A program made the translations under genes and the position numbers. DNA of 64,000 nucleotides from Ehretia macrophylla (taxonomy: Eukaryota > Streptophyta > Magnoliopsida > Boraginales > Ehretiaceae): assembly GCA_037974665.1 (NCBI GenBank), contig CM075768.1, positions 60,158,316-60,222,315 on the forward strand, written 5' to 3'. The notes under the pieces are model-generated. The model did no database searches and had not been told where the DNA came from. It saw only the letters and a program-made list of their open reading frames with translations. Shown here piece after piece: positions 1-64,000 of this stretch; position 1 is the stretch's first letter; every line of letters begins with the position of its first letter.

Positions 1-253
1 CATCATCTGGAGTTTGATCAGAACGAATAGGATTGTCATTGTGGTAAAAAACATTCTCCGAAATATCGAACGACTGATTGAAACAGTATTTTGAAAATAG
101 TTTGTGCAACTTCACATGTTTTTTAATACTAAACCACCTTATTTCACCATTGTGGTGGTTTCTAACACTCAGCATTATTTTTTCTTTGCGAGGTGGCTGA
201 TCCACCACATATGACACAGTAGAACCATCGTCGAGTTCATTGTTTGAAGACAT
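1..253 (-). CDS. SUMO-like protein, 3' end cut by window edge
   Basis: Starting at the ATG at 253-251, the minus strand reads 84 codons without a stop to the window edge. Residues 18-84 align with plant SUMO: VDQP, a K-I-x-L-S-V first strand, G-E-x-x-W-F-x-I, an aligned Y-C pair, and QTPDD near the break, where SUMO has the loop before its last strands. The C-terminus, with any Gly-Gly, lies outside the window. It is a diverged paralogue (about one third identical by eye) of the plus-strand gene at 787, which shares VDQP, GE, WF, YC and QTPDD. The two are head to head. SUMO is a small modifier conjugated to lysines of nuclear proteins; whether this copy is conjugated is unknown. A TATA-like stretch lies near 369-377. 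Confidence 0.75.
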   Translation of the reverse strand, partial: MSSNNELDDGSTVSYVVDQPPRKEKIMLSVRNHHNGEIRWFSIKKHVKLHKLFSKYCFNQSFDISENVFYHNDNPIRSDQTPDD

Positions 254-786
254 TGTGTATGGGGTTTAGTTGTGGGTTATGGTATGTTAGAATGTAATTA
301 GTGAAAGAATGTTTGAAATACAATTGTTTTTTTTTTTTTTTTTTTTTACGATTCTTCAATTGAGTATCATATATAAGGAAGGAATAATGACTGTATCGCG
401 TCTCTTCGAGTGCACCGCGTATGTTCAAATTATGTCTAAATTTAATGCATCACAATAAACGAAACGGACGAATGTCATTTGGATTTAATGCAAGTACATT
501 GATTCATCATGAATCTCCCCATGAATCCTGTCCATGTTTCAAAATGACAGTGTATTATGGGTTGTTTTGGGTGACGTGTCAAATTTGCATTGAATGTTGC
601 CCAAAAAATTTAAAATAAATGTAACCCAAACAAAGAAGTTATTCGATTAGTTTAATTATTCACGAAGAGGCACCATGCACGTCCATTAATAACTGTTCCT
701 TAAATGCTAGCGTTATAAAAGGCAAAAAAAACAATAAAACGATTGTACCAATTTTCACCGACTAACATTCAATTAAAAACGTCTCC
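254..786. promoter_or_regulatory. Shared intergenic region of two divergent SUMO-like genes
   Basis: These 533 bases separate two divergently transcribed SUMO-like genes, so they should hold both promoters. For the plus gene, TATAAAAGG lies at 714-722, 73 bases before the ATG. For the minus gene, TTATATAT reads on the minus strand at about 377-369. A run of about 22 T lies near 327-348. The ORFs that can be drawn here are short and resemble nothing. Promoter function is inferred from position and TATA boxes only. Confidence 0.5.
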
Positions 787-1134
787 ATGGAACCAATTCC
801 ACTGCGAGTCGTGTTTCCTTCCTTGAGCTGTGAACCTAGCGATCAATCAGTCTTGTCTCATGAAGTGGACCAGCCCCGTCGAGAAGGAAAAATATTTGTG
901 AGTGTTATTGGCCAGCGTGATGGTGAATGTATTTGGTTTAGGATTCATCGCAATAGGACAATGCGGAGAATGATCTGGTCATATTGTAAGAAAAAAAATT
1001 TAGAGAGGCAAGCCGTTGAGTTTTTGTTCAACGGTAATCAAATTATATTCACTCAAACTCCTGATGACGTAGATATGGTGGCGCAAGATGAGATTGTCGC
1101 CATGATACATCCATATGGAGGCGAGAGTATCTAA
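787..1134 (+). CDS. SUMO-like modifier precursor
   Basis: An intact 115-residue ORF with a good start context (TCCATGG). About 32 N-terminal residues are poorly conserved. The ubiquitin-like fold follows: KIFVSV (strand 1), G-E-x-x-W-F-R-I (strand 2), a helix ending in W-S-Y-C, then E-F-L-F-N-G-N and QTPDD-x-DM, DEI-x-AMIH. Each segment matches the order of plant SUMO (FRIKR...AYC...FLFDG...QTPDELDM...DEIDAMLH). It ends HPYGGESI: a Gly-Gly followed by a three-residue tail, as in a SUMO precursor that a Ulp1-type protease must trim. Normal SUMO has a polar HQTGG end; here it is HPYGG. The gene is single-exon, unlike typical host SUMO genes, and lies beside a second SUMO-like gene and two Ulp1 genes, which suggests a mobile or captured origin. 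Confidence 0.85.
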   Translation: MEPIPLRVVFPSLSCEPSDQSVLSHEVDQPRREGKIFVSVIGQRDGECIWFRIHRNRTMRRMIWSYCKKKNLERQAVEFLFNGNQIIFTQTPDDVDMVAQDEIVAMIHPYGGESI

Positions 1135-1914
1135 TTTGTATTTTAATAAATTTATTACTCTATGTATTTTTTTTTTTGCAATTAATATATATATGTTTCA
1201 TTATGGATGTGTCTCATGTTTCATTTTTTTGTTTCATTATAAAATAATGAAATATGAATTACCGAAAAATCGAATATATATATTTTTACAAAGAATAAAT
1301 AAATTATCAATATTGTAATCGATACTATCTGTATTTAGTATTACACGTAAAAAAATTACAAACAGTTAAAAAATAGATGATTTTGTAGAGTGAAGTTTTT
1401 ATTATTTTACAAGCATAATTTGGTTACCATATAATGACCCGCCACGTGGAATTATTGGGAAGATAAATAATGTGGAAAAAATTAAATTATACATAACGTA
1501 AAAATCTATAAAAATAGTCAACAATCAATCTATCCTATCTCCATACCTACACGGCGAACCCAATGTAGTCACCTACCCATTGTCTTAACCTATCACATCA
1601 GCGTTTGACACTATCATTATTGACACTTCCCAATGTCCATCCCCATTCTATGCAAATTTTTTTCCCGCTTCATTATCGCTCCACCGCGTTCTCTAAATGG
1701 GACAATACGAGCTTGAAGAAGGATATTGTATTTAGGGTATCTTCAATGGGGCTCTAAAAATATAATTATTTACAAAAAAATTAGTATTTACAAATTTATG
1801 ATTGTATCATGCTATTTAGGCCTAAATTACTTTGCAACAAACGCAAAGATTAGTCTATTATAATTTTAATGAGAAACAAGAACCGTCAACATAGATACAA
1901 TGAAACACAAAATA
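1135..1914. other. AT-rich 3' flank, no gene seen
   Basis: This is noncoding, AT-rich sequence between the SUMO-like gene and the gypsy insertion point. Poly-A-signal-like AATAAA occurs at about 1144-1149 and in the following 150 bases. I see no gene-sized ORF. Near 1887-1905 the motif CCGTCAACATAGATACAAT resembles CCGTCAAGATAGATGCAAT just after the insertion (about 11997-12015), so the pre-insertion site already held a short local repeat. Confidence 0.5.
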
Positions 1915-1919
1915 AGTCC

Positions 1920-4422
1920 TGTGACGCCCGAGATTTAGCCATGCATTCAATTACTGTTGCATCTCTTGTTTGCGCATTTCCTTCTGTGGTTTATTAACTG
2001 TCTTCTTAAATTACTATTCACTTCATTTTTAACTTCATTCTATTAGCGAATTAGCATTTTTACTAAATCATATTAATTGTTAAAGTAGTGGAAAAAATGT
2101 GCAATTGAGCTAGAGGCGATAGGAGAGCTCATTTAGAAAATGATTTTTGTAGTCAAATGAATAGTGTTACGTAACTAACTTACAGATTTAATTAGCTAGC
2201 CTTTGTTTCACACATTAGGCTCGTTATAAAGCTAGCAACGCACATTTTAGAAGCCTACTTAACCACCCACTTGACCCCACCTCAACTTAACCACATTATA
2301 TAACTCACCTTAGCTCATAACTAGCATAAAACAAAACAAAAATTGCTGAAAGTTATTGTGCTTGGGCCGAGAGCAGCTAGGAGGAGGAAAAAGTGATTTT
2401 TTGCTCTTCAACTCTCCAATTCAAGCCAAGCCAAGCCTTGAGCAAGTAGATTAGGGTGTGTGCAAGGTTCCTAGGTGCTCCTACGCGCATTGGTGAGGGA
2501 TTTCACGGCTTATTTTCGCATTTCTAAATAGTTGCTATTTTCTTGATTTGTTGAAAATGTGATCAAATGCTATTGTATTAATTATCTATGCTATTATACC
2601 ATGTATATGAATGCTAGAGAACATATTTGAGCCATCGTTTCGCTTTTTAAACAGTTGGAATCGTTAGTTTGATTCATGAGGTGAATAGTGACATTTTTTT
2701 TTTTGGGTTTTGTGTAATTGCTCGAATTAGCTTGATTTAATGCTCCTAATAGATGCCTTAGGTGCTAATTAAGGTATTCTAATAGCCCCGTGCACTTGCA
2801 TTGCTCTAGAATCGCATAAAACGTGAAATAGCTGACTTTAACAAAGGGCTTTCGAGGTTAATGCGAATCCGGGTGGATTCGGGCTTCACTTCTAGTATTC
2901 TTAGGCTACCTAGGTGCTATAGAAGCTTAGATAACCCTTGTTTGAAGTCCGGATAAGGTATGTGTAGTTTAAAGCCATAAGAGGGAATTCGGGGCTTTCA
3001 GGGTATTTGCGGGCGTTTGAATGAATTAGAGGGTTGAGAGGGTTCCTTGAGGATTAGTTAGAAGGTTGTGAGAGTTTCTCTTTGAAATGGAATCATTAAC
3101 TTGGGATTGGAAGAGAAATAGTGTGAAAAACAAAGGGGTTTAAGTGAAATTTCGGTTGTCTCACGCTTCTAAGTCCATGGCATGACTCCATGAGTATTTA
3201 AATGTGGTTTCAAGTTGATTTGGAGCTTTCGGTATGATTCCATGCTTATCATGTATATGTCCCTTTGTAAAACTGTTTATTTGCTTGTATAAACTGCTTC
3301 TATTCTAACTGCATTGAGGTCAACCTACTTTGTTGATCCTCCTACGTGTTATTGCTTATCTTATTGATATTAACTTGCCATTGTAAATTGCATTGCATAG
3401 TAGTTGCGCAACCATAGTGTCAGGGGCGGATGTATTGAATATCGGCTGGGCAGCAGAGGGCTGGCCGGTGGATATTCAAACTCCGTGCCCTAGTCCCTCA
3501 TTCACCTGGTCCGGAGATTGCCAGGGGATGTTGGGTCGTAGGATTATCGGGGTACATCCGGAGTACATCCATTGGAGTGTTTGGGGCTATGCCGGCTTAT
3601 CGTGATCGTGATCGTGGTTCGTGGATCGTGAATGAAGACCCAGTGAAGATTGGTGTATAGGGGTTATGTGAAATGTATCCTTTCAAATGTGTGGTTATTT
3701 AAGCTATCGTTGTTTCTTGAATTGCTCAATTGATATTGTTGTTAACTGTATTACTTGTTGCATTGCACACCCCGGGACCTTATCCCTCACTGGGCAACAG
3801 TGGTTGCTCATACCTCGATATATGTTTCAGGAGACGCTGAGGGTGATCCTCAGCTTGTTGAGGTAGTAGAGGAGGAGGAAGTTCAGACTGATCCTTTACC
3901 TTAGTTGTTGTGCCTGATAGCTTGAGGTAGTTTATATTCTTGCTGCTATGTGGAAGGCTCATCTGTTTAGCTTATATCCTATTTTGTAGCCTAAGGGCTA
4001 TGTATATGCTTGTTGTACAAAGTTGAAGGATAGTTGATTGTGGTGTAGATTTGGAAGCCTATGTCTTGTAATAACTTATGTTTCTGCTTTTATTCACTTT
4101 GCATGCTTGGGAGTGAATGGCTTCTTGTAGAATGTTTTATCTTTTAAGTATGTTTTAATGTTATCCTAGAATGTCATGGCTATTAGACTATGTTGTAAAC
4201 AAAGTTACTTGTATGCTTGTATGGTTTTGGAACTGTTGTTTGCTTCAAGGCTCGGATGGCCTTGAATCTTTAAATATTTAGCCATGAAAAGCTTATTTAT
4301 CTTGTGGTTACCTTATTTGGGAGTTTACAGGTTTTTAGAATGTCCACGGTACAGGGGAGACTCTGTCCGTGTGTCGGGTCCGGACTTAACCTTTAGCTTG
4401 GGGGTTGGGTCGAGTCGTGACA
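1920..4422 (+). repeat. 5' LTR of gypsy element 1
   Basis: A long terminal repeat of 2503 bp beginning TGTGACGCCCGAG and ending CGAGTCGTGACA. It matches 9474-11974 along its whole length. Its left flank is the target duplicate AGTCC (1915-1919). It should hold the Pol II promoter and the polyadenylation region. A segment with CACCCCGGGACC and CCCTCACTGGGCAAC (about 3768-3792) recurs, inverted and diverged, in the solo LTR near 44150-44190, so the two families are related. Confidence 0.95.
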
Positions 4423-4428
4423 TTTAAG

Positions 4429-4440
4429 TGGTATCAAAGC
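4429..4440 (+). promoter_or_regulatory. Primer-binding site, tRNA-iMet
   Basis: TGGTATCAAAGC lies six bases after the 5' LTR. It matches the usual plant initiator tRNA-Met site TGGTATCAGAGC except one G to A, the same transition type seen throughout this element. Confidence 0.9.
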
Positions 4441-4775
4441 TATAGATTGCATTAAGCCGGGTTAAATTTCTTGGTCTGTGGGTAGAGATTTGTTATGTGA
4501 CTTTGTGATTGCATGAATCTGTGGCTTTTGATTTGTCTAAGTGAAATTTGAATTAGGAATGAACATGCTAGCATGAAAATGGAATATCAAGAGTCTAGAA
4601 TGTCAAGTATGATCTAGTGACTTATGTGTACTTCAAGAATGTAGGATATTTATATGAACTTCTATATACTTGACTTTATGTGAATCTATTTGAACTTTTC
4701 TTTATGTGTTTACTTATAAATTGCATATATACATATATATACCTGTCATAACACTTTGCATTCTAGCTATTCGAG

Positions 4776-7700
4776 ATGGGGCCCCGCCGTCGTACTGAGA
4801 ATCAGAATGTCGATAGAGAATCGGAAGAGGTTCATGGGCAAGAAGCCGGATTAGCAGGTAATGCACCCCCAGTTCAAGAACCGAGTACGACACAGATCTT
4901 AACCACAATGGCCACTGCTATGAACACCATCGCCCAGTTTGTGACACAGCAGGGTCAGACAGGGGTTGTTGGAGGTAATCAGGCTACGAGAGCGGGGGGT
5001 AGTAGTACTACCGAGGATAACTTGTATGACCGGTTTATTCATCATGGGGCCTACACTTTCTTTGGAGAACCGGATGATATGAAGGCTGAAATGTGGCTGA
5101 GGAAGTTTGAAAGGGTGGCAGCAATACTTGAGTGCCATGATGATAGGAAGATCACTTATGCCTCATTCCTTCTAGAAGGTGACGCTGAAGATTGGTGGCA
5201 TACTATCAGTGAGAAATGGGAAGTCGAGAGGGTTCATCATTCGTGGGCTGATTTCGTCCGAGAATTCCGAGACAAGTACATATCGGTGGTTGCCCGCAAG
5301 AGGCGTCAAACAGAGTTCATAAACTTAAAACAGGGAAGTATGACAGTGGATCAATATGAAGCTACTTTTACCAGGCTTTCCCGTTATGCGCCAGCCTTGA
5401 TACATCCAGAGGACATGAAGATCCAGAGATTTATCCTGGGATTGAGAAGGGATATTATGCTAAATTTGTTTGTGAATGATTTCCCTAATTATGCTGCAGT
5501 GGTCCGAGCCGCCTCGAGATATGAGAATCGCAAGGCAGACGTGTTAGCTGAGACTAGTCAACCTAATAAGCGGCAGTTTTAGTCACAGAGTCAGGGGTAC
5601 CAGAGTCAAGCTATTTCAGTTGGGTAGAATTCACAGCCGAGGCAGACACAGAGTTATACAGGGCCTACTCAGACTCAGACACGACTAGTTCAGAGTCAGA
5701 CTCAGAGTCAATCCCGTCTAGCGGTGTCCCGTACATAACAAGGTAGTTCAGCTACCTCTACTTACAGAGCTCCTTCGGGAGGCACTGCTCTAAGACGTCA
5801 CCAGCAGTGCAGCTTCTGTCAACGCTAGGGCCATACTGAGGAGGTTTGTTGGAAGAGATTGGGCCGGTGTACCGGATGTGGCAGTGATCAACATAGGGTT
5901 AAGGACTGTCAGAAATTTAAGAACCCTAGGGGTCAGACGTCAGCTCAGAACTCTCAGACCAGGGCACCAGCTGTAGCACCACTACCACGAGGTCAGGCCC
6001 GTGTATTTGCTTTGGATGCTGAGAAGCTTCCGGATACGACCGCTATGGTAGAAGGTATTTTTCTTCTTAATGATCAATCAGTTAAGGTTTTAATTGATTT
6101 CGGGGCTTCGCATTCATTTATTACACCTATTTGTGCACAAAATGCTAAGTTGAAACAAGATAAATTATTGCATGATATTGTGGTTTACACTCCTATGGGG
6201 CCGAAGTTTATTACCAAATCTATCTGCAAGGCATGTAATATTTATATTCAAGGTCGTGTTTTTCCTGCCAATTTAATTATTCTACCTTTTCGCGACTTTG
6301 AAATTATATTGGGGATGGACTGGTTAAGTAAATATTATGCCCAACTTGATTGTAGGAAGAAGATTGTGTATCTAGAAATGCCCGACCAGCCTGTACTTAA
6401 AATAGTTGGTAGTAGAAAATCTACATGAACTCCTATTATTTCTTCTATTAGAGCATCTAAATTATTGAGCAAGGGTTGTGAGGCTTATCTTGCATATTCA
6501 ATTAATCAACCTGTGGATCAATTGAAATTGAATGATGTACCTATCATGAGGGAGTTTCCGGGGGTCTTTCCTGAGGAATTACCTGGGTTACTGCCTGATA
6601 GGGAGATAGAGTTCATGATTGACTTACTGCCGGGGACTTCACATATCTTTAGGACTCCGTATAGAATGGCTCCGCCCGACTTGCAAGAATTGAAAGTTCA
6701 ATTGCAGGGCTTGCTTGAGAAGGGATTCATTCAGCCGAGTTCTTCACCTTGGGGGGCGCCAGTCCTATTTGTTAAAAAGAAAGACGGATCTCTTCGCTTG
6801 TGCATTGATTATCGGGGTCTTAATCAGGTAACTATCAAAAATAAATATCCTTTGCCTTTAATTGAAGAGTTATTTGATCAGTTGCAAGGCACCAAGGTAT
6901 TCTCTAAATTCGATCTGAGGCAAGGCTATTATCAGTTGAGGATTAAGAAAGATGATGTTCCTAAGACTGCTTTCAGAACTCGGTATGGCCATTATGAGTT
7001 TGTTGTCCTGCCGTTTGGTCTTACTAATGCTCCTGCCGCATTCATGGACTTAATGCAGAGGGTATTCCGTCCTTATCTGGACCAATTTGTGGTTATCTTT
7101 ATTGATGATATTCTTGTTTATTCTAGATCTGAGACGGAACATGAACAACATCTCAGAATTATGTTGCAGACTCTTCAGGAGCATCAGTTATTTGCGAAGT
7201 TTAGCAAATGTGAATTCTGGCTTAAGCAAGTTGCTTTTCTTGGCCATATTATCTCGCAGGATGGTATTTCTGTTGACCCAGCGAAGATTGAAGTTGTGTT
7301 ATCTTGGAAACGACCTGAAACGGTCATGGAGATCCGTAGCTTCCTTGGTTTAGCTGGGTATTATCGGAGGTTCGTCAAGGAATTCTCTAAGATTGCAGGG
7401 CCTTTAACTCAACTTACTCAATAGAAAACAGTATTTGACTGGAGTGATAAATGTGAGGCCAGCTTCTAGGAATTGAAGAAGAGATTGACTACAGCTCCTA
7501 TTCTTGCTTTACCTGAGGGTTATGATAATCTGGTGATCTATAGTGATGCTTCGAAGGAAGGTCTGGGTTGTGTATTGATGCAGAATGGCAGGGTTATTGC
7601 TTATACTTCCAGGAAACTGAAACCTTATGAACTCAACTATCCGACTCATGATCTTGAGCTTGCAACTATCATTCTTGCATTAAAGAAATGGTGTCGTTAT

Positions 7701-9473
7701 CTCTGGGGCAACAAGTTTGAAATCTTTACAGATCATAAGAGCTTGAAATATCTGTTTTCACAGAAAGAGTTGAACATGAGGCAGAGGCGCTGGCTTGAAT
7801 TACTTGAGGACTATAACTGCACTATTAACTATCTTCCGGGTAAGGCCAACATTGTTGCTGATGCTTTGAGCCGAAAGGCTACTGTTGCTAGCTTGATTAT
7901 CAAGAATTGGGAATTCATGGAAAAATTATGCTTATGGAAGCCTAGTACTTCAAATTCTGGTATTCAATTCGCAAGTTTACAAATTCAATCTTTATTATTA
8001 TCCAGGATTCGAGAAGCTCAACAGGCTGATCTTCAATTGTTGAAAGTCTTAGAGAATTCTAAAGGGGGAGAGTCGGATTTCAAACTACACGACGATGGTA
8101 TTCTCAAATTCAAAGGTAGAATCTGTATTCCGAATAATCCAACTCTGAAGAAGGATATTCTTGCTGAGGCACACAGTTCTAGATATACTATCCATCCAGG
8201 CAGTACAAAAATGTATAGAGATTTGAAGCAAAACTTCTGGTGGAATAATATGAAGAGAGAAATTGCTGATTATGTTGCTCGATGTCTTACTTGTTAGAAA
8301 GTCAAAGCCGAGCATCAGAGGCCTGCAGGGTTGTTACAGCCTTTGGCTATTCCTGAGTGGAAGTGGGATCATATCACCATGGATTTCATCTCTGATTTAC
8401 CGAGGTCTTCGAAGGATAATGACTCAGTTTGGGTTATTGTGGATAGATTGACCAAGACTTCTCACTTCATCGCTAAAAAGAAGTCTGATTCTCTTGATAA
8501 GCTAGTAGAGTTTTATATTGAGAATGTTGTCCAACTTCATGGAATTCCAAAGAGTATTGTGTCAGATAGAGATCCCAGATTCATATCTCAGTTCTGGCAG
8601 AAGATTCAGAAAGCTTTGGGCATGGCTTTGAGTTTCAGTACAGCTTATCATCCTCAGACAGATGGTCAATCCGAGAGAACTATCTTAATCCTCGAGGATA
8701 TGTTACGGGCTTGTATTATGGACTTCGGTAAGAGTTGGGAGAAGTATTTGCCACTCGCAGAGTTCGCCTATAACAATAGTTATCAAGCTACTATTGGTAT
8801 GGCACCTTATGAGGCACTTTATGGGCGTAAATGCCGGTCTCCTCTCTACTGGGATGATGTTGGTGAAATGAAGACTATCGACCCTACTCTTTTACCTGAG
8901 ATGAACAAAATGATTGATCATGTGCAGCTTATCAGAAAAAGAATGCTTACAGCACAGAGTCGACAAAAGAGTTATGTAGATAGACGCCGTCGTGATTTGA
9001 AATTTGCCGTGGGGGATCGACTATTTTTGAAAATTTCTCCTCGCAAGGGTTTGATTCGGCATGGTAAATGAGGTAAACTCAGTCCTCGATATGTGGGACC
9101 ATTTGAGATAACTGAAACTATTGGTGAATTGGCTTACCGTCTAGATTTACCTCCCAGTCTGGGCAGAATTCATGATGTCTTCCATGTTTCTATGCTTCGG
9201 AAGTATCAGCCAGATCCCTCTCACATACTTGAGCTGGAACCGCTAGAGATCAGTGAAACTTTGACCTACACAGAGAAACCTCTTCGGATTGTAGATCAGA
9301 AAGTTTAGGAGCTGAGGACTAAAAGTATTCCGATGGTTAAAGTTCTGTAGGATCATCACGGCATAGAGGATACGACGTGGGAGAGAGAGGATCGGATGCG
9401 GGAGCGATATCCAGAGTTATTCGCCGAATCATGTAAGAATTGTGTGGACGCAATTAGTTTAAGGCGGAGAGGA
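4776..9473 (+). pseudogene. gypsy gag-pol polyprotein, broken by in-frame stops only
   Basis: One reading frame runs from the ATG at 4776 to the 3' LTR without a frameshift. Order: gag capsid (EPDDMKAEMWL, then RLSRYAP), two zinc knuckles near 5812-5910, aspartic protease at about 6090 (VLI-D-F-G-A; the usual D-S-G is D-F-G), reverse transcriptase (FIDDILVYS at about 7098-7124), RNase H ([10 protein letters not shown] at about 7540), integrase with HHCC zinc site ending in RCLTC (8280-8294), DDE residues in MDF, SDRDPRF and QSERT, and a chromodomain remnant. Eleven stops interrupt it: 5580, 5625, 5736, 5826, 6426, 7422, 7467, 8295, 9069, 9306 and 9348. Nearly all can be explained by C to T or G to A changes in Gln, Arg or Trp codons. 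It cannot make a full polyprotein now. Confidence 0.95.
9461..9473 (+). promoter_or_regulatory. Polypurine tract of gypsy element 1
   Basis: AAGGCGGAGAGGA directly precedes the 3' LTR. One pyrimidine interrupts it. This is where plus-strand DNA synthesis is primed in LTR retrotransposons. Confidence 0.8.
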
Positions 9474-11974
9474 TGTGACGCCCGAGATTTAGCCATGCAT
9501 TCAATTACTATTGCATCTCTTGTTTGCGCATTTCCTTCTGTGCTTTATTAACTGTCTTCTTAAATTACTATTCACTCCGTTTTTAACTTCATTCTATTAG
9601 CGAATTAGCATTTTTACTAAATCATATTAATTGTTAAAGTAGTGGGAAAAATGTGCAATTGAGCTAGAGGCGATAGGAAAGCTCGTTTAGAAAATGATTT
9701 TTGTAGTCAAATGAATAGTGTTACGTAACTAACTTAGAGATTTAATTAGCTAGCCTTTGTTTCACACATTAGGCTCGTTATAAAGCTAGCAACGAACATT
9801 TTAGAAGCCCACTTAACCACCCACTTGACCCCACCTCAACTTAACCACATTATATAACTCACCTTAGCTCATAACAAGTAAAAAACAAAACAAAAATTGC
9901 TGAAAGTTATTGTGCTTGGGGCGAGAGCAGCTAGGAGGAGGAGAAAGTGATTTTTTGCTCTTTAACTCTCCAATTCAAGCCAAGCCAAGCCTTGAGCAAG
10001 TAGATTAGGGTGTGTGCAAGCCTCCTAGGTGTTCCTACGCGCATTGGTGAGGGATTTCACGGCTTATTTTCGCATTTCTAAATAGTTGTCATTTCTTGAT
10101 TTGTTGAAAATGTGATCAAATGCTATTGTATTAATTATCTATGCTATTATACCATGTATATGAATGCTAGAGAACATATTTGAGCCATCGATTCGCTTTT
10201 TAAACGGTTGGAATCGTTAGTTTGATTCATGAGGTAAATAGTGACATTTTTTTTTGGGGTTTTGTGTAATTGCTCGAATTAGCTTGATTCAATGCTCCTA
10301 ATAGATGCCTTAGGTGCTAATGAAGGTAGTCTAATAGCCCCGTGCACTTGCATTGCTCTAGAATCGCATAAAACGTGAAATAGCCGACTTTAACAAAGGG
10401 CTTTCGGGCTTAATGCGAATCCAGGTGGATTCGGGCTTCACTTCTAGTATTCTTAGGCTACCTAGGTGCTATAGAAGCTTTGATAACCCTTGTTTGAAGT
10501 TCGGATAAGGTATGTGTAGTTTAAAGCCATAAGAGGAAATTCGGGGCTTTCAGGGTATTTGCGGGCGTTTGAATGAATTAGAGGGTTGAGAGGGTTCCTT
10601 GAGGGTTAGTTAGAAGGTTGGGAGAGTTTTCCTTTGAAATGGAATCATTAACTTGGGATTGGAAGAGAAATAGTGTGAAAAACAAAGGGGTTTAAGTAAA
10701 ATTTCGGTTGTCTCACACTTCTAAGTCCATGGCATGACTCCTTGAGTATTTAAATGTGGTTTCAAGTTGATTTGGAGCTTTCGGTATGATTCCATGCTTA
10801 TCATGTATATGTCCCTTTGTAAAACTGCTTATTTGCTTGTATAAACTGTTTCTATTCTAACTGCATTGAGGTCAACCTACTTTGTTGATCCTCCTACATG
10901 TTATTGCTTATCTTATTGATATTAACTTGCCATTGTAAATTGCATTGCATAGTGGTTGCGCAACCATAGTGTCAAGGGCGGATGTATTGAATATCGGTTG
11001 GGCGGTAGAGGGCTTGCCGGTAGATATTCAAACTCCGTGTCCTAGTCCCTCATTCGCCTGGTCCAGAGATTGCCAGGGGATGTTGGGTCGTAGGATTATT
11101 GGGGTACATCCGGAGTACACCCACTGGAGTGTTTGGGGCTATGCCGGCTTATCGTGATCGTGATCGTGGTTCGTGGATCGTGAATGAAGACCCAGTGAAG
11201 ATTGGTGTATAGGGGTTATGTGAAATGTATCCTTTCAAATGTGTGGTTATTTAAGCTATCGTTGTTTCTTGAATTGCTCAATTGATATTGTTGTTAACTG
11301 TATTACTTGTTGCATTGCACGCCCCGGGACCTTATCCCTCACTGGGCAACAGTGGTTGCTCATACCTCGATATATGTTTCAGGAGACGCTGAGGGTGATC
11401 CTCAGCTTGTTGAGGTAGTAGAGGAGGAGGAAGTTCAGACTGATCCTTTACCTTAGTTGTTGTGCCTGATAGCTTGAGGTGGTTTATATTCTTGCTGCTA
11501 TGTGGAAGGCTCATCTGTTTATCTTATGTCCTATTTTGTAGCCTAAGGGCTATGTATATGCTTGTTGTACAAAGTTGAAGGATAGTTGATTGTGGTGTAG
11601 ATTTGGAAGCCTATGTCTTGTAATAACTTATGTTTCTGCTTTTATTCACTTTGCATGCTTGGGAGTGAATGGCTTCTTGTAGAATGTTTTATCTTTTAAG
11701 TATGTTTTAATGTTATCCTAGAATGTCATGGCTATTAGACTATGTTGTAAACAAAGTTACTTGCATGCTTGTATGGTTTTGGAACTGTTGTTTGCTTCAA
11801 GGCTCGGATGGCCTTGAATCTTTAAATATTTAGCCATGGAAAGCTTATTTATCTTGTGGTTACCTTATTTGAGAGTTTATAGGTTTTCAGAATGTCCACG
11901 GTACAGGGGAGACTCTGTCCGTGTGTCGGGTCCAGACTTAACCTTTAGCTTGGCGGTTGGGTCGGGGCGTGACA
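9474..11974 (+). repeat. 3' LTR of gypsy element 1
   Basis: The 2501-bp partner of 1920-4422, ending GTCGGGGCGTGACA and followed by the target duplicate AGTCC at 11975-11979. The outermost bases of the two ends (TGTGACGCCC and GGGGCGTGACA) are imperfect inverted repeats, as integrase ends require. Confidence 0.95.
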
Positions 11975-11979
11975 AGTCC

Positions 11980-12599
11980 CGTGAAAAATAACTTACCGTC
12001 AAGATAGATGCAATCTATCAAATAACATAATGTCAAACAAAACACGTTTTACCGTTTTAAATGGCAAAGTACAACTTCCCAGCCCAGTCATCCCATCCGT
12101 TAGTACAAAAAACTTTTTCAAAACTCACTTCCCCAAAACTCAACCTACAGCCGCCTATTTTCCTTACTGTTTAAATATTTACACAATCCTACAGTGTCAC
12201 ATCGGATCTAATCCCTCAAGATTGATGTCTTTGGCAACACACACCATCTTCCACCTAACCTAACTCCACCACCCATACAATCTGTAAAGGTCAAAACAGC
12301 TCATTTCCATCTTAGATTACCTATTTGTTTTCTCTCACAGCCCCTTCTAACCTAGAAGATCACAACAGAAGCAGCTGAAGCAAGAATGAGTCAATCCGAC
12401 AAACTATGAGTCAATCTGTAATTGTTTTATTGTCAAATTTTATTTTTTTTGCATGCACTTTGATTAGTTCATGTATATTATTTAGTTCTACATTACAAAA
12501 GAAAAAAGTTTATTTTATGATATTACTCGTTACCCAGACGTTGATTAGGTTATCATTGTTTTATTCAACTTTAAACATTTGGTATTTTGCTTGCATATA
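11980..12599. other. Upstream region of Ulp1-like gene A, no sure gene
   Basis: This is the original locus resuming after the gypsy insertion. It is rich in A and C with no recognisable protein. ATGAGTCAATC occurs twice within 25 bases (12387 and 12406). It may hold the promoter and a first exon of the Ulp1-like gene that follows; I could not fix either. Confidence 0.35.
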
Positions 12600-14605
12600 A
12601 TGTCGGTTGTTTCCACGTTCAAGGTCGAGGAAACAACCCAGGAGAATAACACCTACATTGATTCGTACCCCGACACCCACAACTCAAATTAAGGTTTGAT
12701 ATGAATAGTTCGATTTGTGGTTTTTACCATTTTTCCAGAAGAAAACTAGGTTGACAATATTTTACTAAATGTGAAGGGACTCAGAAAGGAATTAAAGCAA
12801 ATGAAGCAAGCTCAAAAAGTCATGGAACATGAATTGCAGAGTGCCAAAACAGTTTGGAATGACATGTCTACCATGTTGAGGCAATTCATCAGAAAATTCG
12901 ATATGAAACTTAATGTTCTTAACGTTCGCAATGGTGGAGCTGCGCACAAAAATATTGATGATGACGACTTTGGTGTGGGCAGGACCGATGGAGATGAAGT
13001 CGGTGATCAAGGTTTGGGAAATGGCAAACATCCCACTTCCTCAAATGAATTTGCTGGAAACCCACTAACAACTGTGTTTTCAGAGGATAGTTATTCTATC
13101 AATTCCCCAGAATTTCATTACCATGCTAGTGTTAAAGTTATTAAAGCAGGTTGTTCAAGGCGTCTATTTGGAAACGAAGAACGCTGCAACACTTCCAAAC
13201 AAATAAAACCAATTTACGTGAATCTGAGCAGTGACACAAGTACTGGTTTGCCAACAAACCGTTACTTAAACTATCCACAACTTCATGTGTCAATGGAACC
13301 AGGCAATTCAAAGTGTATATTTGGAAAAAATCAACAACTATGCAAAAAATCTAAACAAAAAGATGTAGTTGATGTGAATGTGAGCAGTGACACAAGCTGG
13401 ACTTTGCCAACACTTCATGAAACTCGTCCACAACGTCATTTGTTGATGGAAGATGATGACCTGCTGGATGATTATTTGTTTTCAACCGAGAAGGATCCCA
13501 TGTGAACATTTGTTATTTGTTTTGCGATTCGATTAAGTTAGTTATAGACTGTATTAAATTAATCCAGCTATCGTGTCTGTCGTAGGGAGGTGTTTGTTGA
13601 CATGGATATTTACTACATAACACGTCACCAAATGCTCGAACTGAAGTCTAACGCATGCTTATCGTCTGCTGTGAGTGTATAACAAAAAATGTAACATTAA
13701 TATGAACACTTTCTTACTAACTGTTTTCCTTGTCATATACAGATAATCGATTGCTACGTGTTTAAGCTAACAGATGAGGCCCGACGGTTTGAATGCGACA
13801 TGCCTAATTGGTATCTACCCTCGTCTTTTACGATATGTTTAGAATTGTGAAACGTAAGAAATTAAAGTCAATTCCTCTACATATTACGATGCATAGAATA
13901 ATATAAAAACACATTTTATGTAATGCAGCAACACATTTTGGTTGGCTTCCAAGGAAAGCCCATTGATGTGCAAAGTTGCATAAAATTTTATTGGAGTCCA
14001 ACAAAGTTCACACGTACACTGGCGGATTGCAATAAGATATTTAACTGTATTTATGTGGATGTTAGTTTGCCATAGAGTTTGGTTAAGAATATAATTAAAC
14101 GCACATTTTTTTTGCATATATTTGTACCCATAAATATCAACAATGTTCATTGGTATCTTTGCATATTCGACCTTGTATCGAATGAGATACTGCTATGTGA
14201 TGCTGCCCTAACCTTTGATCAAGGGCCTATGATAGCACAAATTTACAAGCTGCTATTATTATTTCTCAACTATAAGTTGTTAGTTTGATATCATGTTAAA
14301 ATTTAGTTGACTAACCAATCCCTGATTTGTAGGTGGTTTTCCTTGACAAGTTGTTCTAAGGAGCGGATCTAACCATATACGCAAACATGCAAAATGTTAC
14401 AACCTTTATGGTGCGGACGCCTCCTTGGGTACCCATACAAGTCGGTAGCTACGACTGTGGTGTGTATGTTTGTTCCATGATGAAAAACCCTGAAAAGTAT
14501 GAAGGTTGGTTGATGAAGGAATCTGAGGGTAAGCGGAAGCAGTTAGCCCGTGAAATGTGGCGACATTTGACCAACAAGGCCAATCACATGATATTTTGGT
14601 GCTGA
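12600..14605 (+). pseudogene. Ulp1-type SUMO protease gene A, N-terminal domain missing
   Basis: Exon-like pieces read in order: a short ORF at 12600, a coiled-coil and low-complexity exon at about 12771-13505 (ends D-D-L-L-D-D-Y-L-F-S), then about 13590-13668 (Y-Y-I-T-R-H-Q-M), 13742-13830 (PNWYLP), 13927-14280 and 14330-14605. Introns have GT-like starts and AG ends. The Ulp1 catalytic set is present: His in NNVHWYLC (about 14140-14163), Asp in LLCDA (about 14190-14205), Gln in VPIQVGSYDCG and Cys in that DCG (about 14430-14460). Ulp1 enzymes cut after Gly-Gly of SUMO precursors or conjugates. The N-terminal domain of the second copy is absent, and a TAG interrupts SLP-SLVKN near 14072, so it is probably not functional as it stands. 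It is convergent with gene B. Confidence 0.75.
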
Positions 14606-15628
14606 AGATATTGGTGATTTGTATGTTTTGTGTGGTTGCTTATGACTAAGGTTGACGTTTGTTATGTTTTTGGGATACAATGTTTGTGATCTTTTAATAT
14701 GAACTATGTTTTTCCATTTCTGTGTGTGATAAACATGATAACACAGTAACGAAGGAATTAAAGCAATTTTGCCAGCGCCACATGCTGCCTTTTAAGGATG
14801 CGTGTAAATATGTATTTTCATTTTATATGTATAATTTAATATTTTGCATACCTAATTTGCTTGCATTGTCGTTGTTATTACTTATAGTATTTTAACATGT
14901 TTATTGAACTAGAGTTTGAATGGACAAACATGTTACATAATTGTACCAGACTTTGGATAAAGACACATTAAATTACTGCGTACACACTTACACTTAGTAA
15001 TTTATATATATATAACTTTATACTTTTATTACATGAAATTAACAGAATCTTACATATAAGGAAGGGTTAACAATAGCAACTAGCTTTTTTGGGACTTGTA
15101 CTAAAAGAACACCCAAAGTTATGACGAAATGCTTCGAAACTTTTATTGTCGTGACTCTAGTAAAGCAAAAATTAATATTGGTATGTTTCATAACTGGAAA
15201 TATAAAATCTACTACTAAAAGATCCCCCGAAGTTAACAAAAAATGGTTAAGCACTACTTACATAACCCTAGACAGCACAAATACATATAATAGTATCACT
15301 AAATTGAGTACACATGTTATCACAAAATGATGGTAAACCTACTGGAACAATGCATAACCCTACCTTGAACAATTACAAGAATAACATATTTCGAATGTCC
15401 ATTACGTAAAATATGTATTACGTCTACTTAGAGAAATACCAGTGTTGGCAAAAAAAAACAATGCTTCCTAGCTGCTTCAAACGATAACCATATGCCCAAC
15501 ACAAAAAGCCAAAAGTTAATGTTATAAGTTACCACAATGGCAATGTGACAACAACAGATGCTACCCTTTGCAAAAACTAATTAGTAATAATAGACAATGA
15601 ATAGATGAGAAAAAAAACCAATCCGAAG
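14606..15628. other. Region between convergent Ulp1-like genes
   Basis: About 1 kb of AT-rich sequence lies between the two convergent gene ends. It should hold both 3' untranslated regions. Short ORFs on either strand resemble nothing. I see no repeat or RNA gene. Confidence 0.5.
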
Positions 15629-18543
15629 TTAACTACAATTGAAATTGAGAGGATTTCGGTTGTTGCATGCATGACGCCATAACTTTAACGCGAGCTGCGT
15701 ACGTTCATGCTCGGATCTTGCATCATTCAACCAACCAACGTTTTCCTAATTTTCCATCATCAAGCATACGTACAAACCACAATCAGTACCGTTATGTTGT
15801 GTCGGAACCCATTTAGGACTGCAATATTTGTAATCTTGCACACTCCTCATGGTTCTATATGTTGCGGCTTCTGCTTCATTTAAAAACTCATCCAGGAACT
15901 GAATCTACAATTATAGACAAATGTCAGTTTACCGAGTCATAAGCCAAGTAAAATAAAATGCATGGATCTGTTGTAACCAAGGAATGCATGGACAAACTGA
16001 ACCAAACGATTGGACTCTACCAGCTCTTTTACTCGACTAGTTATGCGTCTCCTTGACTTGGCTTTGTCTGACGTGTCACAAATTTTCACTGAACAACTGC
16101 TAAAGTCAACTATGCATAACAACCAATGTATATTTTCGAAATTAAAAGGCAAGAAAATCTGCAATATGAAATGCAAAGCTTCAATACACAAATAAGCAAC
16201 CTAAATACTGAATAAATGGGTACATAACTACAACAGATCTACCTCTTTACAATCGGCTAGATTTCCAGTGAATCTATTTGGACCCCAAAAATTCCTTTTG
16301 CATGCTTCGGAACTAAATGAGTCCCTTGTAAGTAATTGTTGTTGCAAGTAATTAAAATGCCAATAAATTTAATATTGTAAGGTACTTGAATTATATGTAT
16401 ACATACTAACGTAATTAGTATTATACTTACCGAAAAAAGAGTCGGCATATACCATCTGGGCATTTTAGGATCCATTGCCCTCACACCCAAAGTCAGTTGC
16501 CAAGCGAAAGTGTCAATTATCTTAAGTCATATACCCAAATGTCAAAGATTAGATTTTTCATTTCTATACAACACAAAACATACTCAACACGATTACTTAT
16601 ATGACACTCACAGAAGCTGAAATTTGCCGATCTGGTAGTAGTTCCTGCATGTCATGCCTCGTTAGATTGTAGAGCTTAGTGGACACTACTAATTCACTGC
16701 AGCACAAGTAATCAAACAAAATTAACCTAACATACATCACTTTTTTTTAAAAAAAAACACTAAAAGGGTAAAAAACTAACTTACTAAACATCTGCATATG
16801 TAGAAAACAAATAATTTGCCAATAGATCATCCGAAGTCACCAGTATGCTCGCAAGTTGTCTAGAAATAGTTACACCAATGTTTGGGCACCTCGTCCCCGC
16901 TAGAGATATCATCTGCCTATGCATGTGCACATTTCTTCTGCTTTTTATTGCCCTTCTTCTTGCTTTTTTTCTTGCCCCCCCTCTTATTATAACGCTCTTC
17001 ATCAGAACACACAACATATTGTTCATTCTTATGTACACAATCTCGACTCTCATGATTTCTCTGTCCTCCGTCTCTCCAAATTATAATCTCCTTACCCTCG
17101 CCGACTATACATCTATCTTCACTCTTGTTTTCTTCTTTTACAACTTCATCTCCACCCTCTGAATTTCTCCCTGCACTGTATCTACCATTATCATTCATCC
17201 CTGCATCGTATGCACCCTCTTCATTCCTGTCCGTATTACTTTCGCCTAATATCACTAGTAGCTGCTTAAACAAAGCCTTTAACTCATTGATTCCACGTGT
17301 ATTTTCCCTTGTGGCATCCTTAAGATCCATAACTTCAGACTTCATCTCTTCATATTTCCTCTCTAGGTTACTCATACAACTTTTGATTTCCTCCACATCT
17401 CTTCAAAGTTTCGTAGCCTTATCCGATGTCTGCTCCTTTGGTTGCCTTGTACTCTCAAACACAACGCAACCATTGGGGTCTGTGTATCCTCTATTTACTT
17501 GGTACCTGCTCATCCTTTTGCTCACATGATCGTCCGTCCAATACTTGATGCAAGGTCTATCATCGTGAGGAGGGTACAACTGCTCACGTGGGTACACGTG
17601 CTCAAAAAAGAAAATCTACAAAGACAAAGATATTTGTCGGTCAACTATTGATTAATCGGAATTGTCGCGACAATCTAAATGATATGCAATTAGAAAACTT
17701 GGCTTACCATAAAAAAGAACAAACATCCGCTCACGTATTTCCTCCCCTTGTGCTTCCAATGATGGACTCTATTTCGCAATGAATACAAAATGATTTTAGC
17801 CCAGTTATAACCTCCGATTGCATCGGTATCCTTCACTATGTGTAACATTTCCAGTTTAACTGCATGATTTACTATAGGACACAATAAATATCCAATCACA
17901 TATATGCAGTAGAGGGCTTTGAACTCCGGCCCATGACTTTTGCATTTATCCATTTCAGCAAATAGTTCTTTCAAAGGAATTGCATTCTCCTCCACTGTGA
18001 ATAACTTCTCAATATTTTCAATCTCACTGTGTATACCATCTGTTGGTACGTTCAGTCCTCTATTAGGAAGGCCTAGTACGCGTTCGACATCAACTGTTGT
18101 CACATCAATCTTCATGCCATGCACATTTAATGTCATCAACACCGGATCAAAATTATCAATAATCCATCGGCACAGTTGGTGCTTCAAGGTAGTACAGCGA
18201 AGGTGAAGAATACCACCAAATCCAATGCTTTCTACAGTTGCTCTTTGTTCTGGTGTTAGCTTTTCATTCAACTCCACTATCTTAGTCAAAGAGAGTTGGG
18301 TTTGAACGGTCTTCTGCAATAATGTGTTATATTTAATGAAGTCCTTATTGCTTCAAGGAATATCGACAACATATGATCATAAAAAGAAAAATAATTGGTA
18401 AAGCGCGAACTATAAAACTTCAATTATGTTGTTACCTTTTCACCATTCATTTTTTCCAACTTTTTCTTTTTCATGTTGTAAGAATTAGAGCTTTTCTGTG
18501 CCTTCTTAGTAAACACTTTTGATCCCCTGGGAGGCTTCTCCAT
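15629..18543 (-). pseudogene. Ulp1-type SUMO protease gene B with N-terminal LRCT domain
   Basis: A multi-exon gene read from 18543 down. Exon 1 is 18436-18543 (36 codons, lysine-rich). Exon 2 is 17708-18313 (202 codons: GFGGILHLRC, RWIIDNFDP, TLNVHG, VLGLPNRG), a domain usual in plant transposon-linked Ulp1 proteins. Exon 3 is 16785-17600 (coiled coil, Lys-rich tract). Then 16612-16696, 16431-16520, about 16243-16344, about 15975-16164 and 15629-15904. The phases I could test agree. The catalytic set is His in ENIHW, Asp in VKICD, Gln and Cys in PTQHNGTDCG. Damage: TGA at 17402-17404, a frameshift in exon 3 probably at the C run near 16974-16982, and TAG at 15746-15748 shortly after the catalytic Cys. 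It keeps more of the ancestral protein than gene A. Confidence 0.8.
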
Positions 18544-20475
18544 TCTCTGTGAAACCCTTCTCTTACTTCTTTAGTCATTTTTCCTCTGGATTAGCTAGTT
18601 TAAACTGTTGAATTCTCCAATTCCTTCAATTGTGAAAAATAAAGGAAAAACAACTCTTCAATATACATAAATTATCAGTATTAACAACTTTGGAATACAT
18701 AAAACACCACATGCTCAACTCACACAAAATATGTATAGGCTGAGGTGGGCCTCGTCAAATTTGTTGATGCTGATCTTTTCCTTTTGTTGCCACTGTTTTC
18801 TCTTCGCGTGTCTTTACCTAAATCTTTGGCTCGCATTGTGCGGGTCATGATTCTTATAGCACCATAACATACAAAACACAGCCATATGCTCGCACATATA
18901 CACAACCAACTATTGTAATTAATAGACCAAGATGGAAATAAACTCACATAGGTCGATAAAAGGAAAGTCATTCATGATTCATCAGATAGTCGAACAAAAA
19001 TATAATAATGCCAAACCCACTTATTACATAACAACAAACATATACAATAACGACATACCGAAACCAGCAAAAAGTTTTCCACATCGGATGTACAAAATAG
19101 TTGGTTTAAGGATACAATTACCAACAACCCAACAAAGAACAACCATATAAACACAAAAAAATTAAAAATAAAAATATAAAATGCTTTCAATATAAACAAT
19201 TATTTCACAGCTCATGTAAATACCAACTAAAACAACAAATACTTAAAATACCCAAATGCATAGAAAACTAAAATGCATTAAACAATAAATTCATATAAAA
19301 AATGTGTCACCGTCGTTGGGAACTGAAATATTGAACACTTATGAAGATTTGATCGGCCCTCGGATTCGATGATGGCTCAGGTTCAAAAACCCAACACAAG
19401 TCTTTGGTTGAGGAATTCTCCTACTCCGTTTCGAATAATACCAACTCTTGGCCAAAGAAGAAGCGTCGCCAGAGCAATTGTGAACCGTTGCTATCTCAAG
19501 TCGTCGTCTTCGCGGAGTGAAAGCTGGAAGGGAACAAATAAGGGTTAAGTACTGTACAAAGAGTAAGGTTTTATAGATTTGTTAATATTGGTCAGGGTTA
19601 TAATGGTAATTCGAGACATAATAATGATAAGGGTAATATAGTAATTGCAAACCCAATAAGTAAAATAGGACTAAAAAATATATGTTGAGTGGGTCCGAAT
19701 ATATTTAATTAATAAAAGGAATCTCACATATATTTAAGTAAAACAAAGGATAAAATGGTCATTACGTATAATAAAATTTTTTTTTTCTCTTCGCACACAT
19801 CAACAATTGAGATTCATCACAGCAAATGAAGGGATCAGATCATCTGCGGCTTTTCAACCGCAGATGTACCCAAGACCATCCCATTTTAAAGCTGCCAAAA
19901 CGACTGACATGCTGTCATGGACATGATGATTTTTTTCCTCCAAGACAGTGATGTAGATGGACAAACTTCTCCCTTTTCCATTCTATCTTTTCTTGGACAG
20001 TGGCATTCGCAATAAATATTAATAAAGGAATGTTTCAGATTATGCATATCATTAGTTTTTATCCCTCTAACCTCTAATCTGATTTGTGAAAATTTCATTT
20101 CTATATCACAATATCTTATATTACAAGCCCAATTAATTTAAATTTATGAATTTTGATACATGGAAAGTGTTAGTTAGTAGAGTTTTTATCGTTTAAATTT
20201 GTGATTATACTTTTAGTAATTTACTGTTGTGTTTTATCGAATAGTTGTAAAAAATAAAATTTCTTTTAACATATTTGTAGTCCAATTTTAACATATTGTT
20301 TGTTTGTCATTGTTTTGATTATCATATTTTTAATGTATGCATATGCTTGTTATTCAATATGATATTATTAATAAACTGACAATATAATTTTAAGGGACAA
20401 ACTTGATACAATTAACTCAATAAATACAAATACTAAAATTAAAGAGGGAATAGTTATAGCCAAAAGTTTTAATTT
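18544..20475. other. Upstream of Ulp1-like gene B; no sure gene
   Basis: On the minus strand 18720-18860 reads a basic, nuclear-signal-like peptide (KDTRREN, NKRKR) that stops at 18720 near a GTGAGT; it could be a further 5' exon. From 19270 to 19540 the minus strand looks like a leader without a convincing ORF. 19541-19790 is AT-rich and may be the end of the repeat unit that carries the SUMO and Ulp1 genes. Nothing recognisable follows to 20475 except the hairpin listed separately. Confidence 0.35.
19841..19866. repeat. Short perfect inverted repeat
   Basis: CATCTGCGG and its exact reverse complement CCGCAGATG flank an 8-base loop. It is GC-rich within AT-rich DNA. There is no T run directly after it, so I do not call it a terminator. 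It could be an end or footprint of a small transposon. Confidence 0.6.
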
Positions 20476-20482
20476 TTTTTTG

Positions 20483-20674
20483 CAAAAAAAATTCAAAACT
20501 TCTAAAATTTTGCAAACGCTTATACACCGCCACTTCTTTCAAAAAATGAAAATCTTTCTTTGCTCCTCAACTTTTACACAAAAAAAATTCAAAACTTCTA
20601 AAATTTTGCAAACGCTTATACACCCCCACTTCTTTCAAAAAATGAAAAGCTTTCTTTGCACCTCAGCTTTTACA
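20483..20674. repeat. Two-copy tandem duplication, 96-bp period
   Basis: The block starting ATTCAAAACTTCTAAAATTT at 20491 recurs at 20587. The two copies differ at only a few bases (CACCGCC/CACCCCC, AAATC/AAAGC, GCTCCTC/GCACCTC). The ORF over it is low complexity and probably not coding. Confidence 0.85.
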
Positions 20675-20984
20675 CACACTCAAAAGAGTTTCGATATAGT
20701 TTAGTGTCTTAAATTTGATAGAAGACTACAATATACTTGACATTATTAATGTTTTGGTATATATTCTACAACCTTGTTAATCATGACATAAATATGAGAT
20801 ATGTATATATTAACAAGGGAATAACATTCACCTCCGTTGAAGAAGCTTTCCCAAAAAGAAGCTAAAATAGTTAGAGAATGGGGTATATATGTCATTGAAA
20901 ATTTATTATCATTTTAGCTTTTTTTTTGGTCGACATTTTAGCCTTTATGACAATGGCAATAGTAAGAAGGAGAAATAAGAAAAA

Positions 20985-22530
20985 GGGAAAATAGTTCATA
21001 TAGTCCCCATTGTTTCCCATTTTTCTAAATCAGTCTCCATTGTTTGAACTCACTCAAACTAGTCATCAATGTTTCAAAAACAATTCCAAATTAGTCTTCT
21101 CGATATCAAATAACTAAAATACCCCTAAACCATTTAAAAACAATAAAAATAAAACCAACCCCCAAATCCTCCAGCCCCTTCCTCGATGATTCACCGGCAC
21201 CACCAACCCTTCACCCACCTTCCCTGATGACCTACCTCACCCCGCAACCCCTCTGCCGATGAACATCCACCTCCTTTGGTGGTGTTCGTTAGATTTCTAT
21301 TTGATATTGCAATTTCAGTTGTTAATTTAATTTATGGAATTGCAACTAAACCACCTTTTTGGTGGTGTTTGTTAGATTTTGTAACTGGAACATCTCAAAA
21401 AATGATTAGAGGAATGTTAGTCAAAATACATGGCTTGTCGCTGATATGTTGATGATATTGATATGAATTTTGAATATGGTGATCTGAGAAATAATCAGAG
21501 TGCTGAGTAAAAAGAGATGATCTGAGATGTAACTAGAGTGTCGAGTGGAAAAGATGTCGTTTTATAGTTTCATGTGAGTGTGATTTAGGAGAGTTTCATA
21601 TGGTCGTTATGGAGACATCTTTTGTTTCTGTCTGGGTACCCTTTTACGAAATTCAATACAGTAGGCAATATGTTCTACAGTTTCTTTTTCCTTCTTTTTG
21701 TTAACAATTTATCCTGTAGTTCCTGTGTATTTTGTTTCATTTTTCCCTCCCTTCTGAAGTCTCCACCAACTTAATAATCCAAGGAGTGAAGGGCGAAATA
21801 CGTTGACTTTATCATGATATCTATGTTACTTTGCTGGATATATTGATTGATGAGACTTACTTATTTCATTGTGGATGCTTGTATATGATACTTTAATTTG
21901 TTTCATTTTCCATTGTAGATATTGACCTTATCCGTCTTTTGCAGATCTTGCAAGACCTGTTGAATTAGGCAATGACCCCTGTTTAGCCAAAGATAATCAG
22001 GAGGATGCGAAGAAACTACAACTCCTCAAACAAAAGATTTCAAGTAATGCCTCCACCATTCCTGTTGTCTTGCAGCAAAAAATAAAAAATAAAGAGCAAG
22101 ATAAATTAAACTTCATCTTCTTTAATTTTCTTCTTATTTCTCTGTAATTTCCTTTCCTCTAAAGCTCAAAATACATTAAGGGGTCTTGTTCTCTTCATGT
22201 TGTTTATGTGAAATTGCTTGAGTCGTTATAGTGAAGTTGATTTGTGTATGAGTTTGTGTGTGTTGTATGTAAATGACTCCTTTTTTTCAGCTGCAGTGGC
22301 CATGGCAACAGCGGCGGCGGTGGTATCAGGTGAAAGAAAAGATGAATTGCTTTTATTATTGTGCCCTTATAAATAGTGTTTATTTATGTTAAATTTAATA
22401 CTATATTTAATAGTGGGGACTAATTTGGAAGTGTTTTTAAAATATTAAAGATTAATTTGGGTGAATTCAAATAATAGGAATTGATTTGAGAAAATAGGAA
22501 ACAATGGGGACTATATGAAACTATTTTTCC
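20985..22530 (+). mobile_element. Gene-capturing MULE (Pack-MULE type)
   Basis: 1546 bp bounded by inverted ends: GGGAAAATAGTTCATATAG at the left and, reversed, GGAAAAATAGTTTCATATAG at the right. Similarity runs roughly 110 bases inward (TCCCCATTGTTTCC, AATTAGTC). The flanks are an exact 9-bp duplication, TAAGAAAAA, at 20976-20984 and 22531-22539. Nine-base duplications with long TIRs are the mark of Mutator-like elements. It encodes no transposase; the interior holds exon-like host sequence. Confidence 0.85.
21945..22329 (+). pseudogene. Captured host exons, gene unknown
   Basis: Two exon-like blocks lie inside the MULE. 21945-22043 follows TTTTGCAG and precedes GTAATG; 22291-22329 follows TTTTTTTCAG and precedes GTGAAA. 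Spliced, their phases match and give an open peptide with ELGNDPCLAKDNQEDAKKLQ, then LLKQKIS and an Ala-rich AMATAAAVVS end. I do not recognise the donor gene. The upstream part (21160-21940) has CACC-rich and AT-rich stretches without a clear exon. Confidence 0.55.
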
Positions 22531-22539
22531 TAAGAAAAA

Positions 22540-23288
22540 TATAGGCTAATAGTGACAAAAGTTTTTATGTTGTAGGTTGGAAGAGAAAAAGTAAGAATTG
22601 ACGTGGCGATAGATTAAGTAATAAAGAAGAAAATAAATAATTGCTTAGCAAAAAGGCAAACAAAGGAAATTGTTAAGGAATTGAAAATCGTGAGTCGTGT
22701 TATCTTATGGAAAAAAAATAAGACTAAAGAAAAGACAGGCTAAGGCTTGTAGGCTGTCAGATGTGAAAAAAAGAATAAAGAAAGGAATACGAAGCTTGCT
22801 GTAGGTTTTGGAATAGGTTTTGGAAGCGAAGATTTGGCAAAAGAAAAATTGGGAGTCGTGTCCGATATTGAAGAAACGAAGGAAGAAATAAAATAATGAA
22901 GGTTCTGTATTGGACAAGTTATGTTGAAACGTCGAACACGCTAATATAGATAGAAATCCACTGTAATAATATTTGATCAGGGCTTATGGTGTTTTCACTA
23001 AGCTGACAGTATTTTCATGAATAGATATTTTATATTTTTATTTTTATTTTAAAAGATGATAAATATGTTTATATTTTGTCAAAGTAACACCAAATAGTGA
23101 ATTGACTGAATTCACTTGATTGCATTCGGGATATCTTGCTTTAAGAAATATTTACTCTTTTGTTTTTTTTTGTTTTTGCATTAAGAGGTTCTTCCTTTTG
23201 CGTTTTCTTAGGACTATCTCCTTACTTGTGGCTGATAGAATTCCTCGTGGCAGTTCTTTGACAACTAAAAATCGATGTTTCAATGGAT

Positions 23289-23323
<35 letters not shown>

Positions 23324-24156
23324 TTGGGTGAAAATTAAAGTACTAAGATCCGCCATCCATCTCCGTTCTTCACTGTCATTTTAGGTGGGGTTGTCCACAG
23401 TAGCCTTTCCCAAATGGGAATATATTGGAATGAATATTTTCTACTTTTTCACATTTTGTCATTCAAAGCGATATTATTATTTATGAGTCTTTTTGATTGC
23501 TTTCAACAAAAATAAGTGTAACTCAGACCTCATATTTTCTAATTTTATGTTAAAGTAGTGTAAAAAGTCCATTATGCCCTTCGTTTGTATTCTTTTTTCC
23601 TTTCTTGTCCTTTTCCCTTTTTCTCTTTCGTTTTTCTATTATTTGGATGCATCTATCGTGAAGAACCTGCAGATTCAAAGACACTTGACGGTCAACAACC
23701 ACTTCTAGATTCAAAAGACTTGAGCTTCAGCACAACAGAATGAAAGCAAAAATAAATGGAGAGTTCTATGCATTTTGTGTGGCAAAATTGCTGCTTTGTG
23801 GATAGTTGCTTGTTAAACTCTATGCTATAAACTTCTAGTATTTCTCCTAGAGAACACACAATAGCAACAAAACAAATCAAGAATGAATAGATTAAGACTC
23901 TGACAAAAACAAAATAGATAAACATCAAATGCAATCAAAACCCGAACAACAAAGAAATCAAGAGACCCTAAATAGTGGTCAAACAACCAACTCTTCTTCC
24001 CTTCTAGCTAACACGTTTTCCTCTTGTTGTAGGACTTTCTGAACCAAGTTATTCAGCTATTCTTTGAACCTTTTAGCGCGAGCTCTCGTCACTGGACCAA
24101 CTGACACTTGCACTGGATCTTGGACATTCCTAGCAGCCTTGATGTCCTCATCATCT
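22540..24156. other. AT-rich spacer, no gene seen
   Basis: This stretch holds no recognisable gene. It contains the AAT microsatellite noted separately, poly-T tracts, and short ORFs without family features. Confidence 0.5.
23289..23322. repeat. (AAT)n microsatellite
   Basis: About 11 uninterrupted AAT triplets. A short ORF through it would give a run of Asn, which I treat as noncoding. Confidence 0.9.
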
Positions 24157-24490
24157 ACTGTGGCTCAATATGAGACCAACTTCAATAGGCTGTCCCGTTA
24201 TGCACCAGAATTTGTGCAAGATCAGGAAAGGAGGACCCAGAGGTTCATTCAGGGGTTGAGGCCAGAGCTTCAGGATTCTATGGCTTTATTGGAGTTTGAT
24301 GAGTACCCTACAACTTTCAATGCAGCTTTCAGATTAGAGAAGAGGAAGTTGGATCAGGCCGGTTCCAGTCAGCCAAACAAGAGGCCGTTTCAACTGCAGG
24401 GGCAGTAGAGTTTTTACAGACCTCCAGGGCAGCAGAGTTCTTATAGACCCCAGACTCAGCAGAGATCTTATCAACCTTAGGCACAACACA
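24157..24490 (+). pseudogene. gypsy gag fragment
   Basis: The frame reads T-V-A-Q-Y-E-T-N-F, RLSRYAPEF, ERRTQRFIQGLRPE and ASR-like F-R-L-E-K-R-K, then GSSQPNKRPF. This matches the C-terminal part of the gag at 36460-36690 and at 5340-5580. Upstream the similarity stops abruptly near 24157. A TAG at 24406 follows a Gln-rich tail like that of the complete elements. No zinc knuckle, protease or polymerase follows; an LTR-like start comes directly after. Confidence 0.85.
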
Positions 24491-25440
24491 TGTGACGCTC
24501 GAGACCCCAACATGTCTATGTTAATTGTTGCATACATTATTTGTGCATTTAAAGTGTGCATTTACTTAGTTTAAGAATAGTTACTATTCATAGTGAAATT
24601 TGACTGTCCTACGGATTTACAGTTTTTTTTTGCCATGATATGTGACTCGTATAAGGTAGGAGAAAAATGTTATTTTGTACATCACATGCTTGGAGTACAT
24701 TTACGTGCATTTAATACAGTTATGTGCATTTAATTAAGAATAACATGCAAGTGAAATAATTAGAATATATTTAAAGGTGCGAACTGCATTTGTATTTGCT
24801 AGTGAGGTTATTCATTGTTCTACGTGCAATCAGTTGTCTTTAACGTGCATTTATCTCAAACTATGTACATACATCTAATTTAACAAGAAGTTTCATCTAT
24901 TAATATGTATTGCATCAATATAAATGCATTCTTATATAAGTAGGCACATTTAATTAGTTAATGTGCATAATTCTCATTTTACGTGCAATTTCGGGACTTC
25001 CCGAACATTTTGAAAAAAATCGTAGGAATCGTAGAAAATAATTAATGTAGACAATTAGAAATTGGAGTAATTAAAATAATTAAATTTTAACCAAAATGAC
25101 AAACTAGTAGATAAGTATTTAGTTAGAGGCAAGTTAGTCATTAGGTTTATATATCTTTTATTATACATACATACACATACATATTATATACACACTCACA
25201 CAAAACACGAACATATAAACACACACACCACACAAATGACATATACATACACACACACACAATCACACGGCTGAAAACACACACACACCAACACACACTC
25301 TACACACACATACACCTAAAAATCAAGGAGAAGAAAATAAAAGAAGAAGGAATAAGGTGATTTGAGCTAGTTTTATGCAATTTCTTCAACTAAGGTGAGG
25401 GAGCCATCCTTATTTGCATTCTTAGTTGTTTTCTTGCTAT
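24491..25440 (+). repeat. LTR-like sequence fused to gag scrap
   Basis: TGTGACGCTCGAGACCCC resembles the LTR starts of the gypsy elements here. Like the second element's LTR it goes on with a TATA region, a CA-rich leader (25160-25315; AACACACACTC) and a GGTGAG site (25394-25399). The right end is not found; 25440 is where resemblance fades. Confidence 0.5.
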
Positions 25441-28400
25441 ATATATATGTATGCCATGTGTAGCTAAGTAACCAAGAAGCTTGAAATGCATGTTTAACTA
25501 AGTAATTAGTGCATAGAATGTTGTAGTAGTTCTCTAATGCATGAATTGCTAGTTGGTGGGTGGCTTGGGGTTATGGTTGAAGCTTGGCTATTTGTTTAAT
25601 TGTTGAAGACCAAGTGTTTGTGTATATGTCATAGAGAGCATCCTACATCATATACATAGCAATTAATGGTGGTAGAATGCCAAGGAAGCAAGAAAATAGA
25701 TAAAACATGTGAAGTGCAAGATTCTGAACTTTCTAATGGTGTTAAGTTGCAAGGACCTGATAAGAGGAAAAAAAATTCTCAAGGACCTAGTTGTCCCAAA
25801 CTAAAATGTTAGGGACCTCAATGTCTTTAACCCCAAAAAAAAGGGTCTAGAAGATGAAAAGTAATAAGAGTAATGTGATTGGTTAGGACATAGGTTGTCT
25901 TTAATCCGACACCATATAAATATTAAGCTGTTTTATGTTGTATTCCATAAGCAAAGCTGTACAAATATATAGAGTACAAAGTACGAAGTGTGTTAAGACT
26001 GTAATGCTTCTCAAGTACTGTAAATGAAGACTGTTAAAAAAAACATTGTAAATGAAGATTACAACAAATCAATTATACATATATTGAACATAACATCTTT
26101 ATTAATAAGGAAGACGTTGTACCATTATCTCATTTCTTTTTTTTTGGTCAAATATTACCACCCCTCTAGCAACTATGATTTTTGCTTTGAGCAGTGTGGT
26201 TTTTGGTGTTGGATTTATGTTTTTACTTAACCCCACGATGGCATAGTATATGTATGAGAAAAATAATATTAATATTCAGTAATAAGACAGAAATGTATAA
26301 TTTTTTTTGGTCCCTTTTTATCTTTACTCTACATCTTTTTATAATATATATTGAGATGGCATAATGGACATTATGTATACAATAAGAGGCCATAATGGGC
26401 AATTCCCTTCCATATTCTTTCTCATGATCAAATGACATTTAATGGCATGGGACCCACATAGTGCAACTCATTAATTGCATAGGGTCCACCGCTATTTTTG
26501 CCTACATGGCAATCAACGTGACTCAATCACATCTCTTGATCTTGGGCATACCAGCCACAGGCGCACCAGAAATTTTTTCTTATTATTATCATTATTATTA
26601 TTATAATGACTCATAATTAGTTTACCTTTCTATTTCGTTGACTAAGGTAGTAAAATGAATGGTTCTATCCCCACAAATAAAGTAATTTATTTTTCAGTCT
26701 CTTATTATTTATTCGTCTCGTACCTTAAAATTTAGACTTTTAATACAACTAAAGACTTGTCATCACGAGGACAAATCCTTTCAAACTGTCCTCAATTCAT
26801 AACAAGTAATAACACAAACAAACAGGTTTTTTTTTTTTTTTTCAAATTGCTCTTACCCATTCAAGACACAATTTATAGAGTAGTACTTCAGTCACTTCAG
26901 ACAGACAAAAAACCAGTATGTAATAAAAAGCAGACAACAAATAAACTTTTTCTTCAGAAACTCTTTTCTGAAAACTGGGTTAAAAGAGCCTACTTCATAA
27001 AACATCATATAGTTTCTATCAGTTTGCTAGTTGCAGAGAGTTAAGTTTGTCAATGTTCAAATTTTTTTTTGTTGTTTTCACAGAACATGCAGTTGAGAAA
27101 AGTTTCCGATAAGCTAAACAGGCCACAGTATTTCAGACAAAACGAGAAAGTTAATTAACATATGTCTGTTAATGACTTGTTTACAGGTTTGGTAGGCCAT
27201 TACAGTCGAGCAATAAACAAACAAAGAAGCTGTTAGAAACTCACATACAGAGCCATAGATTTTTCACCTAATTGGACTCTATAAACATAAGATTCAAAAA
27301 CTTCTAGCTGCAGTTTTTAAACTTCGTATATTTGAATAAATTTGTTTGCACAATATAATGCTAAGTCATCGTCATAGGCAGATACAAGGTGAAAGTGATA
27401 ACAAAATTAGGACTGATTTCTATCTTTTATGGGATTAGCGTGATTATTTCATAATCTCAAGATCAAGGTACATGAAGATGGAGTTTTCTTGTTGGTACAT
27501 CATCATTAGTAATTAATTGGAGATCTAGTTATGAGATAAATTTGAAGGAAGCATGTGAGAGATATGCTTTGAAAAAAACATGTCATGTAGTGTTAGGTGC
27601 AACAAAAACAATGTATCATATAGTCGAAAAATTTAATTAGGTCCTATTAAAAAAATGTATTCATATAATTTAGGGTGGAGATTGTAAAAATGTATCTGTA
27701 TGCTTTGGAAAAAATGTCTCCTCACCATATGATTGAGGTTTGTACATATTCCCAGTGCTTCCATTCTTGAGTTCCTGTGAAGGGTGGTTTTGTATCATTA
27801 TTGGGTTCTTGTCATCAGTATCAAAATTAGTTTCTTGTTACATATTATTCACTATTTACTCGGTTGATTTAACATATTGTCTGAGGACTGAGGTTGGTAT
27901 TGCTGTGTGTACATTTTGTTTCTAGCTACTCTCTACTTCCCCACTGAAGCTAGATTTCGATGTAAGAGGGATTGGATAACAATGTCACTCATTACTTTTC
28001 GGGTTTTTTTTTCTTTTTTTGGGAGTACAATAGAGATCAAATCTATTATTTGAACAAGGAACCTCTAATCAAGTCGTGCAATTATTTGGGTATTTTATTT
28101 AATTTTTGGATGTATTTTTTGAGATTTTGATCGTTCTACTACTCAATGCAAACACGCATAACATAACTGCGAGAGATAATAAAAATTGTAACAACATTGG
28201 CATCAAACTCAAACGCTGAAGAACATATCTAGATTGAGATCAACTATAGCAAGGTTTAGTCGTTACATTACATTGTAGGGACTCGAACATTTACACCTAT
28301 CGAGGAACCTCTACTTTATATAGTCATCTTCCCTATGAAATTTCTATTAGTGAAAAAACTTTATGCTTTAAAAGCACTGATAAGCCTGTTATCTGTGCAT

Positions 28401-28624
28401 TGTGACTTTGTGAGTTTTCAAAATTCTAGAACTCTCATTGGTTTTTGTGCCTAGATATTCGAGAATTTTTAATGTTTTGAAGCAAAATCTCTCAATATCT
28501 GCATGACATAAGCAATTCTAACATGACTTGTACATAGTAATTAAACTTCAAGATAAAAATATGTGAATGCTTTAGTTCTGTAATATGTGGATCGTTTGTT
28601 CCCTAGAAATCACACAATTATTAC
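25441..28624. other. AT-rich intergenic DNA
   Basis: I see no gene. Contents are TTA-type microsatellite sequence (26577-26604), poly-T (26827-26842) and short ORFs without features. A stretch at 25748-25840 repeats AAGGACCT and GGGACCTC, like the ends of some plant MULE families, but no partner arm was found. Confidence 0.45.
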
Positions 28625-28932
28625 TGTTGGACTTTGGGCATATTGCACCCAAGTTGGGATGACCCAATTAAATAATTCAAATAGTAGAGGCCCACTACTC
28701 CATATAAAAGGGAAAACCTAAAATAGAAAACATACGTTATGTTGGTTTTAGTCTCCAACAAAACAAAGCAAAAACTCTCTCTACACTCTAGGCATTTAGG
28801 TTGTGGCAAATCAGTGGGTGGTCTTTTACTACACGCTACGACTTCTTGCTAGTGCAGTTGAACAAACCCGATCGTTGATTACTCGCTTCTGATATTTTGA
28901 GATATATGTGAATATCTCACTCTGAATCAACA
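28625..28932 (+). repeat. 5' LTR of copia element
   Basis: 308 bp starting TGTTGGACTTTGGG and ending CTGAATCAACA, giving the TG...CA ends. A TATA-like TATAAAAGG lies at about 28703-28711. There is no second copy in the window, so the limits rest on the ends and the adjacent primer site. Confidence 0.75.
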
Positions 28933-28934
28933 AT

Positions 28935-28946
28935 TGTATCAGAGCC
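28935..28946 (+). promoter_or_regulatory. Primer-binding site of copia element
   Basis: TGTATCAGAGCC lies two bases after the LTR. It matches the initiator tRNA-Met site except for T in place of one G. Confidence 0.8.
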
Positions 28947-30150
28947 TTAAAGTTTGTTCTCTATGTAATATTTAATTATATGCAATAGCACCCTTTTTTT
29001 TCATTTTTTATGGTTTTTTAGCAGATTAATTATAGAATGACGTTTCTGTGAAGTATCTCATATGGGAATAAAATTGATACTGCTAGAAAGCTCATATTTT
29101 AAGGGTTCTAACGCTGTTGATTTGATATTTTTCTGCTAAGTGTAGAATTAATTATGAATTTTTGAAGTTAGAATAACGTTTTGCCTTTTAACTGTGTTAC
29201 TGTTCAGAATCAGATCTGTGCATATAATTAGTACTGATAGAAACAACGTGTTTCAAGAATTCTAATGGCATAAATTTCATAATTTTTGGATATCATATGA
29301 ATTTATTATGAATTTTTGAATCCTTTTGATGTGTATTGTGATTTGTATGTTGTTTGCGTGTCTTTTTCGTGCTTCTGCTGCATCAAAAAGTAGAAAAAAC
29401 CCTAGGGCCAATCCCGAAGTGACACGTGGTAGAGAGAGGGATTATTTTTGATTTTATTTTAAATTTTAAAATGAGTTTTAAATATTCTTTTACCCAAAAA
29501 ATAAATAATAAAAAAGGGATTTTTTTGACATCTACTCAAGTGGTGCCACATGGCAGCCACGTGACACACCACATGGGCAGCCACGTGGCGGCCACGAGGG
29601 CCATCGGAGCCATGAAGGTAGCCAACCTGCGGCCGTTCGACAGTCCGGCTGAAAAAAAATATTTTATATTAGTTATAAAATATTGTTTTAACCCCTCATA
29701 TCTTTGTAATATTTTCAGTTTTGACCCCATTCACACAAAACTTTGTATTATTTGTGTTTTTGGCCCTATGTCTTAATGATATGCTTAATTAGCCTCTACT
29801 TTCACCTTTAGACTACGAAACTTTCATTAAATCAAATTAAGATTTAGAAATTATAGTATTTCCCACATAATGCCTCAATCTAAGTGATATACGTTGTAAA
29901 ATTACATTTCTAGGCATGAAATTTTTGGGTAAAATTTTATTTTTGAATAGAGCCAAGGGATTTGAAATTTTACGACTCAGAGGCATGAAGTTTTAGTAAT
30001 TTCATTATGATGCATAAAATTTGTGTAATTTTATTTGTTGTTTTGTACAACATTTAAAATGCTGTGTGCGTCATCTTTTTTTTTGATTTAATCTAGACAA
30101 GTTTTATTTTTCTCTTTTACTCCCCGGACTTGTGTAGTTGACTGGTGAGG

Positions 30151-30684
30151 ATGAGTAGCACTGAGAGGAGAGAGAGGAGGGCTCTAGCTATTAAATATGG
30201 TCCCGACACTAGACCTAGACGGTGTGAACTTAAAAAATATATGAGTCTACGTTGGTTGGATGATAAATCATTTCGTGATAATATGAATACATTGTTAGAT
30301 GGTGTTATCCATTTACGTGAACAACTAACTATTTTTTCACCTAAAACAAGGGAAGAAGTTGAAGGCTTACTTAATTTCTTGCCGAGCATGTATGATCCCG
30401 TAAAGCACAAGATAACTCAATCTGAAGATATATGCTTCAATTTTGTTGTGTGCGAAGTAGAGTTATTTGATAGACAACGTGTGCTCCAAGGGTTTAGACG
30501 ATCAGCCCTATTGTTTCTTTCTACCAACATGAATAAAGCTAGAGGTGTGCATGAGAATGGCTTCATGTTTAATAAAGTGGCTAAGGACAAAATTAAGGAT
30601 CTACAGATAACAACTGAATCCGATGCTTTAAGTTATGATCGATCAGATTCAGAATTCGTGTGGCAAGAGATATTGCGTAAATGA
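30151..30684 (+). CDS. Unknown 177-residue protein in copia leader
   Basis: An intact ORF from ATG 30151 to TGA 30682-30684 between the primer site and gag. The product is charged: an Arg-rich start (RRERR), then SLRWLDDKSFRDNM, a predicted helix (L-L-D-G-V-I-H-L-R-E-Q-L), FLPSMYDPVKHK and an acidic end. I recognise no family, signal peptide or membrane segment. The surrounding gag-pol is full of stops while this ORF is open, which is odd for a useless leader. It may be an extra retrotransposon ORF, a captured gene or a separate old insertion. Confidence 0.55.
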   Translation: MSSTERRERRALAIKYGPDTRPRRCELKKYMSLRWLDDKSFRDNMNTLLDGVIHLREQLTIFSPKTREEVEGLLNFLPSMYDPVKHKITQSEDICFNFVVCEVELFDRQRVLQGFRRSALLFLSTNMNKARGVHENGFMFNKVAKDKIKDLQITTESDALSYDRSDSEFVWQEILRK

Positions 30685-31144
30685 CGTAGAAAGCATGATT
30701 AGTTTATACTTTCTGCGAAACACCTTCTTTAAATTTGTGTTTGAATACTCTTGCATAGAATTTCATTGGTGATTTTTTTCCACGTGTTTCCTTTGGATAT
30801 TATTAAATAAACAAGATGTCTGTTCTCTTTTCAATAATAAATGAAATGTCTAATTCTAGTGGGAGTTCCAAGGTAGACTGTGTGATTACTACATGGTGCT
30901 ATTTCCTAACATTATGAATTTTAGTGATTCATCTTAGGAAATGCTATTTTGTTGGAATAAGTTTAGTTGTATCTGTTAGACACCTGTACTACAGATGATG
31001 GCAAATCGTACTACGATGCACTGATTTTGTATCTTGTTTCTACTAGTTACATTCTGACACTTAATCTAACAAGATTATTAGATACTAGTATGTGCCTAAT
31101 ATCTCTTACAAACGTCTATGTAGAGCACTCTAATAGCATCAAAA

Positions 31145-34100
31145 TTGATAATTGCTAATTTAAAAAAGGGAGAAAAACTGAACGGGGACAATTACGATGT
31201 GTGGCATCGTAAATTCCAATACATACTTGAGGAACAGGAAGTCCATGAGACACTTGACCATATAATGGAAAAACCTAAGCAGGGTAATAGTGCCCAACAT
31301 CGTAGGGATGCTGAAGCTTACCAGGTATGAAAACGAAAGAATTCCATCACTCGCATTACGGTGCTGAGCATAATGCATGATGACCTGATATTTGAGTTTG
31401 AAGTATTCCCGACAGCTTTAGACATGTGGGCAGCCTTGAAAGAGAAGTTTGGTGGAACTTCTATCTCAAGACTACGCCGGCTCACCATCAAGTTTAACAC
31501 CTATAAGAAGAAGCCCGATGTGAGCATGAGGCAACACATCAAGGACATGTCAAATATGATCAGAGTGTTGAAGGCAGTAGGCCATCTACTCACGAATGAG
31601 CAGCAAGTGCAAGCTATTATACGATCTCTTCCAGCCAGTTGGGAGCATATGATTGTCAACATGACGCACAACGAGAGTATGAAAACACTCGAAAACATTA
31701 CGCATCATCTGGAGCTTGAAGAGGAGTGCCTCTTGGCAATCAAGACCACTAGACAAGCCTATGTGGCTGAATCCGGCAAGCGTGAAACATCTGGCTCAAA
31801 ACGCAAAAGAGGGAAACAATCTGGCAAGAAGGGAAACAAAGATGGTAAGCTGGAAGACAAAGACAAGAAACAGAAGAAGAGAGGCAAGAGCAATGACAAG
31901 AGGAACATTATGAAAGTTAAGTGCTACAATTGTCAAAAGAAGGGTCATTACGGTCGGGATTGCCCAGAGCCCAAGACCCAAGTAATGTGTTTTACCAAAA
32001 CTTCTTTTGAGGCATATGTTTCTACTTGTGCGCTATTGACTGAATCTTTTCCTTTGTGGACTATTGACTCAGAAGCGACAAACCACATAGCTAGAGACAA
32101 AAGAGCATATGTGGAGTACCAATGCATCCCGGCTGGGTCCTGGTGGATATATGTTGGCAATAACGCAAGGGTGGAAGTCAAGGGCATTGGCACTTGTAGA
32201 CTTTAGTTGCGTGGTAGCAAAATCCTCCTACTCCACGATGTCCTTCGTGCCCTGGACTTTAGATAGAATTTGGTCCTTGCATTGGTTCTTTTGAGCTTGG
32301 GTTTTACTATAATCATGACTGGTGTCACAGTTGAACTTCTTTTAAATTCTATTTCTTATGGGTACGATTTTCTTTATGATGGATTCCTAGTGTTGGATGT
32401 TGAACATGTTAGTTATGTTTCAAATAATGAATGTTCGTCATTTCATACATCTTCTAGTACTATGAATGTGGATGTGAATGTATGACATAGCAGGTTATGG
32501 CATATTGGCCAAGATCGCATGAATAGACTGGCCAAGGACGGCCTTTTAGGGCCATTAACAAGGGTCAATTTGTTTGCTTGTGAAAAATGTGTTGCTGAAA
32601 AATCTACTAGAAAACCGTTTGGTAAAGGCTTGAGGGCTAATTTTCCATTGCAATTAATTCATTCTGATGTATGTGGTCCAATGAGTGTTAGGAAAAGGCA
32701 TGGGGCCTTCTATTTCATCACCTTCATAGATTATTTTACACGTTACGTGCATGTCTATCTAATGTCCCATAAGTCTGATGCGTTGGACTATTTTAAAGGG
32801 TATGTGGCTTACGTGGAAAATCACTAAATGCAAAAGTGAAGTCACTACATACCGACCGTGGTCGGGAATACCTTTCTGATTAGTTTAGAAACATTTGTGA
32901 TGAAAAAGGTATAGCTCGACAACTAACTATTCCTAGAACACCGCAACAAAATGGTGTAGCGGAAAGAAGGAATAAAACCTTACTTGACATGGTTAGGTCT
33001 ATGATGGCTCAAGCAAGTCTTCTGATTTCGTATTGGGGCAACGCCTTATTAACAGCCATGTATGTACTTAATCGTGTGCCCACGAAGTTTGTGAGTACGA
33101 CTCTCTACGAATTGTGGACGGGTAGGCCACCTGACCTAAACAATTTACGCCCTTAGGGGGTAGCTGCTTATGTTCATGATAGTTCCCATATACATTGCAA
33201 ATTGGGACCGAGAGGAAAGAAATGCATTTTCATTCGATATTCTGAACACTCCAAATGATATGTTTTTATTGGAGAACAAGCAGATGAGAGTTTAACTGAG
33301 ATAGAATCACGAGACGCAACATTCTTAGAGACAAAATTCCTGCATAGGGGCAACGTTGATCGAAATGTGTAGTTAATCGAGTTGGACAATCTGGACGTCC
33401 TTTGTACCTCAATACCTGCAGGCAGGCTAGAAGTAGTGCTTCTATTTCTTGATCTAAGTGGGAGAGAAACACCGGTTACTCAATTTGAGTCTGAATTAGT
33501 TTCAGAACCGGTTGGTGGATCGAGTGTACTATAGACTCTTGTAAGGAAAAGCAGCTGTAAGAGTGTTCCTCATCGACGTTTTGAGGTTGAAGGGAAATCT
33601 CTTATGGTTAAAGCACAAGATGATGAGGAGCCCAAGAATGTGTCTGAAGCGCTCTCATCTTTGGCGCGGGATAGTTGGATTAAAACAATAGAAGAAGAAA
33701 TGAAGTCCATGAAGAAAAACCAAATGTGGTCTTTGGTTGATCTTCCGCCTAATAGAGGAGCTATTGGGAACAAGTGGGTTCTCAAGATCAAGCGAAAGGC
33801 AGATGGATCCATTGATAAATATAAAGCTCGCCTTGTGGCCAAGGGATATACCCAGTTGGAGGGTATAGATTATGAGGAAACCTTATCTCCGGCAGTTAGA
33901 TTTGCCTCAATCCGGTTGATTATGGCCATTGTCACTCATCTAGATCTTGAATTGCATCAGATGGATGTAAAAATGACATTTCTCAATGGAGAATTGGATG
34001 AAGAGATATACATGCAGCAACCAGTAGGTTTTGTAGAAGAAGGCCAGGAGAGCAAAGTGTGCAAACTCCAACGATCTATCTACGAGTTGAAGCAATCATC

Positions 34101-35193
34101 CAGACAGTAGTATCTAAGGTTCCATAGAGAAATCATTTCGTATGGTTTTGAAATGGTTCAAGAAGACCACTGTGTATATGTCAAAAGGTCTCAAAATAGA
34201 TATGTGATTCTATCTTTGTATGTTGACGACATCTTGTTGGTTGGAAGCAACAAGGAGTATTTGATCACTATTAAGAAGTAGTTATCATCAACTTTTTAGA
34301 TGAAAGATATGGGAAAAACAACATATGTCCTGGGAGTCAAGATCCAAAGGGATCGGACCAAAAGGCTTATTGCCTTATAACAGGAGTCATATATAAAAAA
34401 GGTGCTTGAACGGTTCAGAATGCATGACTCTAAACCCATGAAAACTCTTATAGCCAAAGGTGAAAAGCCTAAACCAAAGGATGTGTCCCAAAACCCCAAA
34501 AGAAATAAATGAGATGAAGGATGTTCCTTATGCTGCTATTGTGGGTAGCCTAATGTATACCATGTTATGTACAAGGCCAGACATCTGTTTTGCCGTTGGA
34601 TTGGTGAGCCGTTACCAATCTAATCCAGGACGAATCCGTTGGAGTATAGTCAAGAGGATCATGTGATATTTGAAAGGCACCGTGGATTATTGCCTATGCT
34701 ATCAAGGAGGTGATCTAAATCTTAAGGTTTTTTTCGACGCTGACTAGGGTGGTGACCTAGACGAACGTAAATCTACCTCCGGATATACCTTATTGTTGAA
34801 TGGCGGGGCTATTTCATAGGCAAGCAAGAAATAGATGTGCATAGCGCTATCTACCATAGGAGCTGAGTTTGTGGCTTGTTCAGCTGTTGTACAAGAAGCT
34901 GTGTGGCTTAAAAGGTTTATATCAGATTTGGGAGTGGTCATAAATGCTGGAAAACCTATGACAATCTTTTGTAATAGTCAAGCAGCCATTGCCTATACCA
35001 AGGATCCGAAATATCATGGCAAGACTAAACACATAGATATTAAGTATAATTTTGTAAGAGATATGGTGATAAAAAAGATGTAATCATAGAAAATATTTCT
35101 ACGCACGAGATGGTAGCCGTCCCTCTCACCAAACCCATTCCTAGAGATATTTACTTGTCTCATGTAAAAGCTCTAGGCTTGCGTAGACCTTGA
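31145..35193 (+). pseudogene. copia gag-pol polyprotein, decayed
   Basis: Gag starts near 31150 (KKGEKLNGDNYDVW) and has one zinc knuckle (C-Y-N-C-Q-K-K-G-H-Y-G-R-D-C, about 31922-31963). The protease site reads T-I-D-S-E-A where D-S-G is expected. Integrase has the HHCC region (32480-32600), the first Asp (H-S-D-V-C-G-P) and T-P-Q-Q-N-G-V-A-E-R with the Glu. Reverse transcriptase shows YVDDILLVG (about 34219-34245) and RNase H ends near 35080. Damage: many stops (such as TGA 31328-31330, TAG after RP at about 33154, several between 34108 and 34835), a one-base loss near 32824 and another shift near 34495. No functional product is possible. Confidence 0.9.
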
Positions 35194-35236
35194 TATGTAT
35201 GTTTCATGTGTTGAGATTTGATTATCCATTTAAGCT

Positions 35237-35630
35237 CGTACATGTTTTATTATCTTGTAAATTAACTTAGTAGACTTTTATCTGCTTTGTAGTTTATAAT
35301 GTATAAGATGTTGATAAGTTAATGAATTAGTTGATGTTGTCTTAGTAGCCTTTCTTTTGTTTATGATTAGGTTGCTAGATTGGCTCAATATGTTTTTGTA
35401 TTGTATATTTAGGGTTCATGTATTATGTTGGAATGGAGGCATATAACAAGGAATGATTATTGTTTAGTATGGTTGTGTTGTATGTTGTTCTTTGAATTAA
35501 GGAGTTGTTGGATGTATGATGTTCTAATGAGGTTGGTTTAGAACCTCGGTATTCTAATTACTGTCGTTATACTGCCGAAATTCTGTTGCGTCCTGACTAA
35601 TTATAGGTGGGGTTGAATTGGGGCATGACA
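35237..35630 (+). repeat. Truncated 5' LTR of gypsy element 2
   Basis: These 394 bases match the last 394 bases of the 3' LTR (42689-43082) without length change, from CGTACATGTTTTATT to GGGCATGACA. The left edge is abrupt, at copia sequence. Confidence 0.95.
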
Positions 35631-35636
35631 TTTAAG

Positions 35637-35648
35637 TGGTATCAGAGC
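35637..35648 (+). promoter_or_regulatory. Primer-binding site of gypsy element 2
   Basis: TGGTATCAGAGC, the exact plant initiator tRNA-Met site, lies six bases after the LTR. Confidence 0.95.
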
Positions 35649-35916
35649 ACATGTTAGTTGTCAGTCGGGGTATTCTAGGAATGTGGGTAATGGTCTTAGC
35701 ATGAAAGTATGTATGAATTGAAAGAAAAGTGATCTATGTATTAATATGATTAAATGATTAAGTGATTAAGTGATTATGTGATTATGTGATTTAGTACTTA
35801 TGTGATTATGTGATCAATTTGTTTATGTGTTTTATATGACTTTGTTGTTTATGTGATAATAGTTGCTCATAACCTGTTTACGTGCTATAACCTGTGCTAA
35901 CTCTTTGATTAGTAGA

Positions 35917-38900
35917 ATGACGGGCAAACCGAGAACCAGAGGTAGGCCTGAGATGACTGATAAGACTCCGGGTAACGCAGCACTGGGCCGTGGTAGGGAT
36001 GATGACCGATTGGGGGCAGCTATGGAGAGGATTGCTGAGTTAGTGGCTAGTCAGGCACAGTTACTAGCAGGGCAGGCTGCCCAGAATCAGGCTGTGTAGG
36101 CTCAGCTACTGAATGTGCAGGGTGGTAACCACGGGCGTGGTACCCTGAAGGAGTTCTTAGGATATCATCCACCTAGATTTCAGGGGGAGCCGGATGATAG
36201 AAAGGCGGAGGCATGGATTAGCAAGTTGGAGAAGATTTATGATCCACTTGGCTATACTGATGAGCAGAAAGTCTCTTTTGCCGTGTACTCGTTAGATGAT
36301 GAGGCAGAGGAGTGGTGGCGCACGGTAAGGACTAGCTGGGTGACGCAGGGTATTCCTTATGTTTGGGGTACCTTTCTGATGGCTTTCCGGGCAAAGTATG
36401 TCCCGAGGATTGTGAGGGAACGGAGAGAGGCAGAGTTTCTAGCCTTGGTACAGGGAGATGCTACAGTGGCTCAATATGAGGCCACATTTACTCGATTGTC
36501 CCGGTATGCACCGGAGTATGTGGCAGACGAGGAGCGGAGGACTCGTAGGTTCATGCTGGGGTTGAGGCCCGAGATTCAGGATGTGATGGCTCTGAATCGG
36601 TATGATATTTTCACTGAGGCTTTTGAGGCAGCTTCTAGACTAGAGAAGAGAAAGGGGGATCAACTTGTATCTAGTCAGCCCAGTAAGAGGCAGTATCAGC
36701 CGCAGTATCAGCAGGGTGTGTATAGGCCTCCCGTACAGCAGGTTGGGTTCAAGCCACCAGCACAGTAGGGTTCTTTTAGGCCACAGGGGCAACAGAGTTA
36801 TTATCGGCCTCAGTTTCAGCAGGGGTCATATCAGGTTCAGTCCCAGTTTAGGCCAGCCCAGTCTCAGGGTCAGTACATGCCTAGTTTGGTAAGGCCTCAG
36901 TAGCAGTAGGCTAGATCAGCTATTTCTTTAGCTCCTGGTTCTTCTAGGGGCAGTGTTAGTGCATCATCATCGCAGTGTACACACTGCAACCACACGGGGC
37001 ATGTGGAGGCCGATTGCAGGGTGAAAGCAGGGACGTGTTTGGGTTGCGGCAGCAATCAGCACAAGGCGAGGGATTGCCCTAGGTATGCGAGGACTGAGGG
37101 TCGGACAGCGACTCAGAGTTATCAGGGCCGACTTGCGGCCAGTGCACCGCAGCAGCAGCGGGTTCAGGCTCGGGCCTACGCAGTTGACTTAGAAGAGATG
37201 CCTGAGAAGACTGCAGTTGTGGAATGTAACTTTCTTATACTTGATCAACTTGTTAAAGTGTTGATTGATTCTGGTGCTACACATTCTTTCATTACTCCTT
37301 CTTGTGTGCAACGTGTTAATTTGCAACCTGAAAGATTGCCTTATGTGGTTGAGATTAGTACCTCTTTGACTGATAAGTATGTTACTGGCTTAGTATGTAA
37401 GGATTGTATAATACATGTTAAGGGGCATAATTTTCCTTCAGACCTTATTTTATTTCCTATCCGGGGGTATGGTGTTATCTTAGGTATGGATTGGCTTTCT
37501 AAGTATGATGCCCAGTTGAACTGTAGAACCAAGGTAGTACAGTTTCGTTTGCCAGATCAGCCAGTAGTTGAGGTAGTAGGGAACCGGGGTGCAAAGACGA
37601 GTTTTGTTATCTCAGCAACTAAAGCCGTTAAGTTGGTGAGTAAGGGGTGTTCGGGTTATCTAGCTTATTTGATCAACAAGCCATCTGATAAGCTGTAGCT
37701 AGAGGAAGTCCCTATTATTCGGGAATATCCCAATGTATTTCCCGAGGAGTTGCCAGGGTTACCGCCAGAGAGAGATGTGGAGCTTGTGATCAATCTTATT
37801 CCCGATACTCAACCTATTTCTAAATCAGCGTATCGGATGGCACCAGCTGAGTTGAAGGAGTTGAAGACTCAGTTGCAGGAGTTATTGGAGAAGGGATTCA
37901 TTCAGCAGAGTTATTTACCTTGGGGAGCTCCAGTCTTCTTTGTGAAGAAGAAGGATGGCACCTTGAGGTTGTGTATTGATTACCGTGGTTTGAATTAGGT
38001 GACCATCAAGAACAAGTATCCTTTGCCACTGATTGACGAGTTGTTCGATCAACTTCAGGGAGCCAAAGTCTATTCTAAATTTGATTTGAGGCAGGGGTAT
38101 TATCAGCTTCGGATTCGCACGGAGGATGTTCCGAAGTTTGCCTTCAGGACTCGGTACAGGCATTATGAGTTTGTTGTTATGCCCTTTGGATTAACTAATG
38201 CACCGGCAGCATTCATGGATCTTATGCATCAGGTTTTTCAGCCGTATTTAGACCAGTTCGTGGTAATCTTTATTGATGATATCTTGGTCTATTCTAAGTC
38301 TGAATCGAAGCACGAGCAACATCTACGGCTTGTATTAGAGAAACTACAGGAGCATCAGTTGTTTGCCAAGTTCAGCAAATATGAATTTTGGCTGCAACGC
38401 ATATCTTTTCTTGGTCATGTTATTACACAGAGCGGTATTTCTGTAGATCCTACTAAGATTGAATCGGTGATGTCTTGGAAACGGCCAGAGAATGTTTCTG
38501 AGGTCCGTAGCTTTCTTGGCTTGGCGGGTTATTATCGTAGGTTTGTTAAGGACTTCTCGAAGATCGCTGGGCCACTTTCTAAGTTGACTCAGAAGCGGAC
38601 TATCTTTAATTGGGATGAAAAGTGTGAGAGTGGGTTTCAGGAGTTGAAAAAGAGGTTGACTACTGCTCTAGTACTTGCTCTACCAGAGGGGACTGATAAT
38701 ATGGTTATTTACAGCGATGCATCCAAGGAGGGCTTGGGATGTGTTCTTATGCACGATGGCCGAGTTATTGCCTATGCTTCCCGGAAGTTGAAGCCTTATG
38801 AGGTGAATTATCCGACTCATGATCTTGAGTTGGCAGCAGTTGTCTTCGCTCTAAAGAAGTGGCATCATTATCTGTGGGGCAGTAAGTTCGAGATTTTCAC

Positions 38901-40644
38901 TGATCATAAGAGTCTGAAGTACTTGTTCTCACAGAAGGAGTTGAATATGCGCCAGCGGAGGTGGATGGAGCTTCTTGGAGATTATAATTGTTCTATCAAT
39001 TATCTGCCTAGCAAGGAAAATGTTGTAGCAGATGCTCTTAGTCGGAAGGCGAGTATTTCTTGTTTAGCTATCAAGAAGTGGGAGATTCTTGAGGAATTCA
39101 CTTATTGGAGATCGGAGTTGACTCAGGTTGGGGTGATGTATTCACATCTCCGTATTCAGCCTTTATTGTTGTCTCAGATCAGAGAAACTCAGCAATTTGA
39201 TGTTAAACTTCAGAAGATCAAGGATCAGATCACGGATGATCAGTCTAACTTTAAACTGCATGAGGATGGTATTCTTCGGTTTCAGAACAGGGTTTGTGTT
39301 CCCGATGAACCGGGCTTGAGGCGAGGTATTCTGGAGGAAGCTCATAATTCTAAGTACACTATTTATCCCGGTGGAAACAAGATGTATCGGGATTTGAAGC
39401 AACACTATTGGTGGAATAACATGAAGAGGGAGGTTGCTCAGTTTGTATCTAGATGTTTGACTTGTCAGTGGGTGAAAGCCGAGCATCAACGACCTGCAGG
39501 TTTGCTTCAGCCGTTGGCTATACCAGAGTGGAAATGGGAGCATATTACGATGGATTTCGTCACTGGTTTGCTTAGAACTCCGAGGGGTAATGATGCAGTT
39601 TGGGTTGTCGTGGATCGTTTGACGAAGACAGCTCATTTTATTGCGATGAGGATGGGAGATGAGGTTACAAAGTTGACGGGTCTTTATTTGGATCAGATTG
39701 TTAGACTTCACGGTATTCCATCTAGTATTGTCTCAGATCGAGATCCTCGATTTACTTCTCGTTTGTAGGAGAAACTTCAGGAGACCTTGGGTACTTAGTT
39801 GAACTTCAGTACCGCGTATCATCCACAGACCGACGGTCAGTCTGAGCGGACTATTCAGATTCTGGAAGATATGCTTAGGGCTTGTGTTCTGAACTTCGGG
39901 AAGAACTGGGAGAAACATCTACCACTTGCCGAGTTTGCCTATAACAATAGTTATCAAGCTACTATTGGGATGGCACCTTTTGCACCTCTTTACGGTCGTA
40001 AGTGCCGTTCACCTTTATATTGGGGCGAGGTAGGAGAGATGAAGACTATTGATCCGACTATTATGCCAGAGCTTCTAGAAAAGATCGAGAATGTTCAGTT
40101 GATCAGGCAGAGAATGCTTACGGGGCAGAGTAGATTCAAGAGTTATGCTGATAAGCGTCGTCGGGATTTAGAGTTTGTAGTCGGAGATCGGGTTTTCTTG
40201 AGATTGTCTCCTCGTAAGGGGTTTATTCGTTATGGTAAAGGTAGAAAGCTGAGTCCGAGATTTGTTGGGCCGTTTGAGATTACCGGCAGGGTTGGTAAGT
40301 TGGCATATCGGTTGGCTTTACCAGAGAACTTCTCTATTGTCCACGATGTATTTCATGTGTCTAATTTGCGGAAATATAATCCAGATCCTTCTCATATTCT
40401 TGAGCCAGAGCCGTTACAGCTTCGTGAGAATTTGACTTATGACGAGCATCCGATTCGTATTCTTGATCAGATGGAACGAGAGTTGAGGTCGAAGAAGATT
40501 CTGATGGTTAAGGTGTTGTGGAAGCATCATGGTATCGAGGAAGCTACTTGAGAGAGACGGGATCAGATGCAGCAGTAGTACCCAGATCTGTTCAGTACAT
40601 CAAGTAAGAATTTCGAGGGCGAAATTTCTTTAAGGGGGGGAGAA
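35917..40644 (+). pseudogene. gypsy element 2 gag-pol, in-frame stops only
   Basis: The start ATG at 35917 (M-T-G-K-P-R-T-R-G-R-P) is preferred over an upstream in-frame ATG because it opens the Gag-like sequence. One frame runs to the 3' LTR. Gag has EPDDRKAEAWI and RLSRYAPEY, then knuckles CTHCNHTGHVEADC and CLGCGSNQHKARDC (about 36978-37074). Protease keeps D-S-G-A (37270-37281). Reverse transcriptase has FIDDILVYS, RNase [11 protein letters not shown], integrase RCLTCQ, SDRDPRF and QSERT, and a remnant of a chromodomain. Stops: 36097, 36766, 36901, 36907, 37696, 37996, 39766, 39796, 40549 and 40576. Most replace Gln or Trp. With protease intact and no frameshift this copy is less damaged than element 1. 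Confidence 0.95.
40632..40644 (+). promoter_or_regulatory. Polypurine tract of gypsy element 2
   Basis: AAGGGGGGGAGAA directly precedes the 3' LTR start TGTGAAACCCC. Confidence 0.9.
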
Positions 40645-43082
40645 TGTGAAACCCCACTTTTCTATCTTATCTCGTTTTGCGTGCTTATCTCGTTTTGCGT
40701 GAATTAACCTGTCTATGTGCTATGTGACTTAGAATGTGGTAATTTTGATATCAATACTCCTAGAACATGCTAAATGTGCATTCATGAAATTTTCATAAAA
40801 AACGGAGTCAGAAATTTTATCGTCGATTTTCAGTGAATAGTATTTTCGAAACACGTCCGCTAAAATTTTGAAACTGGTCTTTTTAACCCTTCTAGACCTA
40901 GTCCACGGACTTTAATAGACCTGTGTTTGATGAAAACGGTTTTAAAATCGGCTTAAGAATTTATTAGGGTTTTTACACCGACTTTTGCGAAAATCGAGTT
41001 TTAAGCCGACTCGGGTGAAATTATTTGATTGTAAAACTTCTTGTCACCTAAAAATAATTTACTTGAGCTAGCTTGGGTGTTGAATAATTTTTTTGAACTT
41101 TGGTAATCAAGAAAATGCATTTAAAGTCAAGCAAACACAAAAAAATGCTAAGTTTCAACTTTGATTTTCATTTAAATGGTTGACCAACAAGCTTATATCA
41201 CCAACACACACTCACAAAACACAAAAACACCCACAATTGCACACACATTGCCGAGAGGGAGAAGAGAGAAAAGAGAAAAGAGTTTTCAAGGTTTTCAAAG
41301 TAATTTTTTAAAGAAAAAGCTAGTTTTTGTCCATAGAATTTCGTGCCGAGTTGGATTCCTCTTGTTGGGCACGCTTTGCACGCATTCCTAGGCTTATATC
41401 GCATCAAAGGTGAGAAAAAATTCTAGATCTCAAAAGTTGTCTTTTGCATTTTTGCGTATAAATGAAAATTGAACTGTTAGAATTCTAATCTGATGTTAGA
41501 TTATTGCTCCTTGCATGCTAGGGTTCATTTAGCTGTAATACTACGAGTTTTTATCGCTTGTAGCATAATTTTTATTTTTTGGGTATTTAAATTTGATTAA
41601 TTTGTTCAATGTTGATTAAATTGAGTTGTGTTGATCGGAATCGATTGCCGTCAATTTCTAAATGTTTGATAATTACGTGGTAGCGCCGTTGTAATGCCGA
41701 ATTTTCGATTATGATGTTTGGGTGAAAATCCGGAAATTTCAGCCTTGACACACTAGAGTTTTAGGGTTGTTGAGCATGATTTGGATGTGTTTTTGTTGGT
41801 TTCCGAGGGGGTTAATGTAGTTGGTTGAATGGGTGAGTGATAGAAACTGATTTGGAGTTGTTTGGATTAGTAGAATGTAAGATATGATTATTTGAAGTTT
41901 AGGTTGTCTTTCTTTAAAATATTAGATTGAGCCTTAGTTGATTGGGTGTGGGTTGAGTGATTGAATTGTGAGTTGTTGACGGGTAAATTAGGGTTTGATT
42001 GTGTGTTTAATGCATGTTCGGTTAGATGGCCTACTTTGTCATCTAACTTAGTTATGTATTGTTAAATTGGTTATTGATGTTATTATGATGATAATATGAT
42101 TATGGATGATTATTGATGATTATTGATTGATGATTGATGCCGGGAGCTAAACAGTTCTGCTAGACTGTCCTCCTGTGAATGATTGATGTTTTTTATTATT
42201 GCTGGGTCTCTGGTATGTGTGTGCCACCTCTCGGGCAGCATTGGGCTGTCGGGTTGATAACGGCATGACTATCAGAGATTGCCTCCAGCTCGCATGACGG
42301 AGGTGTCATGGAGGGCGAGGTTACTGGGGGTACCCCGGGTGCATGAGTTTATGGGAGTCACAAGAAGGCTGTTATGATCGTGATGGTGTTTGGAGCTACA
42401 CCAACTAGAGTATCCTTTATTGAATGGTCATATAGTTATGTGATGATATTATTATTGTTGTTATTGTGTGTTTACTGACTTAAAGGATTATTCCAAGGAG
42501 TTTAGTAGACCTTGCTCGAGATCTATCGGATCCTCGCTAGGCTTATTTTATATAAGCTCACTCTCTATTATTGCATGCATACAGGTGTACTTTCGCAGGA
42601 TTACGGGTACGTGCCTCCTGAAGAGGAGAATGTGGAAAACGTGCCTTACGTGAATGAGTCCTATGTTCCAGAGTCTTATCCGTGATGTCGTACATGTTTT
42701 ATTATCTTGTAAATTAACTTAGTAGACTTTTATCTGCTTTGTAGTTTATAATGTATAAGATGTTGATAAGTTAATGAATTAGTTGATGTTGTCTTAGTAG
42801 CCTTTGTTTTGTTTATGATTAGGTTTCTAGATTGGCTCAATATATTTTTGTATTGTATATTAAGGGTTCATGTATTATGTTGGAACGGAGGCATATAACA
42901 AGGAATGATTATTGTTTAGTATGGTTGTGTTGTATGTTGTTCTTTGAATTAAGGAGTTGTTGGATGTATGATGTTCTAATGAGGTTAGTTTAGAACCTCA
43001 GTATTCTAATTACTGTCGTTATACTGTCGAAATTCCGTTGCGTCCTGACTGATTATAGGTGGAGTCGAGTTGGGGCGTGACA
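40645..43082 (+). repeat. 3' LTR of gypsy element 2
   Basis: 2438 bp from TGTGAAACCCCAC to GGGGCGTGACA. A CA-rich leader-like region at 41200-41250 and a GGTGAG at 41409 resemble the LTR-like sequence at 24491-25440. Its last 394 bp are the partner of 35237-35630. Confidence 0.9.
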
Positions 43083-43226
43083 GGGGACATAAATGTCATT
43101 TCACGCGGTCAATGTGTTGACCATTAACAGTCCATTAACGGTAGGGACTAGATTGGACTTTTTACAAATCTCAGGGACCAATTTAGTCTTTAGTGCAAAC
43201 TTCAGGGACTAAAATAGTTTTTGCCC
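43083..43226. repeat. Single MULE terminal arm cut by gypsy element 2
   Basis: The end reads, reversed, GGGCAAAAACTATTTTAGTC, nearly the same as the outer end of the complete MITE at 50530 (GGGCAAAAATCATTTTAGTC). Alternating GGGACTA / GGGACCA phrases are typical of these arms. The other arm is not in the window; it was probably beyond the truncated left side of gypsy element 2. Confidence 0.65.
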
Positions 43227-43424
43227 AATTAAACTTTATCGAAAGAAGACACTCCCACTTTTGTAAATCACCTTAGGCCAACAGAAGATAGGTGTGAGGA
43301 TTGAAAATTGTTCTAGTTTAGCATTTTAAAAAAGGTTTTATGAAAATAAACTTCCAAAGTTGGAGTCTCACTAAAATATTTATCAGGTTCCTTCGTTATA
43401 TGATAAGGTTAGTACCTTTTTTTT
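43227..43424. other. Short spacer, nothing recognised
   Basis: AT-rich sequence between the MULE arm and the next MULE-like element. Confidence 0.4.
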
Positions 43425-43503
43425 GAGTTAAAATCATTTAGCCCATGAGTTTATGGTTAAAACCAAATTCCCCCCATGAAGTCTCAATATTACCCACTTT
43501 CCC

Positions 43504-46500
43504 TGTAACACCCCGATCCCTCACGAAACCAAAATTTCTATTAATCATGCTATTCTCAACCCAATCCCAAACCCCGGACATGAAATTTAGGAGAAAATGG
43601 ACGGAGTTTCCCTATTTATAGGACTATCTGGAAACCTGCAAATAACAACATACAACCACAAGACCATAATCCACAACCTCAATCCATTTCATCCTACAAC
43701 TTCACCACATCACATTTTGCATTAAAATCATCCAAGCCACAACTTAGCAAAAGTTCATCACACAAGTATGCTAGGCATAATTATTGATATTCTATAGTCT
43801 AAACCTACTTATCTTACCACTCTAACTACATTCACAAGCTTGACTTATGATAAGTCCACCTACTTGTCACACAAGCACGCAATCAAAAGACAATAAAATC
43901 TATTTTTAGCTATTACATGCCAACTACTCTATCAAACCACATAAGTCCTTAATTTAGTTTACAATCCAACAAGCCGTACAAAAATATATACAAGACTTCA
44001 AGGGTTTCCAAAACAGAACAAAAATACATCAAGTCCCATCTTCACAAACAGCTTTCAACCACAGCAAGATAAGCAACCAACAACACGACACACAAGGTAG
44101 TTGTTCTAACTGCACCTGAAACATGTTAAAATGATGAATGAGTAACCAAAGTTACCCAGTGAGGGAGGTGATGCAGTAAACCGGGGAGTGCTTTCATGTG
44201 ATGCAACAAAGATAGTAACAATAATAACAAAGCCAATTAGACAAGTATTTAACCACGTATAAAAAGGATACGGTTCCACTTTTATCTTCAATCATGAACC
44301 ACGAGCCAAGATCTTTAAACAAGTGCCGACAAAATCCTTACACCACCAAATGGGGTACTCCGGATGTACCTCGATCCTACGACCCATAATCTCCTAAGGT
44401 AGGTCCATATGCCCTAACGAGGTAAACCACGCCTCCAAGGTAGGGGGGTATGCCTTAATGAGAAAGGGACTGGGAAACCATGGTAGCCGAGGGAGTACGA
44501 CAAGCCCGATGCCGCCCGTGTTACTCGACACTACCATGCCCGAAAAGGTTGCGCAACCCCGAGTCAAGATCACGAGAGCCAAGAATATCAAATCACGTAA
44601 GAGGAACAACAAAGTAGGCTGCCCTTGCAGTTAATCACATATAACACGAAAAAACACAAGATAGCAAGTAAATAATACATATAAACTTTATCAATTACTA
44701 ATAATACAATCTAGAAACAATAAAATAAGTTAAGATGCACAGAAGAGATAAAGACTCCCTCACCTTAGTGAACCAAACCTGTAAGAATCTAGCCAATGAT
44801 ACAAGGACTAGCACCAATTTATTCTCAACATCTTGGACTGGCTCAAAGAATCAAATCCTATCATGTAGTAAACACATACTTATCACAAGAAATCTTATAG
44901 ATGTCACCCACAGTCAATGTACTAAAGTTCACATCACATAATCAGTTTAGCAACACAACAAGATACAGTCACATATTAAACAAGTAATCGTGTCAGCTGA
45001 TTTAGAAACTTCACCCAGAAGGATAAACGTACTATGCAACCCATTTGAACTCTTAGCTAAGCAATTAAAGGTTCTTTACCAGTCACAATCATAACCTTAC
45101 ACAAATAATATAATTAACAAGCAATATAACCAATATAAACTAAATATAATCGTTTTCATTCAATCTTTAACAAGTAACATGTACTTCAACTTACGACCTT
45201 CTCTAAATAGATGAACATGCTATATAGGAACAATTAAACACTTATCCAATCAATTACTGAGTCAATTAATAACAATTATCAACATGGTTCATAACTAGTT
45301 CCTTTAGTCATCTTTCAAGTTCATACTAAACTAAAGACATGCAAACCAAATATCTTAATTAATAAAACTGCACTTCTATGATACGTACGCTACACAAAGG
45401 CACATAAACATTTAATTACTCAATTATAAAGCAATTATCATGAAATTAACTATGCAAACACAAAGGGGTCAATATTATACTTTTCCCAACACTTTACCAC
45501 AAGCTTACACATGCCTCAAACTGCATTTAAATACTCTAGAAGCAGCTATGAGGCAATACAAGTACTAAAGCAATTAATTCATTTATTTTTCCTTTGTTCA
45601 ACTAGGCTATTTAGCTTCCTACTAGAATTCAAGAATCAAGTTAAGCTAGCTAACCATCCTACCAATCTAGGGATACCTAAATACCTCATTTAGAACATCC
45701 AAATCATAACCTAGAGCACAAGTACACGAAAACACCGAAAATGCCTCTTTGTGGGTTTACACTACACGTACCAATTCCGGAACCCAAACAAGCGAAATGA
45801 AGGCACTTCTAAGGCTTCAATACTTAATAAAGACTAGCCATAATCTCCAAACATGCCAGAATTCGAGTTAACCCCAAAACCCCTTATTAAAGTAGCCTAA
45901 TTTGATCAAATTATTCAAATTTTGTACATGGCAAGTACAACTAACATTTTTTCCACGCTCAATGACCTAATTAACAACTACTAGAAGCCTCGAATCGAAT
46001 TAAATTTTAACTTTTTTTGGAAACCCTAGTTTGACACTATTCATCATCTTCCTCATGTAGATTCTTGCTAAAAACTTAGTTCCAAGCTATACCAATGCAT
46101 AAGATGTTCTCTAGCATGTAATAATACCATATCTAGCAAGAATCAAACAATTTATAGCACAAAAATAGCAAATTCGAAAATTATAAAAACTTGGCATAAA
46201 CTTTAAACTAGCTAAAATAATGCACTCCCTCACCTAAAGGCCTTGAGGAAGGTGGAGAGAACCTTTGGAGAAGTGGATAGGGGCCTTGGATGAGAGCTCT
46301 TGAGCAAAAATTGAAGAAAAAAAAATCACAAAATCTTCCTCACTGCTACAGTAAAAACCGTGTCTGCTTGGGGGCTTTTTGAGCTTGCTTTGTGCTATTT
46401 TTTCTAAGTATTGAGTGGTAGGTAGTATATATTAAAGTGGTGTTTAGTTGTAGTAGGCATTTGATCACTATTCTAGCAAGACAACTAAATAAAAATGCTC

Positions 46501-46857
46501 CAAAGCTAACTACAACTAACTAAAGTCAAGAATTTATTGTCTTCCACAATTTACTATTCTTAACGGTTCTTGAAATCTATTTTCAAACGCTATCTCCCGA
46601 AGTTTAGAACCCAAAATCTCACTTCCGAGTCTCATTTTATATGGAACGGGACCTATGAAAATTATAAAACTAAGCAAGTTAAATAGTCAAATTTTCTTAT
46701 GAATAGTAACCACTGATCAAGTAAAGAATTGTACATTAAATTGCACATATATTGTCATTTAAGTGATAAATGCACATATAGTGTCATAAAAGTAAATAAT
46801 GCACGAAAGATATGCTACGATTATTTATGACTAAGATGCAAATTCTCGGGCGTCACA
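43504..46857 (-). repeat. Solo LTR, gypsy Tekay/Del-like, inverted
   Basis: 3354 bp with ends TGTAACACCCCG and CGGGCGTCACA, flanked by the exact 5-bp duplication TTCCC (43499-43503 and 46858-46862). It contains no gag-pol and no primer site. Features shared, in reverse, with element 1's LTR include GTTACCCAGTGAGGGA (44151-44166, compare CCCTCACTGGGCAAC) and the GTACTCCGGATGTACC block near 44354. Its orientation is minus by that comparison. A solo LTR arises when the two LTRs of one element recombine. Confidence 0.85.
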
Positions 46858-47222
46858 TTCCCTATAAGACTTTGATCTAAAAATCTATTAGTTTGTAAGG
46901 TTATATTTGTCATTTTATTTTATCCTTTCTTTTTCTTTCTTGAGTTCTTTCATTTATTTTTTTTTTCCTTCATACTTTCTTCTTCTTCAACCTCCTCTTC
47001 TAATTGTCCAAAAAAAAAAACCTCATCTTCTGTTGTTGCAGTCACTTCCATAGCCATTTTGCCCACTCACTCTATCCCTCCAATAAACCTTAAGTCAAAG
47101 CAACACAATCACTTACAAAAACTAACAGCCAGTTATAAACATCAGCAACACCTACCATTATGCCCAATTCTTAACATTTTTTTATTCAATTAATACCATT
47201 ATCTTGAATTAAACCCAATTCT

Positions 47223-47249
<27 letters not shown>
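47223..47249. repeat. (TA)n microsatellite
   Basis: About 13 TA dinucleotides within the MULE-like element. Confidence 0.9.
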
Positions 47250-47253
<4 letters not shown>

Positions 47254-47947
47254 AGCCCAAGAAACTCAAATTTCATCAACGCTTAACAAACCCCAAATCA
47301 AAATACAGATTATTTGACCAATTCCAAATTAATACATCTATGAAATTGTAAACCCCAGATCTATTAAAAAATTACAACTAGTAAGCTAATGGTCCGTAGG
47401 CATAAACAACCCCACCAGATATGCCTCATCCTAGAGAGCTACTCCAGAGAACTTTGAAACCTCATATCAGTCTTGAACTTTTGGACAATTTCACGAACCA
47501 AGAGCTGCAACTTTCGAATCAGAACCTTCGTAGAGTTCTAGTACTAGTTGATTTGAAGTAACTTTTTTAATGATAAGTACTTTGAGAATATAAAAGAATA
47601 GGCATCGATGGGATGGTGCATCTAAGAATGTTGTGCATATGATGTGTGTGTGTGTGCATGCGTATATGAAAGATTGTGGTCTATGTATGTTTTGTAATCT
47701 ATGGTGTGGAGTGTGACGTATGCGTGTGCTTTACAGGTTTGTAAGACATGTAGTGTGTGTGATTTTGTGAAGTTGGGTTTGTGGGTGAAGAATGACTCTG
47801 CAAGGAAGTGAATAGGTGAGGAAGAAGAAGAATAGAAGAAAGAAATAGAATGACAAAATTACCCCTATAAAGTAACGATTTTTTAACTATGTTAGACTTT
47901 ATGAGGAAAAGTGGGTAATGTTAAGACTTCATGGGGCTAAATGACTT

Positions 47948-48438
47948 TTTTTTTTTTCCTTCATAGAACTAACAAAATTGGGGGCGGATCCCACAATTAG
48001 GTCAATTGAACTTGAGGTGGAGATAAAGCATTGATTCTATGCTTGACTATTAGTGGCGAGCTCTACTAAAAAAATAGAATGAATATTTTACAAATTGATG
48101 GCATATTGAGAATTTTGAACTACTAGATTTAATTTTTATTTTATGTAATTGGAGTCCTATTTGATTTAATAGTTAATTGAAAAGTCCTTGGCCAATCTAT
48201 TTAGGTAATGGTGATATACTTTTAAATTTTACTCTTGACTTGTGAGAATTTGTGACTTAAGAGTTTTAATTAATATTAATGGGATTAGTATTTTCTGGCT
48301 TTAGAAGTGATTATGAACCTCAGATGTCATATAAAAAAAATTTGATCTGCCATTGTCAATATTATTATTCTTATAACTCTTTCATCATTAATTCGGCCAT
48401 ACTTTTTTGTCTTTTCTATAGTAAGGTTCATTTATTAA
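47948..48438. other. Spacer between MULE-like elements
   Basis: AT-rich, with no gene or repeat recognised. Confidence 0.45.
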
Positions 48439-49775
48439 AGGGTTAAATTCATTTTGTCCCATGACTTCTTGGTTAAAACCCAAACTCCCCCATCAACTTT
48501 TGAATTTACCCATATTCACCTATAAGCATTAACTCTGTTAGAGGTGTGTCATTTCTTGAGGGTAAAATTGCCATTTCGTGTTAAAATAAAGAAAAAGTAA
48601 TTGTTGATAGAATGTAGGCTTCTTCTTTAAGCAAATTTTCGATTTTGTGCTTTTCTTCTCCTATCGTTTTTCTTTTTTTCTCTTCCACCTTTCTGTTGCT
48701 CTTGCCGGATGATTTCTCACTTTCAGCAATCCTAATGCCTAATCCCCTCATTCTCCACTCCTAAACACCACTGGAAAACAGAGCACCCACCTTAAATATA
48801 GCTTATTGCTTATTCACCACCCTATTAAAACCTACCACTAGAAAAGGACCGACGCATTTGAATTCTCAATTTCTTGGTAACAATAAAAGAACCACAAAAT
48901 TTGAATACAATCATACCCAAAAGCCAAAAGTTCAAATCTTTATTTACTAACACTTCAGAAACCCCACAGTTCAAGAATGAAACAAGGTTTTCTTTAATAA
49001 AATTTTCTCTGTTTTTCTTTTTTTTTTGGTCGACAATTTTTTTTTCTCTATTGACCCCTTGAAATCTCATATAGGGATCACCATTTTGGTGAGTTAAATT
49101 TTTTGACTTTGTGATAGAAAAGATGGTTTTTTTTTTTAGGTTGAGAATAATGGTGGATGTAAATAAAGTGATCGAAATAATTTAGCAGTGAATAACACCT
49201 ATTATGATGCAATTATTTTTCGTTCAGCTATTGGTGGGTTGATGGCTGCAACTCAGCTAGGAGTTAACGATGCAAAGGTTTTGGCACTGGAGAAGTATGT
49301 AATCCCTTGTGGAAGCTCTCTTTATATATGTATATTGGCCAAGTAGAAGCTCTTGACATTACTAGAGGGATGGGTATACTTTCATTGTTGGATTCTGTGA
49401 TGTTTTATATTAGCAAAGAGGTCATAAGAGAAACATGCCTCTATCTATAAAGTCTTGTTTATGACATAGTTATTGGTATCATAACAGTCACATAAATGAT
49501 GAAAAGAGCCTGGAATGTAAGAAAAGAAAAGAGTCTGAAATTGTGATAGCGGAGAACAAGTCTAGCTGCCAGCAAGAAGAGTGGAAAAGAGGAAAGAGAA
49601 GAAGAAAGTCAGCTATATATTTTTTGAATTTACTTTAAATGACCATTTTAGCCCGGAAAAGTAACAGACTCCTAACAGAGTTAATGCTCATGAGGAAATT
49701 TGGATAAATCTACAAGTTGATGAGCGACTTTGGGTTTTAACCAAGAAATCATGGGGCAAAATGACTTTAAACCCT
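48439..49775. mobile_element. Pack-MULE carrying a carotenoid-isomerase fragment
   Basis: Inverted ends: AAGGGTTAAATTCATTTTG with TTGGTTAAAACCCAAA at the left, and reversed AAGGGTTTAAAGTCATTTTG with TTGGTTAAAACCCAAA at the right; arms about 120-150 bp. The flanks show a decayed duplication (ATTTATTA against ATTTAATA, one mismatch). There is no transposase. A degraded host-gene segment sits at 49200-49319. Confidence 0.7.
49200..49319 (+). pseudogene. Carotenoid isomerase (CRTISO) exon fragment
   Basis: Forty codons read [33 protein letters not shown] and IPCGSS. This follows the N-terminal FAD-binding segment of plant prolycopene/carotenoid isomerase (YDAIVIGSGIGGL, AATQLAVKGA, VLVLEKYVIPGGSSG). 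The dinucleotide-binding GSGIGG is ruined to RSAIGG, and IPGG is IPCG. No other exon of that gene is seen. It is a captured, nonfunctional piece. Confidence 0.75.
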
Positions 49776-49783
49776 TATTTAAT

Positions 49784-50519
49784 AAGTGCTTGCGATGAGA
49801 TAATTATCATTGCATCGAGTTACTTGACCAAAAAAAAAAAAATCATTGCACCGACTTGAACATATTTGTTGACTTTTTTTTTTGAAAAAAGGACAAGGTT
49901 TCTGTCTTTTACCCCTACTCTCACTTAGATCCCTAGTACTTGAAATTGTCTTGTCAGGTCCTCAAATTTAACAACGTCAATACATGTTGATGCTTTTTGG
50001 GGCAAAACAGACTTTTGACATCCTAAACAATAAACACTCATTTTTCCCCTTCTTTCCATCTCTCTTGAACTGTCAGCAAGGTTCAACCCACACCATCTTT
50101 TTGTTTTTTTTAAACTCAAACAACACATACCACTTACACCTGTCTCTTTCTCTCTCACCCCTCCCTTGGAGCACTCTCTATGCAAGCTCAGATCTTTCCT
50201 CCTCCACATCACAGATAAATAGTGACACTACTTATGGAGTTATGGTAATTGTGACTGATCGTGAAAACTTGTGGTAAGTCTCTGCAAATCAGAACGTGAA
50301 TCAGAGTGTGTGTGTCACTTGTATGTGTGCATGAATCAGAACGTGTATGTGAGTTTGGTGTGCTGTGTGTTTAATGTGTGTGTGTTTGGTGAAGAAAGAG
50401 TGAAAGTGTGTTTGGTGACGAAAGAGTTAGTGTGTGTTTTTGGTGAAAAGAACTTAGTGCGTGAGAGAGAAAGGACTGATTGAGTTGAGGGTAGTTTGGT
50501 CCGAAAATAAGAAGTAGTA
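49784..50519. other. Low-complexity spacer, GT-rich near 50300-50460
   Basis: Poly-A and poly-T tracts at 49836 and 49875, then a GTGTGT-rich stretch with imperfect repeats of GTTTGGTGA-GAAAGAGT. Short ORFs over it are low complexity. No gene recognised. Confidence 0.45.
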
Positions 50520-50529
50520 TATTGTTAAA

Positions 50530-51216
50530 GGGCAAAAATCATTTTAGTCCATGAAATTTGCTCTAAAGATCAAATTAGTCCTTCAAGTTTGCAAAAATAC
50601 CAAAGAGGTCCATCCAGTTAACTTTTGTTAGCCAAATATTAATAGTCAAAGGGTTGACTGAGTTAAAAGACCATTATATCCTTAGGCAACATATATTATA
50701 AAAGAAAATTACAATAAAAGTCTAAATCAGTCTAAAATATATAATTCACATCATTTGTGCAGGAAAAAAAAACCAAAAATTAAAAAATATCAGTTCAAAC
50801 ATAAACAAATTAAAGTCAGTAATATATCGTTAAAAAATGAACAATCATTATCGACATAATTAGCAGCGAGGGTACCGGCCAGAGAAGAGGATGAATCATG
50901 ATTGTTCATTTTTTAACGATATATTACTAACTTTAATTTGTTTATGTTTGAACTGATATTTTTTAGTTTTTATTTTTTTTCCTACGCGAATTATGTGAAT
51001 TATGTTTTTTTTAGACTGATTTAGAATTTTATTGTAATTTTCTTTTTTAATATATGTTATCTAAAGATATAATGGTCTTTTAATTCGGTCAACCCTTTGA
51101 TTGTTAACATTTGACTAACAAAAGTTAACTGGAGGGACCTCTTTGATCTTTTTACAAACGTGAGGGATTAATTTGGTCTTTAGAACAAACTTGAAAGACT
51201 AAAATGGTTTTTACCC
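50530..51216. mobile_element. MULE-type MITE with 319-bp arms (fold-back)
   Basis: 687 bp: left arm 50530-50848, spacer 50849-50897, right arm 50898-51216. The arms are equal in length and pair almost throughout, from GGGCAAAAATCATTTTAGTC at the outside to TTAAAAAATGAACAATCAT at the centre. A 10-bp direct repeat TATTGTTAAA flanks it (50520-50529 and 51217-51226); one base may belong to the TIR, leaving the 9 bp usual for Mutator elements. The spacer has no coding capacity. It must be moved by a transposase from elsewhere. Confidence 0.9.
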
Positions 51217-51226
51217 TATTGTTAAA

Positions 51227-52860
51227 TAGTAATTTCGTTTATTTTAGGCTAGTAGGGACCACATGGAGATAGAGAAGGTTTGTTTAAACGAGGAGAGAGG
51301 ACTGGAGATGAGTTTGCAAGCACAAAAGCTTTTAGAGATTCCCGCGTAGTTATCTTTTAGAATGTTTACAATCCCGCTAATTTTATGACCAAAAAGAAAA
51401 AAAAATATCCCTGCTCATTTTTTAAACCTCTGCACATTTTTAAATTTGTCACATGTTTGCTTAGTTTTAAAATTCGAAAGTTTTTTGAAACCGTGCTTAC
51501 TTTAAAATCCACCAATCCCCCAGAAGCACACTTGCCACAAAAAGCTCTTCAGCTCTTCCGGTTGAACATTGTAGCCTACCACTTCTTCATTTTTAAGGAC
51601 AACTACATCTCCATCTGTATCGCCAGCACCATCTGATGCTTGTTCTATACCATTTTTTCAACTAGAAGCCCTAAAAACTACTTGTGCACTAGTGAAAACT
51701 TGCTTGAACGTGTCAATATGGTAATAGTTGTGCACTAGTGAAGACTTGAGAAAAAAATCACGACAAAAAATAAAAGAGATAGAACTTGACAAAAAATAAA
51801 ATAGGAATTTATCAGGAAAAAAAGACCTTTTATATTCCAGCAAAATCTTTTTATTTTGTGTAATATATTAATTACTCTCACCATTTTTATATTAGTTGTC
51901 AATTAATTGTTGGAGGATTGAGGCGTTGTGAAGTGATAACAGTGGGTGGGGCCCGCAACATTAAGAGGTGAGTGGTATTGTTAAGTAATAATTGATTGGG
52001 GCCCACGACATTTAAGGAGGAGATAGGTTTTTGTTGTTTTAGAAAGGAGGAGAGAGGTTGGGAGGAGAAAGGTATGCGGCATTTAGGAGTTGTAAAGGTA
52101 GAGGGGGTCCGCAGCTATTAGTGTTTGGACAGGGCATTGAAGGAGAAGGGAGGTTGGGATGTGACGTGGTATTTGCTGCAAATTGGAATAAAGACTGAGG
52201 CAATTGCAACAAATTATCAAACGAACAAAAAAAAAAAACAAATTAAAAAATATGGTACAAGGTATTTGTTGTGCAAACTTTTAATTGGTGATCACTCGTA
52301 TAAGATTCGCAGGATCAAAATTATTTAATAGAATTTAATTGTTCTAAATAGATTTCTTACCATAACAATTATTAACGTAATAGCTCAATATTTTGGATCC
52401 AATTATTTACTATATAAATACATGCGTTAGTACACGACGAGACTTCAAAGATATTTCAAAGGGACAATGTCTCTTCTTTTTAACATAACTTTTGATTGAT
52501 AATCATCCCGTTTTGTTAAGTCATGTCGCTTGTAGACTTAAATCATTGTAGGTAGATTTATTTTAGAGTTTAATTACGCCATTTTAATAATTGTATAACC
52601 AATTGCATAGAAGAAATTCAGATTCCGTAACAAAATTAAAAATGTTTACTCCTTTATATAAGAAATTTGTTTGATATAGTGTTGTTTTATATTTTGGGTG
52701 AAGATAGATAGTAGCAGTAGTATCCAAGATGGAGTGACAAGTCCAAACAAAAAAAAAGCCTTGTAAAAAGTATGGCCGCTCTTATTTCGTGTTTTCTACA
52801 CATGTTTTCTATAATCTATTTCTGTATATAAAATCTCTCTATCACATGGCTAACTCTGAC
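51227..52860. other. AT-rich spacer, no gene seen
   Basis: No recognisable gene. At 51940-52020 two phrases (GTGGGGCCCGCAACATTAAG and TTGGGGCCCACGACATTTAA) form a rough direct repeat. Confidence 0.45.
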
Positions 52861-53312
52861 CCCCAGTTTGGATTTGCACAAAGGAAAGGAAAATGGAAGA
52901 AAAAAATAAAGGAAATGAAATAAAATGAATTACCTTGGTTGGATTACAAAAAAATAATAATGGAGATAAATGGAAAGGATCAAGATTTTTTATTTGGATT
53001 GGAGAAGAAAAGAAAAGGAAATGAAGGATAATTTTAAATACAAAATTACTTAAGTACCCTTTTTATTTTTTATAATATGAGATATATAGAGACAAAAGAT
53101 ACTTTTTACACAAAACATTTTATTTTACTCCAAAACACTCCAATTTAGAAGGGTTACAAAATCATTCTCATTAAAAGAAAATCGAGGGATTTTAGAACCC
53201 CTCAATAACATTTCTTTCCTCTAAATTTGCAATCCAAATAAGAAAAAAGATTAAAAAATCCCACACTAACCTTTCATTTCCTTTAATATTATCAATCCAA
53301 ACAAGCGGTAAA
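52861..53312. mobile_element. Possible MITE with GTTTGGATT ends
   Basis: The left part (CAGTTTGGATTT, A/G-rich, GGAAATGAA) is echoed in reverse at the right (TTTCATTTCC, AATCCAAACAAG). A second inner GTTTGGATT-like pair lies at about 52993 and 53231. No clear target duplication. The pattern fits small plant MITEs but is weakly bounded. Confidence 0.4.
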
Positions 53313-53846
53313 AGAACATAAGTAGCACCCCAACCTAATATAATAATCATCACATACAACTTTTCACCTTCGAGTATAAAACTAGTTATATCAATTTTTA
53401 ATAAAACAATCTTTTGATAAAATAGATTATTTTATTATTATTTGATTACAATGTGAACTTAGAATATTGTAAAATTTTCCTAAGCTTTCTCATTCTTTTC
53501 CTTTCTTCCTTCATGATAATCAAACATGATTATATTAAACCGCTTGTCTCATTTCATTTCTTTTCCTTCTAATGTCCTCAAACCAAACACATCTTAGGCA
53601 CTATACTACAAGGTATACAAATGATATTTGGAACAAAACAAAAATGATTAATTTTCTTTATAAATACAACTTATTGGATTTTTTACCTTGTGTTGGTCCC
53701 TTGTTGCCATAGAATACAAATATACAAAATACCCAATTCTGATTTTTAAGTTTGGGCTTTTGATTATGGGCTTGTAACCTGCCAAAGAAGGCCAAGGAAT
53801 AGGAATAAACTTTATCCCTATTACGAATAACTTTATTATCCGTAGC
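53313..53846. other. Spacer, no gene seen
   Basis: AT-rich, with another CAAACCAAACAC-type phrase near 53580. The minus-strand ORF across 53648-54139 is not supported by any family feature. Confidence 0.4.
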
Positions 53847-54140
53847 CAAACAGGCCCACAAAGCCCATCCAAAAACCCTAGCCTCCTATCACTTATAAAA
53901 CCCCCTTTATTCTCATCTCCCTCCTTCACTTTCTTTCTCACACACAGACACAGACGAAATACCTCTAATTTCCTAAACCCAAACCCCAACAAAACCAACC
54001 AACCATGGTTGAGAGAGGCATAGACTGTGGCGGATTTGGTAGAGAGGCAGAGACTGTGGCGGATTTGGCAGAGGTTCAAAGATATGGTTGTTGATCCTGT
54101 TTTTGTTGGTTTCTTTCTCTTTCTTTCTTTTTTCTTCACA
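53847..54140 (+). pseudogene. Ribosomal-protein-type promoter and first codons, S2-like
   Basis: AGGCCCACAAAGCCCATCC (site II-like elements, 53849-53867) is followed by a telo-box AAACCCTAG (53872-53880), a TATAAAA box (about 53895), a C/T-rich leader, and ATG at 54005. Site II plus telo-box is characteristic of plant ribosomal-protein promoters. The first codons contain two copies of a GAGAGGC-AGACTGTGGCGGATTT unit, which in one frame or the other gives the RGG-F-type Gly/Arg repeats of 40S protein S2. The frame soon stops (TGA at about 54092). I infer a broken 5' end of an S2-like gene; a chance GA-rich match is possible. Confidence 0.4.
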
Positions 54141-54343
54141 ATTTTCCTAGAAATACTCCACCATAGATTTATGTTATATCTTTGCCTCTGCCACTACTTA
54201 TATCTTCTATTGGTATGTTAGCCCCTTGGTTGTGATTAAGTGATAAATTGACTTGTTTGATATATTAGGTAGGTTCTTTAAAGATTCCTATATAGTTATT
54301 ATCAAGGTACCAAATGCCTTATGCTAATGATTAAATGGAGCAG

Positions 54344-55328
54344 ACATGTCTTCTACAGCCACTGCTCTGATTGAGTTTGTGACACAGCTCCTGAATCGGG
54401 ATGTATTATCTAGACCATAGTCTGATGCTGATCGTGTAAAGGTGTGTTGTACTTGCTGGTGATATTATGATTTTTTGCTCAACTTTCATTCAGCCTTTAT
54501 AGGTGGGTTTCATTATATGTTCTCATTATTTTTTGTGGATGCTTCATTTTATATATGTCTATTTATAATGAATTTACTTTTGTAACTGTTCTAGTGGCCT
54601 TCAGTAGATGTTCATGACTTATTTAAAGCATTTTTTGTCTTCCTCTTTTGTCAGTTGAAGCATAGTTTTTAAATGTGTTTGATTGATTTGCTATTACCCT
54701 CCATTCGTGCTACTTATCATATTGGCAACTTTGGTTTACAGATCAAGAACCCTTTTGAAGAGGGAGGTACAATGATATTTGTATACACATGGTCATTAAG
54801 ATATTTCGTTCGTTGCAATGATAATTGTATAAGATGGGATTATATGAACTTTATGATTTCTTTAGATGTCTATATGCTTCTAGTGTGCCAATGGATCTAT
54901 TTTACAATGGAATAAAAATACAACTGAATGTATAGACAATACTGTTGTTTATGTTTTCTGATACTCTTCATTATTGCTAGTACGTGTTAGTTTCCCTATT
55001 GATGGAAGAGGTACAATGGAATCTATGGTGGAATATTTCCAGGAGACCTATGGTTTTGTGATCCTCCACATGCAACTGCCTTTTGCAAGTTGGAAATCAG
55101 TAGAGACCAAATAATTTACCAATGGAGGTTGGTATTTTTGTTACTTTTATCTTAGATATGCACTTTACTTTGATATTTTCTATGCTTATGATGCCTCGTT
55201 TGATGATCCAGGTTTGCAAGATTGTTGAGGACCAACGGTATTCAAAGAGGTTGAACGAGAGGCAGATCACTCATCTACTGAAGGTGACGTGCCAGCGTCC
55301 CCAGGAAAGGGAGTATGATATTCTTTAG
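54344..55328 (+). pseudogene. Argonaute-1-type pseudogene (N-terminal to PAZ exons)
   Basis: Exon 54344-54441 gives MSSTATALIEF, VTQLLNRDVLSRP, stop, SDADRVK and then GT. A weak exon starts at 54742 (IK after TTTACAG). Exon 54986-55127 gives [12 protein letters not shown] and [12 protein letters not shown]; a small deletion shifts the frame, after which QVGNQ, stop, RP and LPME are readable. Exon 55212-55328 gives [19 protein letters not shown] and [13 protein letters not shown]. These are the linker and PAZ segments of plant AGO1, the small-RNA-guided silencing protein. Introns are kept, so this is a DNA-level duplicate and not a retrocopy. It has two or three stops, including CAG to TAG at its last codon (55326), and lacks the MID and PIWI parts. 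It ends before the 5S array. Confidence 0.85.
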
Positions 55329-55524
55329 GTTGGTGTCTATGTTGCTATTGCATTGAATTGTAATTTGCTTTGTATTCTTTTGTGCTGTTGTATCAAGCAA
55401 AGAACCACAAATAACAGAGATAGATGAAAGTGGATAAGTTAATAATATTGTTGAAAAAAGAGGTAGTTTCATTGAAGATACAGCTTCTTCCCTGATGTTT
55501 ATTTTTACCGGCAAGTTACCATGT
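55329..55524. other. Intron remnant up to the 5S array edge
   Basis: After the last Argonaute exon there is a GT-started intron-like sequence without a following exon. It meets the truncated 5S gene at about 55525. Confidence 0.5.
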
Positions 55525-55553
55525 GGTGCATTAGTGCTGGTATGATTGCACCC
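55525..55553 (-). pseudogene. Truncated 5S rRNA gene at array edge
   Basis: Only the first 29 bases of the transcript (from GGGTGCAATC) remain; the rest is replaced by unrelated sequence. It marks the array end on the Argonaute side. Confidence 0.9.
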
Positions 55554-56105
55554 GTCATGTTGAGGGTGCAAAACCCTTATGTGTTGACGGTTCACAGTCC
55601 CAGCTTAGAGAGCCGGTCCATTCAAAAGGCCCAATGGCTTATCGACAACCTATTTGCTTCAACAACGCAGCATCCTCGCAAGATGTGATATCAATGCATA
55701 GTAGGGCCCTCTAATGTCCAGCAAGTTAGGTTATTGGCCTTTTCACAGCTCACGACGAATAATTCAGGACGAAAAAACATAGCAAAAAGAAGAAAATTGG
55801 CCTAAAACTGATGAAAACAATCGATTTTGGGTTCCAAAAATAGGTGCAACTAAGCAAGCTTGCTACCCCCGTCGTAGAGCTCTTGGAAAGCTTTCCAATG
55901 GTATACTGTGGGCCGCATAACTCCTTACAGATCAAAAGTTATAGGCACCGAATTGACGGAGACCAGGTCACAGGCCCCACGAAATCAGTTTGCGGGGCCC
56001 AGATACTCCGCGAAGCGAAGTTGTCTTGCCCAAGATACCGTGGGACTCGAGAAAAGAAATGTGACGGATGAAGCATCTTGGCATAGCTGAACGGGGAAAA
56101 AAAAT

Positions 56106-56224
56106 AGGGTTCAACACGAGTACTTCCCAGGGGGTCACCCATCCTAGTACTACTCTCGCCCAAACACGCTCAACTCTGGAGTTCTGATGGGATACGGTGC
56201 ATTAGTGCTAGTATGATCGCACCC
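56106..56224 (-). rRNA. 5S rRNA gene 1, variant
   Basis: Full-length 119-bp copy. It differs from the array consensus in box A (the plus strand reads CGCTCAACTCTGG for CGCTTAACTTCGG) and near the 3' end (TTCAAC for TGCAAC), so its transcription is doubtful. Confidence 0.9.
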
Positions 56225-56789
56225 GTGATGTTGAGGGTGAAAAGCCCTTATATGTTGACGGTTTACAGTCCCAACCCAGAGAGACGACCCATTCAAAAGG
56301 CCTAATGGCTTATCGACAACCCATCTGCTTCAACAACGCAGCATCCTTGCAAGATGTGATATCGATGCATAGTAGGGCCCTCTAATGTCCAGCGAGTTGG
56401 GCTGTCGGCCTTTTCGCGGCTCGCGACGAACATCCCGGGATGAAAAAATAATGCAAAAAGAAGAAAAATAGCTCGAAACTGATGAAAATATTCAATTTTG
56501 GGTTCAGATAAGAGGTGCAGCCAAGCAAGATTGCTGCCCCTGTCGTAGAGCTCCCGAAGAGCTTTCCAACGGTATACTGTGGGCCGCAAAACTCCATACA
56601 GATCAAAAGTTATGGGCACCGGAGCGACGGAGACTAGGTCATAGGACCCACGACCTCGGTTTGTGGGGCCGAGCCCCTCCGCGAAGTGAAGTTGTCTTGC
56701 CCAAGATGCCATGGGACTTGAGAAAAGAAATGTGATGGATGAAGCATCTTGGCATGGCTGAACGGGGCAAAAAAAGAAAAAGAAAAGTG

Positions 56790-56908
56790 GGGTTGCAACA
56801 CGAGTACTTCCTAGGGGGTCACCCATCCTAGTACTACTCTCGCCCAAGCACGCTTAACTTCGTTGTTCTAATGGGATCAGGTGCATTAGTACTAGTATGA
56901 TTGCACCC
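56790..56908 (-). rRNA. 5S rRNA gene 2, variant
   Basis: Full length. Changes include CTTCGTTGTTCTAATG for CTTCGGAGTTCTGATG on the plus strand, and an extra base near the 3' end. Confidence 0.9.
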
Positions 56909-57469
56909 GTCATGTTGAGGGTGTAAAGCCCTTATGTGTTGATGGTTCACAGTCCCAGCCTAGAGATTCGACCCATTCAAAACGCCCAATGGACTTATCG
57001 ACAACTCATCTACTTCAACAACGCAACATCCTCGCAAGACATGATATCGATGAGTAGTAGGGCCCTCTAATGTCCTATGAGTTAGGTTGTCGGCCTTTCT
57101 GTGGCTCACGACGAACGACTCGGGATGAAAAAATAGTACAAAATGAAGAAAAGTGGCCTAAAACTGATGAAAATGTTCGATTTTGGATTCCGAAAATAGG
57201 TGTAGACAGGCTTGCTTATTGCCTTCGTCGTAGAGCTCTTGGAGAGCTTTCCAACAGTATCCTGTGGGCCGCATAACTACTTACGGATCGAAAGTTATAG
57301 GCATCGGAGTGACGGAGACCAGGTCACAAGCCCCACGAAATCGGTTTGCAGGGACTAGCCCCTCCGCGAAGTGAAGTTGTCTTGCCCAAGATGCCGTGGG
57401 ACTCGAGAAAAGAAATGTGAAGGATGAAACAACTCGGCATGGCTGAACACTGTAAAAATAAAGGGGGGA

Positions 57470-57588
57470 GGGGTACAACACGAGGACTTCCTAGGGGTTC
57501 ACCAATCCTAGCACTACTCTCGCCCAAGCACGTTTAACTTCGGAGTTCTGATGGGATTCAGTGCATTAGTACTGGTATGATCGCACCC
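57470..57588 (-). rRNA. 5S rRNA gene 3, variant
   Basis: Full length. Changes include GTTCACCAATCCTAGCAC in the box C region and CACGTTTAAC in box A. Confidence 0.9.
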
Positions 57589-58153
57589 GTCATGTTGAGG
57601 GTGCAAAGCCATTATGTGTTGACGGTTCACAGTCGCAGCCAAGAGAGATGACTCATTCAAAAGTCCCAATTGGCTTATCGACAAACCATCTACTTCAATA
57701 ACGCAGCATTCTCGCAAGATGTGATATCAATGCATAGTAAGGCCTTCTAATGTCCGGCGAGTTCGGTTGTCGGCCTTTTCGCGGCTCACGATGAACGAAT
57801 CGGGATGAAAAAATAGCATGAAAAGAAGAAAAGTGACCCGAAACTGATGAAAACGTTCGATTTTGGGTTCTAAAAATAGGCACAGCTAAACAGGCATGCT
57901 GCCCTCATCGTAGAGCTCTCGGAGAGCTTTTCAACAGTATACTGTGGGCTGCATAACTCATTAAGGATCAAACATAATGGTCACCAAAGCGACGAAGACC
58001 AGGTCACAGGCCCTATGACCTCGGTTTGTGGGGCCCAACCCCTCCATGAAGCGAAGTTGTCTTGCCCAAGATGCCGTGGGGCTCGATAAAATAAATGTGA
58101 TGGATGAAGTGTCTTGGCATGGTTGAACATGGCAAAAAAAAGAATGAAAAGGG

Positions 58154-58271
58154 AGGTGCAACACGAGGACTTCCCAGGGGGTCACCCATCCTAGTACTAC
58201 TCTTACCCAAGCACGCTTAACTTCGGAGTTCTAATGGGATCCGGTGCATTAGTGCTAGTATGATTACACCC
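58154..58271 (-). rRNA. 5S rRNA gene 4, near consensus
   Basis: One of the better copies. Box C matches the consensus. Differences are CTCTTACCC for CTCTCGCCC, CTAATG for CTGATG, and ATTACACCC at the 5' end of the transcript. Confidence 0.92.
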
Positions 58272-58827
58272 ATGGTGTTGAGGGTGCAAAGCACTTATGT
58301 GTTGACAGTTCACAGTTCCAGCCTAGAGAGATGGCCTATTCAAAAGGCCCAATGGGCTTATCGATAACCCATCTGCTTCAACAAAGCAGCATCCTCGCAA
58401 GACGTGATATCAATGCGTAGTAAGGCCCTCTAATATCCTGCAAGTTAGGTTGTCAGCCTTTTCGCATCTCACGACGAACGGCCCGGGATGAAAAAACAAC
58501 GCAAAAGGAAGAAGAATAGCCCGAAACTGATGAAAATGTTCGATTTTTTGTTGCGAAAACACGCGTAGCCTAGCAGGCTTGTCACCCCCGTCGTAGAGAT
58601 CCTAGAGAGCTTTCCAACGGTATACTGTGGGCCCCATAATTCCTTACGGATCAAAAGTTATAGGCACCGGAGCGACGGATACCAGGTCGCAGGCCCCTCG
58701 ATATCGGTTTGCGGGGCCCAGCCCTTCTGCGAAGCGAAGTTGTCTTGCCCAAGATGCCATGGGACTCGAGAAAAGAAATGTGAACGATGAAGCAACTTGG
58801 CATGGCTGAACGGGGTAAAAAAAAAAA

Positions 58828-58946
58828 AGGGTGCAACACGAGGACTTCCCACGTGGTCATCCATCCTAGTACTACTCTCGCCCAAACACGCTTAACTTCG
58901 GAGTTCTGATGGGATCCAGTGCATTAGTGCTGGTATGATTGTACCC
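58828..58946 (-). rRNA. 5S rRNA gene 5, near consensus
   Basis: Box A region is intact apart from CAAACACG for CAAGCACG. CACGTGGTCATCC replaces CAGGGGGTCACCC toward the 3' end. Confidence 0.92.
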
Positions 58947-59508
58947 TTGATGTTGAGGGTGCAAATCCCTTATTTGTTGACGGTTCACAGTCCCCGCCTA
59001 GATAGACGACCCCTTCAAAAGGCGCAATGGGCTTATCGACAACACATCTACTTCACCACCGTAGCATCCTTGCAAGACGTGATTTTGATGCGTAGTAGGG
59101 CCCTCTAATGACCTACGAGTTAGGTTGTCGGCCTTTTCGAGGCTCACGACGAACGACCCGTGATGAAAAAGCAGCACAAAAGAAGAAGAGTGGCCCGAAA
59201 CTGATGAAAACGTTTGATTTTGGGTTCTACAACTAGGCGCAGCTGAGCATGTTTGTCGCCTCCGTCGTAGAACTCATGGAGAGCTTTCCAACGGTATATT
59301 GTGGGCCGCATAACACCTTGCGGATCAAAAGTTATGGGTACCGAAGTGGCGGAGACCATGTCACAGGCCCAACAAAATTGGTTTGCGGGGCCCAGCCTCT
59401 CCGTGAAGCGAAATTGTCTTGCCCAAGATGCCATTGGACTCGAGAAAAGAAATATGGCTGATAAAGCATCTTGGCATGGCTGAACGGGGAAAAAAAAATT
59501 GAAAAGTG

Positions 59509-59626
59509 GGGTGCAACACGAGGACTTCCCAAGGGGTCACCCATCCTAGTACTACTCTCGCCCAAGCACGCTTAACTTCGGAGTTCTGATGGGATCCAGT
59601 GCATTAGTGTTGGTATGATTGCATCC
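59509..59626 (-). rRNA. 5S rRNA gene 6, near consensus
   Basis: The best-kept copy in the internal promoter: boxes A, IE and C match the array consensus. Changes sit at the ends (CCAAGGGG, ATCCAGTGC, GTGTTGG, GCATCC). Confidence 0.93.
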
Positions 59627-60189
59627 GTCATATTGAGGGTGCAAAGCCCTTATGTGTTAACGTTTCACAGTTTAAGCTCAGAGAGACGACCTATTCAAAA
59701 TGCCTAATAGGGTTATGGACAACCCATCTGCTTCAACAACGCAGCATCCCCGCAAGATGTGATATCGATGCATAGTAGGGACCTCTAATTTACTGCGAGT
59801 TAGGTTGTCGGCATTTTCGTGGCTCACGACGAAAGACCCGGGATGAAAAAATAGCTCAAAAAAAAGAAAGGTGGCCCAAAACTGATGAACACGTTCGATT
59901 TTGGGTTCTGAAAATAGGTGCAGCTGAGTAGTCTTGTTGCCCCCGTCGTAAAGCGCCCGAAGAGATTTCCAACGGTATACTGTGGGCTGCATAACGCCTT
60001 ACGGATCAAAAGCTATGGGCACCGAAGCGACGAAGACTAGGTCATAGGCCCCAATTAATCAGTTTGCGGGGCCCAGCCCCTCCGCGAAGTGAAGTTGTCT
60101 TGCCCAAGATGCCGTGGGACTTGAGAAAAGAAATGTGACGAATGAAGCAACTTGGCATGGCTGAACGGGGTAAAAAAAAGAAGAAAATG

Positions 60190-60308
60190 GGACTGCAACA
60201 CGAGGACTACCCAGGGGGTCATCCATCCTCGCACAACTCTCGCCCAAGCTCACTTAACTTCAGAGTTCTGATGGGATCCGGTGCATTAGTGTTGGTATGA
60301 TCGCATTC
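60190..60308 (-). rRNA. 5S rRNA gene 7, promoter-damaged
   Basis: Box C/IE reads TCCTCGCACAACTCT on the plus strand in place of TCCTAGTACTACTCT, and box A reads GCTCACTTAAC. The same changes recur in gene 9 and partly in gene 12. Confidence 0.9.
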
Positions 60309-60872
60309 GTCATGTTGTGGGTGCAAAGCCCTTATGTGTTGATGATTCATAGTCCCCGCCCAGAGAGACGGCCCATTCAAAAGGCCCAATGGGCTTATCG
60401 ACAACCCAGCTACTTCAACAATGCAGTATCCTGGAAAGACGTGATATCGATGCATAGTAGGGCCCTCTAATGTCTCGCGAGTAAAGTTGTCGACCTTTTC
60501 GCTGCTCATAACGAACGACCAGGGACGAAAAAATGGCACAAAAAGAAGAAAAGTGGCCCAAAACAAATGAAAATGTATAATTTTGGGTTCTAAAAATGGT
60601 CGCAGTTGAGCAGTCTTGCTACCCCGGTTATAGAGTTCTCGGAGAGCTTTCCAACGGTATATTGTGGGCTGCATAACTCCTTGCGGATCAAAAGTTATGG
60701 TTGCCGGAGCGACGGAGACTAGGTCACAGGCCCGACGACCTCGGTTTGCGGGACCCAGCCACTCTGCGAAGTGAAGTTTTCTTGCCGAAGAAGCCATGGG
60801 GCTCGAGAAAAGAAATGTGATGGATGAAGCATCTTGGCATGGTTGAACGGGGCAAAAAAAGAAAAGAAAAGA

Positions 60873-60991
60873 GGGGTGCAACACGTGGACTTCTTAGGGC
60901 GTCACCCACCCTAGTACTACTCTCGCCCAAGCACGTTTAACTTCGGAGTTCTGATGGGATCCAGTGCATTAGTGCTGGTATGATTGCATCC
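60873..60991 (-). rRNA. 5S rRNA gene 8, variant
   Basis: Shares ACACGTGGACTTC and CACCCACCCTAG with gene 10. CACGTTTAAC alters box A by one base. Confidence 0.9.
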
Positions 60992-61552
60992 ATCATATTG
61001 AGGGTGCAAAGCCCTTATGTGTTGATGGTTCAGAGTTCAAGCTCAGAGAGACGACCCATTCAAAAGGCCCAATGGGGTTATGGACAACCCATCTGCTTCA
61101 ACAACGTAGCATCCCCGCAAGACGTGATATCGATGCATAGTAGGGACCTCTAATTTACCAAGAGTTAGGTTGTCGGCATTTTCGCGGCTCAAGACGAAAG
61201 ACCCGGGATGAAAAAATAGCGCAAAAAAAGAAAGGTGGCCCAAAATTGATGAACACATTCGATTTTGGGTTCCGAAAATAGGTACAGCTGAGCAGTCTTG
61301 TTGCCCTTGTCGTAGAGCTCCCGAAGAAATTTCCAACGGTACACTGTGGGCTGCATAACGCTTTACGAATCAAAAGTTATGGGCACCGAAGCGACGAAGA
61401 CCAGGTCACAGGCCCCGCGACCTCGGTTTGCCGGCCTAGCCCCTCGCAAAGAGAAGTTTCCTTGCCAAAGATACCGTGGGACTTGAGAAAAGAAATGTGA
61501 TGGATGAAAAATCTTGGCATGGTTGAACGGGGCAAAAAACAAGAAGAAAATG

Positions 61553-61671
61553 GGGCTGCAACATGAGGACTTCCCAGGGGGTTATCCATCCTCGCACAAC
61601 TCTTGCCCAAGCTCACTTAACTTCGGAGTTCTGATGGCATCCGGTGCATTAGTGTTGGTATGATCACATTC
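61553..61671 (-). rRNA. 5S rRNA gene 9, promoter-damaged
   Basis: Carries the same CGCACAACTCT and GCTCACTTAAC changes as gene 7, plus GATGGCATCC. Confidence 0.9.
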
Positions 61672-62235
61672 GTCATGTTGTGGGTGCAAAGCCCTTATGT
61701 GTTGACGATTCACAGTTCCCGCCCAGAGAGACGACCCATTCAAAAGGCCCAATGGGCTTATCGACAACCCATCTGCTTCAACAACGCAACATCCTGGCAA
61801 GATGTGATATCGATGCATAGTAGGGCCCTCTAATGTCTCGCAAGTAAGGTTGTCGACCTTTTCGCTGCTCATGTCGAACAGCCAGGGATGAAAAAATGGT
61901 GCAAAAAGAAGAAAAGTAGCCCAAAATTGAGGAAAACGTATAATTTTGGGTTCTGAAAATGGGTGTAGTTGAGCAGTCTTGCTACCCCCGTTGTAGAGTT
62001 CCTAGAGAGCTTTCCAACGGTATATTGTGGGCTGCATAACTCCTTGTGGATCAAAAGTTATGGTTGCCGAAGCGACAGAGACCAGGTCACAGGCCCGATG
62101 ACCTCGGTTTGCGGGACCCAGCTCCTCCGCGAAGCGAAGTTTTCTTGCCCAAGAAGCCGTGGGACTCGAGAAAAGAAATGTGACGGATGAAGCATCTTGG
62201 CATGGTTGAACGGGGCAAAAAAAGAAAAGAAAAGA

Positions 62236-62354
62236 GGGGTGCAACACGTGGACTTCCTAAGGCATTACCCACCCTAGTACTACTCTAGCCCAAGCACGCT
62301 TAACTTCGGAGTTTTGATGGGATTCGGTGCATTAGTGCTGGTATGATCGCACCC
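62236..62354 (-). rRNA. 5S rRNA gene 10, variant
   Basis: Shares CACGTGGAC and CCACCCTAG with gene 8. Additional changes are GGCATTACCC and CTCTAGCCC. Confidence 0.9.
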
Positions 62355-62912
62355 GTCATGTTGGGGGTGCAAAGCCCTTATGTGTTGACAGTTCATAGTC
62401 CCTGCCCAGAGAGACGACCCATTCAAAAGGCCCAATGGCTTATCGACAACCTATCTGCTTCAACAACATAGCATCCACGCAAGACCTGATATTGACAAGT
62501 AGTTGGGCCCTCTAATGTTCTACATGTTAGGTTGTCGGCCATTTCGCGGCTCATGACGAACGACCCGTGATGAAAAAATAGCCCAAAAAGAAGAAGTGGC
62601 TCGAAACTGATGAAAACATTTGATTTTGGGTTCCACAACCAGGCGTAGCCGAACATGTTTGTCGCCCCCGTCGTAGAAGTCCTGAAGAGCTTTCCAACGG
62701 TATACTTTGGGCCGCATAACTCCTTACGAATCAAAAGTTATGGGCACTAGAGCGACGAAGACTATGTCACAAGCTCCACGAAATCGGTCTGCGGGGCCCA
62801 GCCCCTCCGTGAAGCGAAGTTGTCTTGCCTAAGATGCCATTGGACTCAAGAAAAGAAATGTGACGGATGAAGCATCTTGACATAGCTTAACGGGGCAAAA
62901 AAATTGAAATGA

Positions 62913-63031
62913 GGGGTACAACACGAGGATTTCCCAAGGGGTCACCTATCCTAGTACTACTCTCGCCCAAGCATGCTTAACTTCAGAGTTCTGATTGGAT
63001 CTAGTGCATTAGTGCTGGTATGATTACATCC
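62913..63031 (-). rRNA. 5S rRNA gene 11, variant
   Basis: Changes include CACCTATCC, GCATGCTTAAC, CTTCAGAG and TGATTGGATCTAG. Most are transitions. Confidence 0.9.
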
Positions 63032-63593
63032 GTCATATTGAGGGTACAAAGCCCTTATGTGTTGACGGTTCACAGTTCAAGCCCTGAGCGACGGCCCATT
63101 CAAAAGGCCCAATGGGGTTATGGATAACCCATCTGCTTCAACAATGCAGCATCTGTGCAAGACGTGATATCGATGCATAGTAGGGACCTCTAATGTCCCA
63201 TGAGTTAGGTTGTCATCCTTTTTGCGGCTCACGACGAACGACCCGGGATGAAAAAATAGCGCAAAAAAAGAAAGGTGGCCCAAAACTGATGAACACGTTC
63301 GATTTTGGGTTTCAAAAATAGATGCTGCTGAGCAGTCTTGTTGCCCCTGTTGTAGAGCTCCCAGAGAGCTTTCCAACGGTATACTGTGGGCCGCATAACG
63401 CTTTACGGATCAAAAGTTATGGGCATCGGAGCGACGGAGACCATGTCATAGGCCCCACGTAATCGGTTTGCGGGGCCCAGCCCCTCCGCGAAGCGAAGTT
63501 GTCTTACCAAGATGCCCTGGGACTCGAGAAAAGAAATGTGACAGATGAAGCAACTTGGCATGGTTGAACGGGGTAAAAAAAAAGAAGAAAATG

Positions 63594-63712
63594 GGGGTGC
63601 AACACGAGGACTTCCTAGGGGTTCATCCATCCTAGCGCAACTCTTGCCCAAACACGCTTAACTTCGGAGTTCTGATGGGATCCGGTGCATTAGTACTGGT
63701 ATGATCATACCC
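63594..63712 (-). rRNA. 5S rRNA gene 12, promoter-damaged
   Basis: CCTAGCGCAACTCTTGCCC replaces the usual box C/IE sequence. Box A is intact. The gene start reads ATCATACCC. Confidence 0.9.
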
Positions 63713-64000
63713 GTCATGTTGAGGGTGCAAAGCCCTTATGTGTTGACGGTTCATAGTCCCAGCCTAGAAAGACGACCCATTCAAAAGGCCCAATGGGCCT
63801 ATCAACAACCCATCTGCTTCAACAATGCAGCATCCTCGCAAGATGTGATATCGATGCGTAGTAGGGCCCTCTAATGTCTCACGAGTTAGGTTGTCGACCT
63901 TTTCGCGACTCATGACGAACGACCAGGGATGAAAAAATAGCGCAAAAAGAAGAAAAGTGGCCCGAAATTGATGAAAATGTACGCTTTTGGGTTCTGAAAA
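63713..64000 (-). repeat. Incomplete 5S spacer at window edge
   Basis: The spacer of the thirteenth unit, of the same type as those at 60309 and 61672 (GTTGTCGACCTTTTCGC). It is cut by the window end. Confidence 0.9.

What the first reader, a model, noticed from the sequence alone, without database searches (positions are those of the whole stretch)
1..18543. SUMO-like modifiers and Ulp1-type SUMO proteases encoded together, each in duplicate, on one repeat-like locus
Seen: divergent SUMO-like genes (1-253 minus, 787-1134 plus), and after removing the gypsy insertion (1920-11974) two convergent Ulp1-type genes only about 1.5-5 kb away. The SUMO copies keep the fold and one keeps Gly-Gly plus a tail; both Ulp1 copies keep His, Asp, Gln and Cys. 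Known: Ulp1-like genes ride on plant Mutator-like elements (KAONASHI type). I do not recall a described plant element that also carries its own SUMO. Inference: a mobile element that encodes both the modifier and its maturation/removal enzyme could act on the host SUMO system, for example on silencing or on transposase control.
Basis: partly seen in the sequence, partly recalled or inferred. Interest (0 to 1): 0.88.

Follow-up and report, generated by a model that had tools for sequence, protein, structure and literature searches.

The report
A jumping gene carrying SUMO genes
This stretch of a plant chromosome is part of a "jumping gene" that carries, besides the enzyme for moving itself, its own copies of the small protein tag SUMO and of enzymes that cut SUMO; such elements were known to carry the cutters, but the searches made here found no report of one carrying the tag.

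Summary
SUMO-like and Ulp1-like genes recur together across the host genome (1.58 Gb, 20 contigs): around 18 of 20 fetched SUMO copies a Ulp1-type match lies within 20 kb downstream, on the same strand as in the window; shifted positions give almost none. Extending leftwards gave a FAR1/MULE-type transposase (Pfam MULE 1e-24, FAR1 2e-23) and a GRF zinc-finger gene. Element ends were found: short degenerate terminal inverted repeats and perfect target-site duplications in two independent copies (window ATTTTAAAG; C14 GTGGAATAA). So this is a 19.5-kb Mutator-like transposon, split by a later gypsy insertion, with transposase, GRF protein, two (in some copies three) SUMO-like genes and two Ulp1-like genes. 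A second, diverged subfamily has the same kind of module. In the window copy transposase and both SUMO frames are open, but both Ulp1 genes carry in-frame stops. Codon statistics show purifying selection on transposase, Ulp1 genes and SUMO2; SUMO1 and GRF are inconclusive. Ulp1 on MULEs (KAONASHI) is known; SUMO on one is, as far as searched, new. What the SUMO does is inferred.

The parts
1..19882 (.). Right two thirds of a Mutator-like element (SUMO-MULE); its left end lies outside the window at C5:60148590 (about 9.7 kb left of base 1)
   Evidence: Colinear homology to other copies and element ends with target-site duplication
1..253 (-). SUMO1-like gene, single exon, 99 aa; its 3' end lies left of the window; no Gly-Gly (ends EILAIERS)
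254..786 (.). Region between the divergent SUMO1/SUMO2 pair, presumably holding both promoters (inferred)
   Evidence: Sequence reading; SUMO1 (-) lies beside SUMO2 (+) in 17 of 20 fetched copies
787..1134 (+). SUMO2-like gene, single exon, 115 aa, ends PYGG + ESI tail; TATA-like TATAAAA at 714-720 and AATAAA at 1145-1150 (by eye)
   Evidence: Pfam Rad60-SLD 4.8e-11; PDB plant SUMO; 127 genome match rows
1920..11974 (.). Later gypsy LTR retrotransposon insertion inside the element (target duplication AGTCC at 1915-1919 and 11975-11979)
12750..14605 (+). UlpA: Ulp1-type peptidase gene with coiled-coil/disordered N-terminal exon (judged by eye); pseudogene in this copy
15635..18543 (-). UlpB: plant-mobile-domain-like N-terminus, coiled coil (by eye), Ulp1-type peptidase; pseudogene in this copy
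   Evidence: PMD 2.6e-5 (below curated cut-off), Peptidase_C48 1.2e-13
19838..19882 (.). Right terminal region with degenerate inverted repeat to the left end
19883..19891 (.). Right copy of the 9-bp target-site duplication ATTTTAAAG (10-bp match if the preceding C is counted)

Best explanation
SHOWN: the locus is one copy of a Mutator-like DNA transposon family. Order: left end, subterminal direct repeats, FAR1/MULE transposase (+), GRF zinc-finger gene with hydrophobic tail (+), SUMO1 (-), SUMO2 (+), in some copies SUMO3 (-), UlpA (+), UlpB (-), right end. It moved as one unit and left target-site duplications. INFERRED: the transposase moves it. UlpA/UlpB, KAONASHI/VANC-like proteases with a plant-mobile-domain-like N-terminus in UlpB, mature the Gly-Gly SUMOs of the element (SUMO2, SUMO3) and/or strip SUMO from host proteins. 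SUMO2/SUMO3 are conjugated to silencing factors or to the transposase, while SUMO1, which has no Gly-Gly, can only act non-covalently, as a decoy. The net effect most likely favours the element by weakening or redirecting SUMO-dependent silencing.
For: Same gene order in other copies. 13 of 14 close transposase relatives (75% or more) have a SUMO-like match within 20 kb; 43 of 91 SUMO-like places have a UlpB N-terminal match within 20 kb versus 0.28 expected (max 5 in 500 shifts). Transposase domains. Element ends with 9-10-bp and 9-bp target duplications in two independent insertions, chance 62 in 200000 per copy. Selection on shared variants: transposase 0.30 [0.21-0.45], UlpB 0.50 [0.36-0.73], UlpA 0.54 [0.37-0.81], SUMO2 0.56 [0.38-0.93]. 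Catalytic residues across copies: UlpA Gln 15 of 15, Cys 13 of 15; UlpB Gln 10 of 11, Cys 11 of 11. A second subfamily with 56-62% identical GRF carries a 51-53%-identical Gly-Gly SUMO in an equivalent place, with transposase and Ulp genes nearby. KIU-carrying VANDALs are described as inducing loss of methylation (review PMC13317346, passages).
Against: No expression, methylation or biochemical data. Shared-variant ratios of SUMO1, 0.68 [0.43-1.18], and GRF, 0.62 [0.40-1.05], do not exclude neutrality, and some shared variants come from segmental duplicates. Both Ulp genes are broken in the window copy, and of 14 close transposase places only this one has a full frame without stops. Some Ulp stops are shared by several copies: UlpB middle region 5 of 7, UlpA next-to-last residue 7 of 15, so parts of the gene models may be wrong. 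The UlpB N-terminus is below the curated cut-off for PMD and DUF1985. A 2018 paper considers KAONASHI proteases unlikely to act on SUMO (PMC6117577, passages). Only 11 of 48 transposase places at 54-60% have a SUMO-like match within 20 kb, and 44 of 91 SUMO-like places have no listed transposase or UlpB match within 20 kb (lists are capped).
Confidence: 0.7

Rival explanations
1. The SUMO-like genes are passive cargo (transduplicated host gene, as in Pack-MULEs); only transposase, and perhaps the Ulp genes, serve the element.
For: MULEs often capture genes (PMC2528002, PMC13317346, passages). SUMO1 has no Gly-Gly and its selection ratio does not exclude 1. 13 of 20 fetched copies showed no SUMO3 in the 10 kb held. 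Related FAR1-MULE/Ulp families have no SUMO match nearby (0 of 25 UlpB-like places under 54% identity).
Against: SUMO2 shared-variant ratio 0.56 [0.38-0.93]; SUMO kept in two diverged subfamilies in an equivalent position; three paralogues, two of which keep Gly-Gly plus a tail.
Confidence: 0.22
2. Host SUMO-like tandem genes (SUL type) that happen to sit beside unrelated Ulp1-type transposon relics.
For: Divergent SUMO-like genes and tandem copies are known in angiosperms (PMC6680281, one section and passages), and 25 of 49 alfalfa SUMO genes lack introns (PMC13380885, passages).
Against: The SUMO pair recurs dispersed with the same Ulp1 and transposase neighbours, inside boundaries with target duplications.
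Confidence: 0.02
3. Copies spread by segmental duplication of chromosome pieces, not by transposition.
For: Four C17 copies are spaced about 0.36-0.40 Mb apart, and two more 0.71 Mb apart.
Against: Homology stops at the same two ends in unrelated flanks, with TIR and perfect target duplications on C5 and C14; SUMO-like match rows lie on all 20 contigs.
Confidence: 0.03

Closest known systems
KAONASHI (KI/KIU) Ulp1-carrying MULEs of Arabidopsis, and Ulp1-carrying MULE/CACTA elements of melon, rice and grapevine
   Same: DNA transposon with a Ulp1-type (Peptidase_C48) gene next to a MULE transposase; Ulp1 in either orientation (PMC2528002, PMC13317346, PMC6117577, passages)
   Different: Here two Ulp1 genes, short TIRs rather than none, FAR1-type transposase, and SUMO-like genes, which none of the passages read mentions
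Jittery-group MULEs (FAR1/FHY3-like transposase, plants)
   Same: FAR1 domain at the N-terminus and MULE domain; SWIM-like C-terminus; ULP domains reported in Jittery-like MULEs of melon (PMC6446971, PMC2528002, passages)
   Different: Listed as one-ORF elements in PMC6446971; this one has six to seven genes and is 19.5-20.8 kb
VANDAL elements with VANC anti-silencing proteins
   Same: Accessory protein with plant-specific N-terminal domain; KIU-carrying VANDALs exist; repeats in non-coding parts (PMC5735166, PMC13317346, passages)
Plant SUMO-like (SUL) genes
   Same: Rad60-SLD/SUMO fold, some with Gly-Gly plus tail; tandem copies
   Different: Here dispersed with a transposon; the majority SUMO2 is identical to the majority of six canonical plant SUMOs at 35 of 96 positions
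Transposon-encoded deubiquitinases (VTD family in Helitrons)
   Same: A transposon carrying a modifier-directed protease (PMC9741609, passages)
   Different: Other superfamily, other protease family; the passages read mention no modifier gene on the element

Membership tests
Mutator-like element (MULE) | MULE transposase domain | tested here: met
   PF10551 1.1e-24 in a 696-aa open frame, L029:745-2832
Mutator-like element (MULE) | 9-11-bp target-site duplication | tested here: met
   ATTTTAAAG (window copy, 10 bp if the preceding C is counted) and GTGGAATAA (C14 copy), chance 62/200000 per copy; both ends were reached in these two copies only
Mutator-like element (MULE) | Terminal inverted repeats | tested here: met
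   About 28-30 bp, degenerate: C14 copy 4 of 5000 random pairs score as high; window copy 41 of 5000
Jittery/FAR1-type MULE | FAR1 DNA-binding domain at the N-terminus | tested here: met
   PF03101 1.7e-23
Jittery/FAR1-type MULE | SWIM or CCHC zinc finger at the C-terminus | tested here: inconclusive
   PF04434 0.056, under cut-off; a CCHC-like pattern across an exon junction was seen by eye
Jittery/FAR1-type MULE | Single open reading frame | tested here: not met
   Six to seven genes
KAONASHI/KIU | Peptidase_C48 gene carried by a MULE | tested here: met
KAONASHI/KIU | Non-TIR MULE (Arabidopsis definition) | tested here: not met
   Short TIRs present
KAONASHI/KIU | Nearest relatives of the protease are KIU proteins | not tested
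   The protein search with joined UlpB found nothing at E<=0.01; no KIU set was compared
SUMO | SUMO/Rad60-SLD fold | tested here: met
   By sequence profile only: SUMO2 4.8e-11, SUMO3 8.5e-11, second-subfamily SUMO 5.1e-15, SUMO1 6.4e-5 just under cut-off; the structure model was too poor to use
SUMO | C-terminal Gly-Gly | tested here: met
   SUMO2 PYGG, SUMO3 SGGG, second subfamily FGG; SUMO1 NOT met
SUMO | Activation and conjugation by SAE/SCE1 | not testable with these tools
   Needs biochemistry
Host SUMO/SUL gene | Synteny with host SUMO loci | not tested
   The search for canonical SUMO in the host genome did not complete
VANC anti-silencing protein | DUF1985 domain | tested here: inconclusive
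   E 0.068, 13.6 bits against cut-off 35.1
VANC anti-silencing protein | Causes loss of methylation at its own element | not testable with these tools
   Needs plants and methylome data

The most novel reading that the evidence does not exclude
A transposon lineage carries a self-contained SUMO module: several element-encoded SUMO variants (conjugatable ones and one that cannot be conjugated) plus two matching proteases. It was taken up before the two subfamilies split, kept under selection, and used against SUMO-dependent silencing of the element or to control its transposase.
Probability: 0.45. Interest if true: 0.95.

Novelty: new variant of a known kind. Interest (0 to 1): 0.86.

Why it matters
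Why plant DNA transposons of several superfamilies keep SUMO-protease genes is an open question; the published view is an advantage of unknown kind (PMC13317346, passages). An element that also encodes the modifier ties the protease to SUMO chemistry and makes the question directly testable: does UlpA/UlpB process the element's own SUMO2/SUMO3, and does that SUMO alter host silencing? It would be a mobile element with its own post-translational modifier genes.

Tried and rejected
Rejected: chance neighbours and host tandem SUMO genes. Before the data in hand fitted a host SUL pair beside transposon relics; the genome search overturned that.

Led nowhere: searches of viral contigs and genome contigs with SUMO2, and of viral contigs with the UlpB N-terminus; protein search with SUMO2 alone (1 candidate, none passing) and with joined UlpB (5278 candidates, none passing); read-through Pfam sweep of 11980-23394, which also missed the known Ulp1 exons and so proves nothing; AlphaFold of SUMO2 alone (mean pLDDT 50), not used; CpG comparison, too short to carry weight. 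The SUMO1/SUMO2 comparison alone gave pN/pS 0.78, 95% 0.52-1.21, which does not exclude neutrality.

Not done: the host's canonical SUMO genes (search with P0014, never answered); right ends of further copies. Of five copies whose right side was fetched, only two reached the end (window, C14); the C7, C17 (50.68 Mb) and C8 (31.47 Mb) copies stopped matching earlier. The C17 copies look like segmental duplicates and are not independent. The SUMO list of 127 rows was cut by hand to 91 places (pair partners and split pieces dropped), 111 of the 151 UlpB N-terminal matches were used, and 64 places from 65 transposase rows.
Full report
WHAT WAS CLAIMED AND WHAT IS THERE. The window holds a head-to-head pair of single-exon SUMO-like genes, 1-253 (-) and 787-1134 (+), and a convergent pair of Ulp1-type genes, 12750-14605 (+) and 18543-15635 (-), separated by a gypsy retrotransposon at 1920-11974 with 97.1%-identical LTRs and a 5-bp target duplication AGTCC. 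SUMO2 matches Pfam Rad60-SLD at 4.8e-11, and its best single-domain PDB relative is tomato SUMO. The joined Ulp1 exons match Peptidase_C48 at 8e-12 and 1e-13 and keep the His, Asp, Gln and Cys positions in alignments to yeast Ulp1 and SENP2.

TWO CORRECTIONS. Both Ulp1 genes of this copy are broken: one in-frame stop and (by eye) lost splice sites in UlpA, two in-frame stops in UlpB. Only SUMO2 has Gly-Gly; SUMO1, completed with the DNA left of the window, ends without it. The two SUMOs share 20 of 60 core residues and the two Ulp1s 36%, so the duplicates are old.

THE DECIDING TEST. The host genome (1.58 Gb, 20 contigs) gave 127 match rows for SUMO2, on all 20 contigs, many as the same head-to-head pair. 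Twenty 10-kb stretches around the best SUMO2-like matches were fetched. In 14 of 20, UlpA follows downstream of SUMO2 on the same strand, and in 10 of 20 UlpB follows it on the opposite strand, as in the window. The six without Ulp1 inside the 10 kb are L010, L015, L023, L026, L027 and L028. The genome-wide search with the last UlpA exon finds a match within 20 kb, downstream and on the expected strand, for four of these six, making 18 of 20; the two without are L015 (C16, nearest about 55 kb away) and L027 (C20). SUMO1 lies beside SUMO2 in 17 of 20. A third SUMO-like gene (SUMO3, Gly-Gly-Gly plus a four-residue tail) lies about 1-2 kb beyond SUMO2 in 7 of 20; it was not found in the window's first 30 kb nor in the 11 kb to its left.

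THE ELEMENT. The DNA left of the window (L029) encodes a 696-aa open frame with FAR1 (1.7e-23) and MULE (1.1e-24) domains, then a GRF zinc-finger gene (2.1e-6) with a hydrophobic tail. Homology to other copies ends on the left at C5:60148590 (C14 copy, C8 31.47-Mb copy to within 2 bp, and C8 66.2-Mb copy nearby) and on the right at window 19882 (C14 copy). Three further copies whose right side was fetched stop matching before that point. Flanking these ends are perfect target duplications, ATTTTAAAG (10 bp if the preceding C is counted) for the window copy and GTGGAATAA for the C14 copy. Random end pairs with 15 offsets allowed give a 9/9 match in 62 of 200000 trials. The ends are short, degenerate inverted repeats: for the C14 copy 4 of 5000 random pairs align as well, for the window copy 41 of 5000. 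The C14 copy is 20.8 kb; the window copy is 29.6 kb including the gypsy, hence about 19.5 kb without it. The left subterminal region contains direct repeats of up to about 550 bp.

HOW TIGHT IS THE LINK. Of 14 transposase places at 75% identity or more, 13 have a SUMO-like match within 20 kb (exception C20:40373199); at 60-75% it is 1 of 1, at 54-60% 11 of 48, below that 0 of 1. UlpB N-terminal matches have a SUMO-like match within 20 kb in 16 of 24 places at 75% or more, 25 of 33 at 60-75%, 2 of 29 at 54-60% and 0 of 25 below. From the SUMO side, 43 of 91 places have a UlpB match within 20 kb, against a mean of 0.28 and a maximum of 5 in 500 shifted sets, and 26 of 91 a transposase match (mean 0.15, maximum 2); 44 of 91 have neither (the lists are capped and the UlpB list was used in part, so linkage is a lower bound).

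A SECOND SUBFAMILY. Two further copies with 51-53% identical SUMO (L044, L045) carry a GRF gene (56-62% identical) and, on the same strand as the GRF gene, a reading frame that by eye resembles the frame following the transposase in L029, in the same relative order. Their SUMO has Gly-Gly followed by a long tail with a hydrophobic stretch. Transposase matches of 55-60% and Ulp1 matches lie next to such SUMO matches at several places, for example C9:41.16-41.18 Mb. FAR1-MULEs with UlpB-like genes but no SUMO match nearby also exist, for example C6:43.47 Mb. The simplest reading is one uptake of SUMO in part of this MULE lineage. The tree groups SUMO1, SUMO2 and the second-subfamily SUMO apart from canonical plant SUMO and SUMO3, so SUMO3 may be a second uptake; the tree rests on about 100 positions and has no outgroup.

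STATE OF THE COPIES AND SELECTION. Among 14 close transposase places only the window copy has a full-length frame without stops. Among the 16 full-length SUMO2 matches, five have no stop. Many stops in the Ulp genes are private to one copy or to the C17 group, as expected from decay after insertion, but some are shared more widely: the UlpB middle region at one position in 5 of 7 copies, UlpA at its next-to-last residue in 7 of 15. There the gene model may be wrong or the stop old. The catalytic Gln and Cys are kept in 15 and 13 of 15 UlpA copies and in 10 and 11 of 11 UlpB copies. Pairwise dN/dS is 0.47 for the transposase (6 copies), 0.50 UlpA (14), 0.51 UlpB peptidase (9), 0.58 and 0.37 for the UlpB N-terminus (5) and middle (7), 0.63 SUMO2 (21), 0.62 GRF (16) and 0.75 SUMO1 (18). 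Restricting to variants shared by two or more copies gives: transposase 0.30 [0.21-0.45], UlpB 0.50 [0.36-0.73], UlpA 0.54 [0.37-0.81], SUMO2 0.56 [0.38-0.93], GRF 0.62 [0.40-1.05], SUMO1 0.68 [0.43-1.18]. So SUMO2, the Ulp genes and the transposase were under selection while the family was active; for SUMO1 and GRF this is not shown. The C17 copies are probably segmental duplicates, and some of the shared variants come from them.

HOW IT MOST LIKELY WORKS. Shown: a transposon that moved as a unit and carries transposase, GRF, SUMO and Ulp1 genes. From established families: a FAR1/MULE transposase moves MULEs; Ulp1-type enzymes mature SUMO and deconjugate it. Inferred: the Ulp proteins act on the element's own Gly-Gly SUMOs and/or host SUMO, and the system favours the element by acting on SUMO-dependent silencing or on its own transposase; SUMO1, without Gly-Gly, can act only non-covalently. 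Against: a 2018 nomenclature paper considers KAONASHI proteases unlikely to act on SUMO (PMC6117577, passages).

WHAT IS KNOWN. Ulp1 genes on MULEs (KAONASHI; also melon, rice and grapevine, including Jittery-like MULEs and CACTA) are known from PMC2528002, PMC13317346 and PMC6117577 (passages). KIU-carrying VANDALs are described as inducing loss of methylation in PMC13317346 (passages); VANC itself in PMC5735166 (search listing and passages). FAR1 domains and single frames in the Jittery group: PMC6446971 (passages). Divergent SUMO-like genes: PMC6680281 (one section and passages). A SUMO gene on a MULE was not found in five searches of the held paper library (listings read) nor in the passages read. 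Hoen 2006 and van Leeuwen 2007 were seen only as cited by others, so absence from print is not proven. A protein search with SUMO2 alone found no relative in 5.8 billion sequences, with only one candidate sharing words; the profile search found canonical plant SUMOs, at most 42% identical to SUMO2 among the 120 rows listed of 855.

Noticed in passing
L044:1941-2378 and L045 (C17:28.48 Mb, C9:41.17 Mb): Second MULE subfamily whose SUMO-like protein has Gly-Gly followed by a tail with a hydrophobic, membrane-span-like stretch (judged by eye).
   Followed up: partly
L029:3671-4126 and L044:2817-3446: GRF zinc-finger gene with a hydrophobic C-terminus between transposase and SUMO; a relative in the second subfamily by tblastn, though Pfam gave no match for the L044 frame. 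Role unknown.
   Followed up: partly
L015, L017, L020, L021, L022, L026, L028: Third SUMO-like gene (SUMO3), closer to canonical plant SUMO (43 of 92 positions) than SUMO2 is (35 of 96), ending Gly-Gly-Gly plus a short tail.
   Followed up: partly
C17:50.28, 50.68, 51.05, 51.44 Mb and 81.38, 82.09 Mb: Element copies at regular spacing (about 0.36-0.40 Mb; 0.71 Mb for the last two), suggesting large segmental duplications.
   Followed up: no
window 55525-64000: Tandem satellite with a unit of about 680 bp, roughly 83-85% identical when shifted by whole units.
   Followed up: no
window 20984-22531: Small element-like unit with about 110-bp, 82%-identical inverted ends.
   Followed up: no
window 35236-43082 and 31331-34110: A second LTR retrotransposon (395-bp LTRs, 96% identical) and, by its frames, a decayed copia-like element.
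   Followed up: no
G000 C6:43.47, C17:34.02, C17:26.37 Mb and others: FAR1-MULE transposases with UlpB-like genes but no SUMO match nearby, several without stops; a possible SUMO-less sister family.
   Followed up: partly
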